Assembly: GCA_024692685.1 (NCBI GenBank)
Contig: JAILMJ010000008.1
Location: forward strand, 1 to 52,833
From: Clostridia bacterium
Lineage (GTDB): Bacteria; Bacillota; Clostridia; Oscillospirales; Acutalibacteraceae
DNA: 52,833 nucleotides
Direction: 5' to 3'
Part shown: positions 1 through 52,833 of the stretch, piece by piece
Layout of the letters: each line of letters begins with the position of its first letter
Numbering within the stretch: position 1 is the first letter of the stretch
Notes under the pieces: generated by a model
Databases searched by the model: none
What the model was told of the DNA's origin: nothing
The model's input: the letters and a program-made list of their open reading frames with translations, nothing else
Made by a program: the position numbers and the translations under genes

Positions 1-221
1 AAAGTATGATTTCGCAATTCTTCCTTGCTCTGCGGCTTATTTTTCACGAGAAAACTGCTTCGCACCTCAAAAAGATGAAATTTGAGCATATTTGCAGGTT
101 ATGACGACGAGGAATACTTGGTTGTATTCTGAGGAGGAATGTCTGCATAAGATGCCAAAGTTCGCTTTTTGAGGCATTACTGTTTTACGGACACCCGCCC
201 TTATGCCGCGTTTTTTATTTT
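1..221. other. Intergenic segment of unknown nature at the left edge, structured-RNA or repeat candidate
   Basis: No recognisable gene lies here. On the minus strand there is one short open frame of 36 codons (177 down to 67) beginning MPQKANFGIL, without a convincing ribosome site. Copies of GCATAAG and CTTATGC can pair across the segment on the minus strand, and the sequence is unlike either flanking coding style. It lies directly downstream of the minus-strand DUF1508 gene. It could be a structured RNA, a dispersed intergenic repeat, or the 3' tail of a transcript. I see no second copy in this window. Confidence 0.3.
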
Positions 222-587
222 TTATCCCTTAACTATCTTGGCGTCCTTTGCGTTTTTGCCGACACTTGCTACGCCGTTAAGGCAACTCTTCTTGGTTTTA
301 TAACCCTCTGAAGAAATGATAATCTGGCCGTTCTTTGCTTTGAGCCTGAATCTGAACTCGCCCTTCTTATCGGCATAAACTTCATATTTGGGATTTTTAA
401 GAGCTTCGTAATTTTCTTCGGTCTGATCCTCAATTGCTGCGCAGGCGTTGGTTTTAACACTCTCAATGCCCTTTTTGCAGGAAGCGTCGGACTTGTAAAT
501 CTGGGATGTTGCAATTATTTCGCCATTACCTGCTTTTAAGTTAAACCTAATGCCGGAAGCGGTTTCACCAATAACAAATTTTCCCAT
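222..587 (-). CDS. DUF1508 (YegP-like) tandem-repeat protein
   Basis: This 121-residue protein consists of two copies of the DUF1508/UPF0339 module. The copies are at about residues 3-47 and 65-118, each with an F-x-F/R-x-L-K-A-x-N-G-x-I-I strand pair followed by a Y-K-(S/T)-x-x-x-C-x-x-G helix segment. The double-module layout matches E. coli YegP in size. The family's molecular function is not established; members are small, soluble and often stress-associated. The gene has its own near-perfect sigma-A promoter just upstream and a purine-rich ribosome site (AAAGGAAAA), so it is probably a well-expressed single-gene transcript. Family assignment is confident, function is unknown. Confidence 0.85.
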   Translation of the reverse strand: MGKFVIGETASGIRFNLKAGNGEIIATSQIYKSDASCKKGIESVKTNACAAIEDQTEENYEALKNPKYEVYADKKGEFRFRLKAKNGQIIISSEGYKTKKSCLNGVASVGKNAKDAKIVKG

Positions 588-654
588 TTTTCATTTTCCT
601 TTCTTTTTGTTTTTGACCGATTATAAAGTGCCTTTTGCAAAACACCTTGATATT

Positions 655-683
655 ATTATAAACTCACGCTTTGAATATGTCAA
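655..683 (-). promoter_or_regulatory. Sigma-A promoter of the DUF1508 gene
   Basis: On the minus strand TTGACA (683-678) and TATAAT (660-655) are separated by 17 nt. Both hexamers are perfect consensus, which predicts strong constitutive transcription of the small gene that starts at 587. Confidence 0.85.
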
Positions 684-693
684 TAACGCTTTT

Positions 694-2376
694 TCAGGCG
701 GCCGATAACGACGAAATAAATCTGATAATGAAATTGATAATGCTGATAATCGCAGAAATAATCATATAAAGCGTCGAGGAGGTGTCTGCCGTATCGGGCT
801 GATTTGTCTGATTGCCGGACGAAGAGGCGGAGGTAACGTTGACTGTAACGGTGGATTTGAGTTGCGTACCCGAAAGGGCGGCCGTTACCGTTGCGGTTCC
901 CGGGGCAACACCGCTGATTGCTCCCTGACCGCTGACCGTTGCCACCGCTGTGTCGGAGGATGAAAACTCAACCCCTCCCGTTGAGTGGGAGAGCGAGGGG
1001 GTAATCGTTTCGCCGACCTTTATATTCACGGTTTTGTCGGCATAGGTTATAAAGTTATCCTGAGCATTTACATCCGCTGACGCAGAAATGGAAACTTTAT
1101 AAAATCTTCTTGAACCTTCGCCCTCATTGACATACCACACGAGGTCTTCTCCGTTGAGAACCGGAGCGCAGTCCCTTGAGAGCACGGCATCGGCAGTCTG
1201 AATGTCTCCTACACGGTTACCGGCGTCATCAACCATTACAAAACGCAGGCCCTTATCCTTTCCGTCATAAGTGAATTCCTGCCAAAGCACGGCGAATTTC
1301 GAATCGGATATCTTAACAATTTTCGGAGTACTGCCCAAAAGGCCTTTACCTATATAATCGGTGAGGGTTACAGCACGGGCTTCGGAACTGTCACCCTTTG
1401 TTTTGACAAGCAGTATGATGTTTCTCTCATCTTTGTCAAGCCCTTTCATCTCAAATGAAGTATAGGATGATACCTTGCTGTGATCGATGGAGTTTATCGG
1501 AACAAGATAGGATGACGGGCTTATTTCCAGGCCGCCGACGGTAACTCCCGTACAATTTGCGCCCGTTTCACCGGGAATTTTTTTAAGTGTAATTTCTTTT
1601 AAATATTTGCCTTCCGTTACGGAATACTCTGTCAGAAGCACAGAGCGCGGATAGGCGTCTCCGTGATCAACAAGAACAAATTTATCGCCGTCTGCCTTTA
1701 CATACTGATTAAAGGAGTGGCTGACATGGTTTGCCTGAAAAGCTCCGAGATCGTTTTCAACCTGCAGAGTCGTGTAATCCATTATGACCGTAAGCTGCGA
1801 CTGATGGTTGACTCCGTTTTTATCGGCATATCTGAGCCTTGAAGTATGAATCATTATTTTCCCGCCGTTTTCCGCAATGGAAACATTGCCCGAGCGGAAG
1901 GGACCAATGGTGTAGCAGTTTGAAACGGAGCCGGCTGCGACTCTTTCAAAATTCTTTTTGTAACGGACAAGGCGCATTACCTCTGCGGAATCGTTTTCGC
2001 TGTCGTTCCACTGGCCGAAAAGCAAATAGTTATACTCCGAGCCGGAATAAAAGCCGCCGAACAGGGGCAGTTCCCTTGTGACGGTCCTGGCGCTGACTTT
2101 TTTGAATGCGCTGTCATAAACGGTCACATTAACGTCTTCTTTTGCACAGTCAACAACGGTATATCCGGATTCCGTTTTATAGATATATGAATTTGTGCCG
2201 CCGTTCCATCTGCTCGTTGATGAACTTACGGTGATTGCATCGGCAACTACCTTGGAGCCGATGTCGTTAAGCAGGGTTGTTTCGGTTTTGGCAGCCGCAA
2301 ATGATGATATCGCCAAACCCGTGCACATAATGATGAGTGCCATTAAAACGCAAAGTGATCTTCTGAATATTTTCAT
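694..2376 (-). CDS. Secreted, membrane-anchored protein with bacterial Ig-like (BIG2) domain
   Basis: The 560-residue product begins with a signal peptide (MKIFRRSLCVLMALII then a hydrophobic core ending near SSFAAA). The long middle part, about residues 40-440, has no family I recognise but is rich in short beta-strand segments with aromatic and glycine turns. A BIG2-type domain follows at roughly 445-515, with the typical E-x-x-x-S-S-D-x-x-V-A-T-V and G-x-A-x-G-x-A-x-V-T-A pattern. A Ser/Thr/Gln linker then leads to a C-terminal hydrophobic helix that probably anchors it in the membrane. It is expected to be displayed outside the cell. No LPxTG sorting motif is present. It has its own promoter and an AAGGAGTTGAGGAA ribosome site. 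Confidence 0.75.
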   Translation of the reverse strand: MKIFRRSLCVLMALIIMCTGLAISSFAAAKTETTLLNDIGSKVVADAITVSSSTSRWNGGTNSYIYKTESGYTVVDCAKEDVNVTVYDSAFKKVSARTVTRELPLFGGFYSGSEYNYLLFGQWNDSENDSAEVMRLVRYKKNFERVAAGSVSNCYTIGPFRSGNVSIAENGGKIMIHTSRLRYADKNGVNHQSQLTVIMDYTTLQVENDLGAFQANHVSHSFNQYVKADGDKFVLVDHGDAYPRSVLLTEYSVTEGKYLKEITLKKIPGETGANCTGVTVGGLEISPSSYLVPINSIDHSKVSSYTSFEMKGLDKDERNIILLVKTKGDSSEARAVTLTDYIGKGLLGSTPKIVKISDSKFAVLWQEFTYDGKDKGLRFVMVDDAGNRVGDIQTADAVLSRDCAPVLNGEDLVWYVNEGEGSRRFYKVSISASADVNAQDNFITYADKTVNIKVGETITPSLSHSTGGVEFSSSDTAVATVSGQGAISGVAPGTATVTAALSGTQLKSTVTVNVTSASSSGNQTNQPDTADTSSTLYMIISAIISIINFIIRFISSLSAA

Positions 2377-2396
2377 TTCCTCAACTCCTTATTGAT

Positions 2397-2425
2397 ATAT
2401 TACAACAAAATCGGAAACATTTCAA
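2397..2425 (-). promoter_or_regulatory. Promoter of the BIG2-domain protein gene
   Basis: On the minus strand TTGAAA (2425-2420) lies 17 nt from TAATAT (2402-2397). It stands back to back with the plus-strand promoter at 2435-2463, the two -35 boxes being only 9 nt apart. Confidence 0.7.
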
Positions 2426-2434
2426 CCATACCGA

Positions 2435-2463
2435 TTGAAAAGGCGGATTATCTGTGGTAATAT
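2435..2463 (+). promoter_or_regulatory. Promoter of the zinc-ribbon protein gene
   Basis: TTGAAA (2435-2440) and TAATAT (2458-2463) are separated by 17 nt, 21 nt ahead of the start codon at 2484. The -35 box is identical to that of the divergent promoter, so one bound regulator could affect both genes. Confidence 0.7.
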
Positions 2464-2483
2464 ATAGACAGAGGTGAGTTGAG

Positions 2484-2930
2484 ATGAAAATAGTGGTTAT
2501 CATTACAGTCATCGCTGTTATCGGCATTGCATATTTCTTTTTCACCAAAGATAAAAAGCCCTCGCGCAAGGAACTTTCAGCTGAAGAAAAGAAGGCGCTT
2601 TCCCTTATGAAAAGAGAGGCTCAGGCTATGGCCGACCCGGACTCCGAAGGGGATAAGCTTATATGTAAGTACTGCGGCTCTCACGTGGATGAAGGAAATG
2701 AAGTCTGCCCAAACTGCGGCGCGTCGCTGGAGGACGCAATTCAGGCGGCAAATATGAAAAAGGCAATAGAGAATCTCAGAGAGCTCAACACCCAACTCAA
2801 AGCCGAAGAAGAACAGGAAAAAGAGGAAAAGAGGGAAAAGATGGAGGACGCCGTAAAGATGGCGGCAATCTCCACAGTAGCGCCGATAACCGGCAGATAT
2901 ATCTACAAAAAAATCAAACGGAAAAAATGA
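2484..2930 (+). CDS. Membrane-anchored zinc-ribbon protein with coiled coil
   Basis: This 148-residue protein starts with a single hydrophobic helix (residues 2-20). A charged stretch follows, then a double-zinc-ribbon-like knuckle C-x-x-C-G-S-H ... C-x-x-C-G-A-S at about residues 60-80. A highly charged E/K-rich helix, likely coiled coil, occupies about 90-125, and the tail is basic. It is probably bound to the inner face of the membrane. The function is unknown; similar short zinc-ribbon proteins are common in Clostridia. It is transcribed alone between its promoter and a strong terminator. The ribosome site is GAGGTG, 7 nt before the ATG. Confidence 0.7.
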   Translation: MKIVVIITVIAVIGIAYFFFTKDKKPSRKELSAEEKKALSLMKREAQAMADPDSEGDKLICKYCGSHVDEGNEVCPNCGASLEDAIQAANMKKAIENLRELNTQLKAEEEQEKEEKREKMEDAVKMAAISTVAPITGRYIYKKIKRKK

Positions 2931-2939
2931 TATAAACAG

Positions 2940-2973
2940 GGGGAACACTGCAAAGTGTTCCCCTTTCTTTTTG
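2940..2973 (+). terminator. Intrinsic terminator after the zinc-ribbon gene
   Basis: A 10-bp stem GGGGAACACT / AGTGTTCCCC (2940-2949 and 2954-2963) with a GCAA loop is followed by TTTCTTTTTG. The hairpin also ends beside the stop of the convergent minus-strand gene and may serve both directions. Confidence 0.85.
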
Positions 2974-3483
2974 TTATTGGATTGTAATATGGCACATCTT
3001 CATGGCGCCGAGCGCGTTGGAATGGCTTTCGGGCGTTACTCCCGCGCAGCAGGAGGAATCAACCTTTATCTCCGCCTCCGGCAGATACGCCTTGATGAGC
3101 ATGGCGTTCGAGATAACGCAGATATCTGTGCACAGTCCGATTAACTCAATGCTGTCGTAACCTTTTTCACGCACATATTCCGCAAGTTCCGTGCTGCCGA
3201 AAGTTGGCTTTTCAAAGCACCTGTGCCCCGCGGCAAGTTTCTTTATGTCTTTCTGCAGTTCCCAGCCGGGGGTGCCTTTCACACAGTGAATAACGGGAAG
3301 ATTTCTGCCTTCACATGTATTGAGATAATTCTCCGTGTGAGTGTCAAGGGTAAAAACCACATCGCCGTCAAAGTTTTTTATCTTGCGTATAACCGGCTCC
3401 GTAATCTCCTGCGCTTCGGCTGTGCCGAGCGAACCGGTTATGAAATCGTTTTGCATATCAACAACGATTAACAGCTTTTTCAT
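2974..3483 (-). CDS. Isochorismatase-family cysteine hydrolase, nicotinamidase-like
   Basis: The 169-residue protein has the isochorismatase-fold signature VDMQNDF with Asp9, a Lys at 92 in EKPTFGS, and the nucleophile Cys122 in TDICV, giving the Asp-Lys-Cys triad. A D-x-H pair at residues 47-49 (LDTHTENY) resembles the metal site of nicotinamidases, which convert nicotinamide to nicotinate plus ammonia. Related enzymes hydrolyse other amides or ureides, so the substrate is not certain. It lies 1 nt downstream of the metallophosphoesterase stop codon and is probably co-transcribed with it. The ribosome site is GAGGTGAGGA. Length is normal for the short nicotinamidase subgroup. Confidence 0.8.
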   Translation of the reverse strand: MKKLLIVVDMQNDFITGSLGTAEAQEITEPVIRKIKNFDGDVVFTLDTHTENYLNTCEGRNLPVIHCVKGTPGWELQKDIKKLAAGHRCFEKPTFGSTELAEYVREKGYDSIELIGLCTDICVISNAMLIKAYLPEAEIKVDSSCCAGVTPESHSNALGAMKMCHITIQ

Positions 3484-3484
3484 T

Positions 3485-4801
3485 TTATGTCCTCACCTCG
3501 TCAAGATCCTGCATCTCAACAGGCTCCTTGGCATAGAAGGATGTGTATTTATCCTGATAATAATTCTCGGCATGCCAGTTGATAGCTCCGTCAGCGGCTA
3601 TATCCAGCACTGTGCATCCTCTCTGTGAGCCGAGTTTGTAAATGCCGATGTACGCAAGGTAGTCAACGCTCATACCGTAGGTAAGACCTATTCCGTTATA
3701 GACAACCGAGAAGTTGTTGAGATGGTCATGACCGCAGAAGACGCTGTCGGTTGAGCCGAGTTCGAGCATTGTTTCGTAGAGTTCATCCTCGTGAATACCG
3801 CTGTATATACCCATATTCTTTTCGCCGGCGCTGCCGTATTTGAAATGAACCTTTTCGGTATCCTGACGGCCGTTGTCAATATATTCGTTCCAGGCATCTC
3901 TGTATTCGGTCATCGGGATATGGAAGAATACGCTTGAGGGAACCGAGTCAACATACCTTTCATTGGCCTTTGCCTTTGCCGCATCCAAAGCCTTAACCGT
4001 TTCGGCATTCTTCTGCTTAACCGAAGCGATTGTTTCCCTGTACCACTCTATCTGGTTTTCGTGCATATTGTCGTATTTCCACAGAACGCCGAAAATATCG
4101 CCGTCAATATACGAATGAGAATCCATCAGGACAAGCGACCTGACTATGACACCGTCATTGTTGCAGATATTGAATACCTGATTGCCGGAGCCGTCAACAT
4201 CCTCGGGACCTGCCTGAAGCAGACAGTGAGGGAATTTGCCGGATGAGTAAAAGTCGGTTATTTCCTCTCTGGAATAATAGGAATATGCCTCGGTATCGTG
4301 GTTGCCGAAGGACATTGTCCAGTATATACCGAGGTCCTCCATAAGACGGGCAAAAACATCCGCGCCGGTCTTGTTGTTGAAGGTGCCCGACTGGAAGGGA
4401 ACGGGATAGGCGATATCGCCTGTTACAATGACAAAATCGGGGCGTTCCGCACTGAGCATTGCCGCAACGGCGTTTATTGCCATCGAGTCCTTTTTTGTGC
4501 TTAACCAGCCGCCGCCTATATGAACGTCGGTGAGCTGAACTATTTTCATATCCTTGTTGCCGGAATAAATGTTCCACACGCCGTTTGACACGTTCTCCGC
4601 CTTAAGGGGAATATCAACCGCCGGGAACTGCTCCGCCTTGTTTATATTGCTCTTAACTCCTATCATTCCGATGGCTGTGGTGATAATGAAAAACGCAAGC
4701 AATGCGCACAGAATTGACAGGAGGATTCTCTTCGCTCTGCGTCTTCTCTTCTTTCTTTTGATTGATTTTTCAACAGGCACAGGTTTCTTTTCACTCATCA
4801 T
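3485..4801 (-). CDS. Membrane-anchored calcineurin-like metallophosphoesterase
   Basis: The start chosen is the ATG at 4801 (a second ATG follows at 4798), because AAGGAG lies just upstream; an in-frame TTG further upstream lacks this. The 438-residue protein has a basic, lysine-rich N-terminus, one transmembrane helix (about residues 25-50) and an extracytoplasmic phosphoesterase domain. Metal-ligand motifs are in order: LTDVHIG, VTGDIAY, FGNHD, a HIP motif and CGHDH, all intact. It should hydrolyse phosphomonoesters or diesters outside the membrane; the substrate is unknown. Its start overlaps the end of the CDF transporter gene by 8-11 nt, suggesting translational coupling, and it is followed closely by the cysteine hydrolase. 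Confidence 0.8.
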   Translation of the reverse strand: MMSEKKPVPVEKSIKRKKRRRRAKRILLSILCALLAFFIITTAIGMIGVKSNINKAEQFPAVDIPLKAENVSNGVWNIYSGNKDMKIVQLTDVHIGGGWLSTKKDSMAINAVAAMLSAERPDFVIVTGDIAYPVPFQSGTFNNKTGADVFARLMEDLGIYWTMSFGNHDTEAYSYYSREEITDFYSSGKFPHCLLQAGPEDVDGSGNQVFNICNNDGVIVRSLVLMDSHSYIDGDIFGVLWKYDNMHENQIEWYRETIASVKQKNAETVKALDAAKAKANERYVDSVPSSVFFHIPMTEYRDAWNEYIDNGRQDTEKVHFKYGSAGEKNMGIYSGIHEDELYETMLELGSTDSVFCGHDHLNNFSVVYNGIGLTYGMSVDYLAYIGIYKLGSQRGCTVLDIAADGAINWHAENYYQDKYTSFYAKEPVEMQDLDEVRT

Positions 4802-5639
4802 TTTTGCTCCTTCCGTCAAAGTATATTTCTCCGTTAAGCTCCTCGCTTATTGTTTTCTCCAGTAAATCCCAGGAAACAGCATCTCCGGCAGGTCCGGTTA
4901 AACTCACCGTAAAAACTCTGTTCTCACCGTATCTGTGACAATTTATCCTGCCGATGTTTTCAAGCCCGTATTCTCTGAGTATTTTTTCCGCCTGAAGGCA
5001 GAGACTTTCATCCCTTTTGCCTATCAGGGATGATATGGCGGAAACGAGCATTCTTATTCCGCCGACCTCTATTATCACAGCTATGAGCATTCCAGAAACA
5101 CCGTCAAGCGAGTATCCGATTTTTTCGGAAAGGGTGAAGGATATCAAGGTGGCCGCAGTGATAAAAAAATCAAGGACACTGTCCGTCCTCATAGCCAGCA
5201 GGGTGGATGACCCTGCCTTTTTTCCCGTTGCCGAGAACATCACCGCAAGCCCGGCTTTGACCGCTATTGTAAGCGCAATGAGCAGGGCGTACTTCGGAGA
5301 ATACCAGACGGGTATGGGATACATCAGCCTTTCGAGCGAAATGTAGGCAAAATAAAACGCCGTAGCGCAAATAAAGACCGATATAAGCAAATCGGTTATT
5401 TCCTCCGCTCTGCCGAAACCGTAGGGATATTTTTCGCTGCTGCTCCCGGCTGCAATATACATCCCTACCGTTGCGGCCGCGCAGGCAATTGAGTCAATAA
5501 GGTTGTTTATCGAGTCGGCATAAATACCGATGCTGTTTGTAGAAAGGCCGATATAAAACTTCAGGAAAAACAAAGCAAGATTGACGGCGAGACCGGATAC
5601 AACTGCAATCAGCACAATGCGTTTCTTTTTTTTATGCAT
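4791..5639 (-). CDS. Cation diffusion facilitator (CDF) family metal transporter
   Basis: This 282-residue membrane protein has about six hydrophobic helices and a C-terminal cytoplasmic metal-binding domain (from about residue 205), as usual for CDF exporters. The helix-2 site reads ADSINNLID, an Asn-x-x-Asp arrangement as in the subgroup usually linked to manganese, and helix 5 carries TDSVLD (D-x-x-x-D). The zinc-type His is missing, so manganese or iron export by proton antiport is more likely than zinc; this is inference. The YPYGFGRAEE loop is the family's standard histidine-poor variant. The ribosome site is AAGGAGAGACCG. It leads the transcript that includes the metallophosphoesterase and the cysteine hydrolase. 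Confidence 0.85.
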   Translation of the reverse strand: MHKKKKRIVLIAVVSGLAVNLALFFLKFYIGLSTNSIGIYADSINNLIDSIACAAATVGMYIAAGSSSEKYPYGFGRAEEITDLLISVFICATAFYFAYISLERLMYPIPVWYSPKYALLIALTIAVKAGLAVMFSATGKKAGSSTLLAMRTDSVLDFFITAATLISFTLSEKIGYSLDGVSGMLIAVIIEVGGIRMLVSAISSLIGKRDESLCLQAEKILREYGLENIGRINCHRYGENRVFTVSLTGPAGDAVSWDLLEKTISEELNGEIYFDGRSKNDE

Positions 5640-5667
5640 CGGTCTCTCCTTTCGGTTATTGTATCAA

Positions 5668-5695
5668 GGGGAACACCGAACCTGCGGTGTTCCCC
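5668..5695 (-). terminator. Hairpin between the CNNM and CDF genes, probable weak terminator
   Basis: An 11-bp inverted repeat GGGGAACACCG / CGGTGTTCCCC with a 6-nt loop lies in the gap after the CNNM gene on the minus strand. The following sequence is TTGATAC, so the U-tract is poor; partial read-through into the CDF gene is likely. The stem shares its first nine bases with the terminator at 2940. Confidence 0.55.
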
Positions 5696-5702
5696 GAACA
5701 GA

Positions 5703-7061
5703 TTATTCTTCCTCTTCCTCATCTTCAGCAGGGAGAATCTCGACCTTGATTTCCCCGAGCCTTCTCTCATCCATGGAGACAATGGTAAATCTTATGTTGT
5801 CATAGTCAACCGAGAGCGGAAGCTTTGTATCCTCACCGGGCAGATAGCCGAGAATGCTGATGAGGAAACCTCCGAGAGTGTCATAGTCCCCTTCCGGCAG
5901 CTGTGTGCCGACAAGTTCGTTGACCTCATCAAGGTCGGCGGTGGCATCTATTGTGAAAGTCGTTTCGTTTATCCGGACTATTTCTTCCTGTTCATCGTCG
6001 TCATATTCGTCGCGGATATTTCCGACTATTGACTCAATGACGTCCTCGAGAGTTATTATGCCGGCGGTGCCGCCGTATTCGTCAACAACAACGGCAAACT
6101 GGGTTCTGCTCTCATTCATGGCCTTGAAAATATCAGAGCACGCCTGGGTTTCGGCAACATAGAGGGGCTTCCTCATAACCTTTTTGATGGTCAGGCTTGC
6201 GGGAATTTTCTGCCCGACATACTGAAGCAGATCCTTGGCATAAAGCACGCCGACGATATTATCCTGGTCATCCTTGAAAACAGGAATTCTCGAATATCCG
6301 TTCTCAACACAAAGGTCCGCGACCTCGTCAACCGACTTTGTCACCTCGATGGCAACCATATCGGTACGGTGAGTCATAATGTCACCTGCGTCAAGATTGT
6401 CAAACTCGAAAATGTTGTCTATCATCTCCGCCTGAGTATTTTCGATAACGCCTTTTTCTTCACCTGCGTCAACCATCATTCTGATTTCTTCTTCGGTGAC
6501 ATTTTCTTCGTCCGCATTGGGGTCATAACCGAAAATGCGCACAACGGCGTTAGTTGATATGGCAAGGAATCTCACAAACGGTTTCGTGATTTTCGCGAAG
6601 CCGAGCAATATGCCGACAACTTTGTAAGAAACCTTTTCCGGTGACTGCATCGCTATTTTTTTAGGCGCAAGTTCACCCAGCACAAGCGAGAAATATGATG
6701 TAAGTACAGTAATGAGAACCACGGAAATCGCAGAGAATAAGCCCGCACGTACGCCCGGCCATCTGCTGACTACAGCGTTGGTGAGCATAGCGGCAAACGA
6801 GGTTGACGCCGAAGCGGATGTAAGGAATCCCGCCAGAGTGACGCCTATCTGAATGGTTGATAAAAATCTGCTTGAGTTTTCCGTCAGTTTGAGAATTTGC
6901 TTTGCTTTTTTATCGCCCTCTTCGGCAAGATTTTTTATCTTGATATCGTTGAGCGATATGATGGCGATTTCGCTCATTGCAAAAAATGCATTGATAACAA
7001 TGAGCACGAGTAAAAGTAAAAGTTTAAGAATAATTGAGACCGCAGGGCCCGGGTCATCCAT
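5703..7061 (-). CDS. CNNM/CorC-HlyC family membrane protein with CBS domains
   Basis: The 452-residue protein has the classic order of this family. A DUF21 membrane domain (about residues 8-200, with the NAFFAMSEIAI signature) is followed by a pair of CBS domains (about 215-335) with the SRIPVF and GGTAGIITLEDVIE motifs. A CorC_HlyC transporter-associated domain ends the protein (about 355-440), with an acidic tail of consecutive Asp/Glu. Bacterial members are linked to magnesium or cobalt resistance and export; the old haemolysin label is misleading. It is the only gene after its own strong promoter. The ribosome site is AAAGGAG. Family assignment is confident, the transported ion is not shown by sequence. 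Confidence 0.88.
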   Translation of the reverse strand: MDDPGPAVSIILKLLLLLVLIVINAFFAMSEIAIISLNDIKIKNLAEEGDKKAKQILKLTENSSRFLSTIQIGVTLAGFLTSASASTSFAAMLTNAVVSRWPGVRAGLFSAISVVLITVLTSYFSLVLGELAPKKIAMQSPEKVSYKVVGILLGFAKITKPFVRFLAISTNAVVRIFGYDPNADEENVTEEEIRMMVDAGEEKGVIENTQAEMIDNIFEFDNLDAGDIMTHRTDMVAIEVTKSVDEVADLCVENGYSRIPVFKDDQDNIVGVLYAKDLLQYVGQKIPASLTIKKVMRKPLYVAETQACSDIFKAMNESRTQFAVVVDEYGGTAGIITLEDVIESIVGNIRDEYDDDEQEEIVRINETTFTIDATADLDEVNELVGTQLPEGDYDTLGGFLISILGYLPGEDTKLPLSVDYDNIRFTIVSMDERRLGEIKVEILPAEDEEEEE

Positions 7062-7096
7062 AAAGGACTGTCTCCTTTCAAAAAAATAACGAAATT

Positions 7097-7125
7097 ATTC
7101 TAACATACACGGTCTTAATTGTCAA
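7097..7125 (-). promoter_or_regulatory. Promoter of the CNNM-family gene
   Basis: On the minus strand TTGACA (7125-7120) and TAGAAT (7102-7097) are 17 nt apart. The -35 box directly abuts the stop codon of the upstream GH130 gene at 7126. Confidence 0.75.
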
Positions 7126-8106
7126 TCAGCCCGGCTGTGCTCCGCTCAGGCACAGATTGATAAGATCATTGACATCGGCCGAAGCCATACATTCAACTGT
7201 ATCTGAGGCGCCGTAGTAAATCTTGACTTCCCCGTCATCCTCAAGAATCATACCGCCGGGGAATACCGTATCGCGGCGGAAACCGTCTTCAAGCTCAAAG
7301 TCACGGTCACACACAATAAGGGGTTTGTCGTAAAGTCCCTTCACCTTTGACGGGTCGTCGGGATCAAGCAGCATAATGCCTGCGCGGTAAATCTTTTCCC
7401 ATCTGTCTTCCCAGCCGTTTTTCCCTCTGCCGGGTATAAGTTCAACAGCGTGGAAGGTTGTAAGCCAGCCCTTCTCCGTTCTGACGGGCGGGGCCGCGGG
7501 ACCTATCTTATTATTTGCGAACGGCACATTCTCTATGCCTGCCACGAGTTTGTGGTTGCCCCAGTAAACAAGATCGGGAGAATCGCAGACCCAGATATCG
7601 AAGGCATCCCTGCCTCTTGAATAAACGGGCATAGGCCTTTCAAGCATAACATATTTGCCGCCGATTTTTTCGGGGAAAAGCGCCATGTTTCGGTTGTCCG
7701 GCGCGGAAAGGCTGATAATATCAATGCCGCTGAAATCATCCCTTACCCTGCCGACGCCGCCTCTGAGACCGTGACGGGTATCACAGGCAAAACAGGCATA
7801 CATCACACCTTCCGTTACTGTCAGACGGACATCGTAAACCCTTGATATCTCGTCGGTTTTAACGGCAAAGAACGGTTTCGGGGATACCTCCCAGTTTATG
7901 CCGTCATCGGAAAAGGCAAGGCCGTTGTTTGTGCCCGAAAGTTTCCGCTTTTCAACATCTCCGTAATCATTGCGGAAAACCATAACATATCTGCCGCCGT
8001 ACTTGCATACACCGGCGTTGAAAACCAATGCCGAATCAAACGGTATATCCTTCCTTGTGAGGACGGGTTTTTCGAGTTTTCTGATGACTCCGGATGATTT
8101 TTCCAT
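7126..8106 (-). CDS. Glycoside hydrolase family 130-type glycosidase/phosphorylase
   Basis: The ATG at 8106 (MEKSSG) is preferred over an in-frame upstream start because AGAGG lies just before it; this gives 326 residues. The protein looks like a five-bladed propeller of the GH130/PH1107-related family, with FNAGVCKYGGRYVMVFRND near the N-terminus and a conserved DTVFPGGMI and IYYGASDT near the end. Characterised relatives phosphorolyse beta-mannosides to mannose 1-phosphate or hydrolyse them. The substrate here is not known. It is the last gene of a five-gene operon with a LarA-like protein, Gnd and a PfkB kinase, which fits carbohydrate breakdown. Only 4 nt separate it from the kinase gene. 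Confidence 0.8.
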   Translation of the reverse strand: MEKSSGVIRKLEKPVLTRKDIPFDSALVFNAGVCKYGGRYVMVFRNDYGDVEKRKLSGTNNGLAFSDDGINWEVSPKPFFAVKTDEISRVYDVRLTVTEGVMYACFACDTRHGLRGGVGRVRDDFSGIDIISLSAPDNRNMALFPEKIGGKYVMLERPMPVYSRGRDAFDIWVCDSPDLVYWGNHKLVAGIENVPFANNKIGPAAPPVRTEKGWLTTFHAVELIPGRGKNGWEDRWEKIYRAGIMLLDPDDPSKVKGLYDKPLIVCDRDFELEDGFRRDTVFPGGMILEDDGEVKIYYGASDTVECMASADVNDLINLCLSGAQPG

Positions 8107-8110
8107 ACTG

Positions 8111-9190
8111 TTACCTCTTGACTCTGGCATTTCCGGACCAGACACTCCAGATCATATCTTCGTCCGCCGGCTGGGCATAGTCTGTCAGGAATGTGGTGGC
8201 AAGGGCTCCGCTTGCCCAACCAAACTGAATGCGTTTTTCGCTTTCCCAACCCTTAATGACTGCGTAGAGAAGTCCGCCGACAAAGCCGTCTCCTCCGCCG
8301 ATTCTGTCGAGAACCCTTATTTCTCTAGGTTCGACTACCTGCCACTCGTCACCGTCAAGCATAATCGCTCCCCAGAGATGGGTGTTGGCATTGATAACCT
8401 GTCTGAGAGTGGTGGCAAACAGCTTTGCGTTGGGGTATGCAACCTTTACGCGGCCTATCATTTCCTTGAAGGAATCAATCTTCGCGCTGAGTTCCTTTCC
8501 GCCGGCTTCGGGGCCTTTTATGCCGAGGCAAAGCTGGAAGTCCTCTTCGTTACCTACGAGAATATCCGCCGCTCCCGCTATTTCGGAAAATATTTCACTG
8601 AGTTCCTTCTCGCGGTTTTTCCAGAATGTGGCTCTGTAATTCAGGTCAAAAGAGATAGCCGTGCCGTATTTTTTGGCGGCTCTCGCAAGTTCAAGGCAGA
8701 ATCTGCCTGTTTCGGGCGAAAGAGCGGCAATAAGACCGGAAAGGTGAAGCACGGCAACGCCCTCTTTGCCGAAGATTCTGTCAATATCAAAATCGTTAAT
8801 ATTCAGTGTTCTGCCGACCTCGCCCGCTCTGTCGTTCTCAACTCTCGGGCCTCTTGAACCGTAGCCGCTGTCGGCAATATTGAACTGATGTCTGTAACCC
8901 CAGGGGCCGCCTTTTTCGATGTCCCTGCCTTCAAAGGCCATTCCCCTTGCACGAAGATCCTGCTTAATAAAAGAAGCAATCTGGCTGTCCTTTACGAAAG
9001 TGGTGAGAACCTTGACGGGTAAGCCCAGATACGATGATATCGAAGCAACATTGGTCTCGGCAGAGGTTGCCTGCATTCTGAATAAATTGCTTGAGGCAAC
9101 GGTCTGCCCTTCTGCGGGGCAAATACGCACGCCCATACTTGTGGGCACAACCACAGCCCACTTATAACTGTCTTTTATTGTGATTTTCAT
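8111..9190 (-). CDS. PfkB-family sugar or sugar-acid kinase
   Basis: This 359-residue protein has the ribokinase/PfkB fold. Its C-terminal signature IGGGDGFVGGLLYA holds the catalytic Asp and the anion hole, and the YLG / FVKDS region near the N-terminus matches the substrate lid. It most resembles 2-keto-3-deoxygluconate kinase-type members, which phosphorylate sugar acids, but PfkB substrate cannot be read from sequence. The ribosome site GGGAGGCGGACAAT precedes the ATG. It lies between the 6-phosphogluconate dehydrogenase gene and the GH130 gene. The context suggests phosphorylation of an aldonate or of a sugar released by the GH130 enzyme. Confidence 0.8.
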   Translation of the reverse strand: MKITIKDSYKWAVVVPTSMGVRICPAEGQTVASSNLFRMQATSAETNVASISSYLGLPVKVLTTFVKDSQIASFIKQDLRARGMAFEGRDIEKGGPWGYRHQFNIADSGYGSRGPRVENDRAGEVGRTLNINDFDIDRIFGKEGVAVLHLSGLIAALSPETGRFCLELARAAKKYGTAISFDLNYRATFWKNREKELSEIFSEIAGAADILVGNEEDFQLCLGIKGPEAGGKELSAKIDSFKEMIGRVKVAYPNAKLFATTLRQVINANTHLWGAIMLDGDEWQVVEPREIRVLDRIGGGDGFVGGLLYAVIKGWESEKRIQFGWASGALATTFLTDYAQPADEDMIWSVWSGNARVKR

Positions 9191-9207
9191 ATTGTCCGCC
9201 TCCCGGG

Positions 9208-10659
9208 TTATACATCGTAACGGGTAGCGGATGTATTTCCGCCTTCGCCCGTCCAGTTTGTGTGGAAGAATTCGCCTCTTGCTCTATCAAGTCTTTCATA
9301 GGTATGAGCGCCGAAGTAATCGCGCTGGGCCTGAAGAAGATTTGCGGGCAGGGAAGCGCAACGGTAACCGTCGTAATAGCTGAGCGCGGAGGCCATTGCC
9401 GGAACGGGAATCCCGTTTTCCGCAGCGGCGGCGCAGACCTTTCTCCAGCCTGCCTGTGCCTTATCCATAACTCCCTTGAAATAGGGATCAAGCAGAAGAT
9501 TTGAAAGCGCCGGATTCCTGTCAAACGCCTCTTTTATCTTACCGAGGAAAACGCTTCTGATTATACAGCCGCCTCTCCACATAAGGGCAATGCCGCCGTA
9601 GTTGAGATTCCAGTTATAGGTCTTTGCGGCGGACCTCATAAGAGCATAGCCCTGAGCGTAGGAAACTATCTTTGAAGCAAAAAGGGCATTCTCTATGTTT
9701 TCGATAAACTCTGCCCTGTCTCCCTCAAATTTTGCTTCGGGACCTGTGAGGATACCGGAGGCGGTTACGCGCTCATCCTTCATTGCGCTCAGGCATCTTG
9801 AAAATACGGCTTCTCCGATAAGAGTCAGGGGCACACCCTCTTCAAGGGCGGCAATACCTGTCCATTTGCCGGTGCCTTTCTGCCCTGCCGTGTCGAGAAT
9901 TTTATCAACTATGGGCTTGCCGTCTTCATCTTTATAGGCCAGGATATCCCTTGTTATTTCTATGAGATAGCTGTCAAGTTCGCCCTCGTTCCAACGGGCA
10001 AAAACTTCGTGCATCTCGTCAGCGCTCATTTTCAGATAATCTCTCATCAGCTGATAAGCCTCGCATATGAGCTGCATATCGCCGTACTCGATTCCGTTGT
10101 GAACCATTTTCACGAAGTGACCCGCGCCGCTTTCACCGACCCATTCACAGCAGGGAGAGCCGTCCTCGACCTTTGCGCAGATTGCCTGGAATACAGGTCT
10201 GACCTTTTTCCACGCGGCGGGTGAGCCGCCGGGCATCAGGCTGGGTCCTTTCAGGGCTCCCTCTTCTCCTCCGGAAACTCCGGTACCTATGTAAAGAAGG
10301 CCTTTGCTTTCAACGTATTCCGTTCTGCGGGCGGTATCGGGAAAGTGGCTGTTGCCGCCGTCTATGATTATATCGCCTTCTTCAAGCAGAGGAATGAGAT
10401 TCTCAATCATATCGTCAACTGCCTGACCGGCCTTTATCATCATCATTACCTTGCGGGGCTTTTCGAGGGTGGAAACAAGTTCTTCAAGCGAATATGTCCC
10501 GACTATATTCTTACCCTTTGCCCTGCCTTCGATGAAATTCGTAACCTTTGATGAAGTCCTGTTATAAACGGAAACGGTAAAGCCCTTGCTCTCCATATTC
10601 ATAACAAGATTCTCACCCATAACGGCGAGCCCTATAAGTCCTATATCAGATTTTTTCAT
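9208..10659 (-). CDS. gnd: 6-phosphogluconate dehydrogenase, decarboxylating
   Basis: The 483-residue protein has the family's usual length. The N-terminal dinucleotide fold starts with GLAVMGENL, substrate loop [14 protein letters not shown] is at about residue 129, and the catalytic Lys lies in [14 protein letters not shown]. An all-helical C-terminal domain and a SYYDGYR motif follow. It converts 6-phosphogluconate and NAD(P)+ to ribulose 5-phosphate, CO2 and NAD(P)H in the cytoplasm. The gene overlaps the upstream PHP gene by 14 nt, which suggests translational coupling. No glucose-6-phosphate dehydrogenase is nearby. The substrate may therefore come from gluconate or a related aldonate and not from glucose 6-phosphate. 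Confidence 0.95.
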
Positions 10660-11509
10660 TGTCAGCTTTCTCCTTTGCCGATTTTATATTTTCAAGTATT
10701 TCATACGGTATTCTGAGATTTCCGGTTCCTTTTCCTATGGCTATGTGCGGTTTGTTTGCACCGTGAAAATCGGAGCCGCCCGAAATCAGCAGACCGAGTT
10801 CCGCGGCAAGAGCTCTGTATCGCCTGCCCATTTCCTCCGTGTACTCGGTATATATTCCTTCAACTCCGTCAAGCCCTGCGTCTTTCAGCCTGATGAGGAA
10901 CGCTCTGAGTTCATCACCCTCAAGCTTTGTGTGGTGAAGGTGGGCGGCAAATGCCATCCCCCCGCTGCTTTTGATAAGCTTTACCGCTTCCTCGTCTGTG
11001 AGGCGTTGCTCGCCGCAATAGGCATATTTTCCGCTTCCGAGGTAAAGATCAAACGCTTCTTTGACGCTTCCGGCATAGCCCTTGTCAACCATAAGCCTTG
11101 CAAAATGAGCTCTGCCTATAATCTGACCCCCTGCCAATTTGCGTATTTCGTCAAGGTCAATATTAAAACCAAGTTCATTGAGTTTCCGGCACGTGACCTC
11201 GTTTCTTTTTAAACGCAGTTTGAAGCATTCGTCGAGCTTTGAGGCGAGCATCCTGTTCCCCGTATCAATATAATAGCCGAGGATGTGGGTTTCCGCTTGC
11301 GAACTTGCCGAGATTTCTATACCCGGCACAACCTCAATACCGGCTTTCTTCCCTTCCTCCATTGCCTGAGCAAGCCCTTTCACGGTGTCGTGATCGGTCA
11401 GGGCGATTGCCGAGAGACCGGAGTCGGCGGCGTGCCTTACAAGCTGAGCCGGAGTCATTGAACCGTCGGATTCCGATGAATGAGTGTGTAAGTCAATCAG
11501 TTTTTCCAT
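10646..11509 (-). CDS. PHP-domain phosphoesterase (TrpH/RNase AM-like)
   Basis: The start at 11509 ([10 protein letters not shown]) is chosen because GGAG lies 5 nt before it; an upstream in-frame GTG would overlap the previous gene. The 287-residue protein carries the four PHP metal motifs: [20 protein letters not shown], a GIEIS/HILGY segment and GGSDFHG. Related proteins are 3',5'-nucleotide bisphosphate phosphatases or 5'-3' exonucleases acting on RNA ends. Its place between a LarA-like gene and gnd may simply be operon hitch-hiking, or it may act on a phosphorylated metabolite. Catalytic residues look intact. Confidence 0.82.
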
Positions 11510-11511
11510 TT

Positions 11512-12759
11512 TTACTCCGTGGTCCACAGCCCGAGAGCCGGATTGCTTATATAGAAGATTTCTTCCCCGTCAACCGTGCAATATCCGTCCTTCAGCACGC
11601 CGGGATCGTATTTCTTAACTATTTCGTCATAGGGAATATAATCGAAATTTACTCCCCTGACTTCTTCACCGGTCAGTTCCTCGGTACAATAGGTTATGTT
11701 GAATCTGCCGTCGGACGAGCCGTGAATAAGGTGGGCGGCAACGGACAGGTTCTGCCTGAGATCATCACAGCTGTCAACAAGTTCGAGAACTTTTTCCCTT
11801 CCGACATAGCCGTATTTCCTTATCAGACGGTCATTCTCGGCGTCTTCGCCGAATTTTTTGACTCCGGGCGCAAGAATAATCAGGTCTCCGCCGTCTTTAA
11901 TAGCCATTCTTGTGCGGTAAATCGCCTTGTTGCCCAGCCAGGTGCTTTTAAACTCCCTGGGGTCAAGGTAGACAACAACCTTGGAAAACGGCTCTTTGAC
12001 GTGGGTGAGGTTTAACTCGCGGCTGAGTTCAACGGCCTGCTCAAAAACATATCGTTTGTTGCCGATATACAGCCCGTGAATCCTTGTATCATCCTTTTCA
12101 TTCGTTGTAACCGTAAGAACATAAAGCAGCGGAATGTCTTTGAGAAAATTCTCCTGCGCATAGTCAAACACTTTGCGAACGGGTGAAAAATCCTTACCCA
12201 TGATTCTTTCCATGCCGTAAAATGCGCCGAGCATGTGGGAGGAGTTTATCATATTGCTCCCGCCGCAGCCTACAAAAATATTCTTTGAGTAATTTGCCAT
12301 TCCCACCACTTCGTGCGGTACAACCTGTCCAACAGATATAATAAGGTCATAACTGTCGTCCATTATCAGTTTGTTGACCTCGACATCTATTTTATCTCTG
12401 ACAAGACCGCCGGACACCTCTTCGACAAATTCTCCGGGAACTTCACCGATTTTAACAACGTCTTTGCGCCAGTTATGAACTATGATTTTGTCATACGGCA
12501 CTCTGTCTCCGAAAAACGCGAGGCATTCTTCCCTTGTCATCGGTTCGTGAGTTCCCAGGGCGGGCATTATATCAATCTCGCAGGAACCAATCAGCATATC
12601 ATAGAGAATAGCCGTGATTTTTCCTGCTCCCGAATACATTCTCGTATAGTCGGGAGGCAAGATAAGAATCTTTTTCAGGTCCCTGCCTTCAAGTGCTTTT
12701 TCAAGCGCCTGTCTTATCTCAATGTCGGAAACCCGGGCATACTGTTTCATTGCGGGCAT
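11512..12759 (-). CDS. LarA-like nickel-pincer racemase/epimerase (DUF2088 family)
   Basis: The ATG at 12759 is preferred: AGAAGGTG lies 6 nt before it, while the ATG 7 codons upstream has no ribosome site and falls almost on the promoter. The 415-residue protein shows LarA features: PPDYTRMYSGAG near residue 35, the His in ALGTHEPMT, and VVPHEVVGM followed by VGCGGSNMINSSH. LarA enzymes use a nickel-pincer nucleotide to racemise or epimerise 2-hydroxyacids. The superfamily includes lactate, malate and phenyllactate racemases and D-gluconate 2-epimerases. With gnd and a sugar kinase as neighbours, an aldonate epimerase role fits better than lactate racemase; this is inference. The cofactor genes larB, larC and larE are not in this window. 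Confidence 0.78.
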   Translation of the reverse strand: MPAMKQYARVSDIEIRQALEKALEGRDLKKILILPPDYTRMYSGAGKITAILYDMLIGSCEIDIMPALGTHEPMTREECLAFFGDRVPYDKIIVHNWRKDVVKIGEVPGEFVEEVSGGLVRDKIDVEVNKLIMDDSYDLIISVGQVVPHEVVGMANYSKNIFVGCGGSNMINSSHMLGAFYGMERIMGKDFSPVRKVFDYAQENFLKDIPLLYVLTVTTNEKDDTRIHGLYIGNKRYVFEQAVELSRELNLTHVKEPFSKVVVYLDPREFKSTWLGNKAIYRTRMAIKDGGDLIILAPGVKKFGEDAENDRLIRKYGYVGREKVLELVDSCDDLRQNLSVAAHLIHGSSDGRFNITYCTEELTGEEVRGVNFDYIPYDEIVKKYDPGVLKDGYCTVDGEEIFYISNPALGLWTTE

Positions 12760-12792
12760 ATTAAACACCTTCTGTCCCATTTTACGATTAAG

Positions 12793-12821
12793 ATATTACC
12801 ACATCAGCCGCCCTTTTACAA
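12793..12821 (-). promoter_or_regulatory. Promoter of the larA-like/PHP/gnd/pfkB/GH130 operon
   Basis: On the minus strand TTGTAA (12821-12816) lies 17 nt from TAATAT (12798-12793). Transcription should begin near 12786, which leaves room for a normal leader only if translation starts at 12759. Confidence 0.65.
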
Positions 12822-12852
12822 GTAACATAGAATAATTTAAAATAAAAAATTA

Positions 12853-12881
12853 TTGAAAGAATTTGAATATTATGCTAAAAT
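12853..12881 (+). promoter_or_regulatory. Promoter of the giant repeat protein gene
   Basis: TTGAAA (12853-12858) and TAAAAT (12876-12881) are spaced by 17 nt, about 30 nt ahead of the GGAGGT ribosome site of the gene starting at 12917. The surrounding sequence is strongly AT-rich. Confidence 0.7.
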
Positions 12882-12916
12882 GAAAATACAATCAAGTGCA
12901 GAACGGAGGTGACATT

Positions 12917-15900
12917 GTGTATTCATTCTTTTTATTTCTCAGGTCGGTAACAGGTTTCATTATTGCAATAATAATAGCAATCACCTGCTTCTTTTGCAGA
13001 CTGTTCCGTATTCCCTGCAAATACTGCAATAATCACGAAACCACCACTGTAACCCAGACTGCGGAATCCACAACCGTTACCTCAACCGTGCCTTCAACAG
13101 AACCTGTAACCGAACCCGGCAGCAAAATGATATCCGTCAATTACAGAATAATGCTTGAATCTGAGCAGGAAGGCGCTTATTACGGCGCGGGTATAATCAA
13201 AACAGGCGTGATTACCGTTGAAAACGGAAGCACGGTGGATTATGACGATGTAATTATTTCCGAGGGCTTTGCAACCCCCGAAGGCTATGTGCCCGATGAG
13301 AGCGCGCACTCCGTGCCTGCCGTTGAAAACCAGACCTGCAATTTCAAGCTGAAAAGAATAAAATTCGATGTCACCTGGAATAACGGCGACGGCACAAAGT
13401 CCGTCTCTGCCGAACGCTATGACTGCCCGGTAACCTCCCCCGTTCCGGAGCGGGAGAATTATACATTTGCAGGCTGGTACCGTTCGGAAACGGACGCCGC
13501 GTCAAAAACCGGCCGTGTTGACTTCGGTGACACTTACAATCCCGTCACGCTGAAATCCGCCGCTGAGTTTTATGCCGGCTGGGATTTCATATCCCATAAT
13601 GTTACGCTTACATGGAAGGATATTGACGGAACAGAGCACACCGCAGAAGTTCAGACAAGTGAGGATAAAACCACCGTCCTCGCTTCACTCGAGGGGATTA
13701 TGCCGGCTGAAGATTCCGTTGAAGGCTACAGGTTTGTGTTATACACCGACAGTGAATACAAAAATCCGGTAACCGATTCAACCGCGGCGGACAGCGATAT
13801 GCGGGTTTACGGCAGATTTGAACCTACATCAATCCCGGAATACAAAGTAACCTGGATTATCACCAAACCCGACGGTACCGTTGTTACAGACGACACCTCT
13901 ACATCTCCGAAACACGAAGGCGACGAATTCACCGATGCGGATGTTCCCGCCCTCGAAATGTTCCCGGGCTATGAACCTACGATAACAGGCGCCGAACCGG
14001 AGTTTAACGGCATTATGCCGGCCTCGGATTTACGCATCTATGTCGGTTATTCCCTCATTGAATATACGGTCACCTGGGTCTATACAGATGCAAACGGCAG
14101 CAGAGTCGAAGAATACTCACGCGGTCTGCATTTCGGAGACGATGTGCCCGATTTCCCGGGCAACACGGGAGAAAACGCAGTCATAGAGTGGGCTGTGCCC
14201 TCGTCTGTGGTTGACGGAAAGATGCCCGCCTCCGATGTTACAATCAACGGAACCTATTATTCCTTTGCCGAAGTTGAGATAGATCTGGAAACGGAAACCA
14301 CGGGTATTTTTGAAAAAGCCGCCTCCGGCAGAGTCAAATTTATACCGGGAACCGCGGTCACTTTTGAGGAAACGGCAAATCAGCTGGGTTACACCGTTCC
14401 GGATGGATTTGAGCCGGGGCCGAATTCGGAAAGCATAATCATGACGGAAGGCGGAACATACTCCGCCGAACTTAACCGCAAGGCCTATGAAATAACCTGG
14501 AACGCCGATAACGGTTACGACCCGCAGATTACTTACGGGCGGCACGGACTCGGTGTGATTCCTCCGACAGTAAGAAAAACAAATCATACATTTTCAGGCT
14601 GGTATCTTACCGCCGCAGATGCGGAAAACCTGCAATCGCCCGTTGACTTTTCAACATACACCGTCACGCAGAAAACAGATTTCTACGCGGCCTGGACTCT
14701 TACCGCCTATACAGCCACCTGCAGGTGGACGGACCTTGACGGAAATGACAGGGTAAGTATAACCAACAATATTCCGCTCGGCGCGAAGATAACCGAAAAT
14801 ATTGCTTCTCATATACCTGCCGCGGATTCCGAAACAGGCTATCTGTTTGTTCTCTACAAAGACAGCGGCTTCGGCACTCCGCTGACGGAAGACAATACCT
14901 CCGACAGCGACATCACGGTTTACGGCAGATATGAACTGATTGATTATACAATAACCTGGACATACACTCTGCCCGGAGAAACACAACCCTCCGTTTTCAC
15001 CGAAACGGCAAATATGGGTGATACCGTAACCGACTACGCCCACGAAACGGTGGATGGGTACGGATTTATGTGGGAAGACTATGACGAAATCATGCCCGCT
15101 TCCGACATAACGATAAACGGAATCTACGCCGAAAACAGTTATCCGGTGAAAATGATACTGAACGGAAAAACTGTTCATAAGGAACTGGTTACTGCGGGAA
15201 ATTCCGTACCCGGATTCACTCCCGATACAGTACCCAAGGGTATGAAATTCGTTGTTGTGAGCGATATTCCGGAGGCAATGCCTGCCGCAGATCTGGTGCT
15301 GGAATGCGCTTATGTGCCCGAGGATTACACCATCACCTGGACCTATATCGATCCCAACGGCAGCACCTACACAGACGATACTTCAAACACAACCATGCAC
15401 TACGGGGATGAGATTCCCGATCACTCCTACGCAGAATTTGAAAATTACAGTTTCCTCTGGAAATATCCCGACACCCTTGAGGACGGTAAAATGCCTGCGC
15501 AGGATATAACAATCACAGGCGAGTACACATACATTGGACCTCCGATTATTTATAAAGATTCGTTCGGCGGCACCGATTACGAGATAGTGACCGGAGCTTC
15601 CCGGTCGGGCGGAGACTACTGGGTATGCGGAAGAAGCAATTCAGACGACGGCGACTTTGCCGCTCTGCTTCCGTCCGATTACACCAAAACCATCGGAAGC
15701 CTCAACCACACTTACGGCTTTATCGCAAAGTATGATAAGAACGCAAACAGAACCGTTTTAAAAACGGTTTATGACGATTCCAAGGCTGTTTATGTTACGG
15801 GTATTTCGGCAATAAGCAATTCAAACGTTGCCGTTTGCGGCTATACCATAGACACCTCAAACAGCAGAGACGCTTTCGTCGCGGTTTACGATTCCGAAGG

Positions 15901-16861
15901 AACACAGAAGGTTTTCAGAATCCTTGAGGGAAGCGGTAATGACAGGCTCAGCTCGATTGCATCCGTACCCGGCGGCTTCGCGGCAGGCGGAGAAACTTTC
16001 TCCCTTGACGGAGACTATGCGTCCCTGCCCGCCGGTCACAGCTCAAATGCTTTCATAATGAAGTTCAAATATAACAATTCAACAAACGAATTGAGCATAG
16101 TTTTTATAAAATCACTCGGCGGGTCAAAAACCGCCGATGTCCCGGGTCTTTCCTCTGACAGCGCCGGCAATATTTACGCATCCGTGCGCACTACGGCCAA
16201 TGACGGCGATTTCGCGGCTTTCAGCGGGTTGACAGGCTCGACTTTTGACAACATAATACTCAAATACAACAGTTCCGGCACTCTTATGTGGTCGTATGTC
16301 CTTGCCGGCAGCGGCAACGAAAACTTTGACTGTGTCGTTGCCGACGGAGCAGGCGGCTGCGCTGTTGCGGGCTATTACACCATGCCCGGCTCCGCCAATA
16401 CGGGAACCATTGCGGATATAAACAATGTCGGCGGGATAGATTCCGTGCTCATAAAACTGTCCTCATCCGGCTCAAGGTCCTGGTTCAGGGTCATAGGCGG
16501 TCTGAAAGACGATTATGCAATCGGCCTCGCCAGAAGCGGTTCAAACTATGTTATCACCGGTTATACAAATTCATCAAACCGCGAATTTGACGAAAATTAC
16601 GGCGGTTATGACGGCTTTATGGATGTCGTTTCTTCAAACGGAAAGCAGACAGAATACTTCAACATCGGCGGTTCTCACAGAGACGTTGCCTCAGCGGTTG
16701 CCGCAAACGGAACCGACGTTATGGTATTCGGTTATTCAACATCCATTGACAACTGGTTTGAAGGTATCAACTCCAATATCACCGACGAAATCAGGGAAAC
16801 CTGGGGTCAGAACGAATATTACGACTGCTTCGCCGGCGGCTATTCGATAAGCGATTCATAA
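12917..16861 (+). CDS. Giant surface protein with InlB/Flg_new-type and MucBP-like repeats
   Basis: The GTG at 12917 is chosen because GGAGGT sits 6 nt before it; an upstream ATG lacks a ribosome site. The 1314-residue product has an N-terminal membrane helix (residues about 10-30), then a Thr-rich linker (about 40-70). Many beta repeats follow. Two are Listeria-Bacteroides type (about 152-222 and 524-592, each with F-(A/S)-G-W-Y and a final A-(G/A)-W). At least six others are of a T-W-x-Y/I ... D-G-K/MPA-(S/Q)D-(I/V/L)-T-I-x-G-x-Y type. From about residue 875 to the end the repeats change to propeller-like blades (G-x-x-x-D, A-V-A-G-Y/CGY). No LPxTG or SLH motif is present. It is probably an adhesin held by its N-terminal helix. 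Confidence 0.75.
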   Translation: MYSFFLFLRSVTGFIIAIIIAITCFFCRLFRIPCKYCNNHETTTVTQTAESTTVTSTVPSTEPVTEPGSKMISVNYRIMLESEQEGAYYGAGIIKTGVITVENGSTVDYDDVIISEGFATPEGYVPDESAHSVPAVENQTCNFKLKRIKFDVTWNNGDGTKSVSAERYDCPVTSPVPERENYTFAGWYRSETDAASKTGRVDFGDTYNPVTLKSAAEFYAGWDFISHNVTLTWKDIDGTEHTAEVQTSEDKTTVLASLEGIMPAEDSVEGYRFVLYTDSEYKNPVTDSTAADSDMRVYGRFEPTSIPEYKVTWIITKPDGTVVTDDTSTSPKHEGDEFTDADVPALEMFPGYEPTITGAEPEFNGIMPASDLRIYVGYSLIEYTVTWVYTDANGSRVEEYSRGLHFGDDVPDFPGNTGENAVIEWAVPSSVVDGKMPASDVTINGTYYSFAEVEIDLETETTGIFEKAASGRVKFIPGTAVTFEETANQLGYTVPDGFEPGPNSESIIMTEGGTYSAELNRKAYEITWNADNGYDPQITYGRHGLGVIPPTVRKTNHTFSGWYLTAADAENLQSPVDFSTYTVTQKTDFYAAWTLTAYTATCRWTDLDGNDRVSITNNIPLGAKITENIASHIPAADSETGYLFVLYKDSGFGTPLTEDNTSDSDITVYGRYELIDYTITWTYTLPGETQPSVFTETANMGDTVTDYAHETVDGYGFMWEDYDEIMPASDITINGIYAENSYPVKMILNGKTVHKELVTAGNSVPGFTPDTVPKGMKFVVVSDIPEAMPAADLVLECAYVPEDYTITWTYIDPNGSTYTDDTSNTTMHYGDEIPDHSYAEFENYSFLWKYPDTLEDGKMPAQDITITGEYTYIGPPIIYKDSFGGTDYEIVTGASRSGGDYWVCGRSNSDDGDFAALLPSDYTKTIGSLNHTYGFIAKYDKNANRTVLKTVYDDSKAVYVTGISAISNSNVAVCGYTIDTSNSRDAFVAVYDSEGTQKVFRILEGSGNDRLSSIASVPGGFAAGGETFSLDGDYASLPAGHSSNAFIMKFKYNNSTNELSIVFIKSLGGSKTADVPGLSSDSAGNIYASVRTTANDGDFAAFSGLTGSTFDNIILKYNSSGTLMWSYVLAGSGNENFDCVVADGAGGCAVAGYYTMPGSANTGTIADINNVGGIDSVLIKLSSSGSRSWFRVIGGLKDDYAIGLARSGSNYVITGYTNSSNREFDENYGGYDGFMDVVSSNGKQTEYFNIGGSHRDVASAVAANGTDVMVFGYSTSIDNWFEGINSNITDEIRETWGQNEYYDCFAGGYSISDS

Positions 16862-16903
16862 GAAAAGCAAAAGCTCATTTAAAATTTGTCCGTGAAAAAA
16901 AGC

Positions 16904-16932
16904 TTGACATAACCGCAGGTTCGTGCTAATAT
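16904..16932 (+). promoter_or_regulatory. Promoter of T-box leader 1
   Basis: TTGACA (16904-16909) and TAATAT (16927-16932) are separated by exactly 17 nt. Transcription should start near 16939, about 15 nt before Stem I of the T-box. Confidence 0.8.
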
Positions 16933-16952
16933 GTACGCAATTCAATATTGAA

Positions 16953-17220
16953 AAGCGATGACGAAGACGGAAAAAGCAGGGTAGCTTTACAGAGAGTCGG
17001 GGGTGCTGTGATCCCGGCAGTGAATGCTTTATTCTTATCCCTTCTGAGCTGAAGTGCAGAAAGTATTAAACCAGTAAGTGCTTCCGTGAATGCTACGTGA
17101 GTGCATAGGACTTGATTGAGTCCGAAGAGAGGCGCTTAACCAGCGCAATTTGAGTGGTACCGCGGGTATAATTTTATGCTCGTCTCAAAAGCCGTAAGGC
17201 GATTGAGACGGGTTTTTTTA
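16953..17220 (+). promoter_or_regulatory. T-box riboswitch 1, probable isoleucine (AUC) specifier
   Basis: The leader shows Stem I opening with GCGATGACGAAG, the AGAGAG bulge (16991-16996) and a distal hairpin GTCGGG/CCCGGC. A Stem III hairpin GGACT/AGTCC lies at 17108-17123, and the T-box TGGTACCGCGGG at 17155-17166. A terminator stem at 17181-17210 is followed by seven T residues. The lower stem GAAG/CTTC (CTTC at 17041-17044) fixes the specifier register. One spacer base before it, as in the well-studied glycine T-box, the codon is AUC at 17037-17039, meaning isoleucine. The T-box variable base is U, which pairs with a discriminator A, as in tRNA-Ile. Uncharged tRNA should stabilise the antiterminator and switch on the gene at 17260. 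The base after the codon is C and not the usual purine, so the codon call is moderate. Confidence 0.9.
17181..17219 (+). terminator. Conditional terminator of T-box 1
   Basis: CGTCTCAA / TTGAGACG form a stem closing on a smaller inner GCC/GGC hairpin, followed by a run of T. It competes with the antiterminator that uses the T-box at 17155-17166. Confidence 0.85.
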
Positions 17221-17259
17221 TTGCGATACACCTTATCATAATATACGGAGGAGATTAAT

Positions 17260-19524
17260 ATGGAACAGAATTCTCTCAACAGACTTGCTGAAATAGCGGC
17301 GCGTATAAAGGAGATGCGTGAGATTCTCGGCTTCAGCCAGGCAGAGATGGCCGAAAAAGCTGAAGTCACGCTTGAGGAGTATATTTGCTACGAAAACGGA
17401 GAAATTGATTTCCCCTTCACGTTTATCCACAAGTGCGCCCTTGCTTTTAATATTGAAATGACTGACCTTCTCGAGGGCAGCACCGCCCATCTTTCCTCAT
17501 ACACGGTCACAAGGAAAGGCGAAGGACATCAGGCGGCAAAAGAAGAGGGTATCACGATTCAGAACCTTGCCCCGAAATTCAAAAACAAGATTGCCGAGCC
17601 GTACTGGGTGCGTTATGAATACTCAAAGGAGCTTCAGGATAAGCCGATTCATCTGACAAAGCACGGCGGTCAGGAATTTGACCTGGTCCTGTCGGGCTCC
17701 CTGCTTGTTCAGATTGGCTCTCACAAAGAAGTGCTTCACGAGGGTGACAGCATCTACTACAACTCCTCAACCCCTCACGGAATGATTGCCGTTGACGGTC
17801 AGGACTGCGTATTCTGCGCTGTGGTGCTTGCCGGCGAAAACAACGATGAGTTTGTCATCAGAGAGAGCGTTGCCTCCGCACGTCCGACAACAAAACTCGT
17901 TGCGGAAAAATACGCCAAAACCGTTGAGGATGACAAAGGATATCTTCAGAGCATAACTTTCGAAAACACGGAGAAATTCAACTTCGGCTTTGATGTGGTC
18001 GACGTTCTGGGCAGAAAATACCCGGAAAAACTCGCAATGATACACCTTGATATAAATAAGAATGAAAGAAGATTTACTTTCAGACAGATTAAAGAGGAAT
18101 CATCAAGGTGCGCAAACTATTTCAGTTCCCTCGGTATAAAGAAAGGCGACAGGGTTATGCTCGTGCTCAGAAGGCACTATCAATTCTGGTTCGCCATGAT
18201 TGCTCTGCATAAGCTCGGAGCTGTCGCAATACCCGCAACCTATCTGCTCAAAGATCACGATTTCGAATACAGATATAACTCCGCAAATGTTTCCGCTATA
18301 GTCTGCACCTCATTCGGCGACACGGCGGAAATCGCTGAGAGAGCAGCGAAAAACTGCCCCTGTGTTAAAACCAAAATCCTTGTCGGCGGCTCAAGAGAGG
18401 GCTGGCACGATTTTGACAGTGAGTACAAGAAGTTTTCAAGCAGACTTTACCGCAATGACGCCACTCCCGGCGGCGAAGACACCGCGCTGATATTCTTCTC
18501 ATCGGGAACAACCGGAGAGCCGAAAATGGTTGAGCACAAGCACACTTATCCTCTTGGCCACTTCGTGACGGCAAAGTATTGGCACTGCTGTGAGAGAGAC
18601 GGCCTGCACTTCACCATCTCGGACACCGGCTGGGGCAAGGCCCTCTGGGGCAAGCTGTACGGCCAGTGGCTCTGCGAGGGAGCGGTATTTGTCTATGACT
18701 TTGACCGTTTCTCATCTGCGGACATCATGCCTCTTTTCTCGCAATACGGCATAACAACATTCTGCGCGCCGCCGACAATGCTCAGAATGATGATAAAAGA
18801 GGATCTGAGCAAATACGATTTTTCGTCGGTAAAGCATATGACCACTGCAGGCGAAGCGCTTAATCCCGAAGTCGCCAAGCAGTTCGAAAAACTGACGGGG
18901 CTTGAAATAATGGAAGGCTTCGGTCAGACTGAAACAACTCTCACCATAGCAAACCTTGTCGGCTGCCCCATCAAAACAGGGTCAATGGGTAAGGCTTCGC
19001 CGCAGTATGAAGTTGATATTGTCGATCCGGATGACAATCCGGTTGCCGACGGCGAAACAGGCGAGATTGTCATCAGAACAGGCAACGGAATGCCCGTCGG
19101 CCTTTTCAAGCAGTACAATAATGAAGAGGAAAAGACCGCCGAGTGTATGAGAAACAATTTGTATCACACAGGCGATACCGCCTGGCGCGACGAGGACGGT
19201 TATTTCTGGTATGTCGGCAGAGTCGATGATGTTATCAAGTCATCCGGCTACCGCATAGGGCCTTTTGAAATCGAAAGCGTAATTATGGAACTTCCCTATG
19301 TTCTTGAATGCGGAGTTTCCGCCGCGCCCGATGAGATAAGAGGCCAGGTTGTCAAGGCGTCAATCGTTCTCACAAAGGGTACACAGGGAACCGATGAACT
19401 CAAGAAAGAGATTCAGCAATATGTCAAGGAGCACACCGCCCCCTACAAATATCCGAGAATAGTGGTATTCCGTGATGAACTTCCGAAAACCATCAGCGGA
19501 AAAATCCGCAGGAATCTCCTTTAA
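17260..19524 (+). CDS. HTH-cupin-acyl-CoA synthetase fusion protein 1
   Basis: This 754-residue protein joins three parts. An XRE-type helix-turn-helix (about 10-70; RIKEMREILGFSQAEMAEKA) is followed by a cupin-2 domain (about 130-195; GGQEFDLVLSG ... STPHGMIAV). The third part is a full AMP-forming acyl-CoA synthetase (about 230-754) with FFSSGTTGEPK, GFGQTET, YHTGD, YVGRVDDVIKSSGYRIGP and the C-terminal catalytic Lys in PKTISGKIRR. The ligase part resembles the short/medium-chain acyl-CoA synthetase group (ACSM-like), making acyl-CoA from acid, ATP and CoA. The HTH and cupin are the pair normally seen in transcription factors. Control by an Ile-type T-box suggests the substrate is 2-methylbutyrate, precursor of isoleucine. 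The ribosome site is GGAGGAG. Confidence 0.85.
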   Translation: MEQNSLNRLAEIAARIKEMREILGFSQAEMAEKAEVTLEEYICYENGEIDFPFTFIHKCALAFNIEMTDLLEGSTAHLSSYTVTRKGEGHQAAKEEGITIQNLAPKFKNKIAEPYWVRYEYSKELQDKPIHLTKHGGQEFDLVLSGSLLVQIGSHKEVLHEGDSIYYNSSTPHGMIAVDGQDCVFCAVVLAGENNDEFVIRESVASARPTTKLVAEKYAKTVEDDKGYLQSITFENTEKFNFGFDVVDVLGRKYPEKLAMIHLDINKNERRFTFRQIKEESSRCANYFSSLGIKKGDRVMLVLRRHYQFWFAMIALHKLGAVAIPATYLLKDHDFEYRYNSANVSAIVCTSFGDTAEIAERAAKNCPCVKTKILVGGSREGWHDFDSEYKKFSSRLYRNDATPGGEDTALIFFSSGTTGEPKMVEHKHTYPLGHFVTAKYWHCCERDGLHFTISDTGWGKALWGKLYGQWLCEGAVFVYDFDRFSSADIMPLFSQYGITTFCAPPTMLRMMIKEDLSKYDFSSVKHMTTAGEALNPEVAKQFEKLTGLEIMEGFGQTETTLTIANLVGCPIKTGSMGKASPQYEVDIVDPDDNPVADGETGEIVIRTGNGMPVGLFKQYNNEEEKTAECMRNNLYHTGDTAWRDEDGYFWYVGRVDDVIKSSGYRIGPFEIESVIMELPYVLECGVSAAPDEIRGQVVKASIVLTKGTQGTDELKKEIQQYVKEHTAPYKYPRIVVFRDELPKTISGKIRRNLL

Positions 19525-19624
19525 TCCCTCAAAAGCGCTCCTGTGCAGGGTGAATACTGCCGGTTTTTCAATAATATTTGAAAATCAGGCTTAATCAAGG
19601 TGTTTAATTCGTTAAAAATAAACA

Positions 19625-19653
19625 TTGACAAATACGGAAAGTTGATTTATTAT
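19625..19653 (+). promoter_or_regulatory. Promoter of T-box leader 2
   Basis: TTGACA (19625-19630) and TATTAT (19648-19653) are spaced by 17 nt. The 2nd leader thus has its own promoter even though no terminator separates it from ligase gene 1, so read-through from the first transcript is also possible. Confidence 0.75.
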
Positions 19654-19666
19654 ATTGTGCAATAAA

Positions 19667-19937
19667 GGCTTTGACGAAGAGAGCCTGTGCAATGTGGCTT
19701 TTCAGAGAGACAGCGTTCGGTGTGAGCTGTCAGTTTACGGCACAGGATTGTAGCTTCCGAGCCGGGAGGAAGAAAGCGAAAGTGAGTAGAACCTCCCCGT
19801 GATTGCTGCGTGAATGCATAAGGCTTGTCTGAGCCTGATGAGAGGTGCTTTTAAAGCGCAATTTGAGTGGTACCGCGGGTTTTGATTTTTCATGGCTCGT
19901 CTCAAAGTTTTCAATCAACTTTGGGGCGGGTTTTTTA
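19667..19937 (+). promoter_or_regulatory. T-box riboswitch 2, probable valine (GUA) specifier
   Basis: Stem I is closed by GGCT (19667-19670) with AGCC (19760-19763), then GAAG with CTTC (19754-19757). Above the specifier loop CCTGTGC (19684-19690) pairs with GCACAGG (19740-19746). The AGAGAG bulge, a Stem III hairpin AGGCT/AGCCT (19821-19836) and the T-box TGGTACCGCGGG (19868-19879) are present, then a terminator stem and six T residues. The loop's 3' side is ATTGTAG; the codon one base before CTTC is GUA at 19750-19752, valine, followed by G as expected. The variable T-box base U fits the discriminator A of tRNA-Val. The leader should control ligase 2 and all downstream genes to 26596. Confidence 0.92.
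19896..19936 (+). terminator. Conditional terminator of T-box 2
   Basis: CTCAAAGTT and AACTTTGGG arms with flanking CTCG/CGGG pairs form the stem at about 19896-19930, followed by TTTTTT. It lies about 35 nt ahead of the start codon of ligase gene 2. Confidence 0.82.
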
Positions 19938-19971
19938 TTGAGCAGCCCGCCCGGCACTCCAGGAGGAAAAA

Positions 19972-22260
19972 ATGGAAATATCAAATCTCGATACCAGAAT
20001 CAAAGAGATGGCCGCCCGTATCAGGGAGCTTCGCGAGGTCGAGGGTATTTCGGTCGAAACCATGGCAGAAAAGACGGGAACAACTGTCGAAGAATATCTT
20101 GCCTGTGAAAACGGTGAGAGCGACCTTAACTTCGCATTCCTCTACAAATGTGCTGCGGCTTTCTCGGTAGATGTTACCAACCTTATCGAGGGACACAGCC
20201 CCAAGCTCTATTCCTACTTCGTTAACCGTAAAGGCGATGCGCCGAAGATTACGGATGCCCACGGCATGACTTACTACAACATGGCGTATGCTTTCAGAAA
20301 CAGGATTTCGGAGCCTCTCTATGTTGTGAGCAAATACGATGAGGAAGCTCAGCGCAAGGCAATTGAACTCACAAGCCACAGCGGTCAGGAACTCGATATA
20401 GTCATTGACGGCTACCTGTGCGTCCAGGTCGGCGAGCACAAAGAGACACTGGGGCCCGGAGACAGCATATATTACGATTCCGGCACTCCCCACGGAATGA
20501 TAGCGGTCAACGGGCAGGACTGCAGCTTTTACGCAATAGTCCTCAACCCGACCGGCGAGCCGATTCCTGAACTTGCGGCGGCAAAAAAGGTCGATGCCCC
20601 GTCAAAAGGACATATAAGAGACACAAAAGACCGTGTATATAAGAGATATATCGACACCGTCGAAGATGAAAACGGAACACCGGTTTCCATCAGTTTCAAA
20701 AATCAGGAGCATTTTAACTTTGCGTTTGATATCGTTGATGAGATAGCAAACAAAGATCCCGATAAAATCGCGCTCCACTATGTTTCAAACAATAAGGAAT
20801 ATAAATCATTTACATTTAAAGAAATAAAGCAAAATTCAAATCGCTGCGCAAACTACTTCAAGAGTCTCGGCATCAAGAAGGGTGACAGAGTAATGCTTGT
20901 GCTGAAGAGACACTATCAGTTTTGGTTTGCAATACTCGGCCTTCACAAGCTCGGCGCAATACCCATCCCCGCCACAAATCAGCTGCTTGTTCATGACTTC
21001 GAATACAGATTCAAGGCGGCGAATATCACATCAATAATCTGCACGGCAGACGGCGAGGTTTGTGACAATGTTGACGAGGCGCTCAAGAGTTACGACGGCA
21101 TGGCCAATAAGATGATCGTAAACGGCGAGCGCGATGGGTGGCGGACCTTTAACGAAGAATATGTTCTTTACAGCAGCCATTACCCGAGACCCGCCGATGC
21201 GCCCTGCGGCAAGGATTACATGCTGATGTATTTCACCTCTGGCACTTCGGGATATCCCAAGATTGCAACCCATAACTACCTCTATCCGCTCGGCCAGTTC
21301 CACACGGCAAAATACTGGCACGACGTCGATCCCGACGGAATCCACTTCTCAATATCGGATACCGGCTGGGCAAAGGCGGCCTGGGGAAAGCTCTACGGCC
21401 AGTGGATGTGTGAAACTTCACTCTTTGTATATGACTTTGACCGCTTCCACGCGGAAGATGTTTTACCGATGTTCGCAAAATACAACATCACAACCTTCTG
21501 CGCGCCGCCCACAATACTCAGGATGCTCATCAAGCAGGATATCACGCACTACGATCTGTCTTCAGTGCAGCATATGACAACGGCAGGCGAAGCTCTGAAC
21601 CCCGAGGTTTACAGACAGTTTGAAAAGGCCACGGGTCTGCAGATACTCGAAGGCTTCGGTCAGACGGAAAGCCCCGTTTTGCTCGCGAACTTCAGAGGAG
21701 CGGACCATAAAGTCGGATCAATGGGCAAAGCAGCACCTCACCTGAATATCAAACTCCTTGATACGGACGGCAAACCGGTTCCTCCCGGAGAAACCGGCGA
21801 AATATGCGTCGATATCAGCAAGGGAATACCAAACGGCATAGCGGTCTGCTACTTCGGTTCTCCCGATAAAACGGCGGAAACCTGGAGAGACGGCTGGTAT
21901 CACACGGGCGATACGGCCTGGATGGATGAAGACGGATTTTTCTGGTATGTCGGCAGAGTCGATGACGTCATCAAATCCTCCGGCTACCGCATAGGACCGT
22001 TTGAAATAGAAAGCGTAATAATGGAGCTTCCTTATGTTCTTGAGTGCGGAGTTTCCGCCGCGCCCGACCCTGTCAGAGGCCAGATAGTCAAAGCAAGCAT
22101 AGTCCTGACCAACGGCACGGAAGGTACGGAAGAGCTGAAAAAGGAAATCCAGCAATATGTCAAAGAGCATACCGCTCCTTACAAATACCCCAGACTCGTT
22201 GTTTTCCGCGAGGATCTTCCCAAAACGGTCAGCGGAAAAATAATGAGAAATCTGCTGTAA
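19972..22260 (+). CDS. HTH-cupin-acyl-CoA synthetase fusion protein 2
   Basis: This 762-residue paralogue of the protein at 17260 has the same order: HTH (about 10-72), cupin (about 133-200; SGQELDIVIDG ... GTPHGMIAV) and AMP-forming ligase (about 235-762). Ligase motifs are YFTSGTSGYPK, GFGQTES, YHTGDTAW, the same GRVDDVIKSSGYRIGP block and PKTVSGKIMR with the catalytic Lys. The last 100 residues are almost identical to paralogue 1, while HTH, cupin and acyl-pocket regions have diverged, as expected for duplication followed by substrate change. Its valine-type T-box suggests isobutyrate as substrate. It is the first gene of a long operon with ilvE and the oxidoreductase. The ribosome site is AGGAGG. 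Confidence 0.85.
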   Translation: MEISNLDTRIKEMAARIRELREVEGISVETMAEKTGTTVEEYLACENGESDLNFAFLYKCAAAFSVDVTNLIEGHSPKLYSYFVNRKGDAPKITDAHGMTYYNMAYAFRNRISEPLYVVSKYDEEAQRKAIELTSHSGQELDIVIDGYLCVQVGEHKETLGPGDSIYYDSGTPHGMIAVNGQDCSFYAIVLNPTGEPIPELAAAKKVDAPSKGHIRDTKDRVYKRYIDTVEDENGTPVSISFKNQEHFNFAFDIVDEIANKDPDKIALHYVSNNKEYKSFTFKEIKQNSNRCANYFKSLGIKKGDRVMLVLKRHYQFWFAILGLHKLGAIPIPATNQLLVHDFEYRFKAANITSIICTADGEVCDNVDEALKSYDGMANKMIVNGERDGWRTFNEEYVLYSSHYPRPADAPCGKDYMLMYFTSGTSGYPKIATHNYLYPLGQFHTAKYWHDVDPDGIHFSISDTGWAKAAWGKLYGQWMCETSLFVYDFDRFHAEDVLPMFAKYNITTFCAPPTILRMLIKQDITHYDLSSVQHMTTAGEALNPEVYRQFEKATGLQILEGFGQTESPVLLANFRGADHKVGSMGKAAPHLNIKLLDTDGKPVPPGETGEICVDISKGIPNGIAVCYFGSPDKTAETWRDGWYHTGDTAWMDEDGFFWYVGRVDDVIKSSGYRIGPFEIESVIMELPYVLECGVSAAPDPVRGQIVKASIVLTNGTEGTEELKKEIQQYVKEHTAPYKYPRLVVFREDLPKTVSGKIMRNLL

Positions 22261-22290
22261 TATAAAAGATTATGAAAGGAAGTCAATAAA

Positions 22291-23358
22291 ATGGAAATCA
22301 AAATCACAAAAACCAACAACCCCAAGGCAAAACCCGCAGATGAATCCAAACTCGGTTTCGGAAAAATCTTTACCGATCATATGTTTATGATGGATTATAC
22401 AGCTGAAGAAGGCTGGCACGATGCAAGAATCGTTCCCTTTGACTACATTCCCATTCATCCCGCATCAACCGTTCTTCACTACGGCACGGAGATTTTTGAA
22501 GGACTCAAAGCATACAGAACAGTCAACGGAGACATCCGTATGTTCCGCCCCATGGAAAACATCAGACGTATGAACAACTCTGCGGAAAGGCTCTGCCTTC
22601 CTCAGATTGACGAGAAGGATGCTCTTCAGATTCTTGACACCATCGTTGAGATGGAAAAGGACTGGGTTCCCCATTCGGAAGGCACTTCCCTCTATCTCAG
22701 ACCGTTTATGTACGGCAACGAACCCCATCTCGGTGTTCATGCCGTTAAAATCGCAACCTTCGTCGTAATCTGCTCCCCCGTCGGCGCATATTATGCAGAG
22801 GGAATCAACCCCGTTAAAATCGCCATAGAGTCCGAGGATGTCAGAGCGGTCAAGGGCGGCACCGGCTATGCCAAGTGCGGCGGTAACTATGCCGCTTCCC
22901 TCAGAGCCGGCGAAAAGGCGGAGGAAAAGGGCTTTACCCAGGTTCTCTGGCTTGACGGTGTTCACAGAAAGTATATCGAAGAAGTCGGCTCAATGAATGT
23001 TATGTTCAAGATTGACGGCGAAATCGTAACTCCCGAACTCACAGGTTCGGTACTTCCCGGCGTTACAAGAAAATCCTGCGTTGAGCTTCTCAAAGAGAAA
23101 GGATACAAAGTTTCCGAGCGCCTCATCTCCGTTGACGAACTCTTTGACGCTGCCAGAGCGGGCAAACTTGAAGAAGCCTGGGGCACAGGCACTGCGGCAG
23201 TTGTTTCACCAATCGGCTGGCTCAGCTACAAGGGCGAAGAGTTTGAGGTTAACGGCGGCAAAATAGGTGATGTTACTCAGGCGCTCTATGACGAGCTTAC
23301 CGGTATCCAGTGGGGCAAGATTGAAGACAAACACAACTGGTGCCATAAGGTATGCTGA
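22291..23358 (+). CDS. ilvE: Branched-chain amino acid aminotransferase
   Basis: The 355-residue protein is a fold-type IV PLP aminotransferase. The family signature TGYAKCGGNYAAS contains the PLP lysine, Lys195, and the phosphate-binding region includes the GTGTAAVVSPIG motif. It reversibly converts 2-oxoisovalerate, 2-oxo-3-methylvalerate and 2-oxoisocaproate to Val, Ile and Leu using glutamate. It follows ligase 2 by 30 nt with AAAGGAAG as ribosome site. It overlaps the next gene by 7 nt (ATGCTGA). In this operon it would be the final step from 2-oxoacid to amino acid. Length and motifs are normal for the eukaryote-like large BCAT group. Confidence 0.93.
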   Translation: MEIKITKTNNPKAKPADESKLGFGKIFTDHMFMMDYTAEEGWHDARIVPFDYIPIHPASTVLHYGTEIFEGLKAYRTVNGDIRMFRPMENIRRMNNSAERLCLPQIDEKDALQILDTIVEMEKDWVPHSEGTSLYLRPFMYGNEPHLGVHAVKIATFVVICSPVGAYYAEGINPVKIAIESEDVRAVKGGTGYAKCGGNYAASLRAGEKAEEKGFTQVLWLDGVHRKYIEEVGSMNVMFKIDGEIVTPELTGSVLPGVTRKSCVELLKEKGYKVSERLISVDELFDAARAGKLEEAWGTGTAAVVSPIGWLSYKGEEFEVNGGKIGDVTQALYDELTGIQWGKIEDKHNWCHKVC

Positions 23359-24014
23359 GTGACAGAAGAGTAACTCTTTTCTGCGGCCACTACGGCAGCG
23401 GCAAAACAAATATATCGGTAAACTATGCGCTTTACCTGAAAAACAACGGAAAAGAAGTTGATATAGCGGATATGGATATTGTCAATCCGTATTTCCGCAC
23501 AAAGGACAGCGAAGAGTTGCTGAACACGGCAGGCATAAGGCTCATCTCTCCCCGCTTTGCCAATTCAAACGTCGACCTGCCCGCTCTTCCTCAGGAGCTC
23601 TACGGACTTTTTGAAAGAAGAGAGAGGTGCGCGGTGCTTGATATCGGCGGAGATGACAGAGGCGCCTATGCCCTGGGCAGATTCACTCCCTTCATTCTGG
23701 AGGAAAACGACTATAACAACCTCTACGTGGTAAATTTTTACCGCCCTCTTACGATGACCGCGGCAGATGCCTTTGAAGTCATGAAAGAAATTGAAGCGGC
23801 GGGCAGAATTCCGTTTACGGGAATAGTCAACAACTCCAATCTCGGAGAGGAAACCGCCGCCGAAACGGTTGAAAAAAGCGCTGCGGCAGCCGCGGAGCTT
23901 TCCGCTCTGTCGGGAGTACCCGTTGTGATGACGAGCGTAAAAAGCGATATTGCCGGAGATGTCAGGCTGGAAAATGTTTTTCCTCTCCGGTTACAGGCAA
24001 AGTATTACAGTTAA
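23352..24014 (+). CDS. P-loop ATPase of unknown role in the oxidoreductase operon
   Basis: This 220-residue protein starts with a P-loop GHYGSGKTN (residues about 12-20) followed by a deviant MinD/ParA/ArsA-like pattern: DMDIVNPYFRTKD after strand 2 and VLDIGGDDRGA as Walker B. It is expected to be a soluble ATPase or GTPase. Its start codon is embedded in the stop of ilvE, so it is translationally coupled. It precedes the ferredoxin-type subunit by 16 nt. I cannot name its function. Position suggests help in assembling or metallating the oxidoreductase (Fe-S clusters) or a CO-dehydrogenase-accessory-like role, but that is inference from context only. Confidence 0.7.
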   Translation: MLSDRRVTLFCGHYGSGKTNISVNYALYLKNNGKEVDIADMDIVNPYFRTKDSEELLNTAGIRLISPRFANSNVDLPALPQELYGLFERRERCAVLDIGGDDRGAYALGRFTPFILEENDYNNLYVVNFYRPLTMTAADAFEVMKEIEAAGRIPFTGIVNNSNLGEETAAETVEKSAAAAAELSALSGVPVVMTSVKSDIAGDVRLENVFPLRLQAKYYS

Positions 24015-24030
24015 GAAAGGAATGTTTTTA

Positions 24031-24237
24031 ATGGCAAAGGTTACCTTTGATACGGATCTGTGCAAGGGCTGCGGACTGTGCGTGAGCGCCTGCCCCAAAC
24101 AGATTCTCGTTATTGCAAAGGACAAAATAAACAAAAAAGGACATTCTCCCGCTGAAATGACAGATCAGTCCAAATGCATCGGCTGCGCTTTCTGCGCAAC
24201 CATGTGTCCCGACTGCGTTATAACAGTAGAAAAGTGA
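24031..24237 (+). CDS. 2-oxoacid:ferredoxin oxidoreductase delta subunit, 2x[4Fe-4S] ferredoxin type
   Basis: The 68-residue start at 24031 (MAKVTFDTDL) follows AAAGGAATG and is preferred over an upstream frame extension. It has two C-x2-C-x2-C-x3-C-P motifs (CKGCGLCVSACPK and CIGCAFCATMCPD), binding two 4Fe-4S clusters. It passes electrons between external ferredoxin and the clusters near TPP in the catalytic subunits. The position first in a delta-alpha-beta-gamma order is typical of KorDABC/VorDBAC-type enzymes. Confidence 0.92.
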   Translation: MAKVTFDTDLCKGCGLCVSACPKQILVIAKDKINKKGHSPAEMTDQSKCIGCAFCATMCPDCVITVEK

Positions 24238-24247
24238 GGTGTTGAAA

Positions 24248-25312
24248 ATGGCTGAAAAAGTTCTTATGAAAGGTAACGAAGCAATAGCTGAGGCCGCCAT
24301 CAGAGCCGGCTGTCTTCACTACTTCGGATATCCCATCACTCCGCAAACGGAGCTTGCCGCATATATGGCAAAGAGAATGCCCAAAATTGAAGGCGGAGTC
24401 TTCCTTCAGGCTGAGAGTGAAATCGCCGCAATCAATATGGTTTACGGCGTTGCATCCACGGGCAAAAGGGTTATGACTTCATCATCAAGCCCCGGAGTTT
24501 CACTTAAACAGGAAGGTATATCATACATAGCGGGCGCAGATTTGCCCGCACTCATAGTCAACGTGCAGAGAGGCGGCCCCGGTCTCGGCGGTATCCAGCC
24601 CTCTCAGTCCGATTATTTCCAGGCCACCAAGGGCGGCGGACACGGCGACTATCATCTGATAGTGCTCACCCCGGCTTCGGTGCAGGAAATGGCGGACCTT
24701 ACAGGCCTCGCATTTGACCTTGCGGATAAATACCGTATGCCCGCAATGCTGCTCGCAGACGGCACCATGGGTCAGATGATGGAGCCCGTTGAGCTCCCCG
24801 AAACAGCCCCCGAAATGATAGAGAAACCCTGGGCTGTCACCGGCACAAAGATGCAGAGAAAACACAATATAATCAACTCGCTCTACCTCGTGCCCGAAGA
24901 GCTTGAAAAGACAAACTTCGAGCGCTACGAAAGATACGCACAGGTTGAGAAAAACGAGGTCAGGTATGAAGAGTATATGATGGATGACGCCGAGATATGC
25001 GTTGTCGCATTCGGCATTGCCGCCCGTGTTTCCAGAAACGCCGTTGTTGAGGCAAGAAAACAGGGTATCAAGGCAGGCCTTATCAGACCCATCACAATCT
25101 GGCCCTTCCCCAAAGAGGCAATCGCCAAGGCGGCAACTCACTGCAAGGAGATAATCTCCGTTGAGCTGTCAATGGGTCAGATGATAGAGGATATAGCCCT
25201 TGCAAGCGAGTGCAGGGTTCCCGTTACACTCTGTAACAGAGCAGGCGGTATGATCCCCTCACCCGATCAGGTATTTGACTCAATCAAAAAAGCGGCAGGA
25301 GGTAATAAATAA
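24248..25312 (+). CDS. vorB: 2-oxoacid:ferredoxin oxidoreductase alpha subunit (VorB/KorA type)
   Basis: The start at 24248 ([15 protein letters not shown]) is chosen because GAGG lies 8 nt upstream; an in-frame GTG three codons earlier overlaps that site. The 354-residue subunit has the [15 protein letters not shown] pyrimidine-binding region, the [15 protein letters not shown] and [15 protein letters not shown] motifs and the RGGPGLGG loop. It resembles the subunit usually annotated as 3-methyl-2-oxobutanoate dehydrogenase VorB. The complex interconverts 2-oxoacid plus CoA with acyl-CoA plus CO2, using ferredoxin. In the presence of strongly reduced ferredoxin it can run as a reductive carboxylase. 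Preference for branched-chain oxoacids is inferred from the ilvE neighbour. Confidence 0.88.
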
Positions 25313-26064
25313 TGGCAATCGTATTTGAAAAACCCAAATCACTGACCGATGCGCCGCTCCATTACTGCCCCGGCTGCACCCACGGTATAATTCACCGCCT
25401 CGTTGCCCAGGCAATCGACGAACTCGGCATTGAGGGCAGAACCATCGGCGTTGCTCCTGTAGGCTGCGCGGTTATGGCTTATAACTATTTCAGCTGTGAT
25501 ATGGTTGAGGCCGCTCATGGCAGAGCACCCGCGGTTGCAACAGGTCTCAAGAGGAGCCTGCCCGAGAACATCATATTTACCTATCAGGGCGACGGCGACC
25601 TTGCCTCAATCGGCATGGCGGAAACCGTTCACTCCGCAACAAGAAACGAAAACATCACTGTTATATTCGTCAACAACGCAATCTACGGTATGACCGGCGG
25701 TCAGATGGCTCCGACTTCACTGCCCGGTCAGATTACCCAGACCTCTCCCTACGGCAGAGACGTAAAAACAGCCGGTTATCCAATCAGGATCTGTGAGCTT
25801 CTCTCAACCCTCGACGGTCCGGAGTATATCGCCAGAGTTGCCGTAAACAATGTCAAGAACGTAAACCAGGCCCGCAAAGCCATAAAGAAGGCGTTTGAAA
25901 ATCAGGTGAACAACAAGGGATTTTCTCTTGTTGAAATCGTTTCATCCTGCCCGACAAACTGGGGTATGACTCCCATTGACGCTCTCAAATGGATAGATGA
26001 GAATATGATTCCTTATTATCCTCTCGGCGTTTACAAAGACAGAAGCGCAAAGGAGGGCGAATAA
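25312..26064 (+). CDS. 2-oxoacid:ferredoxin oxidoreductase beta subunit (TPP-binding)
   Basis: This 250-residue subunit starts 1 nt inside the alpha stop codon (TAATG), with AGGAGG upstream. It carries CPGCTHG, the GVAPVGC loop and the TPP/Mg motif [13 protein letters not shown] ending in [12 protein letters not shown]. These features place it in the KorB/VorA group, which binds thiamine diphosphate and contributes to the intersubunit active site. Length is normal. It works as a complex with the neighbouring delta, alpha and gamma subunits in the cytoplasm. Confidence 0.9.
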
Positions 26065-26065
26065 T

Positions 26066-26596
26066 ATGACCACTCAGATACTTATAGCCGGCTTCGGCGG
26101 TCAGGGCGTTCTCTTTGCGGGAAAATTTCTCGCATACAAGGCGCTGCTCGAAAATAAGCAGCTCTCATGGCTTCCCTCATACGGCCCCGAAATGCGCGGC
26201 GGCACGGCAAACTGCAGTGTCATCATCAGCGATGAACCCGTCGGCTCTCCGATAGTTTCAAAGCCCGATGTTCTCATTGTTATGAACCTGCCCTCGCTTG
26301 ACAAGTATGAGGACGCAGTTGTACCGGGCGGCAAAATCTTTGTTGACTCCACTCTTATTGAGAGAAAGGTCAACAGAACCGATGTTGAGGTTCACTATAT
26401 CCCCGCCACAAAGCTTGCGAATGACATCAACGCGCCGACACTTGCCAATATGATAATGATAGGCAAGGTCATCAAGGAAACGGGTGTTGTTCCCTACGAT
26501 AACATTGACAAGGCGCTTGATAAGGTCGTTTCAGCCAGAAAGGCTGCTTTGAAGGAAATCAATTTCAAAGCCCTGGATACCGGTTATAACAACTGA
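26066..26596 (+). CDS. 2-oxoacid:ferredoxin oxidoreductase gamma subunit
   Basis: The 176-residue protein has the POR gamma-domain signature [15 protein letters not shown] at the N-terminus and the [10 protein letters not shown] motif near residue 48, which helps bind CoA. It follows the beta gene by 1 nt with AGGAGG. It completes the four-subunit enzyme and is the last gene before a strong terminator, so the transcript from T-box 2 ends here. Confidence 0.92.
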
Positions 26597-26619
26597 TAAA
26601 ACAGGATATGCAAATTTAA

Positions 26620-26652
26620 GGGACCGTGAAATTCACGGTCCCTCTGTTTTTG
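26620..26652 (+). terminator. Terminator of the ligase/ilvE/oxidoreductase operon
   Basis: A perfect 9-bp stem GGGACCGTG / CACGGTCCC (26620-26628, 26634-26642) with loop AAATT is followed by TCTGTTTTTGG. Confidence 0.88.
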
Positions 26653-26702
26653 GTTGATAATCTGAAAACGCAGGAAAAGGAAGGTCAGCTCCCTCCCGCG
26701 CA

Positions 26703-27134
26703 TTATTTCTGAGTGAAACTGTCAACGGTTATGCTCAAATCGTCCGAAACGTTTATGACGGCAACATACTGCTCAATCGTGCTGTTTTCTTCAAACGAAC
26801 GGGAATATGAAAAGGTCAATGTCGCCTTGCCGGGCTTCCGTGCTTTGAAAGTATAATACTGCGTTCCGCCTACGCCCACCATATTGCCTGATTTTTTATC
26901 CGTCACATAGTCTTCTCCGGTCATTTCAAGAACACCGTCGTCACCTTCGGTTTCATAACTCCAGGTAAAGCCGGTAGAGGTATTTGCCTTGAATGAAAAC
27001 TCGACCGTCTGCTTATCGATGCGATAGCCGGCGTTGCCCACTTTAACATCGGGCTCGGGCTTACCGGAGAATAATCCGAAAGTCGCAAGAATGCTCATAA
27101 AGAAAGCCACGATTTTTTGAATGATTGATGCCAT
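26703..27134 (-). CDS. Chagasin-like (I42 family) secreted protease-inhibitor homologue
   Basis: The start at 27134 (MASIIQK) follows AAAGGAGGATG and gives 143 residues; an upstream start has no such site. A hydrophobic helix (residues 5-22) serves as signal or anchor, then a single beta-sandwich domain follows. It holds the inhibitor loops of chagasin proteins: NTSTGFTW, a GVGGTQYYTFKA loop, and a Lys/Arg-rich K-A-R-K-P-G-K segment. Characterised I42 proteins block papain-like cysteine proteases. No cysteine protease is encoded nearby, so it may protect against host or competitor enzymes. It is a single-gene unit; a TATAAT box lies upstream (about 27192-27197) with a poor -35. Confidence 0.75.
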   Translation of the reverse strand: MASIIQKIVAFFMSILATFGLFSGKPEPDVKVGNAGYRIDKQTVEFSFKANTSTGFTWSYETEGDDGVLEMTGEDYVTDKKSGNMVGVGGTQYYTFKARKPGKATLTFSYSRSFEENSTIEQYVAVINVSDDLSITVDSFTQK

Positions 27135-27274
27135 TTTTACATCCTCCTTTGACTCTTTTGCGCAAATCATTGCATTTAATATTGCATAATGATTATATCA
27201 GACATATGTTAAAAATGTGTTAACCCGGATTTAAAAATGAGTTCCGGAGCGGACGGGCGTATCAAAAGTTTGTA

Positions 27275-27303
27275 TTGATTTCCGAAGCGAAGTGATCTAT
27301 AAT
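27275..27303 (+). promoter_or_regulatory. Promoter of mcsA-mcsB
   Basis: TTGATT (27275-27280) and TATAAT (27298-27303) are 17 nt apart. No CtsR operator (tandem GGTCAAA heptads) is visible around it, unlike the usual mcsAB arrangement in Firmicutes. Confidence 0.65.
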
Positions 27304-27405
27304 TATAATAATAAATTGTCGGCTTGATACATTGCGTTCCGACGGTAATAACTGCCGGCAAATTCAATTATTATCTCTGCAAATTCCGGAAGGAGTGAAG
27401 CTTCA

Positions 27406-27924
27406 ATGCTATGTCAGAATTGCGGAAAAAATGAGGCGGGAACTCACATTAAACAAATAATAAACGGCGAAATGTCCGAACTGCATCTTTGCAGGGAATG
27501 CGCCATTCATCTCGGATACAATGATGTCTTTTCGGGTTTCAATGTTAATCTTCCGGGTCTTTTCGGCAGCTTTCTGAATGATATGCTGCCCTCTGTTTCA
27601 CCCGAAAAAACGGAAAGATGCCCCAGATGCGGCTCCACCTTCAGCGATATCGCCGGGGAGGGTAAGGCAGGCTGCTCGGAATGCTACAAAACCTTTTATG
27701 ATAAGCTTCTTCCCTCCATCAGACGAATGCATGGCGAAACAAGATATCAGGGTAAGATAAGCGCAGGCCGTGAGGCCTCAGCCGAAATACCCGACGCGGG
27801 CAACGCCGATAAAATCCGTGAGCTCAGGGAAGCAATGGATAAAGCGGTTGCCGCCCAGAATTTTGAGGAAGCAGCAAAAATCAGAGATGAAATCAAAGCG
27901 CTTGAGGGGGGTGACCGGCAGTGA
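27406..27924 (+). CDS. mcsA: McsA, zinc-finger activator of the protein arginine kinase
   Basis: The 172-residue protein has an N-terminal C-x2-C ... C-x2-C zinc knuckle (CQNCGKNEAGTH, LCRECAIHLG) and a second pair (CPRCGSTFSD, GCSECYKTF). A UVR motif lies at the C-terminus (about 135-168; REAMDKAVAAQNFEEAAKIRDEI). McsA binds and activates McsB so that it marks misfolded proteins on arginine for ClpCP degradation. The start has GGAAGGAGTG upstream. The gene overlaps mcsB by 4 nt (GTGA). Neither ctsR before it nor clpC after it is present, unlike the four-gene operon of Bacilli. Confidence 0.9.
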   Translation: MLCQNCGKNEAGTHIKQIINGEMSELHLCRECAIHLGYNDVFSGFNVNLPGLFGSFLNDMLPSVSPEKTERCPRCGSTFSDIAGEGKAGCSECYKTFYDKLLPSIRRMHGETRYQGKISAGREASAEIPDAGNADKIRELREAMDKAVAAQNFEEAAKIRDEIKALEGGDRQ

Positions 27925-28928
27925 ATAAATGGTATATGAACCCCGGCGAGCAGGATGATATTGTTATCAGCACAAGAATAAGACTTGCGAGAAACCTTGA
28001 TGATTTTCTCTTCCCCTCAAAGCTTGACGCCGCAACCAAAACGCAGATAGGCGGAATTATCAAAGACGCGCTTGACGGCTGTGAACCCGCGCTTAATTTC
28101 ACGGATATGTCTGCCCTTTCCCACCTGCAGGCAGTATCTCTTGCCGAGCGTCACATAATAAGCCCGGAATTCACTGTTCAGGCGGAAGGAACCGGTCTGC
28201 TCCTGTCGGAGGATGAAAGTGTAAGCATTATGCTTTGCGAAGAGGACCATATACGCCTTCAGGTAATGAAACCCGGACTTGACCTTGACGGAGCATACGA
28301 AGAGGCGGACTCCATCGACAATAAAGTAGACGGTAAAGTAAACTACGCCTTTGACGACGGTATAGGCTATCTTACCAGCAGCCCCTCAAACCTCGGTACG
28401 GCTATGAGGGCGTCGGTGTTCCTTCATCTGCCGGCTCTCACCGAAAACGGCCGGATATCCGACCTGGCAAACACAGTATCAAAACTCGGGCTGAGTATAT
28501 CCGGAGTTTACGGCAAAAGAAGCAGTCCGATAGGCGATATCTATCAGATAAGCAACCGGCTCACTCTCGGAATAACCGAGCAGACGGCAATATCGAACCT
28601 GCAATCAATTGTTATGCAGTTAATTGCCCAGGAGAAGACCTCCGCGCAGAGACTGCTCGAAGACACCGCGGGACAGGACAGAGTATTCAGGGCTCTCGGA
28701 ATCCTTAAAAACGCAAGGGTGCTCGGAGGCACTGAGTTTATGCAGCTCATCTCTCTGGTGAGGTGCGGCGTCGCGGGCGGATTGATTGATATTCCGATAG
28801 AAAAAATCAATACGCTTATTATCGAAATGCAGCCTGCCACTCTTTCTGTTACGAACAGCAGCATAGAAACAGTTGCTCAAAGGGATATAGCAAGGGCGGA
28901 GGCTGTCAGAAATTCACTTTCACAGTAA
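27921..28928 (+). CDS. mcsB: McsB protein-arginine kinase, with Cys-to-Ser change in the active-site loop
   Basis: The 335-residue protein starts at a GTG overlapping the mcsA stop. It is a phosphagen-kinase-fold enzyme that phosphorylates protein arginine. ATP-binding Arg motifs are seen as ISTRIRLARN (about residue 13) and the loop SPSNLGTAMRASV (about 154-166). The C-terminal RDIARA (about 323) matches the RDxxRA phosphoarginine-sensing motif. The position before PSNLGT, Cys in most McsB and in creatine kinases, is Ser154 here. In B. subtilis the equivalent Cys167 has been reported as important for kinase activity, so activity may be lowered or redox-insensitive. Other signature residues look intact. 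Confidence 0.9.
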   Translation: MNKWYMNPGEQDDIVISTRIRLARNLDDFLFPSKLDAATKTQIGGIIKDALDGCEPALNFTDMSALSHLQAVSLAERHIISPEFTVQAEGTGLLLSEDESVSIMLCEEDHIRLQVMKPGLDLDGAYEEADSIDNKVDGKVNYAFDDGIGYLTSSPSNLGTAMRASVFLHLPALTENGRISDLANTVSKLGLSISGVYGKRSSPIGDIYQISNRLTLGITEQTAISNLQSIVMQLIAQEKTSAQRLLEDTAGQDRVFRALGILKNARVLGGTEFMQLISLVRCGVAGGLIDIPIEKINTLIIEMQPATLSVTNSSIETVAQRDIARAEAVRNSLSQ

Positions 28929-28950
28929 CAAAAATAAAATACAATAATTA

Positions 28951-28985
28951 ACCGGAGCGAATATTTCCGCTCCGGTACTTTTTTA
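28951..28985 (+). terminator. Terminator after mcsB
   Basis: ACCGGAGCG / CGCTCCGGT (28951-28959, 28968-28976) form a 9-bp stem followed by ACTTTTTTATC. It sits between convergent genes and abuts the stop of the minus-strand flavoprotein. Confidence 0.85.
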
Positions 28986-29564
28986 TCTTATGAAATTTGT
29001 ATATGTCTTTTTAACCGCTCCGGGTTTCTCAATCCCAGCCTTTTTACCTGCCTCAATGCATCTGAGTATCCACGCCATATTTTTGCCGAGAACGGTCATT
29101 ATCTGCTTACCTTCCTCATCCAGCTCAACATCGGCCGGAGATGAGCCGTGGACCATATTCCAGTAACGGGATGAAACAACAGGCATTTCCGCAAAGGCGA
29201 AATATTTGCCGAGGTCATCCAGAGTTGCGGTTGTTCCCGCTCTCCTTGCCGAGGTTATGCAAGCCGCGGGCTTAAGGCGAAGATCGCTTTCGGCAACGGA
29301 AAACAGCCTGTCAAGGAAGGCAATAACCTCTCCCGTAGGCCCTGCATAGTAAACGGGTGAACCGACAATCAGAGCGTCAGATTCTTTCATCTTTTGCGCG
29401 GCATTTTTTACCGCTTCATCTATTTTTCCGTTCACGGCATCCTTGCCGATATATATGATTTCCGTATCAATATTTTCTTCATTGAGGGCTTTTGCGACAA
29501 CGGAAAGAGCAGTATATGTGCAGCCCTTTTCGCGTCTGCTTCCGTTTATCATCAGAACTTTCAT
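28983..29564 (-). CDS. Flavodoxin-like NAD(P)H-dependent FMN reductase family protein
   Basis: The 193-residue protein has the flavodoxin-fold FMN phosphate loop NGSRREKGCTYTAL at residues 7-20 and a SPVYYAGPTGEVIAFLDRL region typical of the NADPH-dependent FMN reductase/iron-sulfur flavoprotein group. The C-x2-C-x2-C cluster of true iron-sulfur flavoproteins is absent, so it probably binds FMN only. It may reduce quinones, nitro compounds or flavin. It lies 20 nt downstream of the FGGY kinase and is probably in the same transcript. The substrate cannot be told from sequence. Confidence 0.78.
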   Translation of the reverse strand: MKVLMINGSRREKGCTYTALSVVAKALNEENIDTEIIYIGKDAVNGKIDEAVKNAAQKMKESDALIVGSPVYYAGPTGEVIAFLDRLFSVAESDLRLKPAACITSARRAGTTATLDDLGKYFAFAEMPVVSSRYWNMVHGSSPADVELDEEGKQIMTVLGKNMAWILRCIEAGKKAGIEKPGAVKKTYTNFIR

Positions 29565-29584
29565 CTTTTTCTCCCTGTATCTTT

Positions 29585-31168
29585 TTAATCTGTTGAAACT
29601 GCCGCTTCCTCCGCAACAAGGCCTTTCTTATAGCCGTCGAGGAACTTGCGGAAACCGTCCTTATCCTCCTGAGAAGGAGCAATTTCAAACGAATCCATTG
29701 ATGAGAAAATCTCCTCATCCAGGAAATCTTCCAGACTTTGTCCTTCCTTCTTTGCCGCCATATAGAGGGCGAGAATCGCCTGACCCCAGGGGCCGCCTTC
29801 TCCCGCAGTCTTCATAACGGATACCGGTGCATCCAGAGCCGCTGCCATAACCGTCTGGCCGGATACGGGCGCTTTAAAATAACCGCCGTGACCGAGGAGT
29901 CTGTCAATTCTGACATTCTCCCTGTCAAGTATCTCCTTGCCTATGCCGAGAGTCGCTGCCGCAGAATAAAGTTGCATCCTTGAGAAATTCTCAAGTGTGA
30001 ATTTGCTGTCCGGTTTTCTGAAAAACAGGGGATTCCCTCTGTCAAGTCCGGTAATAACCTCACCCGAAAGATAGTTGTAGCCAATCAATCCTCCGCAGTC
30101 CTTGTCTCCTTTAAGGGCAAGCTCAAACATCTTGTCAAGCACCTTATATATACTGACATCCGCTCCCATTTCGTTGCACATACGGGTGAGCAGCTGCGCC
30201 CAGGCATCAATTTCACCGGAGCAGTTATTGCAGTGCACCATGGCAACCGGTCTGCCCGACGGAGTGGTAACCATATCTATTTCGGTATGAAGTTCGGAAA
30301 GCTTCTTTTCGAGCACAACCATCATAAATACGGAAGTACCCGCGGAAATATTACCTGTTCTTTCGGCTACGGAATTTGTTGCCGTCATACCGGTCCCTGC
30401 GTCTCCCTCGGGAGGGCAAAGAGGTATTCCCGCCTTGAACTCCCCTGTCGGGTCAAGCAGAAGAGCTCCTTCCTCTGTCAGCTTTCCGGCGCTTTCCCCC
30501 GCCGTAAGTACGGATGGCAGGATGTCATATATATCCCACGCATAATCTCCGGTGAGCTCCCTGAACGAATTTATCATAGTATTGTCATAGTCAAAGGTCT
30601 CACTGTCAATCGGGAACATTCCGCTTGCCTCACCTATGCCGACCACTCTCTCGCCGGTAAGGCGGAAATGAACATAGGCGGCAAGGGTATAAACCGCCGC
30701 AATATCCTTAACGTGCTCCTCTTTATTCAGCATTGCCTGATACAGATGCGATATACTCCATCTCTGAGGAACGTTGAAATTGAACAGAGCGCTGAGTTTT
30801 TCCGAGGCCTGCGCGGTTATTGTGTTTCTCCATGTCCTGAACTGCGCAAGCTGATTCCCGTCCTTGTCAAAGGCAAGATAGCCGTGCATCATTCCGCTTA
30901 TGCCCATTGAACCGACCGTGGTCAGTTTAACGCCGTATTTCTTCAATACATCGGCTTTGACAGCGGCAAACGCGGAACCGAGTCCCTCCCAAACCTCGTC
31001 AAGAGAATAGGTCCAGATTCCGTTTTCATAACTGTTTTCCCAGTCGAAAGAACCGGACGCAAGAGGATTCGCTTTTTCATCAATAAGAACCGCTTTTATC
31101 CTTGTCGAGCCAAACTCAATGCCCATTGCAGTCCTGCCCTCTGTAATTATGCGCTTAATGTCTTCCAT
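29585..31168 (-). CDS. FGGY-family carbohydrate kinase, xylulokinase-like
   Basis: This 527-residue protein has the actin-like ATPase fold of FGGY kinases. The N-terminal phosphate loop is GIEFGSTRIKAVL, the substrate region is MGISGMMHGYL (the M-H-G pattern of xylulokinases), and a GHGGYFKAPVSGQ segment precedes the final adenosine motif GGPWGQAILALY. It phosphorylates a ketopentose or related sugar in the cytoplasm. Xylulose or ribulose are the likeliest substrates but cannot be separated by inspection. It has its own promoter, and the flavoprotein gene follows. The ribosome site is GAGGTGCAGGC. No matching isomerase or transporter is next to it. Confidence 0.82.
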   Translation of the reverse strand: MEDIKRIITEGRTAMGIEFGSTRIKAVLIDEKANPLASGSFDWENSYENGIWTYSLDEVWEGLGSAFAAVKADVLKKYGVKLTTVGSMGISGMMHGYLAFDKDGNQLAQFRTWRNTITAQASEKLSALFNFNVPQRWSISHLYQAMLNKEEHVKDIAAVYTLAAYVHFRLTGERVVGIGEASGMFPIDSETFDYDNTMINSFRELTGDYAWDIYDILPSVLTAGESAGKLTEEGALLLDPTGEFKAGIPLCPPEGDAGTGMTATNSVAERTGNISAGTSVFMMVVLEKKLSELHTEIDMVTTPSGRPVAMVHCNNCSGEIDAWAQLLTRMCNEMGADVSIYKVLDKMFELALKGDKDCGGLIGYNYLSGEVITGLDRGNPLFFRKPDSKFTLENFSRMQLYSAAATLGIGKEILDRENVRIDRLLGHGGYFKAPVSGQTVMAAALDAPVSVMKTAGEGGPWGQAILALYMAAKKEGQSLEDFLDEEIFSSMDSFEIAPSQEDKDGFRKFLDGYKKGLVAEEAAVSTD

Positions 31169-31210
31169 GCCTGCACCTCACTCTGTTTGTTAAACACAGA
31201 TATCTTTTAA

Positions 31211-31239
31211 ATTATATAACAATCTAACTTAACCGTCAA
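31211..31239 (-). promoter_or_regulatory. Promoter of the FGGY kinase/flavoprotein unit
   Basis: On the minus strand TTGACG (31239-31234) and TATAAT (31216-31211) are spaced by 17 nt. It is divergent from the glyA promoter. Confidence 0.75.
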
Positions 31240-31281
31240 GAAAAAAGCATAAGTGCAGCTCTCTTTTATGCACTTAACCGA

Positions 31282-31310
31282 TTGACTCAAAAATCAAATG
31301 ATGATATACT
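31282..31310 (+). promoter_or_regulatory. Promoter of glyA
   Basis: TTGACT (31282-31287) and TATACT (31305-31310) are spaced by 17 nt, leaving a leader of about 27 nt before the ATG at 31344. There is no room for a riboswitch. Confidence 0.72.
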
Positions 31311-31343
31311 TTACTGGATTTATTAGGAAAGGAAGCGGTTCAA

Positions 31344-32594
31344 ATGTACGGTGATTACCTCGATACAATAAGCTTTGTTGACAAGTATGACCACGAAGTC
31401 GCCGCGGCAATGAGACTTGAACTCAACAGACAGCGCAACAATCTTGAATTGATTGCATCGGAAAACATAGTTTCCCCTGCTGTCATGGCGGCTATGGGCA
31501 GCGTTCTTACAAACAAATATGCCGAAGGTTACCCCGGAAAGAGGTATTACGGCGGCTGTGAATATGTTGACATCGTTGAAGATCTCGCTATTGAGAGAGC
31601 AAAAAAGATATTCGGAGCAGAATTTGCAAATGTTCAGGCACATTCGGGCGCCCAGGCAAATATGGCGGCTTACGCCGCTGTTGTCAAGCCCGGAGACACC
31701 GTTATGGGAATGAGCCTTGCTCACGGCGGACATCTGACACACGGAGCGTCTGTCAACGCAAGCGGAAAGCTTTATAACTTCATCCCCTACGGCGTAAACG
31801 ATGACGGTTTTATTGACTATGACGAACTTGAGACTCTGGCAAACAGGAACTCCCCGAAGCTTATCGTTGCCGGCGCTTCCGCTTACCCGAGAATCATCGA
31901 TTTTGAGCGCATAGCAAAAACAGCAAAGTCCGTAGGCGCTTACTTTATGGTTGATATGGCTCACATTGCCGGCCTTGTGGCGGCAGGCCTTCATCCCTCA
32001 CCGGTTCCCTATGCGGATATAGTCACTACAACTACGCATAAGACTCTCAGGGGCCCGAGAGGCGGTCTCATACTTGCAAAAGAAGAGCTTGGTCCGGCTA
32101 TCAATAAGGCCATCTTCCCCGGAAACCAGGGCGGTCCTCTTATGCACATAATTGCCGCAAAGGCCGTTTGCTTCGGTGAGGCACTCAAACCGGAATTCAA
32201 ACAGTATCAGCAGCAAATCGTCACCAACTGCGCCGCTCTCGCTGAGGGTCTGCGCTCAAGAAATATAAATATGGTCAGCGGAGGCACGGATAACCATTTG
32301 ATTCTTGTTGACCTGCGTTCTCTCAACATCACAGGCAAAGACCTTGAGAAGAAACTCGATGAGGTTCATATCACCGCAAACAAGAACGCCATACCCAACG
32401 ACCCCGAAAAGCCGTTTGTTACAAGCGGTATAAGGCTCGGCACCGCCGCAGTCACAACAAGGGGACTTAAGCCCGCGGATATGGACAGAATCGCGGAATT
32501 CATACTGCAATGCGCTACCGACTTTGACGGCAGGAAAGACGATATAGCAGCCGAAGTCAGTCAGATTTGCAAAAAATATCCTCTCTACGAATAA
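31344..32594 (+). CDS. glyA: Serine hydroxymethyltransferase
   Basis: The 416-residue protein has full family length and motifs. N-terminal [14 protein letters not shown], the [18 protein letters not shown] block, and the PLP lysine Lys233 in [13 protein letters not shown] are all present. It interconverts serine plus tetrahydrofolate with glycine plus 5,10-methylene-tetrahydrofolate, feeding one-carbon metabolism in the cytoplasm. The gene stands alone between its promoter and a strong terminator. The ribosome site is GGAAAGGAAG. Confidence 0.97.
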
Positions 32595-32610
32595 TATCAG
32601 CTAACGGAAA

Positions 32611-32645
32611 ACCCCGTCTGTAACAAAACAGACGGGGTCGTTTTT
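32611..32645 (+). terminator. Terminator after glyA
   Basis: An 11-bp stem ACCCCGTCTGT / ACAGACGGGGT (32611-32621, 32628-32638) is followed by CGTTTTTATA. On the opposite strand it also closes the transcript of the membrane protein ending at 32644. Confidence 0.9.
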
Positions 32646-33180
32646 ATATCATCTGCCAGATAAGGAAGGCAACCCATAACACAAATATTACGCAATACTT
32701 TTCGAGAAAAGCGCCTATCCTTGTCAAAAGCATCGGTATAAAGCCGAGGATGCTGCCGATTATTTTTCTTTTCGGGTTCTTTGTGTAAGCAATGCTCCAA
32801 TAGTTCAGCACGTCCTCGGTAAGAGGGAATAAACAGCAGAGCAAAGAAGCCCCGACATAAACGCAGAGAACATAAAGTATGAACAGCGGCACGGAATCAT
32901 AAAACGTCATGCCCATATATTTGAGGTTGATAAAACCCCAGAGGAAAATGAACAAACCGGTTATGAAATTCATAAAGCCGGGTCCGGTGGCCATGAGGAA
33001 AGCCGCAAACTGTTTGCGCGCGAGGGAATGCTCAACATGACCGCAGGCTTCATCCATTCTGAGATATCCGCCCGGCTCGACGGGCAGTTTCAGCAGTTTG
33101 CAGGTCAGATGCTCCCAGAATCCGCGGAGATACGCGCCCGGAAAAACAATAAACTTTGATATAATATAAAGCCATGTCAT
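32644..33180 (-). CDS. Multi-pass membrane protein of unknown function
   Basis: The ATG at 33180 overlaps the previous stop (ATGA) and gives 178 residues; a GTG four codons earlier is too close to the AAGGAG site. About four hydrophobic helices are visible after an N-terminal amphipathic region with two cysteines and two histidines (EHLTCKLL, CGHVEH). I see no catalytic signature; an HExxH protease motif is absent. It is coupled to the upstream zinc-ribbon/TPR gene, suggesting that the two membrane proteins work together. The function is unknown. Confidence 0.6.
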   Translation of the reverse strand: MTWLYIISKFIVFPGAYLRGFWEHLTCKLLKLPVEPGGYLRMDEACGHVEHSLARKQFAAFLMATGPGFMNFITGLFIFLWGFINLKYMGMTFYDSVPLFILYVLCVYVGASLLCCLFPLTEDVLNYWSIAYTKNPKRKIIGSILGFIPMLLTRIGAFLEKYCVIFVLWVAFLIWQMI

Positions 33181-34766
33181 ATCAGATCGCACACTCCTTC
33201 CGTAAGCACCTGCTCAACGGTAACCTTGCCGCTGAGAATATCCTCCGTCTTTTCTCCTGCGGTTACTCCTTCAATGGAATCCATCATCTGATTGAGCTTT
33301 TCAAGCTTATCGGCATCTTTGATAACGCCCTTTTCCTTGCAAAGGCTTGCAACAAGGTAGCTTGTTTCATCAAGCTCCGGAGTATAGGCGGATATGTCGC
33401 CGTAATAATAGCTCCTGTAGTAAGCCTTTTCGTTTGCGTCGGATATGCTGTCAAACGCGCTTTCGTAATCACCTTCAACCAGGTAGATGAGTGCATACTG
33501 ACGGTCAAACTCGGGAATGAGGGAATACTCTTCCATTGCCTCATCAAGAAGAGCTCTTGCCCCGTCATAGTTTCTGCGGCTTCTTTCGAGGTTTATCATC
33601 AGGATATAATTATCGTCGGATTGCTTACCTTCGGTTGTGAGATTGTTTGCGCAGAACTCATCAACAAGCTTATCCGCCGCCTCAAAATCCTTTTTCCTGA
33701 TAAGGATTCTCTCCTCGGCAATGACGGGAACCTCATTGCTCAGGTCGTCTTTTTTGAGCTCTTTTATGTAATACATCGCCTCGTCATCTCTGCCGGCGGA
33801 AACGAGCTGACCAATATAATCTTCATAATAAAGCCAGGAGTAGTCTCTCTTACTCTCCTTAGCCGCCTTGTCAACACCGTCGATTAACTCAAGCCTCTGC
33901 TTAACGGTGTAGTCGCTTGACGCGGAAATATCATAAGCCATATAGTAAAACCATACCGCCGGAACATCCCCGCTTTCTTTTAAGTCAAGAATCTTCGGGA
34001 TCACTGCGCCGATTTCGGCGGGAGTGGGCTCACCCTCGTTGAGAGGGGCAACAATATCCCTGACCTTTTCTATTGCGGAGGTATATTCATCGTAAACAGC
34101 CTGACTCTCTTTCATAAACCCGTTATGCTTTATAAAAGTTGAATCATTCGGTGAGGTAAATACTCTTGCCGCATACTCGTTGGCTTTTATCGGCCCGTAC
34201 ATTTTATAAACACACTTATATACTTTGAGTCTGTATCTTGCTCCGGTAGAAATAAAGTTATCAAATGTGAAGGTGCTGCCGAGTCTGTTGCACAGGTTGT
34301 TGAAGCCGGAGACGAGGCTTGTGCCGTTTATAATCTGGCTTACCTCAATCTGCATCTCTTCAACATCGGCATAGTTTTCATACGCGCCGAACCAGATTTT
34401 TTTATCCGCGGACAAGTCGCCCTTGATAACCTGGAGTGCAGGCGCGGCAATGAGAACAGTCATTATGAATGCGAAAACAGCGCAGATGACGGCAACCACA
34501 CCCAAAATCTTAGCGGGAACGGGTATCTTTGTCCTCATCAGCTCCCTGCTGCACTTTTTGCAGTAATACTCCCCTTCTTCAATCTCGCGTTCTCCGCAGT
34601 TGGGGCATATGTTTATACCGATGTCCTCTGCGGTTTCTTCATTACCGTCAGCAGATTCCTTTGCCTCTTCGACGGCGGTTTCCGGAGTTTCCTCCGGCTG
34701 CAGAGAAGAATTTTCTTCCTGCGTATTTTCAATATCTTCGGTGAAATCCTTATTCAAATAATTCAC
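33177..34766 (-). CDS. Zinc-ribbon membrane protein with TPR-like helical repeats
   Basis: The 529-residue protein has an acidic N-terminus, then a zinc ribbon C-P-N-C-G ... C-K-K-C (about residues 54-75) and one transmembrane helix (about 88-115). A long helical-repeat region to the C-terminus resembles TPR (for example AARVFTSPNDSTF and LIYLVEGDYESAFDSI). It is probably cytoplasmic ribbon plus external repeats. The start is uncertain: GTG at 34766 is kept, but a TTG at 34757 has a better-spaced AAGGGTG. The function is unknown; it may sense or scaffold at the membrane with its coupled downstream partner. Confidence 0.68.
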   Translation of the reverse strand: MNYLNKDFTEDIENTQEENSSLQPEETPETAVEEAKESADGNEETAEDIGINICPNCGEREIEEGEYYCKKCSRELMRTKIPVPAKILGVVAVICAVFAFIMTVLIAAPALQVIKGDLSADKKIWFGAYENYADVEEMQIEVSQIINGTSLVSGFNNLCNRLGSTFTFDNFISTGARYRLKVYKCVYKMYGPIKANEYAARVFTSPNDSTFIKHNGFMKESQAVYDEYTSAIEKVRDIVAPLNEGEPTPAEIGAVIPKILDLKESGDVPAVWFYYMAYDISASSDYTVKQRLELIDGVDKAAKESKRDYSWLYYEDYIGQLVSAGRDDEAMYYIKELKKDDLSNEVPVIAEERILIRKKDFEAADKLVDEFCANNLTTEGKQSDDNYILMINLERSRRNYDGARALLDEAMEEYSLIPEFDRQYALIYLVEGDYESAFDSISDANEKAYYRSYYYGDISAYTPELDETSYLVASLCKEKGVIKDADKLEKLNQMMDSIEGVTAGEKTEDILSGKVTVEQVLTEGVCDLI

Positions 34767-34787
34767 CCTTTCCTTGCCGTTTTTTTC

Positions 34788-34816
34788 ATTATATCAATAA
34801 AACCCGTTTTATGCAA
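34788..34816 (-). promoter_or_regulatory. Promoter of the zinc-ribbon/TPR gene
   Basis: On the minus strand TTGCAT (34816-34811) and TATAAT (34793-34788) are 17 nt apart. Confidence 0.65.
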
Positions 34817-34843
34817 ATGCCGTATGCAATGTTTACACAATAT

Positions 34844-36373
34844 TTACGAACGCCTGAGGAGCCTGTCAAGCGACCTGAACTGAACCGCCTGCGCTATGTG
34901 TTCGGGTAAAATATCCGTTTTTCCCTCAAGATCGGCGATTGTCCTTGCCACTCTCAGAACCTTGTCGTATGCACGCGCGGAAAAATCAAGTTTTTCAAAT
35001 ATCTGCTCGAGCATAACCATTGCCTTGGGTGTGGGATTGCAATAGAGTTTTGTTGCCGCGGGGTCCATCTTTGCGTTGCAGGTTATTCCGGTGCCCTTAA
35101 GGCGTTCATTCTGAATCTGCCTCGCGGCGTTGACTCTCTTTTTTATTTCAGCCGAACTCTCACCCTTGACCTTTGAGGAGAGTTTATCGAAATCCACGGG
35201 GGGAACTTCAATCTGTATATCTATTCTGTCAAGCATCGGGCCGGATATTTTTGAGAGGTATCTTTTTGCCGCTCCCTCCGGGCAGGTGCATTTCCTTTTC
35301 GGATGCCCGTAGAATCCGCAGGGGCAGGGATTCATAGCGCAGACAATCATTGCGCTGCAAGGGTAGGTAACCGAGCCGCTCGCCCTTGAAATGGTTATTT
35401 TATCATCCTCCATAGGCTGCCTGAGAACCTCCATCGCAGTCCTTGAAAACTCGGGAAGCTCATCCAGGAACAGCACGCCGTTGTGCGCAAGGGAAATCTC
35501 GCCCGGCCTCGGTATTGCTCCTCCGCCGGTAAGACCCGCAGGCGATACGGTATGATGCGGAGATCTGAACGGACGGCGGCTGATGAGCGAAACGCCCTCG
35601 GGCAGAACACCCGCTATAGAGTAAAGCTCGGTAGTCCTCAGACTTTCCTCAAATGTCATATCCGGAAGAATGGAAGGCAGACGTTTTGCGAGCATACTTT
35701 TTCCCGACCCGGGAGGGCCGCACATAAGAATATTATGACCGCCTGCCGCGGCAATTTCGAGAGCGTACTTGGCTTCCTGCTGACCCATAACGTCGCTGAA
35801 ATCCGGCATCGGCCCGGAAGGAATGTCCGCGCTTGCGCCGTTATACACCTCTTTTTCGAGCGGCTTTTCACCCGTCAGATGGTCAATCGCTTCGCGGACC
35901 GATTCAATCGCGTAGACTTCTATTCCCTCTACCACACTGCATTCGAGCGCATTTGACTTCGGCACAAAAACACGCTTTATGCCGCTCTCTTTTGCCCTGA
36001 TTACCATCGGAAGAGCGCCGTTAACATGACGCACCAAACCGTCAAGCGAAAGCTCACCGATAAATGCGCAGTCATCCAGATTGCACTGTATCTGATAACC
36101 CGCTTTGATTATTGCCATCAATATCGGAAGGTCATAAACAGGGCCCTCCTTGCGCTTATCGGCAGGCGAAAGGTTGATTGTCACCCTGCTTGCGGGAAAA
36201 CTGAAACCGATATTTTTAATTGCGGACTTAACTCTGTTTTTGGATTCGCTTACCGCAGTATCCGGCAGACCGACAATCTCAATTTTAGGCAGCCCCTGAC
36301 CGTAGTCAACCTCAATGCCGACCATATAGCTTTCAATGCCGTAAAGCCCCATACTGTTGATTCTTGCAAATAT
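34844..36373 (-). CDS. yifB: YifB/ComM-family Mg-chelatase-like AAA+ ATPase, probable AUA start
   Basis: The protein has the family's three parts. An N-terminal Lon-like domain (GLPDTAVSESKNRVKSAIKN) leads to an AAA+ module with Walker A GPPGSGKSML, Walker B GVLFLDELPEF and a zinc-like C-x5-C/CTCPEG loop, and a C-terminal Mg_chelatase_C domain ends it. The first ATG is at 36352, but the family's conserved N-terminal residues F-A-R-I-N-S are encoded upstream of it in frame. The expected initiator position is an ATA at 36371-36373, preceded by GGGGAAGTGG. With that start the length is 509. ComM/YifB proteins help branch migration during DNA uptake and recombination. The start codon is either truly AUA or a sequencing error. 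Confidence 0.88.
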   Translation of the reverse strand: MFARINSMGLYGIESYMVGIEVDYGQGLPKIEIVGLPDTAVSESKNRVKSAIKNIGFSFPASRVTINLSPADKRKEGPVYDLPILMAIIKAGYQIQCNLDDCAFIGELSLDGLVRHVNGALPMVIRAKESGIKRVFVPKSNALECSVVEGIEVYAIESVREAIDHLTGEKPLEKEVYNGASADIPSGPMPDFSDVMGQQEAKYALEIAAAGGHNILMCGPPGSGKSMLAKRLPSILPDMTFEESLRTTELYSIAGVLPEGVSLISRRPFRSPHHTVSPAGLTGGGAIPRPGEISLAHNGVLFLDELPEFSRTAMEVLRQPMEDDKITISRASGSVTYPCSAMIVCAMNPCPCGFYGHPKRKCTCPEGAAKRYLSKISGPMLDRIDIQIEVPPVDFDKLSSKVKGESSAEIKKRVNAARQIQNERLKGTGITCNAKMDPAATKLYCNPTPKAMVMLEQIFEKLDFSARAYDKVLRVARTIADLEGKTDILPEHIAQAVQFRSLDRLLRRS

Positions 36374-36445
36374 AAAACCACTTCCCCGAAAGGTGAAATA
36401 AGCGCGATGTCTCTCTGAAAAAAGGACTCGTCCTTTTACTGTTGT

Positions 36446-36474
36446 ATTCTATCATATTGCGGAAAATATTACAA
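36446..36474 (-). promoter_or_regulatory. Promoter of yifB
   Basis: On the minus strand TTGTAA (36474-36469) and TAGAAT (36451-36446) are 17 nt apart. Transcription near 36439 would immediately copy a short AAAAGGA/TCCTTTT hairpin followed by Ts (36417-36437). Confidence 0.6.
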
Positions 36475-36598
36475 CGGCAAAATGAACCGCTTTATAAAAA
36501 ACAGTTAAATAAATTTAATAATTATTTTTCTGTTTTAGAAAAAACATTCCGTTCTGTAATGATATGATAAAATGAAATAATGTTTAGAGGTGCAACTC

Positions 36599-38776
36599 AT
36601 GGCAAAAGCGCTTGTTCTTGCCGAAAAACCTTCTGTCGCAAAAGACCTTGCCCGTGTTTTGGGCTGCAACAGGAAGGGAAACGGCTGCTTTTCGGGCGAT
36701 AAATACATAGTTACCTGGGCTCTCGGCCATCTTGTGACTCTTGCCGACCCCGAGGCTTATGATGACAAATATAAAAGCTGGCGCATGGAGGACCTTCCCA
36801 TGCTGCCGGAGAGGATGAAACTCGTCGTTATCGGTCAGACTTCAAAGCAGTTCAAAACCGTCAGCGGTCTGCTCAAAAGCAACGATACCGACAGGGTTAT
36901 TATTGCTACCGACGCGGGAAGAGAGGGCGAACTTGTAGCGCGCTGGATAATCGCAAAAGCGGGCTGCAGGAAGCCGATGCAAAGGCTTTGGATATCCTCG
37001 CAGACGGACAAGGCGATAAGGGAAGGCTTTGCTTCGCTTAAACCCTCCTCCCAGTACGACAATCTCTATAAAAGCGCTCAATGCAGGGCAAACGCAGACT
37101 GGCTTGTCGGGCTGAACGTTACAAGGGCTCTGACTTGCAAACACAACGCCCAGCTTTCCGCCGGACGTGTCCAGACCCCCACCCTCGCCATGATAGTCAG
37201 GCGCGAGGAAGAAATACAGAAATTCAGACCCAGGGATTATTTCACGGTGAAGGCGGATTTCGGCGGATTTACCGCTCTTTATAAAGACGGAAAAAACCAG
37301 GCCAGATTCTTTGACGCCGCTGCCGCTCAGGCGGTTGCAAATGCTGTCAGAGGAGGGGCGGGTAAACTCACCGATGTCAAAAAGACTTATAAATTCAAAG
37401 CTCCTCCCGCAGCCTATGACCTGACGGAACTCCAGAGAGATGCCAACAAAAAATACGGATATTCCGCCAAGCAGACCCTCTCATACATGCAGAGCCTTTA
37501 TGAAACGCATAAAATTCTTACCTATCCGAGAACAGATTCAAGATATATCACAAAGGATGTTGTCGCAACATTGCCCGAACGACTGCGCGCAATTTCAATC
37601 GGGCCGTACAGGGAAGCGGCAAACTCTCTGCTCAAAGCAAAATCCATACAGACAAAATATATAGTCTACGACGCGAAGGTGACCGACCACCATGCGATTA
37701 TTCCCACCGAGCAGTATGTTGACCTGAATGCCCTTTCCCGTGAGGAGAGGCACATATACGACCTTGTTGTGCGCCGTTTTCTCGCCGTGCTGAGCGCTCC
37801 GTATGAATATGATGAGGTTCAGGTTACAATCAACGTCAACAGGCATAACTTCTATGCCCGCGGTCAGATAGTCAAATCCGCCGGCTGGAAAAGCCTGTAT
37901 GATTCATCAATGGCAGACGCCTCAGACGATGATCCGGATATGGCACGGCAGGACCTTCCCGCGCTTCACCAGGGAGGCACGGTCAATGTCAGGGATGTCA
38001 GGATTGTTGCTGGCAAGACCGCTCCTCCCGCAAGATATAACGAGGCCACGTTGCTCACGGCAATGGAAAACCCCGCAAGCCAGGTGGAAAACAGCTCGCT
38101 GCGTTCCGTCCTTCAGACAACCGGCGGCCTGGGCACTCCCGCCACAAGAGCGGATATTATTGAAAAACTGTTTGACTCATTCTATGTTGAGCGCAGAGGC
38201 AGGGAAATCATCCCCACTTCAAAAGGAAAGCAACTGATAAACATCGTACCAGAAGACCTGAAATCCGCAGAACTGACGGCAAAATGGGAACAGCGTCTTT
38301 CACAGATAGCAAAGGGCCAGGCAAACGACAAACAGTTTGTTGATGAGATGCGCAAATATGCCACATCCCTTGTTTCCTCGGTCAAGTCAAGCACCGCGCA
38401 GTACAGGCACGACAACATCACCCGCCAGGTCTGCCCCGAATGCGGCAAATATCTGCTCGAGGTAAACGGTAAAAAAGGAAAAATGCTTGTCTGCCAGGAC
38501 AGAGAGTGCGGTTACAGAAAGAGTCTGTCTATACTCACAAACGCACGCTGTCCCGAGTGCCACAAAAAACTTGAAATCCGGGGAGAGGGAGAAAAGAAGT
38601 TCTTTATATGCTCCTGCGGTTACAGAGAAAAGCTCACTGACTTTGAGAAGAGAAAAGAAAGCCTGGGAGCGGGAAAACGCGATATCGAAAACTATATGAA
38701 AAACCAGAATAAAAACAAGCCTTCAAACGGAGCGCTTGCAGACCAACTTGCCAAATGGCTGGAGGAAAACAAATGA
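36599..38776 (+). CDS. topB: DNA topoisomerase III
   Basis: The ATG at 36599 is chosen with AGAGGTG upstream; a GTG three codons earlier lies on that site. The 725-residue type IA topoisomerase starts with the Toprim motif LAEKPSVAKDLARVLG and has acidic DAGREGE (about residue 107). The catalytic tyrosine is Tyr309 in ILTYPRTDSRYI. C-terminal zinc ribbons (CPECGKYLLE ... CQDRECG and CPECHKKLE ... CSCGY) bind single-stranded DNA. It relaxes and decatenates DNA through a 5'-phosphotyrosine link. The next gene starts inside its stop codon, an unexpected link of a DNA enzyme to envelope lipoproteins. A TAAAAT box lies about 25 nt upstream with a weak -35. Confidence 0.93.
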   Translation: MAKALVLAEKPSVAKDLARVLGCNRKGNGCFSGDKYIVTWALGHLVTLADPEAYDDKYKSWRMEDLPMLPERMKLVVIGQTSKQFKTVSGLLKSNDTDRVIIATDAGREGELVARWIIAKAGCRKPMQRLWISSQTDKAIREGFASLKPSSQYDNLYKSAQCRANADWLVGLNVTRALTCKHNAQLSAGRVQTPTLAMIVRREEEIQKFRPRDYFTVKADFGGFTALYKDGKNQARFFDAAAAQAVANAVRGGAGKLTDVKKTYKFKAPPAAYDLTELQRDANKKYGYSAKQTLSYMQSLYETHKILTYPRTDSRYITKDVVATLPERLRAISIGPYREAANSLLKAKSIQTKYIVYDAKVTDHHAIIPTEQYVDLNALSREERHIYDLVVRRFLAVLSAPYEYDEVQVTINVNRHNFYARGQIVKSAGWKSLYDSSMADASDDDPDMARQDLPALHQGGTVNVRDVRIVAGKTAPPARYNEATLLTAMENPASQVENSSLRSVLQTTGGLGTPATRADIIEKLFDSFYVERRGREIIPTSKGKQLINIVPEDLKSAELTAKWEQRLSQIAKGQANDKQFVDEMRKYATSLVSSVKSSTAQYRHDNITRQVCPECGKYLLEVNGKKGKMLVCQDRECGYRKSLSILTNARCPECHKKLEIRGEGEKKFFICSCGYREKLTDFEKRKESLGAGKRDIENYMKNQNKNKPSNGALADQLAKWLEENK

Positions 38777-40395
38777 AAAAAGCACTTTGCCTCTTCATTG
38801 CGGCGATAACGCTGCTTCTGTGCTCCTCCTGCTCCGAAAGAGGATCCGGAAAAAGCATAACCTATCCCCTCTCTGTTTCTCCGAGGACGATAGATCCCCA
38901 GTATACCGATGAAATCGGAGCGCAGATAATAATCAACAATGTCTTCGAAGGCCTTGTAAGAAAAAACGATGACGGTGAAATCATTCCCGGTATAGCGGAA
39001 AAATGGGAGATTTCCGAAGACGGACTCACCTACACATTTCATCTCAAGAAAGATACCGAATGGTACTGCCCTCTTTCGCTCAAAAGCGAATACGGCGAAG
39101 ATTTCTATAAAAAATTTACCACGGAAAAGGTTACCGCAGATGACTTTGTCTTCGCATGCAGGAGAACAGTTGACCCGGCCACGGGCTCTACTGCCGCGTC
39201 CCGTATGATGGTAATAGAAAATGCCTCCGATATAAATTCAGGCAAGGCTGAGCTTTCATCACTCGGCGTAACCGCGCTTGACGCCGACACGGTCGAATTC
39301 AGACTCACGGAAAAATGCGATGATTTTCTTGACCGTCTCTCCGAGAGCGAGTTTATGCCCTGCAACGAGGAATTCTTCAACTCCATGGGCGGAAGATACG
39401 GGCTGACAAACAAGCATATTCTCTGCAACGGCCCGTTTTATGTGAGCGCGTGGGACCCGGAAACCTCCATTATAATTAAAAGCAATAAGTACTATGCCGG
39501 AGAGCAGACTCCCAAGCCGTCTTCGGTTGTGCTTTCATTTGATTCAAATACCGAATCGCTGTACAAGAAACTGTCTAACGGCTCACTCAGCGCCGCTTTC
39601 CTTCCTGCCGGCAGTGAAATACCGGAAAATGTCAAGGTAGTAAAGGAAGTCAAAAACACTGTTTACGGTCTGGTTTTCAACTGCGCCGACGCAGGTCTTT
39701 CAAACACAAATATAAGAAAAGCGCTCTGCTCCTCAATAGACAGGAAACTTTTCAGCAGCCTTTATGAAAGCGAGGCGGAGCAGCACGGTATAGTGCCGGA
39801 AAGCTGTATGGCCGGCTATGTGCCCTATCGCATAAGAATAGGTGACCAGACTCCCGAAATCAAGCAAAGCATAGCCGACGCAAAAAAATATCTTCAGGCA
39901 GGGCTTAAAGAGCTGAACACCGAAAGCCTGAATATCACGATGCTGTGCCCGAAATCCGCGGATGAGGTGCTCAGAAAGCAGATTCAGGTCTGGCAGAAGC
40001 ATTTCGGCACGGCTCTCAACATTGTTATTGAAAATGACTCCGCGGAAAGAATAAGTGATTCGGTCAGAAAGGGCTTTTATCAGGCGGCGCTTACAAGCAT
40101 TGAATCGGAATATGACAACGCCGTCAACTACCTTGCCTCCTTCAATAACGGAAACTTCATCAACCTTTCCTCAAAGAAATATGCGAAGGCCGTCAGGGAG
40201 CTTATAAATGCGGAGACGGATGACGATATGATGAAAGCCTGCTATGAGGCGGAGAGCTTTCTGCTCAAAAACGGCGTTTGCTATCCTCTTTGCTCACTGT
40301 CGGCGAAATTCGTTATTTCCGACAATGCGCAGGGAATAAAGATGCCCGGATCGGAAAATTCGGTTTGTTTCATTAATGCCAGAAGATTTGATTAA
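38773..40395 (+). CDS. Orphan lipoprotein, oligopeptide-type ABC substrate-binding protein
   Basis: The ATG at 38773 overlaps the topB stop (ATGA) with GGAGG just before it. The 540-residue protein has a lipoprotein signal peptide ending in LLLCSSC, the Cys being lipidated, and an SBP_bac_5 (OppA/DppA-type) fold. Typical N-terminal sequence TIDPQYTDEIGAQIIINNVFEGLV and the K-W-x-(I/V)-S-x-D-G-L-T-Y-T-F motif are present. It should bind short peptides or similar solutes outside the membrane. No permease or ATPase genes are adjacent, so it must share a transporter encoded elsewhere or act as a sensor. Confidence 0.85.
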   Translation: MKKALCLFIAAITLLLCSSCSERGSGKSITYPLSVSPRTIDPQYTDEIGAQIIINNVFEGLVRKNDDGEIIPGIAEKWEISEDGLTYTFHLKKDTEWYCPLSLKSEYGEDFYKKFTTEKVTADDFVFACRRTVDPATGSTAASRMMVIENASDINSGKAELSSLGVTALDADTVEFRLTEKCDDFLDRLSESEFMPCNEEFFNSMGGRYGLTNKHILCNGPFYVSAWDPETSIIIKSNKYYAGEQTPKPSSVVLSFDSNTESLYKKLSNGSLSAAFLPAGSEIPENVKVVKEVKNTVYGLVFNCADAGLSNTNIRKALCSSIDRKLFSSLYESEAEQHGIVPESCMAGYVPYRIRIGDQTPEIKQSIADAKKYLQAGLKELNTESLNITMLCPKSADEVLRKQIQVWQKHFGTALNIVIENDSAERISDSVRKGFYQAALTSIESEYDNAVNYLASFNNGNFINLSSKKYAKAVRELINAETDDDMMKACYEAESFLLKNGVCYPLCSLSAKFVISDNAQGIKMPGSENSVCFINARRFD

Positions 40396-40409
40396 ACGGT
40401 GGTGAAAAT

Positions 40410-41609
40410 ATGATAACCGGTGCAAAATTTGCGGTTGCCGGTTCGGTATCCGGAGCGATGATGGCGTTCACTCCGGTTGCTGTCGGTATATGGATAAACT
40501 CAAAAAAGAAAATCGAAGATGAGGACTTCATCAAAGTTACCGGCGGCAGACTTTGCACCCGTGCGGGTGAATATGTTACACTCTGCTGTATGAATATCAA
40601 TGATGATTATTTCTATCTGAGAGAAAACGGAGATGTGGCTGAGTTCAAACCGAAGGGCGCTTTCAACGCGCTTTCGGAACGCTTCGGGGATTACGGAGCA
40701 CGGGAACTTTTCGGCAAATGCTTCGAAAACTACATCACCAAATCCGATATCAAGTTTTTAAACAGCTCCGGAATAAACAGCATAAAACTGACACTCAGAC
40801 CGTATCTTTTGTTCAGAAACGGTAAAATATCCAAAGAGGAGCCGGATTTCAAACGGCTTGATAAACTCGTCAAAACCTGCCGCAAGGCGGGAACATATAT
40901 TATCCTTGCCCTTGACGCGGATGATTTCAAAACCGAAAAAGCGGATATTGCTTCCCCCGGAAGAGCAGGGCTTTTATGCAGAAACAATCTTATAAAAGTC
41001 TGGACTGCAGTTTCGGAGCACTTCAGAAATGAGCCGGCTATTGCGGCTTACGACATACTCAACGCAGACGGGGCGGACCTGTTTGCGGATGAAACCGCAG
41101 TCGAAAACACCGTCAGCTGCTTTAAGCGCACGGCTATGGCTCTGCGCTCCGCGGAAGATGAGCATGCGCTTATCACAGATGTGCCGTACGCTTTGGTAAA
41201 TAAATTCGATATAGGCGACGGCAATTTCATCACGGAGGTAAAATACAGCGAACTGAGCGGTCTTGAAAACGAAGACGGTCTCATAATCACAGGCAGGAAA
41301 ATGATTAACGAAACAGAAACGGTTTTAAGGCCGGACATAAGAAATAAATCTGTTGTTTTCTGCGATTTCAAAGGAAAAGGCTACGGCTCATTCCTATTTG
41401 CAGGCAAGCCGTCTTTTGACATTGTGAAGGATTCATACGAGGATATGACGGCGAAAACCGCTTCTCTTCTGACAAACAAAAACTATGCTCTCAAAGAAGA
41501 GGAAAACCTGGTATTAAAAAACGACTCCGGTGCAGTTCCGAAGAAAAAACCGCGAAAAAGAGTGAAGATATACTATACAAAAGGCCGGAATCTCAAAGTC
41601 GGAAAATAA
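40410..41609 (+). CDS. Degenerate GH5-like TIM-barrel protein, likely non-catalytic
   Basis: The 399-residue protein has an N-terminal hydrophobic anchor (about 5-28) and a barrel that resembles cellulase family GH5: GINSIKLTLRPYLL in place of G-x-N-x-(V/I)-R-(L)-P, and HFRNEPAIAAYDILNADG where active enzymes have N-E-P. The acid/base Glu is therefore replaced by Ala, and the later nucleophile region (CDFKGKGYG, where G-E-F-G is expected) lacks the Glu. It is probably a carbohydrate-binding or structural pseudoenzyme. It has a basic C-terminal tail rich in Lys/Arg (KKKPRKRVK). It is expressed with topB, the OppA-like lipoprotein and the deacetylase. Homology to GH5 is judged by eye and needs a profile search. 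Confidence 0.55.
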   Translation: MITGAKFAVAGSVSGAMMAFTPVAVGIWINSKKKIEDEDFIKVTGGRLCTRAGEYVTLCCMNINDDYFYLRENGDVAEFKPKGAFNALSERFGDYGARELFGKCFENYITKSDIKFLNSSGINSIKLTLRPYLLFRNGKISKEEPDFKRLDKLVKTCRKAGTYIILALDADDFKTEKADIASPGRAGLLCRNNLIKVWTAVSEHFRNEPAIAAYDILNADGADLFADETAVENTVSCFKRTAMALRSAEDEHALITDVPYALVNKFDIGDGNFITEVKYSELSGLENEDGLIITGRKMINETETVLRPDIRNKSVVFCDFKGKGYGSFLFAGKPSFDIVKDSYEDMTAKTASLLTNKNYALKEEENLVLKNDSGAVPKKKPRKRVKIYYTKGRNLKVGK

Positions 41610-41621
41610 CGGGGAATAGAA

Positions 41622-42662
41622 ATGAAGAAAAGTATTTGCATAATAATAACAGCGGCGCTCGCAATTACGGGCCTGATGACCGGATGCGGAAAAAATAAAA
41701 ATCCGAAGCAGGATGAAACCCTGTCTCAGACGGTTACCGAAACCGTAACGGAAACCACAACCGTCAAGCCTGATTACAACAGGAAGCTCATAGCCTTCAC
41801 ATTTGATGACGGGCCGAACAGCAAGTCAACGGACAAAATTCTCAATACTCTTGCCGCAAACAACTCCGTTGCCACCTTCTTCACGGTAGGATATAACATT
41901 GACGAAAACCCTTCTGTAATAAAGAAGGCTTATGATATGGGCTGTGAAATCGGCAATCATACCAAAGGTCACAAATATCTGACCAAATGCTCGGGTGAGG
42001 AGCTCCGTGAGCAGGTCGATTATGTCAACAACAAAATTGAAGAAATAACCGGCGAAAGGCCGAAGCTCTGCAGGGCGCCCGGCGGATTCTACAAAGGCAT
42101 TGAAGCGCAGATCGGTATGCCGCTCATACAGTGGTCGGTTGATACCAATGACTGGAAGTACAAGGACGAATCACATAAAAACAGAACTGCCGAAAAGAGA
42201 GCTGCGGATATTCAGTCCATAGTTGACCATATAATGACCCACACGGAAAAGGGCTCGATTATACTTATGCACGATATCTACGGCTTCTCCGCCGATGTTG
42301 TTGAAGCTGTTGTTCCCAAGCTCCGCGAGCAGGGCTACGAGCTTGTCACCGTCAGTCAGCTTTATGAGTATTACGGTATGGAGCTCAAGACCGGCAATGT
42401 TTATTTCAAAGTTGAATTTCCCGAGGAGGATGTGACATATTCCTATACTCCGGGCAAATTCACCGTAAACACTCATGAAGGCAAACTCAATGTCAGGGAC
42501 GAAGCGTCAATCAATTCAAATGTTCTTGCCGAGATTCCCAAGGGCACCGAAATCACGGTAACCGAATTCTCCGGAAACTGGGCAAAAACAGCCTACGAGG
42601 GTGTAACGGGCTGGGTAAATGTCAAATATATTCTGCCGGTTGAAAGCTCAACCGCAGCCTGA
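41622..42662 (+). CDS. Polysaccharide deacetylase lipoprotein with SH3b domain
   Basis: This 346-residue lipoprotein has a signal peptide with lipobox LMTGC, a Thr-rich linker and a NodB-homology carbohydrate esterase 4 domain (about residues 50-240). Motifs TFDDGP, NHTKGH, RAPGGFY, DTNDW and ILMHDIYG provide the metal-binding Asp/His and catalytic residues, all intact. The C-terminal SH3b domain (about 285-340; LNVRDEASINSNVLAEIPKG ...) likely binds peptidoglycan. It probably removes acetyl groups from cell-wall GlcNAc or MurNAc, giving lysozyme resistance. It is the last gene of the operon and is followed by a terminator. Confidence 0.9.
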   Translation: MKKSICIIITAALAITGLMTGCGKNKNPKQDETLSQTVTETVTETTTVKPDYNRKLIAFTFDDGPNSKSTDKILNTLAANNSVATFFTVGYNIDENPSVIKKAYDMGCEIGNHTKGHKYLTKCSGEELREQVDYVNNKIEEITGERPKLCRAPGGFYKGIEAQIGMPLIQWSVDTNDWKYKDESHKNRTAEKRAADIQSIVDHIMTHTEKGSIILMHDIYGFSADVVEAVVPKLREQGYELVTVSQLYEYYGMELKTGNVYFKVEFPEEDVTYSYTPGKFTVNTHEGKLNVRDEASINSNVLAEIPKGTEITVTEFSGNWAKTAYEGVTGWVNVKYILPVESSTAA

Positions 42663-42679
42663 ATCAAACTGAAAAATCA

Positions 42680-42715
42680 AACCGCCGTTTCCTTACGGAA
42701 TACGGCGGTTTTTTG
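42680..42715 (+). terminator. Terminator after the deacetylase gene
   Basis: AACCGCCGT / ACGGCGGTT arms with an inner TTCC/GGAA extension form a long stem (42680-42710) with a run of T from 42709. On the minus strand it also follows the fumarase subunit gene. Confidence 0.88.
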
Positions 42716-42733
42716 TATGCGATTGAATTATAA

Positions 42734-43576
42734 TCAGACGGTAAAGGTGCAGTGCCGGGTTACATGACAGCCCATATTTACACTCACGGGAAGGCCGGCA
42801 ATGTGAGTCGGGTATGTTTCTATTGCCACCGCAAGGGCGGTTGTTTTTCCGCCGAAGCCCTGAGGACCTATACCGAGGTCATTTATCCTGCCGAGGATTT
42901 CCTCTTCGAGGTCCGCATAAAAGGGGTCGGGGTTATGCACCGATACATTTCTGCAAATGGCAAGCTTTGACAATAATGCGCACAGCTCAAAGTCGCCGCC
43001 TATACCCACACCGACAATCACAGGGGGACAGGGATTGCTGCCTGCGACCCTTACGGAATCAACGATAAAATCAGTTATTTCTTCCTTCGTTGCCGAAGGC
43101 GTAAACATCTTCTGCCTGCTCATATTTTCACTGCCGAAGCCCTTGGGAGCAACAGTTATTTTAACTCTGTCACCGGGTACAATCCTCGTGTGAATTACAG
43201 CGGGAGTGTTATCCCCCGTATTGACCCGACGAAGCGGGTCTGAAACAACGCTGCAGCGCAGAAGACCTTCAACATAACCGCGGCGCACGCCCTCGTTGAC
43301 GGCATCCTCAAAATTTCCGCCGGTGAAGTGAACATCCTGGCCGATTTCGGCAAATATTACTGCCATACCTGTGTCCTGGCATATCGGCAAACCGAGTTCC
43401 TCAGCCGCATCAATATTGTCGGCAAGGCTCTGCATAACGCTTTTGCTCAGTTCGCTGTTTTCACACGAAACGCAGGAGCGAATGACCTTCTCAAGATCGG
43501 CGGGAAGCTTCCTGTTCGCGGTTATACAGGCGTCCCTGATTTTTCCGGTTAATATGCTTAAATCTATCTCTCTCAT
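42734..43576 (-). CDS. fumA: Class I fumarate hydratase (L-tartrate dehydratase-type) alpha subunit
   Basis: This 280-residue protein has the two-subunit Fe-S fumarase alpha motif: PICQDTGMAV with the first cluster Cys, the RRGYVEGLLRCSVVSDP region, and a late PCPPVIVGVGIGG with a further Cys. It would convert fumarate to malate with a beta subunit that contributes the rest of the active site. No beta gene is next to it: downstream is a terminator, upstream an S1-protein gene. There is no ribosome site in the 12 nt before its ATG; those bases are a U-tract directly behind a hairpin. Related enzymes act on tartrate. Confidence 0.85.
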   Translation of the reverse strand: MREIDLSILTGKIRDACITANRKLPADLEKVIRSCVSCENSELSKSVMQSLADNIDAAEELGLPICQDTGMAVIFAEIGQDVHFTGGNFEDAVNEGVRRGYVEGLLRCSVVSDPLRRVNTGDNTPAVIHTRIVPGDRVKITVAPKGFGSENMSRQKMFTPSATKEEITDFIVDSVRVAGSNPCPPVIVGVGIGGDFELCALLSKLAICRNVSVHNPDPFYADLEEEILGRINDLGIGPQGFGGKTTALAVAIETYPTHIAGLPVSVNMGCHVTRHCTFTV

Positions 43577-43581
43577 AATAC

Positions 43582-43608
43582 AAAAAGCTGCCGCGGATTC
43601 ACGGCAGC
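43582..43608 (-). terminator. Terminator after the S1-domain gene
   Basis: On the minus strand GCTGCCG (43608-43602) and CGGCAGC (43593-43587) form a 7-bp stem followed by TTTTTG. Its U-tract ends only 5 nt before the fumarase start codon, so it may also act as a leader element for that gene. Confidence 0.8.
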
Positions 43609-43624
43609 ATTACCTCAGCTTAAA

Positions 43625-44098
43625 TTATCTGTTCTGCCCTCTGCGGGAGTAACCGACGCTGCCTCTTTTTGAGTCGTATCTCTTGAGATCGGATTTTTTC
43701 TCATCGCTGACCTGTTTGAATTTTGCCATCATATCTTCAAAAGACTGCTTCTCGCCGGTGTTTGTTTTCTTGGGGCCCTGCCATACCTGCGGAGGTCTGC
43801 CTGAACGGCTTTGGGAACCGGATTTCGAATCAGAGTTCTTCTTTTCCCCCTGCCCGTTCGCGCCCGGGGAAACCTTTTTCATTGAAAGGTTGACCTTGCC
43901 TTCGGGTGTCACGGAAACGACCTTTGCCTTAACTTCCTGACCGACTGTCAGAATTTCATTGACATCATTGACATATCCTTCGGATATTTCGGAGATGTGG
44001 ACAAGACCCACTCCGCCGCCTTCGATATCAATAAAGGCTCCGAACCCCGTTATGGTTTTAACTTTGCCGCTGACAACACTGCCTACTTCGATTTGCAT
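43625..44098 (-). CDS. S1-domain RNA-binding protein (YabR/GSP13-like)
   Basis: The 157-residue protein has one S1 domain (about 1-75) with GKVKTITGFGAFIDI, GLVHISEIS and KVNLSMK motifs. A low-complexity, basic Ser/Gly/Arg-rich tail follows, ending in a RRGQNR-like stretch. It is expected to bind RNA or the 30S ribosome in the cytoplasm. It lies 30 nt downstream of the DivIC-like gene, the same order as in many Firmicutes where divIC is followed by yabR. That context supports the assignment. No clear strong ribosome site is present, GGAGGA being about 9 nt before the ATG. Confidence 0.88.
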   Translation of the reverse strand: MQIEVGSVVSGKVKTITGFGAFIDIEGGGVGLVHISEISEGYVNDVNEILTVGQEVKAKVVSVTPEGKVNLSMKKVSPGANGQGEKKNSDSKSGSQSRSGRPPQVWQGPKKTNTGEKQSFEDMMAKFKQVSDEKKSDLKRYDSKRGSVGYSRRGQNR

Positions 44099-44128
44099 AG
44101 ATTTGTATAATCCTCCGTCAATTATAGG

Positions 44129-44416
44129 TTACCCCGCATCAGAGTCATAGTAAATACGCTCTTCGGGATTGACATAGCTGTATTCATCCCTGGCGATGCG
44201 CTCGATATTCGATTCATCCTCACCGTTTTCAATGCTTTTCTCAATCTTGCTGTTTTCCTCGAGAATTTCGGTATACGACTCCTGAAGGCCGTCGATTTTC
44301 CTGTTTTGACTGTGAAGCGAGGAAAGGAGCCTGATTATCACGATAAGAAACACCGTGACGGCGGCAATAACCGCAATCGTAACTATGATTCTGGTAATCT
44401 TTTTGTTTTGAAACAT
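44129..44416 (-). CDS. Septum formation initiator, DivIC/FtsB-like
   Basis: The start at 44416 (MFQNKKITRI) gives 95 residues, the usual size; an upstream in-frame start lies in the leader and has no promoter-compatible position. The protein has a short basic head, one membrane helix (about 8-30) and a coiled coil (about 32-70). Its C-terminal motif IERIARDEYSYVNPEERIYY matches the conserved end of DivIC/FtsB. It joins the FtsL-DivIB complex at the division septum. It is in one transcript with the S1-domain gene. Confidence 0.88.
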   Translation of the reverse strand: MFQNKKITRIIVTIAVIAAVTVFLIVIIRLLSSLHSQNRKIDGLQESYTEILEENSKIEKSIENGEDESNIERIARDEYSYVNPEERIYYDSDAG

Positions 44417-44452
44417 AGATTTCACACCACAGAATCTTTCTGAATTTGAATT

Positions 44453-44482
44453 ATTATACACTATAATAATTTATTTTTTCAA
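44453..44482 (-). promoter_or_regulatory. Promoter of the divIC-like/S1 operon
   Basis: On the minus strand TTGAAA (44482-44477) and TATAAT (44458-44453) are spaced by 18 nt, in an AT-rich tract that runs toward the M20 gene. Confidence 0.72.
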
Positions 44483-44514
44483 GATATTTTGAAAAAAATA
44501 AGGGCGGTATGGCA

Positions 44515-45966
44515 TTATTTATGGTTCCTGATGTAATATTTATAGAATTTTACTCCTGCGGCAACGGCATCGGTACTGATATTCTCATTAACTGCGTGCA
44601 TTGCGGCCAGCTGCTGATCATCCATTCTGATTGGGGTGAACCTTATGCAGTTTTCGCTCACAGTATTATACTTCCTGCAGTCCGTGCCTCCTGTGCAGTA
44701 GTAGGGAGTGAAGCACATTTCCGGGAATACCTCGGCAACACAGTCTCCGAGATAGCGGAATTCCTCGCTCTTGTAATCCGTAACGTCTGAGGCGCTTGAC
44801 TCGAACATAACCTCGGTTTCAATATCGTATTTTTTCGCAATCTGTCTGAGAATTTCAATGCATTCTCCGGCGCTCTGGTTGATTGAAGGTCTGATGTTTG
44901 CTATTACATAGGCCTCATCGGGAATAACGTTGGGCGCCTTGGAGCCGGAGCTCATGGTGAAAACTATCGTCGCCGAAAGGAAGGCCCTCGCTTCGCCGGA
45001 AATTTTTGGCATTGCGTAACCGATAAGGGGCTTGAAAAACCAGAGGTTGCCGAGCAGAAGCCTGAACGGGAAACTGAGATAAGGTGCCACGTGTCTGAAC
45101 ATAACCTTGACAGGTTCGTTGAACTTCTTTTCAAACGGGTTTTTCTTCTCAATCCTGCATATAAACTTTGCAAGACGGGCAAAGGGAGTGTTTGAAGGCG
45201 GGGTTGATGAATGACCGCCCTTGCTCCTTGCGATAAACTTGATATTGCAGGTACCTTTTTCGGCCACTCCCGCTGCGGCGGTAAGCGCCTTCATGCCGGG
45301 CATGGCGTTTTCGACTATCGCTCCGCCTTCATCCATAACGGCGGCAAGTCTTATTCCGTTGTTTTTAAGGTATTCGACAATTTTCTCCGCTCCGCCGCCT
45401 GAGATTTCCTCATTGACGGAGGTTGAAAGATACACATCACGCTCGGGCTCAAAGCCCTCTTCAAGCAGCTCTTCGACGGCGGCAAACTCAGCCATAACGG
45501 TGCATTTGCAGTCCATTGCTCCTCTGCCGTAAACCCTGCCGTCAGCTATTTCACCGCCGAAGGGCGGATGATCCCATCCCTTTTCGGAGGCCGGCACAAC
45601 ATCCTGGTGACCCATAAGCAGAATTCCGTCAGCGTCGCTGTTTTTGCCCTTCCATCTGTAAAGAAGGTTTCCGTCAAGATCGGTTCTCTCCAGCTTTTCG
45701 TGGATGAGCGGAAAACTCTCCTTAAGCACTGCCTGAAGCTTTCGGAATTCGGTAAGGTCATCGCCTTCGGCCGCCGAAACGGTGGGAACTTTTATCATTT
45801 CGGAAAGTATACGGGCATATTTATCCTCGTCCTCTTTGGTGAATGGGGCGGCGGATTTTTTATCGACGGGTTTTGCCTTAATGCGTATGGCATTTATAAC
45901 AGCAACAAGGAATAAAACCGCGCACACGCAAACGGCGGCAATAAGTAAGTAAAGCAGATATCTCAT
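44515..45966 (-). CDS. Membrane-anchored M20 family metallopeptidase, carboxypeptidase S-like
   Basis: The 483-residue protein has an N-terminal hydrophobic helix (residues 3-27) and an intact M20 core. Metal motifs are MGHQDVVP, GRGAMDCKC and the catalytic VNEEISGGG, with the lid-domain His in SKGGHSSTPP and a closing CTGGTDCRKY. This layout resembles yeast carboxypeptidase S and PM20D1, which cleave peptides or N-acyl amino acids. It is probably on the outer face of the membrane. Its start overlaps the stop of the upstream membrane protein (ATGA). Linkage to two membrane proteins suggests hydrolysis tied to uptake or export of the products. Confidence 0.88.
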   Translation of the reverse strand: MRYLLYLLIAAVCVCAVLFLVAVINAIRIKAKPVDKKSAAPFTKEDEDKYARILSEMIKVPTVSAAEGDDLTEFRKLQAVLKESFPLIHEKLERTDLDGNLLYRWKGKNSDADGILLMGHQDVVPASEKGWDHPPFGGEIADGRVYGRGAMDCKCTVMAEFAAVEELLEEGFEPERDVYLSTSVNEEISGGGAEKIVEYLKNNGIRLAAVMDEGGAIVENAMPGMKALTAAAGVAEKGTCNIKFIARSKGGHSSTPPSNTPFARLAKFICRIEKKNPFEKKFNEPVKVMFRHVAPYLSFPFRLLLGNLWFFKPLIGYAMPKISGEARAFLSATIVFTMSSGSKAPNVIPDEAYVIANIRPSINQSAGECIEILRQIAKKYDIETEVMFESSASDVTDYKSEEFRYLGDCVAEVFPEMCFTPYYCTGGTDCRKYNTVSENCIRFTPIRMDDQQLAAMHAVNENISTDAVAAGVKFYKYYIRNHK

Positions 45967-46637
45967 TTGCCGAACACTCCTTTCTTGTACATAAAGAACG
46001 AGGCAACAATTGAAATTGCCGCTATGACAAAGACCATAATTGCGACATAAGATGTGAGTGTCGGAACAAGCAGAAAGATTGTGATGCCGAGCACAAGCGG
46101 CAGGATAGCAACCCTGGCATTGCCCTCGGAATACTTATAACCCAGCGCGCCGAACATTGCGGGAATAACCGTTTTAAACGCCGGCAGAAGAACCGGATTC
46201 TCAAGTACGGGAGTCAGCGGTACAATCAGCATAACGCCGACAGCAAGCACCAGAGTCGTGGTTATGGCGCTCGTTGCAATCGAGATGGTGGAGACTATTT
46301 CGTTCTCCTTTGTGCCGACTTCGGTGCCCATCATCTTCCTCGAATTCATGGCGCAGGGCACTTTCAGATTTGAGAGGTTTCCGGTAATGAAACCGAGGTA
46401 AGTGCCTCCTGTGCCGAGCAGAGGAGCGTAGGCAAAAAGCTCGCCGAGCCCGGAGGGGATATCCTGAAGCAGAACGGGGATAAACACGAGCCAGAAGGGC
46501 TTTGATAAATTAGGCATCGTGTGGAATACAAGGCAGATACCTATGGGGATAAAGAGCATAACGACTATCATTACAGCCGTCCAGAACCTGCCGGTTCGGT
46601 GCATTTTTTCTTCGTAAGTCATTTCGTCCTTATTCAT
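45963..46637 (-). CDS. Integral membrane protein, partner of the DUF5058-like protein
   Basis: The 224-residue protein has about six hydrophobic helices. Between helices 3 and 4 is a polar loop with NSRKMMGTEVGTKENEI, which looks conserved and functional. No known transporter signature is recognised. It lies between the DUF5058-like gene (12-nt gap) and the M20 peptidase (4-nt overlap), so the three are probably one functional unit. A two-component membrane carrier for amino acids or peptides is a reasonable guess but unproven. Confidence 0.7.
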   Translation of the reverse strand: MNKDEMTYEEKMHRTGRFWTAVMIVVMLFIPIGICLVFHTMPNLSKPFWLVFIPVLLQDIPSGLGELFAYAPLLGTGGTYLGFITGNLSNLKVPCAMNSRKMMGTEVGTKENEIVSTISIATSAITTTLVLAVGVMLIVPLTPVLENPVLLPAFKTVIPAMFGALGYKYSEGNARVAILPLVLGITIFLLVPTLTSYVAIMVFVIAAISIVASFFMYKKGVFGK

Positions 46638-46649
46638 CGTTAACCCCCA

Positions 46650-47429
46650 TTAATCCGTAAATATCGACAGCGACGGGAAAATAAACTGACCGCCGACTGC
46701 GGCTGCCATACCGAGCAGCATACTGAAAGCGAAGGCGTAGTTTTCGAGCCACGCGGCTTTCTTCTTTTTAATAATAAAGCTGAAAAACGCCATTGCAGCC
46801 GCGGAGATAACAAGCGCCACAAGATAAAGGACATTTGCGGGGCGGAGCTCTCCGTTGTCAAGAGTAATGGTGCGCAGACGTCCGAAAGCGTCGCCCACAT
46901 AAGCCGCAACCATACCCATAAAGCCCGCGCAGAAAATGGTATCCGTGAGCTTGCTGTCCTTGACCGCAACCGCGGTCATTTTTTTCTGGTAGGATTTATA
47001 AAAAGCAAGGATAAAGAACGATGTGGTCATAACGCCGAGAGTCATTGCAAGAGCAATTGAAGCGAAATCGGCGGGATTCATAAGGTCGCTGGGTAAATCG
47101 CCGAGCCCGAGCGCCTTTGCCATATTATTTGCGGTGGGTCCTTCATACTGAAGAGAACCGACCACCGACAGCCTCACCCAGGGCAGAGGCACGCCGAGTG
47201 AAGGAGCAAGTGCAAGCACTCCGATAAGAATGGCGAAGGACGGAAGAAACGTGAAGGTTGCGCTTGAAATGATAACCTTCCTGAGCTTTTTCATATCCAT
47301 ACCGCTTCTCTTTCCTTCGTTCCAGGCACGGATAAGGAAGATGAACGCCTGAAAGAGCACAAGTAAGACTATGCAGCTGACAAGTATATACATCTTCGTT
47401 GAGTTTGCCTGACGCAAAAAGTCTGTCAA
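46650..47429 (-). CDS. DUF5058-like integral membrane protein
   Basis: The 259-residue protein starts at TTG (47429), preceded by AGGGAGTGG; the next ATG is at residue 13 and lacks a site. It has about six hydrophobic helices, and the sequence GSLQYEGPTANNMAKALGL after helix 2-3 is its most distinctive part. From memory it resembles the DUF5058 family, often found next to M20 peptidases. The function is unknown; it may form a transporter with the following gene product. It is first in the three-gene transcript. Confidence 0.68.
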   Translation of the reverse strand: MTDFLRQANSTKMYILVSCIVLLVLFQAFIFLIRAWNEGKRSGMDMKKLRKVIISSATFTFLPSFAILIGVLALAPSLGVPLPWVRLSVVGSLQYEGPTANNMAKALGLGDLPSDLMNPADFASIALAMTLGVMTTSFFILAFYKSYQKKMTAVAVKDSKLTDTIFCAGFMGMVAAYVGDAFGRLRTITLDNGELRPANVLYLVALVISAAAMAFFSFIIKKKKAAWLENYAFAFSMLLGMAAAVGGQFIFPSLSIFTD

Positions 47430-47459
47430 AATACCACTCCCTATGAATAAGATATGAAT

Positions 47460-47488
47460 ATATTAACCGAAAATATACAGAATTACAA
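47460..47488 (-). promoter_or_regulatory. Promoter of the membrane-pair/M20 operon
   Basis: On the minus strand TTGTAA (47488-47483) and TAATAT (47465-47460) are 17 nt apart. Confidence 0.62.
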
Positions 47489-47516
47489 TAGATAATAAAA
47501 AAATGTAAAAATAATC

Positions 47517-47545
47517 TTGAATTTTAAAGACGCCGTCTGTATAAT
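47517..47545 (+). promoter_or_regulatory. Promoter of the phosphodiesterase/MPE/M20-like/HAD operon
   Basis: TTGAAT (47517-47522) and TATAAT (47540-47545) are spaced by 17 nt, 23 nt upstream of the ATG at 47568. It is divergent from the M20 operon promoter. Confidence 0.75.
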
Positions 47546-47567
47546 TTTTTCCGGGAGGGTGAAGGAA

Positions 47568-49094
47568 ATGCAATACACCTATCAATATGCTGTTATCATC
47601 GGAATTGACGGTATGGGCAACTTCAACAAGGATACCGACACTCCGGAAATGGACCGTATCTTCGGCTCCGGAGCTCAGACTCTTTCCGCGATTTCAATGT
47701 ATCCGACAATAAGCGCGCAGAACTGGGGGGCGATGCTTCTCGGCGCAAACCCCGAGGTTCACGGTCTGACAAACGGCATAGTCAGCGAAAATGAATATAC
47801 AAACGGCTCTCTGCCGTCGCTGTTTTCAAAAATCCGCCGCGCCTTTCCCGATGCGCTTCTCTGCTCTTACTGCAACTGGAACCCGATTAACCACGGCATC
47901 ATTGAGCATAATGCGGATGTTGAGATGCGGACCTCGGAAGACGATGCCGAGCTCTGCGCAATGATAGAAAAATGCATTGAGAAAAAGCCGAAATTTCTGT
48001 TTATACAGTTTGATGAAGTTGACGGCGCGGGCCACCGGTACGGCTACGGAACCGAAGGCCACCTCAATCAGATAAAGGTAACCGACGGCTATGTCGGAAG
48101 AGTATATGACGCATATGTCAGGGCAGGCATAGCGGACGACACGCTCTTTACGGTTATTGCCGACCACGGCGGCTATCTGCACGGTCACGGGTCATACACC
48201 GACACTGAGAAGTACATATACCTTGCCGCCGCCGGCAAAACAGTCAGAAAAGGCAATATTCCGGCAGCCAGAACCAAGGATATAAACGCGATTATTCTTC
48301 ACGCTTTCGGCCTTGAAGTGCCGCCTTATGACCCGCTCGGTTATTCCGCTCAGGTGCCCGCAAATATCTTTGACGGCTGCGGCGCAGATTATGTTGACAG
48401 CCCTGCCGGAGTGAAGGCTCCGCCTCACTCACCGTCGCCGGAAATCACCGGCGGAAATGGTCTTTTGAAATTCTTTGATAAGGAAGATATGTCCCTTGCC
48501 GCCTTCTTTGACAATTCCCTTGACGACGAGCTCGGAAAGACAGACTTATACGCCGAGGGCACGGTCAAATATTACAGCGAGGGTGTGCGCGGTTCGAGAG
48601 CCGAAATCGGCTCAATAGGTACGCTGAAAGCGGATAATTTCCGGTTTGAAAACGGCTTTGCCGCAGCGTTATGGATAATAAAGGACACCCCCGTTACCTC
48701 CTTTGTGCCTGTAATGAAATTCAGCGGAAAAGAAAAATCATCTTCACTCAGCCTCGGGATGACACCGGAAGGCCTCAGGCTCATCCTCAGCAGTGAAAAC
48801 GGCAACAGTGAAGAATTCGAAACGCCCCTTCCCTCAGACACCGCAAAGGATAAAATTCACCTTATTGTCAGCGTCAATCCGCAGGATGAGAGCGTGAATG
48901 TTTATGTGGATTTCACTCATATTTTCTCCGTCAGATATATAACCGGATACAGTTTTGCCGATTATTCCGCGGACTTTTCTCTCGGGGACAGAGGCGCAAA
49001 CTACCTGCTCAATGTCGATGACCTGTTCATATTCGGCAGAAACATCGAAACAGAGGAAATGAACAAATTCAAAAACTATTATTCGATAGTCTGA
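47568..49094 (+). CDS. Type I phosphodiesterase/alkaline phosphatase-superfamily protein with C-terminal LamG-like domain
   Basis: The start at 47568 follows GGGAGGGTGAAGGAA; an earlier in-frame ATG overlaps the promoter. The 508-residue protein has an alkaline phosphatase-fold domain (about 1-290) with metal Asp in IIGIDGMG, the likely nucleophile Thr in YPTISAQNWGAML, and metal ligands in FDEVDGAGH and VIADHGGYLHGHG. This fits nucleotide pyrophosphatase/phosphodiesterases. The last part (about 310-508) looks like a concanavalin-type LamG sandwich. No signal peptide is present, so it is probably cytoplasmic. It leads a plus-strand operon with another phosphoesterase. Confidence 0.82.
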   Translation: MQYTYQYAVIIGIDGMGNFNKDTDTPEMDRIFGSGAQTLSAISMYPTISAQNWGAMLLGANPEVHGLTNGIVSENEYTNGSLPSLFSKIRRAFPDALLCSYCNWNPINHGIIEHNADVEMRTSEDDAELCAMIEKCIEKKPKFLFIQFDEVDGAGHRYGYGTEGHLNQIKVTDGYVGRVYDAYVRAGIADDTLFTVIADHGGYLHGHGSYTDTEKYIYLAAAGKTVRKGNIPAARTKDINAIILHAFGLEVPPYDPLGYSAQVPANIFDGCGADYVDSPAGVKAPPHSPSPEITGGNGLLKFFDKEDMSLAAFFDNSLDDELGKTDLYAEGTVKYYSEGVRGSRAEIGSIGTLKADNFRFENGFAAALWIIKDTPVTSFVPVMKFSGKEKSSSLSLGMTPEGLRLILSSENGNSEEFETPLPSDTAKDKIHLIVSVNPQDESVNVYVDFTHIFSVRYITGYSFADYSADFSLGDRGANYLLNVDDLFIFGRNIETEEMNKFKNYYSIV

Positions 49095-49193
49095 CCCGCG
49101 GCGGATTAACTGCCCGGAGTTTGCTTTAAAACGGGCACCCGCTTTCCCTGATTGTTATTGCCGCCGGCTTTATACCGAAAAAGAGGTGATGAG

Positions 49194-50810
49194 ATGAAAT
49201 TTGTAATGATGACCGACACTCACTATATTTCCCGAAGAATGATATGCGGCGATGATTACCGTGACGCGCTCAATGACATAGCCGTCACGGAGCAGGCTCT
49301 GCGCCAGGCCGCGAAAGAGGACTGCGACACGATTATCATCACCGGCGATCTCACCGATGACGGCGATATATACAGCCACGAGGATTTTGTTGAGCTGCTT
49401 AAAGAAATCAAAGCGACGGGCAAAAGAATCTGCGTATTCTTCGCGACACACGATTTTCATCATCACCGTGCATACGTCAGAAAAAAAGGCGACAGTCCCG
49501 TTCAGTTCAAGTCCCTGCCGTGGGAAATGCCGTATTTCGACGAAAAGACCTGCAATTTTCACGACTATGTGAAAGACGAGTTCTCAGACCTGAGCGAAGA
49601 AGAATGCAGGCCGCAGCTTGTCAGGGCAGCCTCTCCGGAGGAAATATGGAAAATGTATTACGACTTCGGACCCGCGCAGGCGTATTCAGTCCACGAATCT
49701 GATTTTTCATATTGCGTAGACCTGGATGAAAACAACCGCTGCCTTATGCTTAATGACATATTCAGGAATGAAGAAGCCCTGGAAGATATCAGCGCAAGCT
49801 TCACCCCCGACTGTCTGCGATGGATTGAGAGAATGATATCCGAGGCAAAAAGAGACGGCAAATACATCTTTGCCTGTTCCCATCATCCGTTTATTCCCGC
49901 CGTGCCCGCTCACAGACTTATGGCAGGCCTGAGAAATCTCCGTTCACCGTATACCGTTCATATGCTTGCGGATATGGGTATTGACCTTGTATTTTCAGGG
50001 CACACACATCTGGCTGACGTTGACTTTGCAAGGAGCGCAAAAGGCAACCTTATCTTCAATGTCGCCACACCGTCCGTTCGCTTTTTCCCGCCTGTTTACA
50101 GAATGATTGACCTTGACGGCGAAAAAGGCGTTATTAACTATTCGTGCGTTGAGGTACGGAAAACACCTGAAATCATAACAGAAGAAAACACCCTGTATAA
50201 CTATTACCGCAACAGGATGTATAACGAATATTACAACTCCATCTGCGGCAAGGACAACTTTATCGGAAAGCTTCTGAGAAAACTGAAAATCAAAAATGTC
50301 CGTTTTCTTTTCAGAAACGCAAAACTGACAAAGGAGGAATATTCATCCGTAAAAGATATGAAATTCTTTGACTTTGTTATGGGACTTGCCCTGGATATGC
50401 TTGAAGGCGCGTCAAACAATCCGCCCGGCTCGGCGGGCTGGAAACTCGGTATGGGACTGGCGGCTTTTGCCGACAGCCTGATTAACTCCTTCCCCTTTGT
50501 TGACCTTAAGAAAAAACTGCTGCAAGGCTACTCAGTCACGGAAATAATCGAGCCTCTTCTTTATAACAGCGGTTATTCAAATATCGGCGGCACGGTAAAA
50601 TACCGTGAAGAACCCGCCGCCGCACCCGAAACCGGGCGCCCGCACTCCTGCGCCGGGCCTGTGATTATGGCAGTCCTCTGTATTCTCGCGATTATTCTCT
50701 CGCCTCTTATGCCGCTGATATTCACGGCTCTGATTATCCTGAAGGCAGCCGGAAAACATAAGAAAAACCGGCAGGCGGACATCGGGCCGGAAATGAAATA
50801 CTACATCTGA
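49194..50810 (+). CDS. Calcineurin-like metallophosphoesterase with C-terminal membrane helix
   Basis: The start at 49194 follows AAGAGGTGATG, giving 538 residues. Motifs in order are MTDTHY, ITGDLTDDGD, FFATHDF, CSHHPF and SGHTHLADV. The third motif is normally G-N-H-D; here it reads A-T-H-D, so the Asn metal ligand is Thr, which may change metal use or rate. A middle region from about 340 to 450 is unique. A C-terminal transmembrane helix (about 490-520) is followed by a basic tail. It follows the phosphodiesterase gene by 99 nt and precedes the M20-like gene by 9 nt. Confidence 0.8.
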   Translation: MKFVMMTDTHYISRRMICGDDYRDALNDIAVTEQALRQAAKEDCDTIIITGDLTDDGDIYSHEDFVELLKEIKATGKRICVFFATHDFHHHRAYVRKKGDSPVQFKSLPWEMPYFDEKTCNFHDYVKDEFSDLSEEECRPQLVRAASPEEIWKMYYDFGPAQAYSVHESDFSYCVDLDENNRCLMLNDIFRNEEALEDISASFTPDCLRWIERMISEAKRDGKYIFACSHHPFIPAVPAHRLMAGLRNLRSPYTVHMLADMGIDLVFSGHTHLADVDFARSAKGNLIFNVATPSVRFFPPVYRMIDLDGEKGVINYSCVEVRKTPEIITEENTLYNYYRNRMYNEYYNSICGKDNFIGKLLRKLKIKNVRFLFRNAKLTKEEYSSVKDMKFFDFVMGLALDMLEGASNNPPGSAGWKLGMGLAAFADSLINSFPFVDLKKKLLQGYSVTEIIEPLLYNSGYSNIGGTVKYREEPAAAPETGRPHSCAGPVIMAVLCILAIILSPLMPLIFTALIILKAAGKHKKNRQADIGPEMKYYI

Positions 50811-50819
50811 GGAAAACCG

Positions 50820-52160
50820 ATGATATCTGAAAAAATAACAGGGGAACTTGATACAAACTTCAAACCCGACAGCGGGAAATATATCTCCGACCTGAAAGAT
50901 ATGATATCCTGCCGCACCGTATCCGAAAAAAAGTATTACGACAAAAACGAATTTGACAGATTCGATACGGTGCTGCAAAAAAACTTTCCGCGGATAATGA
51001 GCGTTTCCCGCCGAATTGAGGCGGGAGGCAGCACCTTTCTGAAAATACCCGGTAAAGAAGAAAACCGCCCGCTCGTGCTTATGTCACACAAGGATGTTGT
51101 TCACGAGGGGGAAAAACCGTGGAAAGCTCCTCCTTATGAGGGCAGAATAATAAAGGGAAAGATTTACGGCAGAGGCACCTTTGACACCAAGGGCTCGCTC
51201 TGTTCGATTTTTGAGGCGGTTGAAAGTCTGCTGGCGGAGGGTTATGAATTCGGCAGCGACCTTTATATTTTCGCCTCCTCAACCGAAGAGATTGCCGGCG
51301 GCGATGCCCCTGCCGCGGTTGAATACTTCAGAAACTCCGGTATCACTCCGGGCCTTGTCATTGATGAAGGCGGAGCGGTACTGAGAAATCCTTTTCCGTC
51401 AAAGATTAAACGGTTCGCAATGATAGGCGCTGTTGAAAGGTCGAGCGGCAATTTGCTCGTTGATGCCGGAAGCGAAAAAAAGAGAAACGAATTGATAAAA
51501 ACGCTGAAAAAACTCCGCATAGGGAAATACGGTATTTACCCCGAAGTTTCCGCTCTTATAGACGGCCTTGCGGATTATCTTATGTTTCCGCTGAAACTTC
51601 CCCTGAGATTTCTCGGCAGGCATCACAGACTCGCGGCTTCTGTTCTTACACATTGCGGCAGGGATGCCCGTTCATTCTGCGGCGCTCTCGCCTCAGGCAG
51701 ACTGCCTGAGGATGAAGAAAACTGCCGGGATGCGTCATATCCCCTGAAAGTATATTTCTCGGGAAATTACTACAATAAAATCGACAGACTCGCAGATGAA
51801 CTGAAAAAATTTCTGGCAAAAAACGGCGTCACCGTTCTCGGAGAAAACCTGCGTGAAACCGAAGAACCTACGCCGCTCCATTCCGACGGATTCAGATTTG
51901 TAAGCAAAACGGCGGAAATGAAATTTGACAGATTAAAGGCTCTTCCCTATCCGGTTCTCGGCAGAACAGACGCAAGATATTTCATAGGCGCGGCGGAAAA
52001 CGTAATACGCTTCATTCCTGTCGAAATCAATCTTATCCAGATGATGCTCTTTCACAATCCTAATGAAAATATTTACGCGGATTCACTTACGGGGGCAGTC
52101 GGATTCTACCGTGAAATTATCAAACAGTATATGAAAAACGAGGTGAACGCAAATGATTAA
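50820..52160 (+). CDS. M20-like peptidase with altered lid domain
   Basis: The 446-residue protein has the catalytic half of M20 enzymes: MSHKDVVHEG, GRGTFDTKG and STEEIAGG, similar to the protein at 44515. However, the lid domain lacks the K-G-G-H-S-S-x-P motif that supplies a catalytic-site His from the dimer partner; the region instead reads SGNLLVDAGSEKKRN. The final GRTDARYF segment matches G-G-T-D-x-R. It may have lost or changed activity. It has no signal peptide. The start follows GAGGAAAACCG and the stop overlaps the HAD gene start by 8 nt. Confidence 0.72.
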   Translation: MISEKITGELDTNFKPDSGKYISDLKDMISCRTVSEKKYYDKNEFDRFDTVLQKNFPRIMSVSRRIEAGGSTFLKIPGKEENRPLVLMSHKDVVHEGEKPWKAPPYEGRIIKGKIYGRGTFDTKGSLCSIFEAVESLLAEGYEFGSDLYIFASSTEEIAGGDAPAAVEYFRNSGITPGLVIDEGGAVLRNPFPSKIKRFAMIGAVERSSGNLLVDAGSEKKRNELIKTLKKLRIGKYGIYPEVSALIDGLADYLMFPLKLPLRFLGRHHRLAASVLTHCGRDARSFCGALASGRLPEDEENCRDASYPLKVYFSGNYYNKIDRLADELKKFLAKNGVTVLGENLRETEEPTPLHSDGFRFVSKTAEMKFDRLKALPYPVLGRTDARYFIGAAENVIRFIPVEINLIQMMLFHNPNENIYADSLTGAVGFYREIIKQYMKNEVNAND

Positions 52161-52833
52161 AGCGGCAGTATTTGACCTTGATCACACGCTTTTTGACAGA
52201 TACGGCACTCTGGCGGCAATTATGAAGCCGTTTTGCAGCCACTTTAAGATGGGTGAAGGAATGACTCTCGAAAAGGCGACGGCTATGATGACGGACGCGG
52301 ACAAGAGATTCGTGCACAGGGGATGGCCGTGTATATATAAATACTTGTGTGAAAACGGCTTTTTTGCGGAACCTCCGACATATGACGAATACTCCGAAAC
52401 TCTCCTGAGTGAATTCAGGAAGCAAACCGTTCCCTATCCCTTCACAAAGCCAATGCTTGACGAGCTGCACTCTATGGGCCTTAAGACGGGCCTTATCACA
52501 AACGGACGCAGTGAGGTTCAGCGCGGTAAACTCAGCAAGCTCGGCCTTGAAAGCTACCTTGATGAGATTATCATCAGCGGGGAATTCGGAGAAGAAAAGC
52601 CGTCTCCCGCTCCCTACCTCGCCATGGCTGAGAAACTCGGTTTTAAGCCGGGGGAAATCATCTATGTGGGCGATAATCCGGCAACAGATATTCAGGGGGC
52701 AAGAAATGCCGGTTATATTCCGGTCTGGGTTTCTACACTCGGCTGGTGGTCCGTGCCCGAAATAGAAAAGACAAAATACGCGGTCAGCGATGTCAGCGAA
52801 GTGCCCGATCTGGTAAGAAAAATCAACGCTGAA
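52153..52833 (+). CDS. HAD-family phosphatase (subfamily IA), cut by the window edge
   Basis: The frame from the ATG at 52153 stays open to the last base, giving 227 codons without a stop, so the gene is partial or nearly complete. It has the HAD nucleophile motif FDLDHTLFD (Asp8, Asp10), motif II TNGR, the Lys in GEEKPSP and motif IV VGDNPATDI. This is the phosphoglycolate phosphatase/beta-phosphoglucomutase-like group; the substrate is unknown. It overlaps the M20-like stop by 8 nt, and its ribosome site GAGGTG lies inside that gene. It continues a cluster of phosphate-releasing enzymes. Confidence 0.88.
   Translation, partial: MIKAAVFDLDHTLFDRYGTLAAIMKPFCSHFKMGEGMTLEKATAMMTDADKRFVHRGWPCIYKYLCENGFFAEPPTYDEYSETLLSEFRKQTVPYPFTKPMLDELHSMGLKTGLITNGRSEVQRGKLSKLGLESYLDEIIISGEFGEEKPSPAPYLAMAEKLGFKPGEIIYVGDNPATDIQGARNAGYIPVWVSTLGWWSVPEIEKTKYAVSDVSEVPDLVRKINAE

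Follow-up and report, generated by a model that had tools for sequence, protein, structure and literature searches.

We describe a locus in the genome of a Clostridia bacterium of the Acutalibacteraceae (GCA_024692685.1, contig JAILMJ010000008.1; the window, the whole stretch analyzed, comprises positions 1 to 52,833) in which two T-box leaders, with isoleucine and valine specifiers, precede two acid-CoA ligases, an aminotransferase, and a four-subunit oxidoreductase. The locus is very likely an anabolic salvage operon that converts acids to acyl-CoAs, carboxylates these reductively, and transaminates the products, replacing the missing ilvBCD route. Branched-chain acids are long-known growth factors of rumen anaerobes; to our knowledge, the genes that activate them for amino acid synthesis, and the control of those genes, are hard to point to. 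In this genome the control RNA names the product of each ligase, and the specifier therefore predicts the substrate: 2-methylbutyrate for isoleucine, isobutyrate for valine, and perhaps isovalerate for leucine. Such an operon would give a genetic basis for the old growth-factor observation in gut anaerobes and makes the question testable.

Anatomy of the locus

All features lie on the forward strand. Position 16904, where the preliminary description had the locus begin, is the -35 hexamer of a promoter-like site of ligase A (TTGACA-17-TAATAT, 16904 to 16932, matching the consensus at 10 of 12 positions), and a second such site (TTGACA-17-TATTAT, 19625 to 19653, 11 of 12) precedes the second leader; both are consensus matches only, from a scan that returned 20 in the region compared with 10.2 (SD 2.7) in shuffled sequence. 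The two T-box leaders that had been claimed are both real. Leader 1 (16949 to 17190) scores 87.9 bits against RF00230 (E = 5e-19), slightly below the gathering score of 93, and leader 2 (19662 to 19907) scores 97.3 bits, above it. Each has a specifier loop, an AGAGA bulge, a UGGN motif (UGGU at 17155 and at 19868), and a terminator alternative. The terminator hairpin of leader 1 (17178 to 17213, with a T-run to about 17220) was read from the fold (segment -27.2 kcal/mol, z = -4.6) and is absent from the terminator scan list; that of leader 2 (19894 to 19932, with a T-run) was found by both scan and fold. Stem I alone folded no better than shuffled sequence in either leader (z = +1.1 and -1.2).

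From the alignment and the 8-nt loop rule, the specifier before ligase A is AUC (Ile, 17037 to 17039) and that before ligase B is GUA (Val, 19750 to 19752). According to passages of the TBDB paper (PMC7778990), it is uncharged tRNA, and hence shortage, that opens a T-box, and AUC is the usual isoleucine specifier (0.99). The tRNA-Val(UAC) of the genome has discriminator A, which fits UGGU; no tRNA-Ile(GAU) was seen in the metagenome-assembled genome, which is 91% complete. All five other T-boxes of synthetase operons in the genome have fitting specifiers (pheS UUC, valS GUA, alaS GCC, cysE-cysS UGC, thrS ACC), read by eye with the genes known beforehand; automated reading of the same five was right for alaS alone, wrong for valS, and gave no reading for pheS, cysE-cysS, and thrS.

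The two proposed acyl-CoA synthetase fusions are borne out: ligase A (17260 to 19524, 754 residues) and ligase B (19972 to 22260, 762 residues) each carry helix-turn-helix (HTH_19/HTH_3), Cupin_2, AMP-binding, and AMP-binding_C domains in Pfam, so that the N-terminal part is an HTH-cupin. The best curated family for both is MbcS (NF047394; 438 bits for A and 410 for B). Its cut-off of 850 lies above both scores, and we therefore describe the ligases as working like MbcS rather than as members. The solved protein closest to ligase B is Macs_Ma (3etc), at 598 bits against 337 for the runner-up. In the portions of the respective reports available to us, Macs_Ma of Methanosarcina acetivorans prefers 2-methylbutyrate (PMC10455477), and the ATP-dependent MbcS of Staphylococcus aureus uses 2-methylbutyrate and isobutyrate (PMC10026030). 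Judged by these relatives and by the specifiers, ligase A is probably a 2-methylbutyryl-CoA synthetase and ligase B an isobutyryl-CoA synthetase. Aromatic substrates were rejected for both, the specifiers being those of isoleucine and valine and the aromatic arm lying elsewhere in the genome. An AlphaFold model of ligase B (pLDDT 59) was set aside.

Next comes IlvE, a branched-chain aminotransferase (22291 to 23358; PRK13357, 480 bits, cut-off 307; TIGR01123, 391 bits, cut-off 250). The P-loop NTPase that follows it (23352 to 24014, 220 residues) also adjoins the oxidoreductase in relatives; its sequence is weakly similar to MinD/ApbC, and its predicted structure (pLDDT 88) finds only SRP/HypB-like matches. 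The 2-oxoacid:ferredoxin oxidoreductase comprises a 4Fe-4S delta subunit (24025 to 24237), an alpha subunit, VorB (24248 to 25312; PRK07119, 551 bits, cut-off 399), a thiamine diphosphate beta subunit (25312 to 26064; PF02775), and a gamma subunit (26066 to 26596; PF01558). In the TIGR02175/02177/02179 models, the gamma subunit passes the cut-off (PorC_KorC, 82.6 versus 81.1 bits) and the beta (PorB_KorB, 122 versus 262) and delta (PorD_KorD, 44 versus 60) subunits fall below it, with the domains present. An 11-pair stem with a T-run (26619 to 26643; fold, -20 kcal/mol; z = -5.6) is a strong terminator and the single closing one that had been described, and the ORF list and domain search place all eight ORFs in the order given earlier.

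Distribution of the ligases and absence of canonical pathway genes

The preliminary description had suggested a search for like loci in other Clostridia, and such loci were found. Among 166 distinct ligases of the A/B kind, 143 have a readable specifier (69 Ile and 74 Val), and every one of the 143 agrees with the clade of its ligase. One branch splits Ile from Val, with a support of 1.0 for the Ile side in a single FastTree tree. Fifteen of the T-boxes in this census were read by eye from the sequence, and for 18 of the 166 ligases no T-box was read within 420 nt. Since GUN always encodes valine, variation among GUA, GUC, and GUG is weaker evidence than it appears. Of 80 named loci, 43 have alpha, beta, and gamma genes in the flank examined, and IlvE accompanies them in 34; in 28 of the 80 none of the three was found there, and in 12 of these 28 the flank examined reaches about 8.6 to 9 kb downstream of ligase B. 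T-box labels in this survey are lower bounds, since the automated caller misread a few. Many of the named relatives bear ruminant-gut sample names.

A search of the genome (91% complete) with ilvB, ilvC, ilvD, and leuD models gave no match for ilvC, for ilvD, or for a separate leuD; a check for lack of ilvC and ilvD in genomes with this locus had been proposed in the preliminary description. No IlvB exceeded the cut-off (best, 284 versus 538 bits), and the sole Aconitase_C protein is aconitase. With the searched de novo genes absent, the cell needs a source of isoleucine and valine; on the salvage reading, absence of ilvC and ilvD need not imply a requirement for the preformed amino acids.

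The proposed test of whether genomes with the locus lack ilvC, ilvD, and leuA was made for ilvC across 297 genomes of the order. Among the matches listed, 41 of these genomes have a B-type ligase, and only 4 of the 41 have ilvC; the remaining 256 include 159 with ilvC (p = 2e-10 by the Fisher test, ignoring kinship between genomes). Lack of ilvC thus goes with the B-type ligase, but four B-type genomes keep the gene, and it is also missing from 97 of the 256 others. Leaving out one genome (G038) whose B-type ligase has an Ile box gives 3 of 40 versus 160 of 257 among the matches listed. B-type genomes were picked by hand at about 62% identity or more among the matches listed, so fragments may be missed; one member of the 40-genome set (G014) carries a 63% fragment of ambiguous type, lacks ilvC, and was left out of the B-type count.

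The proposed route and its alternatives

The proposed route would run as follows. Uncharged tRNA-Ile would let T-box 1 permit transcription of ligase A, which would convert 2-methylbutyrate to 2-methylbutyryl-CoA, with ATP going to AMP. Uncharged tRNA-Val would let T-box 2 permit transcription of the shared enzymes as well as of ligase B, which would convert isobutyrate to isobutyryl-CoA. Running reductively, the four-subunit oxidoreductase would join acyl-CoA and CO2 at the expense of reduced ferredoxin, and IlvE would aminate the resulting 2-oxoacids to isoleucine or valine. A point against this scheme is that the oxidoreductase and IlvE depend on T-box 2, which a shortage of isoleucine by itself would leave closed. 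This anabolic route, already put forward in the preliminary description, is supported by the Ile and Val specifiers, the nearest characterized ligases, and the lack of ilvC, ilvD, and leuD matches. If it is correct, the operon is a possible genome marker of dependence on branched-acid cross-feeding.

The ligases could instead mainly supply branched acyl-CoA primers for membrane lipids, with the T-boxes sensing a shortage of primers derived from amino acids. MbcS, their closest curated family, is described in the available part of its report as feeding FabH and lipid synthesis (PMC10026030), and T-box-ligase genes without a neighboring oxidoreductase exist. However, lipid synthesis has no use for IlvE or the four oxidoreductase subunits, which in the window stand with ligase B under the valine T-box; the oxidoreductase and IlvE recur in the flanks counted above; and 37 of the 41 B-type genomes, among the matches listed, have no ilvC. 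We consider a lipid role improbable. It is very improbable that the oxidoreductase is a 2-oxoglutarate synthase whose place in the operon is incidental, with IlvE using the resulting glutamate. The top family names are indeed 2-oxoglutarate ones (OGOR_delta for delta and PRK09628 for beta), and the solved relatives of alpha include 2-oxoglutarate, general 2-oxoacid, and pyruvate enzymes, but those name scores are far below cut-off whereas VorB exceeds its own, the control is by a valine specifier, and the oxidoreductase adjoins Val or Ile ligases in many loci. A catabolic operon, in which IlvE would transaminate isoleucine and valine, the oxidoreductase would form acyl-CoA, and acids would be released in a Stickland-like fermentation, is very improbable: 2-oxoacid ferredoxin oxidoreductases and aminotransferases are reversible in principle, but T-boxes open on shortage, giving the control the wrong sign for amino acid fermentation, AMP-forming ligases spend ATP, and the searched de novo genes are missing.

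Related arms and known systems

Four of the nine T-boxes detected in the genome control acid-CoA-ligase operons. Beyond the two above, a Leu T-box (CUC, at C17) precedes a degenerate LeuA and another ligase, and a Phe T-box (UUC, at C90) precedes a ligase and an indolepyruvate oxidoreductase; in two relatives the specifier is UAC (Tyr). Canonical leucine synthesis through the LeuA relative was rejected, since it scores 214 bits (cut-off, 532) and its relatives have degenerate RDGEQ and HxH motifs. With a single LeuA that has RDGEQ (from L133) as the reference, the R and the D of this motif never occur together in 41 distinct relatives (44 rows), nine of which have the R, and no relative has the two His of HxH. 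The allosteric domain of LeuA is retained, and the Phe arm carries an ACT-domain pair. We suggest, tentatively, that the Leu, Ile, Val, and Phe T-boxes, each controlling its own acid-CoA ligase, might form a regulon, responsive to tRNA, for building amino acids out of environmental carboxylic acids. The protein part of each arm (LeuA pseudoenzyme, ACT pair, or HTH-cupin) might respond to the end product, in which case the same salvage step would be under feedback from both RNA and protein.

The Phe arm parallels the Ile/Val operon with relatives of indolepyruvate ferredoxin oxidoreductase and phenylacetate-CoA ligase under a T-box; it differs in being directed to aromatic acids, for which the genome also has the shikimate route (chorismate synthase). 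Ligases A and B resemble MbcS, an ATP-dependent enzyme of branched C4 and C5 acids in the part of its report available, as their best curated match, but differ in their HTH-cupin N termini, their T-boxes, and scores about half the family cut-off. With Macs_Ma they share, by our reading of the alignment, a Trp matching Trp259 and a Gly replacing the Trp of acetyl-CoA synthetase, both invariant in 10 aligned ligases; the aligned part of Macs_Ma has no HTH-cupin domain, and the portion of its report available describes no role in a biosynthetic operon (PMC10455477).

Synthesis of branched-chain amino acids by reductive carboxylation is known from tracer work, and as far as the accessible part of that account goes (PMC7356843), its overall chemistry, from acid through acyl-CoA and 2-oxoacid to amino acid, equals that proposed here. 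In the literature available to us, which covered few subscription papers, we found no work on this chemistry naming the ligase genes or their control, and none that links T-boxes to either acid-CoA ligases or 2-oxoacid ferredoxin oxidoreductases; the available TBDB text likewise does not mention acyl-CoA, ferredoxin, or ligase (PMC7778990). The leaders share the Stem I specifier, UGGN, and terminator of the T-boxes described there and differ in controlling genes for acid-CoA ligase and ferredoxin oxidoreductase. The chemistry and the riboswitch are each known, and their pairing appears to be the new element.

Architecture of the operon and its leaders

Both T-box leaders, the eight genes and the single terminator of the preliminary description were found on the + strand of the window (operon at about 16904-26643), as were two promoter-like sites matching the consensus. 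T-box 1 (16949-17190) precedes ligase A (17260-19524), and T-box 2 (19662-19907) precedes ligase B (19972-22260), IlvE, a P-loop protein and four oxidoreductase subunits. T-box 2 scores 97.3 bits, above the Rfam gathering score; T-box 1 falls slightly short of it, at 87.9 bits (E 5e-19), but its AGAGA bulge, UGGU motif and terminator hairpin are all present. Their specifier loops, UCUU[AUC]C and GAUU[GUA]G, indicate Ile and Val, respectively. As a control, the specifiers of the other five synthetase-operon T-boxes in the source genome, a MAG, were read by eye, with the genes (named by eye from translations) already known, and all five fit: pheS UUC, valS GUA, alaS GCC, cysE-cysS UGC and thrS ACC; automated reading was correct for alaS alone. 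The tRNA-Val(UAC), tRNA-Leu(GAG) and tRNA-Phe(GAA) of this genome all have discriminator A, which pairs with UGGU, and the thrS T-box has UGGA, with discriminator U in tRNA-Thr. No tRNA-Ile(GAU) was among the 45 tRNA matches in the MAG.

Ligases A and B share the domain order HTH (XRE type), cupin and AMP-forming acyl-CoA synthetase. The HTH-cupin parts (17260-17835 and 19972-20580) could possibly be a built-in sensor or autorepressor; at one relative locus (L062) this part is its own gene immediately upstream of the ligase, and a split match suggests the same at another (L066). MbcS is the best NCBIfam match of both ligases, at 438 and 410 bits, so far below the cut-off of 850 that neither is classed as MbcS, for which 2-methylbutyrate and isobutyrate are preferred substrates and isovalerate is a poor one (excerpt of PMC10026030). 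The best solved relative of ligase B, at 598 bits (runner-up, 337), is 3etc, the Macs of Methanosarcina acetivorans, whose preferred substrate is 2-methylbutyrate (excerpt of PMC10455477). VorB and IlvE score above curated cut-offs and the gamma subunit barely so; the beta and delta subunits fall below, and their closest family names are 2-oxoglutarate enzymes. The P-loop NTPase (23352-24014), found alongside the oxidoreductase and without a named family, gives SRP/HypB-like fold matches from its predicted structure and may possibly be a cluster-maturation helper.

Directly 5' of the operon, on the + strand, lies a gene for a 1321-residue protein (12896-16861) with Listeria-Bacteroides repeat domains (Pfam), likely a surface protein. 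A Chagasin-family (I42) peptidase inhibitor gene (26703-27170) converges with the operon end, and farther downstream are a UVR-motif gene and a guanido phosphotransferase gene (27406-28928), which we take to be McsA-like and McsB-like.

Specifiers and gene order among relatives

The preliminary description proposed a search for the same T-boxes and gene order in other Clostridia. The T-boxes recur, with a readable Ile or Val specifier for 143 of 166 distinct ligases. The set (167 ligases, including the window's two) came from 40 genomes and 80 named loci, the latter uncultured or metagenome-assembled by record title and many from ruminant gut samples; it required at least 44% identity, at least 700 residues and a match start within the first 40, with shorter or truncated ligases excluded and near-identical ones left unmerged. 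Ile is read from AUC in 69 cases and Val in 74 (GUA 64, GUC 9, GUG 1), 15 of the 143 readings being made by eye. A single FastTree branch with support of 1.0 separates 69/69 Ile ligases from 74/74 Val ligases. In the script-read Ile boxes, AUC is flanked by variable bases on either side, so the in-frame triplet is the sole constant part; since GUN always encodes Val, third-base differences alone are no proof of selection. The remaining ligases comprise 18 without a T-box read inside 420 nt, 3 with unreadable specifiers and 2 cut at contig ends; by inspection, B genes among the 18 mostly lie directly 3' of ligase A, and three A genes lie directly 3' of a Leu-arm ligase.

The gene order held in part. 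Alpha, beta and gamma subunits are near the ligase in 43 of the 80 named loci (34 of these also have IlvE in the examined flank), but none were seen in 28. Some of the 28 end with the contig; 12 have about 8.6 to 9 kb 3' of ligase B, and these subunit-free flanks indicate that a solitary ligase B under a Val T-box is common too. At six loci (L139, L159, L170, L181, L187 and L198), a lone ligase B stands under a Val T-box with no oxidoreductase match in the ~9-kb flanks on either side, so partner enzymes, if any, are located elsewhere.

De novo pathway genes not found

The source genome (91% complete) gave no match to ilvC or ilvD, no IlvB over the cut-off (best, 284 bits versus 538) and no separate LeuD, since the only protein with Aconitase_C scores above the cut-off for an aconitase. 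Whether genomes with the locus lack ilvC and ilvD, a test that had been suggested, was examined in the 40 genomes: the 15 with a ligase of the B type, counting G009 (Val T-box plus fragment) and the fragments of G003 and G005, have 0 ilvC, 0 ilvD and 0 IlvB over the cut-off, and of the other 25, 11 have ilvC and 11 have ilvD over the cut-off. Chorismate synthase is present in 35 of the 40, so gene loss through assembly is not general. Among 297 genomes of the order, each at least 85% complete, the rule is not absolute: ilvC is found in 4/41 with a B-type ligase (about 62% identity or more among the matches listed) versus 159/256 without (Fisher p = 1.8e-10, kinship ignored). The exceptions are G310, G107, G179 and G038, the last with an Ile-box ligase. 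Contrasts also occur within genera g33 (G244 versus G298 and G316) and g129 (G287 versus G245, G257 and G317).

Leu and Phe arms and the proposed control

Nine T-boxes were detected in the source genome, five above the gathering score; five precede synthetase operons and four precede acid-CoA-ligase operons, two of them in the window. The third, with a Leu specifier (CUC; L067, contig C17, 7120-12156), leads a relative of LeuA, an 819-residue fusion of TIM barrel and AMP-ligase, and an Amidohydro_2 protein. The fourth, with a Phe specifier (UUC; L111, contig C90, 6028-12029), leads an AMP-ligase, IorA (above the TIGR03336 cut-off), a POR protein resembling IorB, a relative of PaaK and an ACT-pair protein; in G020 the matching box has UUC, and in G018 and G024 it has UAC (Tyr). 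The LeuA relative and TIM/ligase gene also occur in 29 of the 80 named ligase loci. LeuA_dimer is kept in all six LeuA relatives scanned, and the catalytic and metal-binding residues, judged by the motifs RDGEQ and HxH, are kept in 0 of 41 distinct sequences; our guess from these sequences is a leucine-sensing pseudoenzyme.

In the mechanism that we propose, scarcity of Ile or Val would leave the tRNA uncharged, and this tRNA would keep the leader in its antiterminator form. An open T-box 1 would yield ligase A, and an open T-box 2 would yield ligase B, IlvE and the oxidoreductase; external branched acids would then be activated and carboxylated, with reduced ferredoxin as electron donor, before being aminated. 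Since IlvE and the oxidoreductase are both downstream of the Val box, the pathway should answer to Val status, with Ile status tuning ligase A only. Such Val-dominated control of shared enzymes is odd logic and should be regarded as a weakness of, or a prediction from, this mechanism.

T-boxes on genes for branched-chain amino acids are already known. The route from acid to amino acid has long been established by tracer work (cited in an excerpt of PMC7356843). Our literature search found no description of T-boxes on branched-acid ligases with a ferredoxin oxidoreductase.
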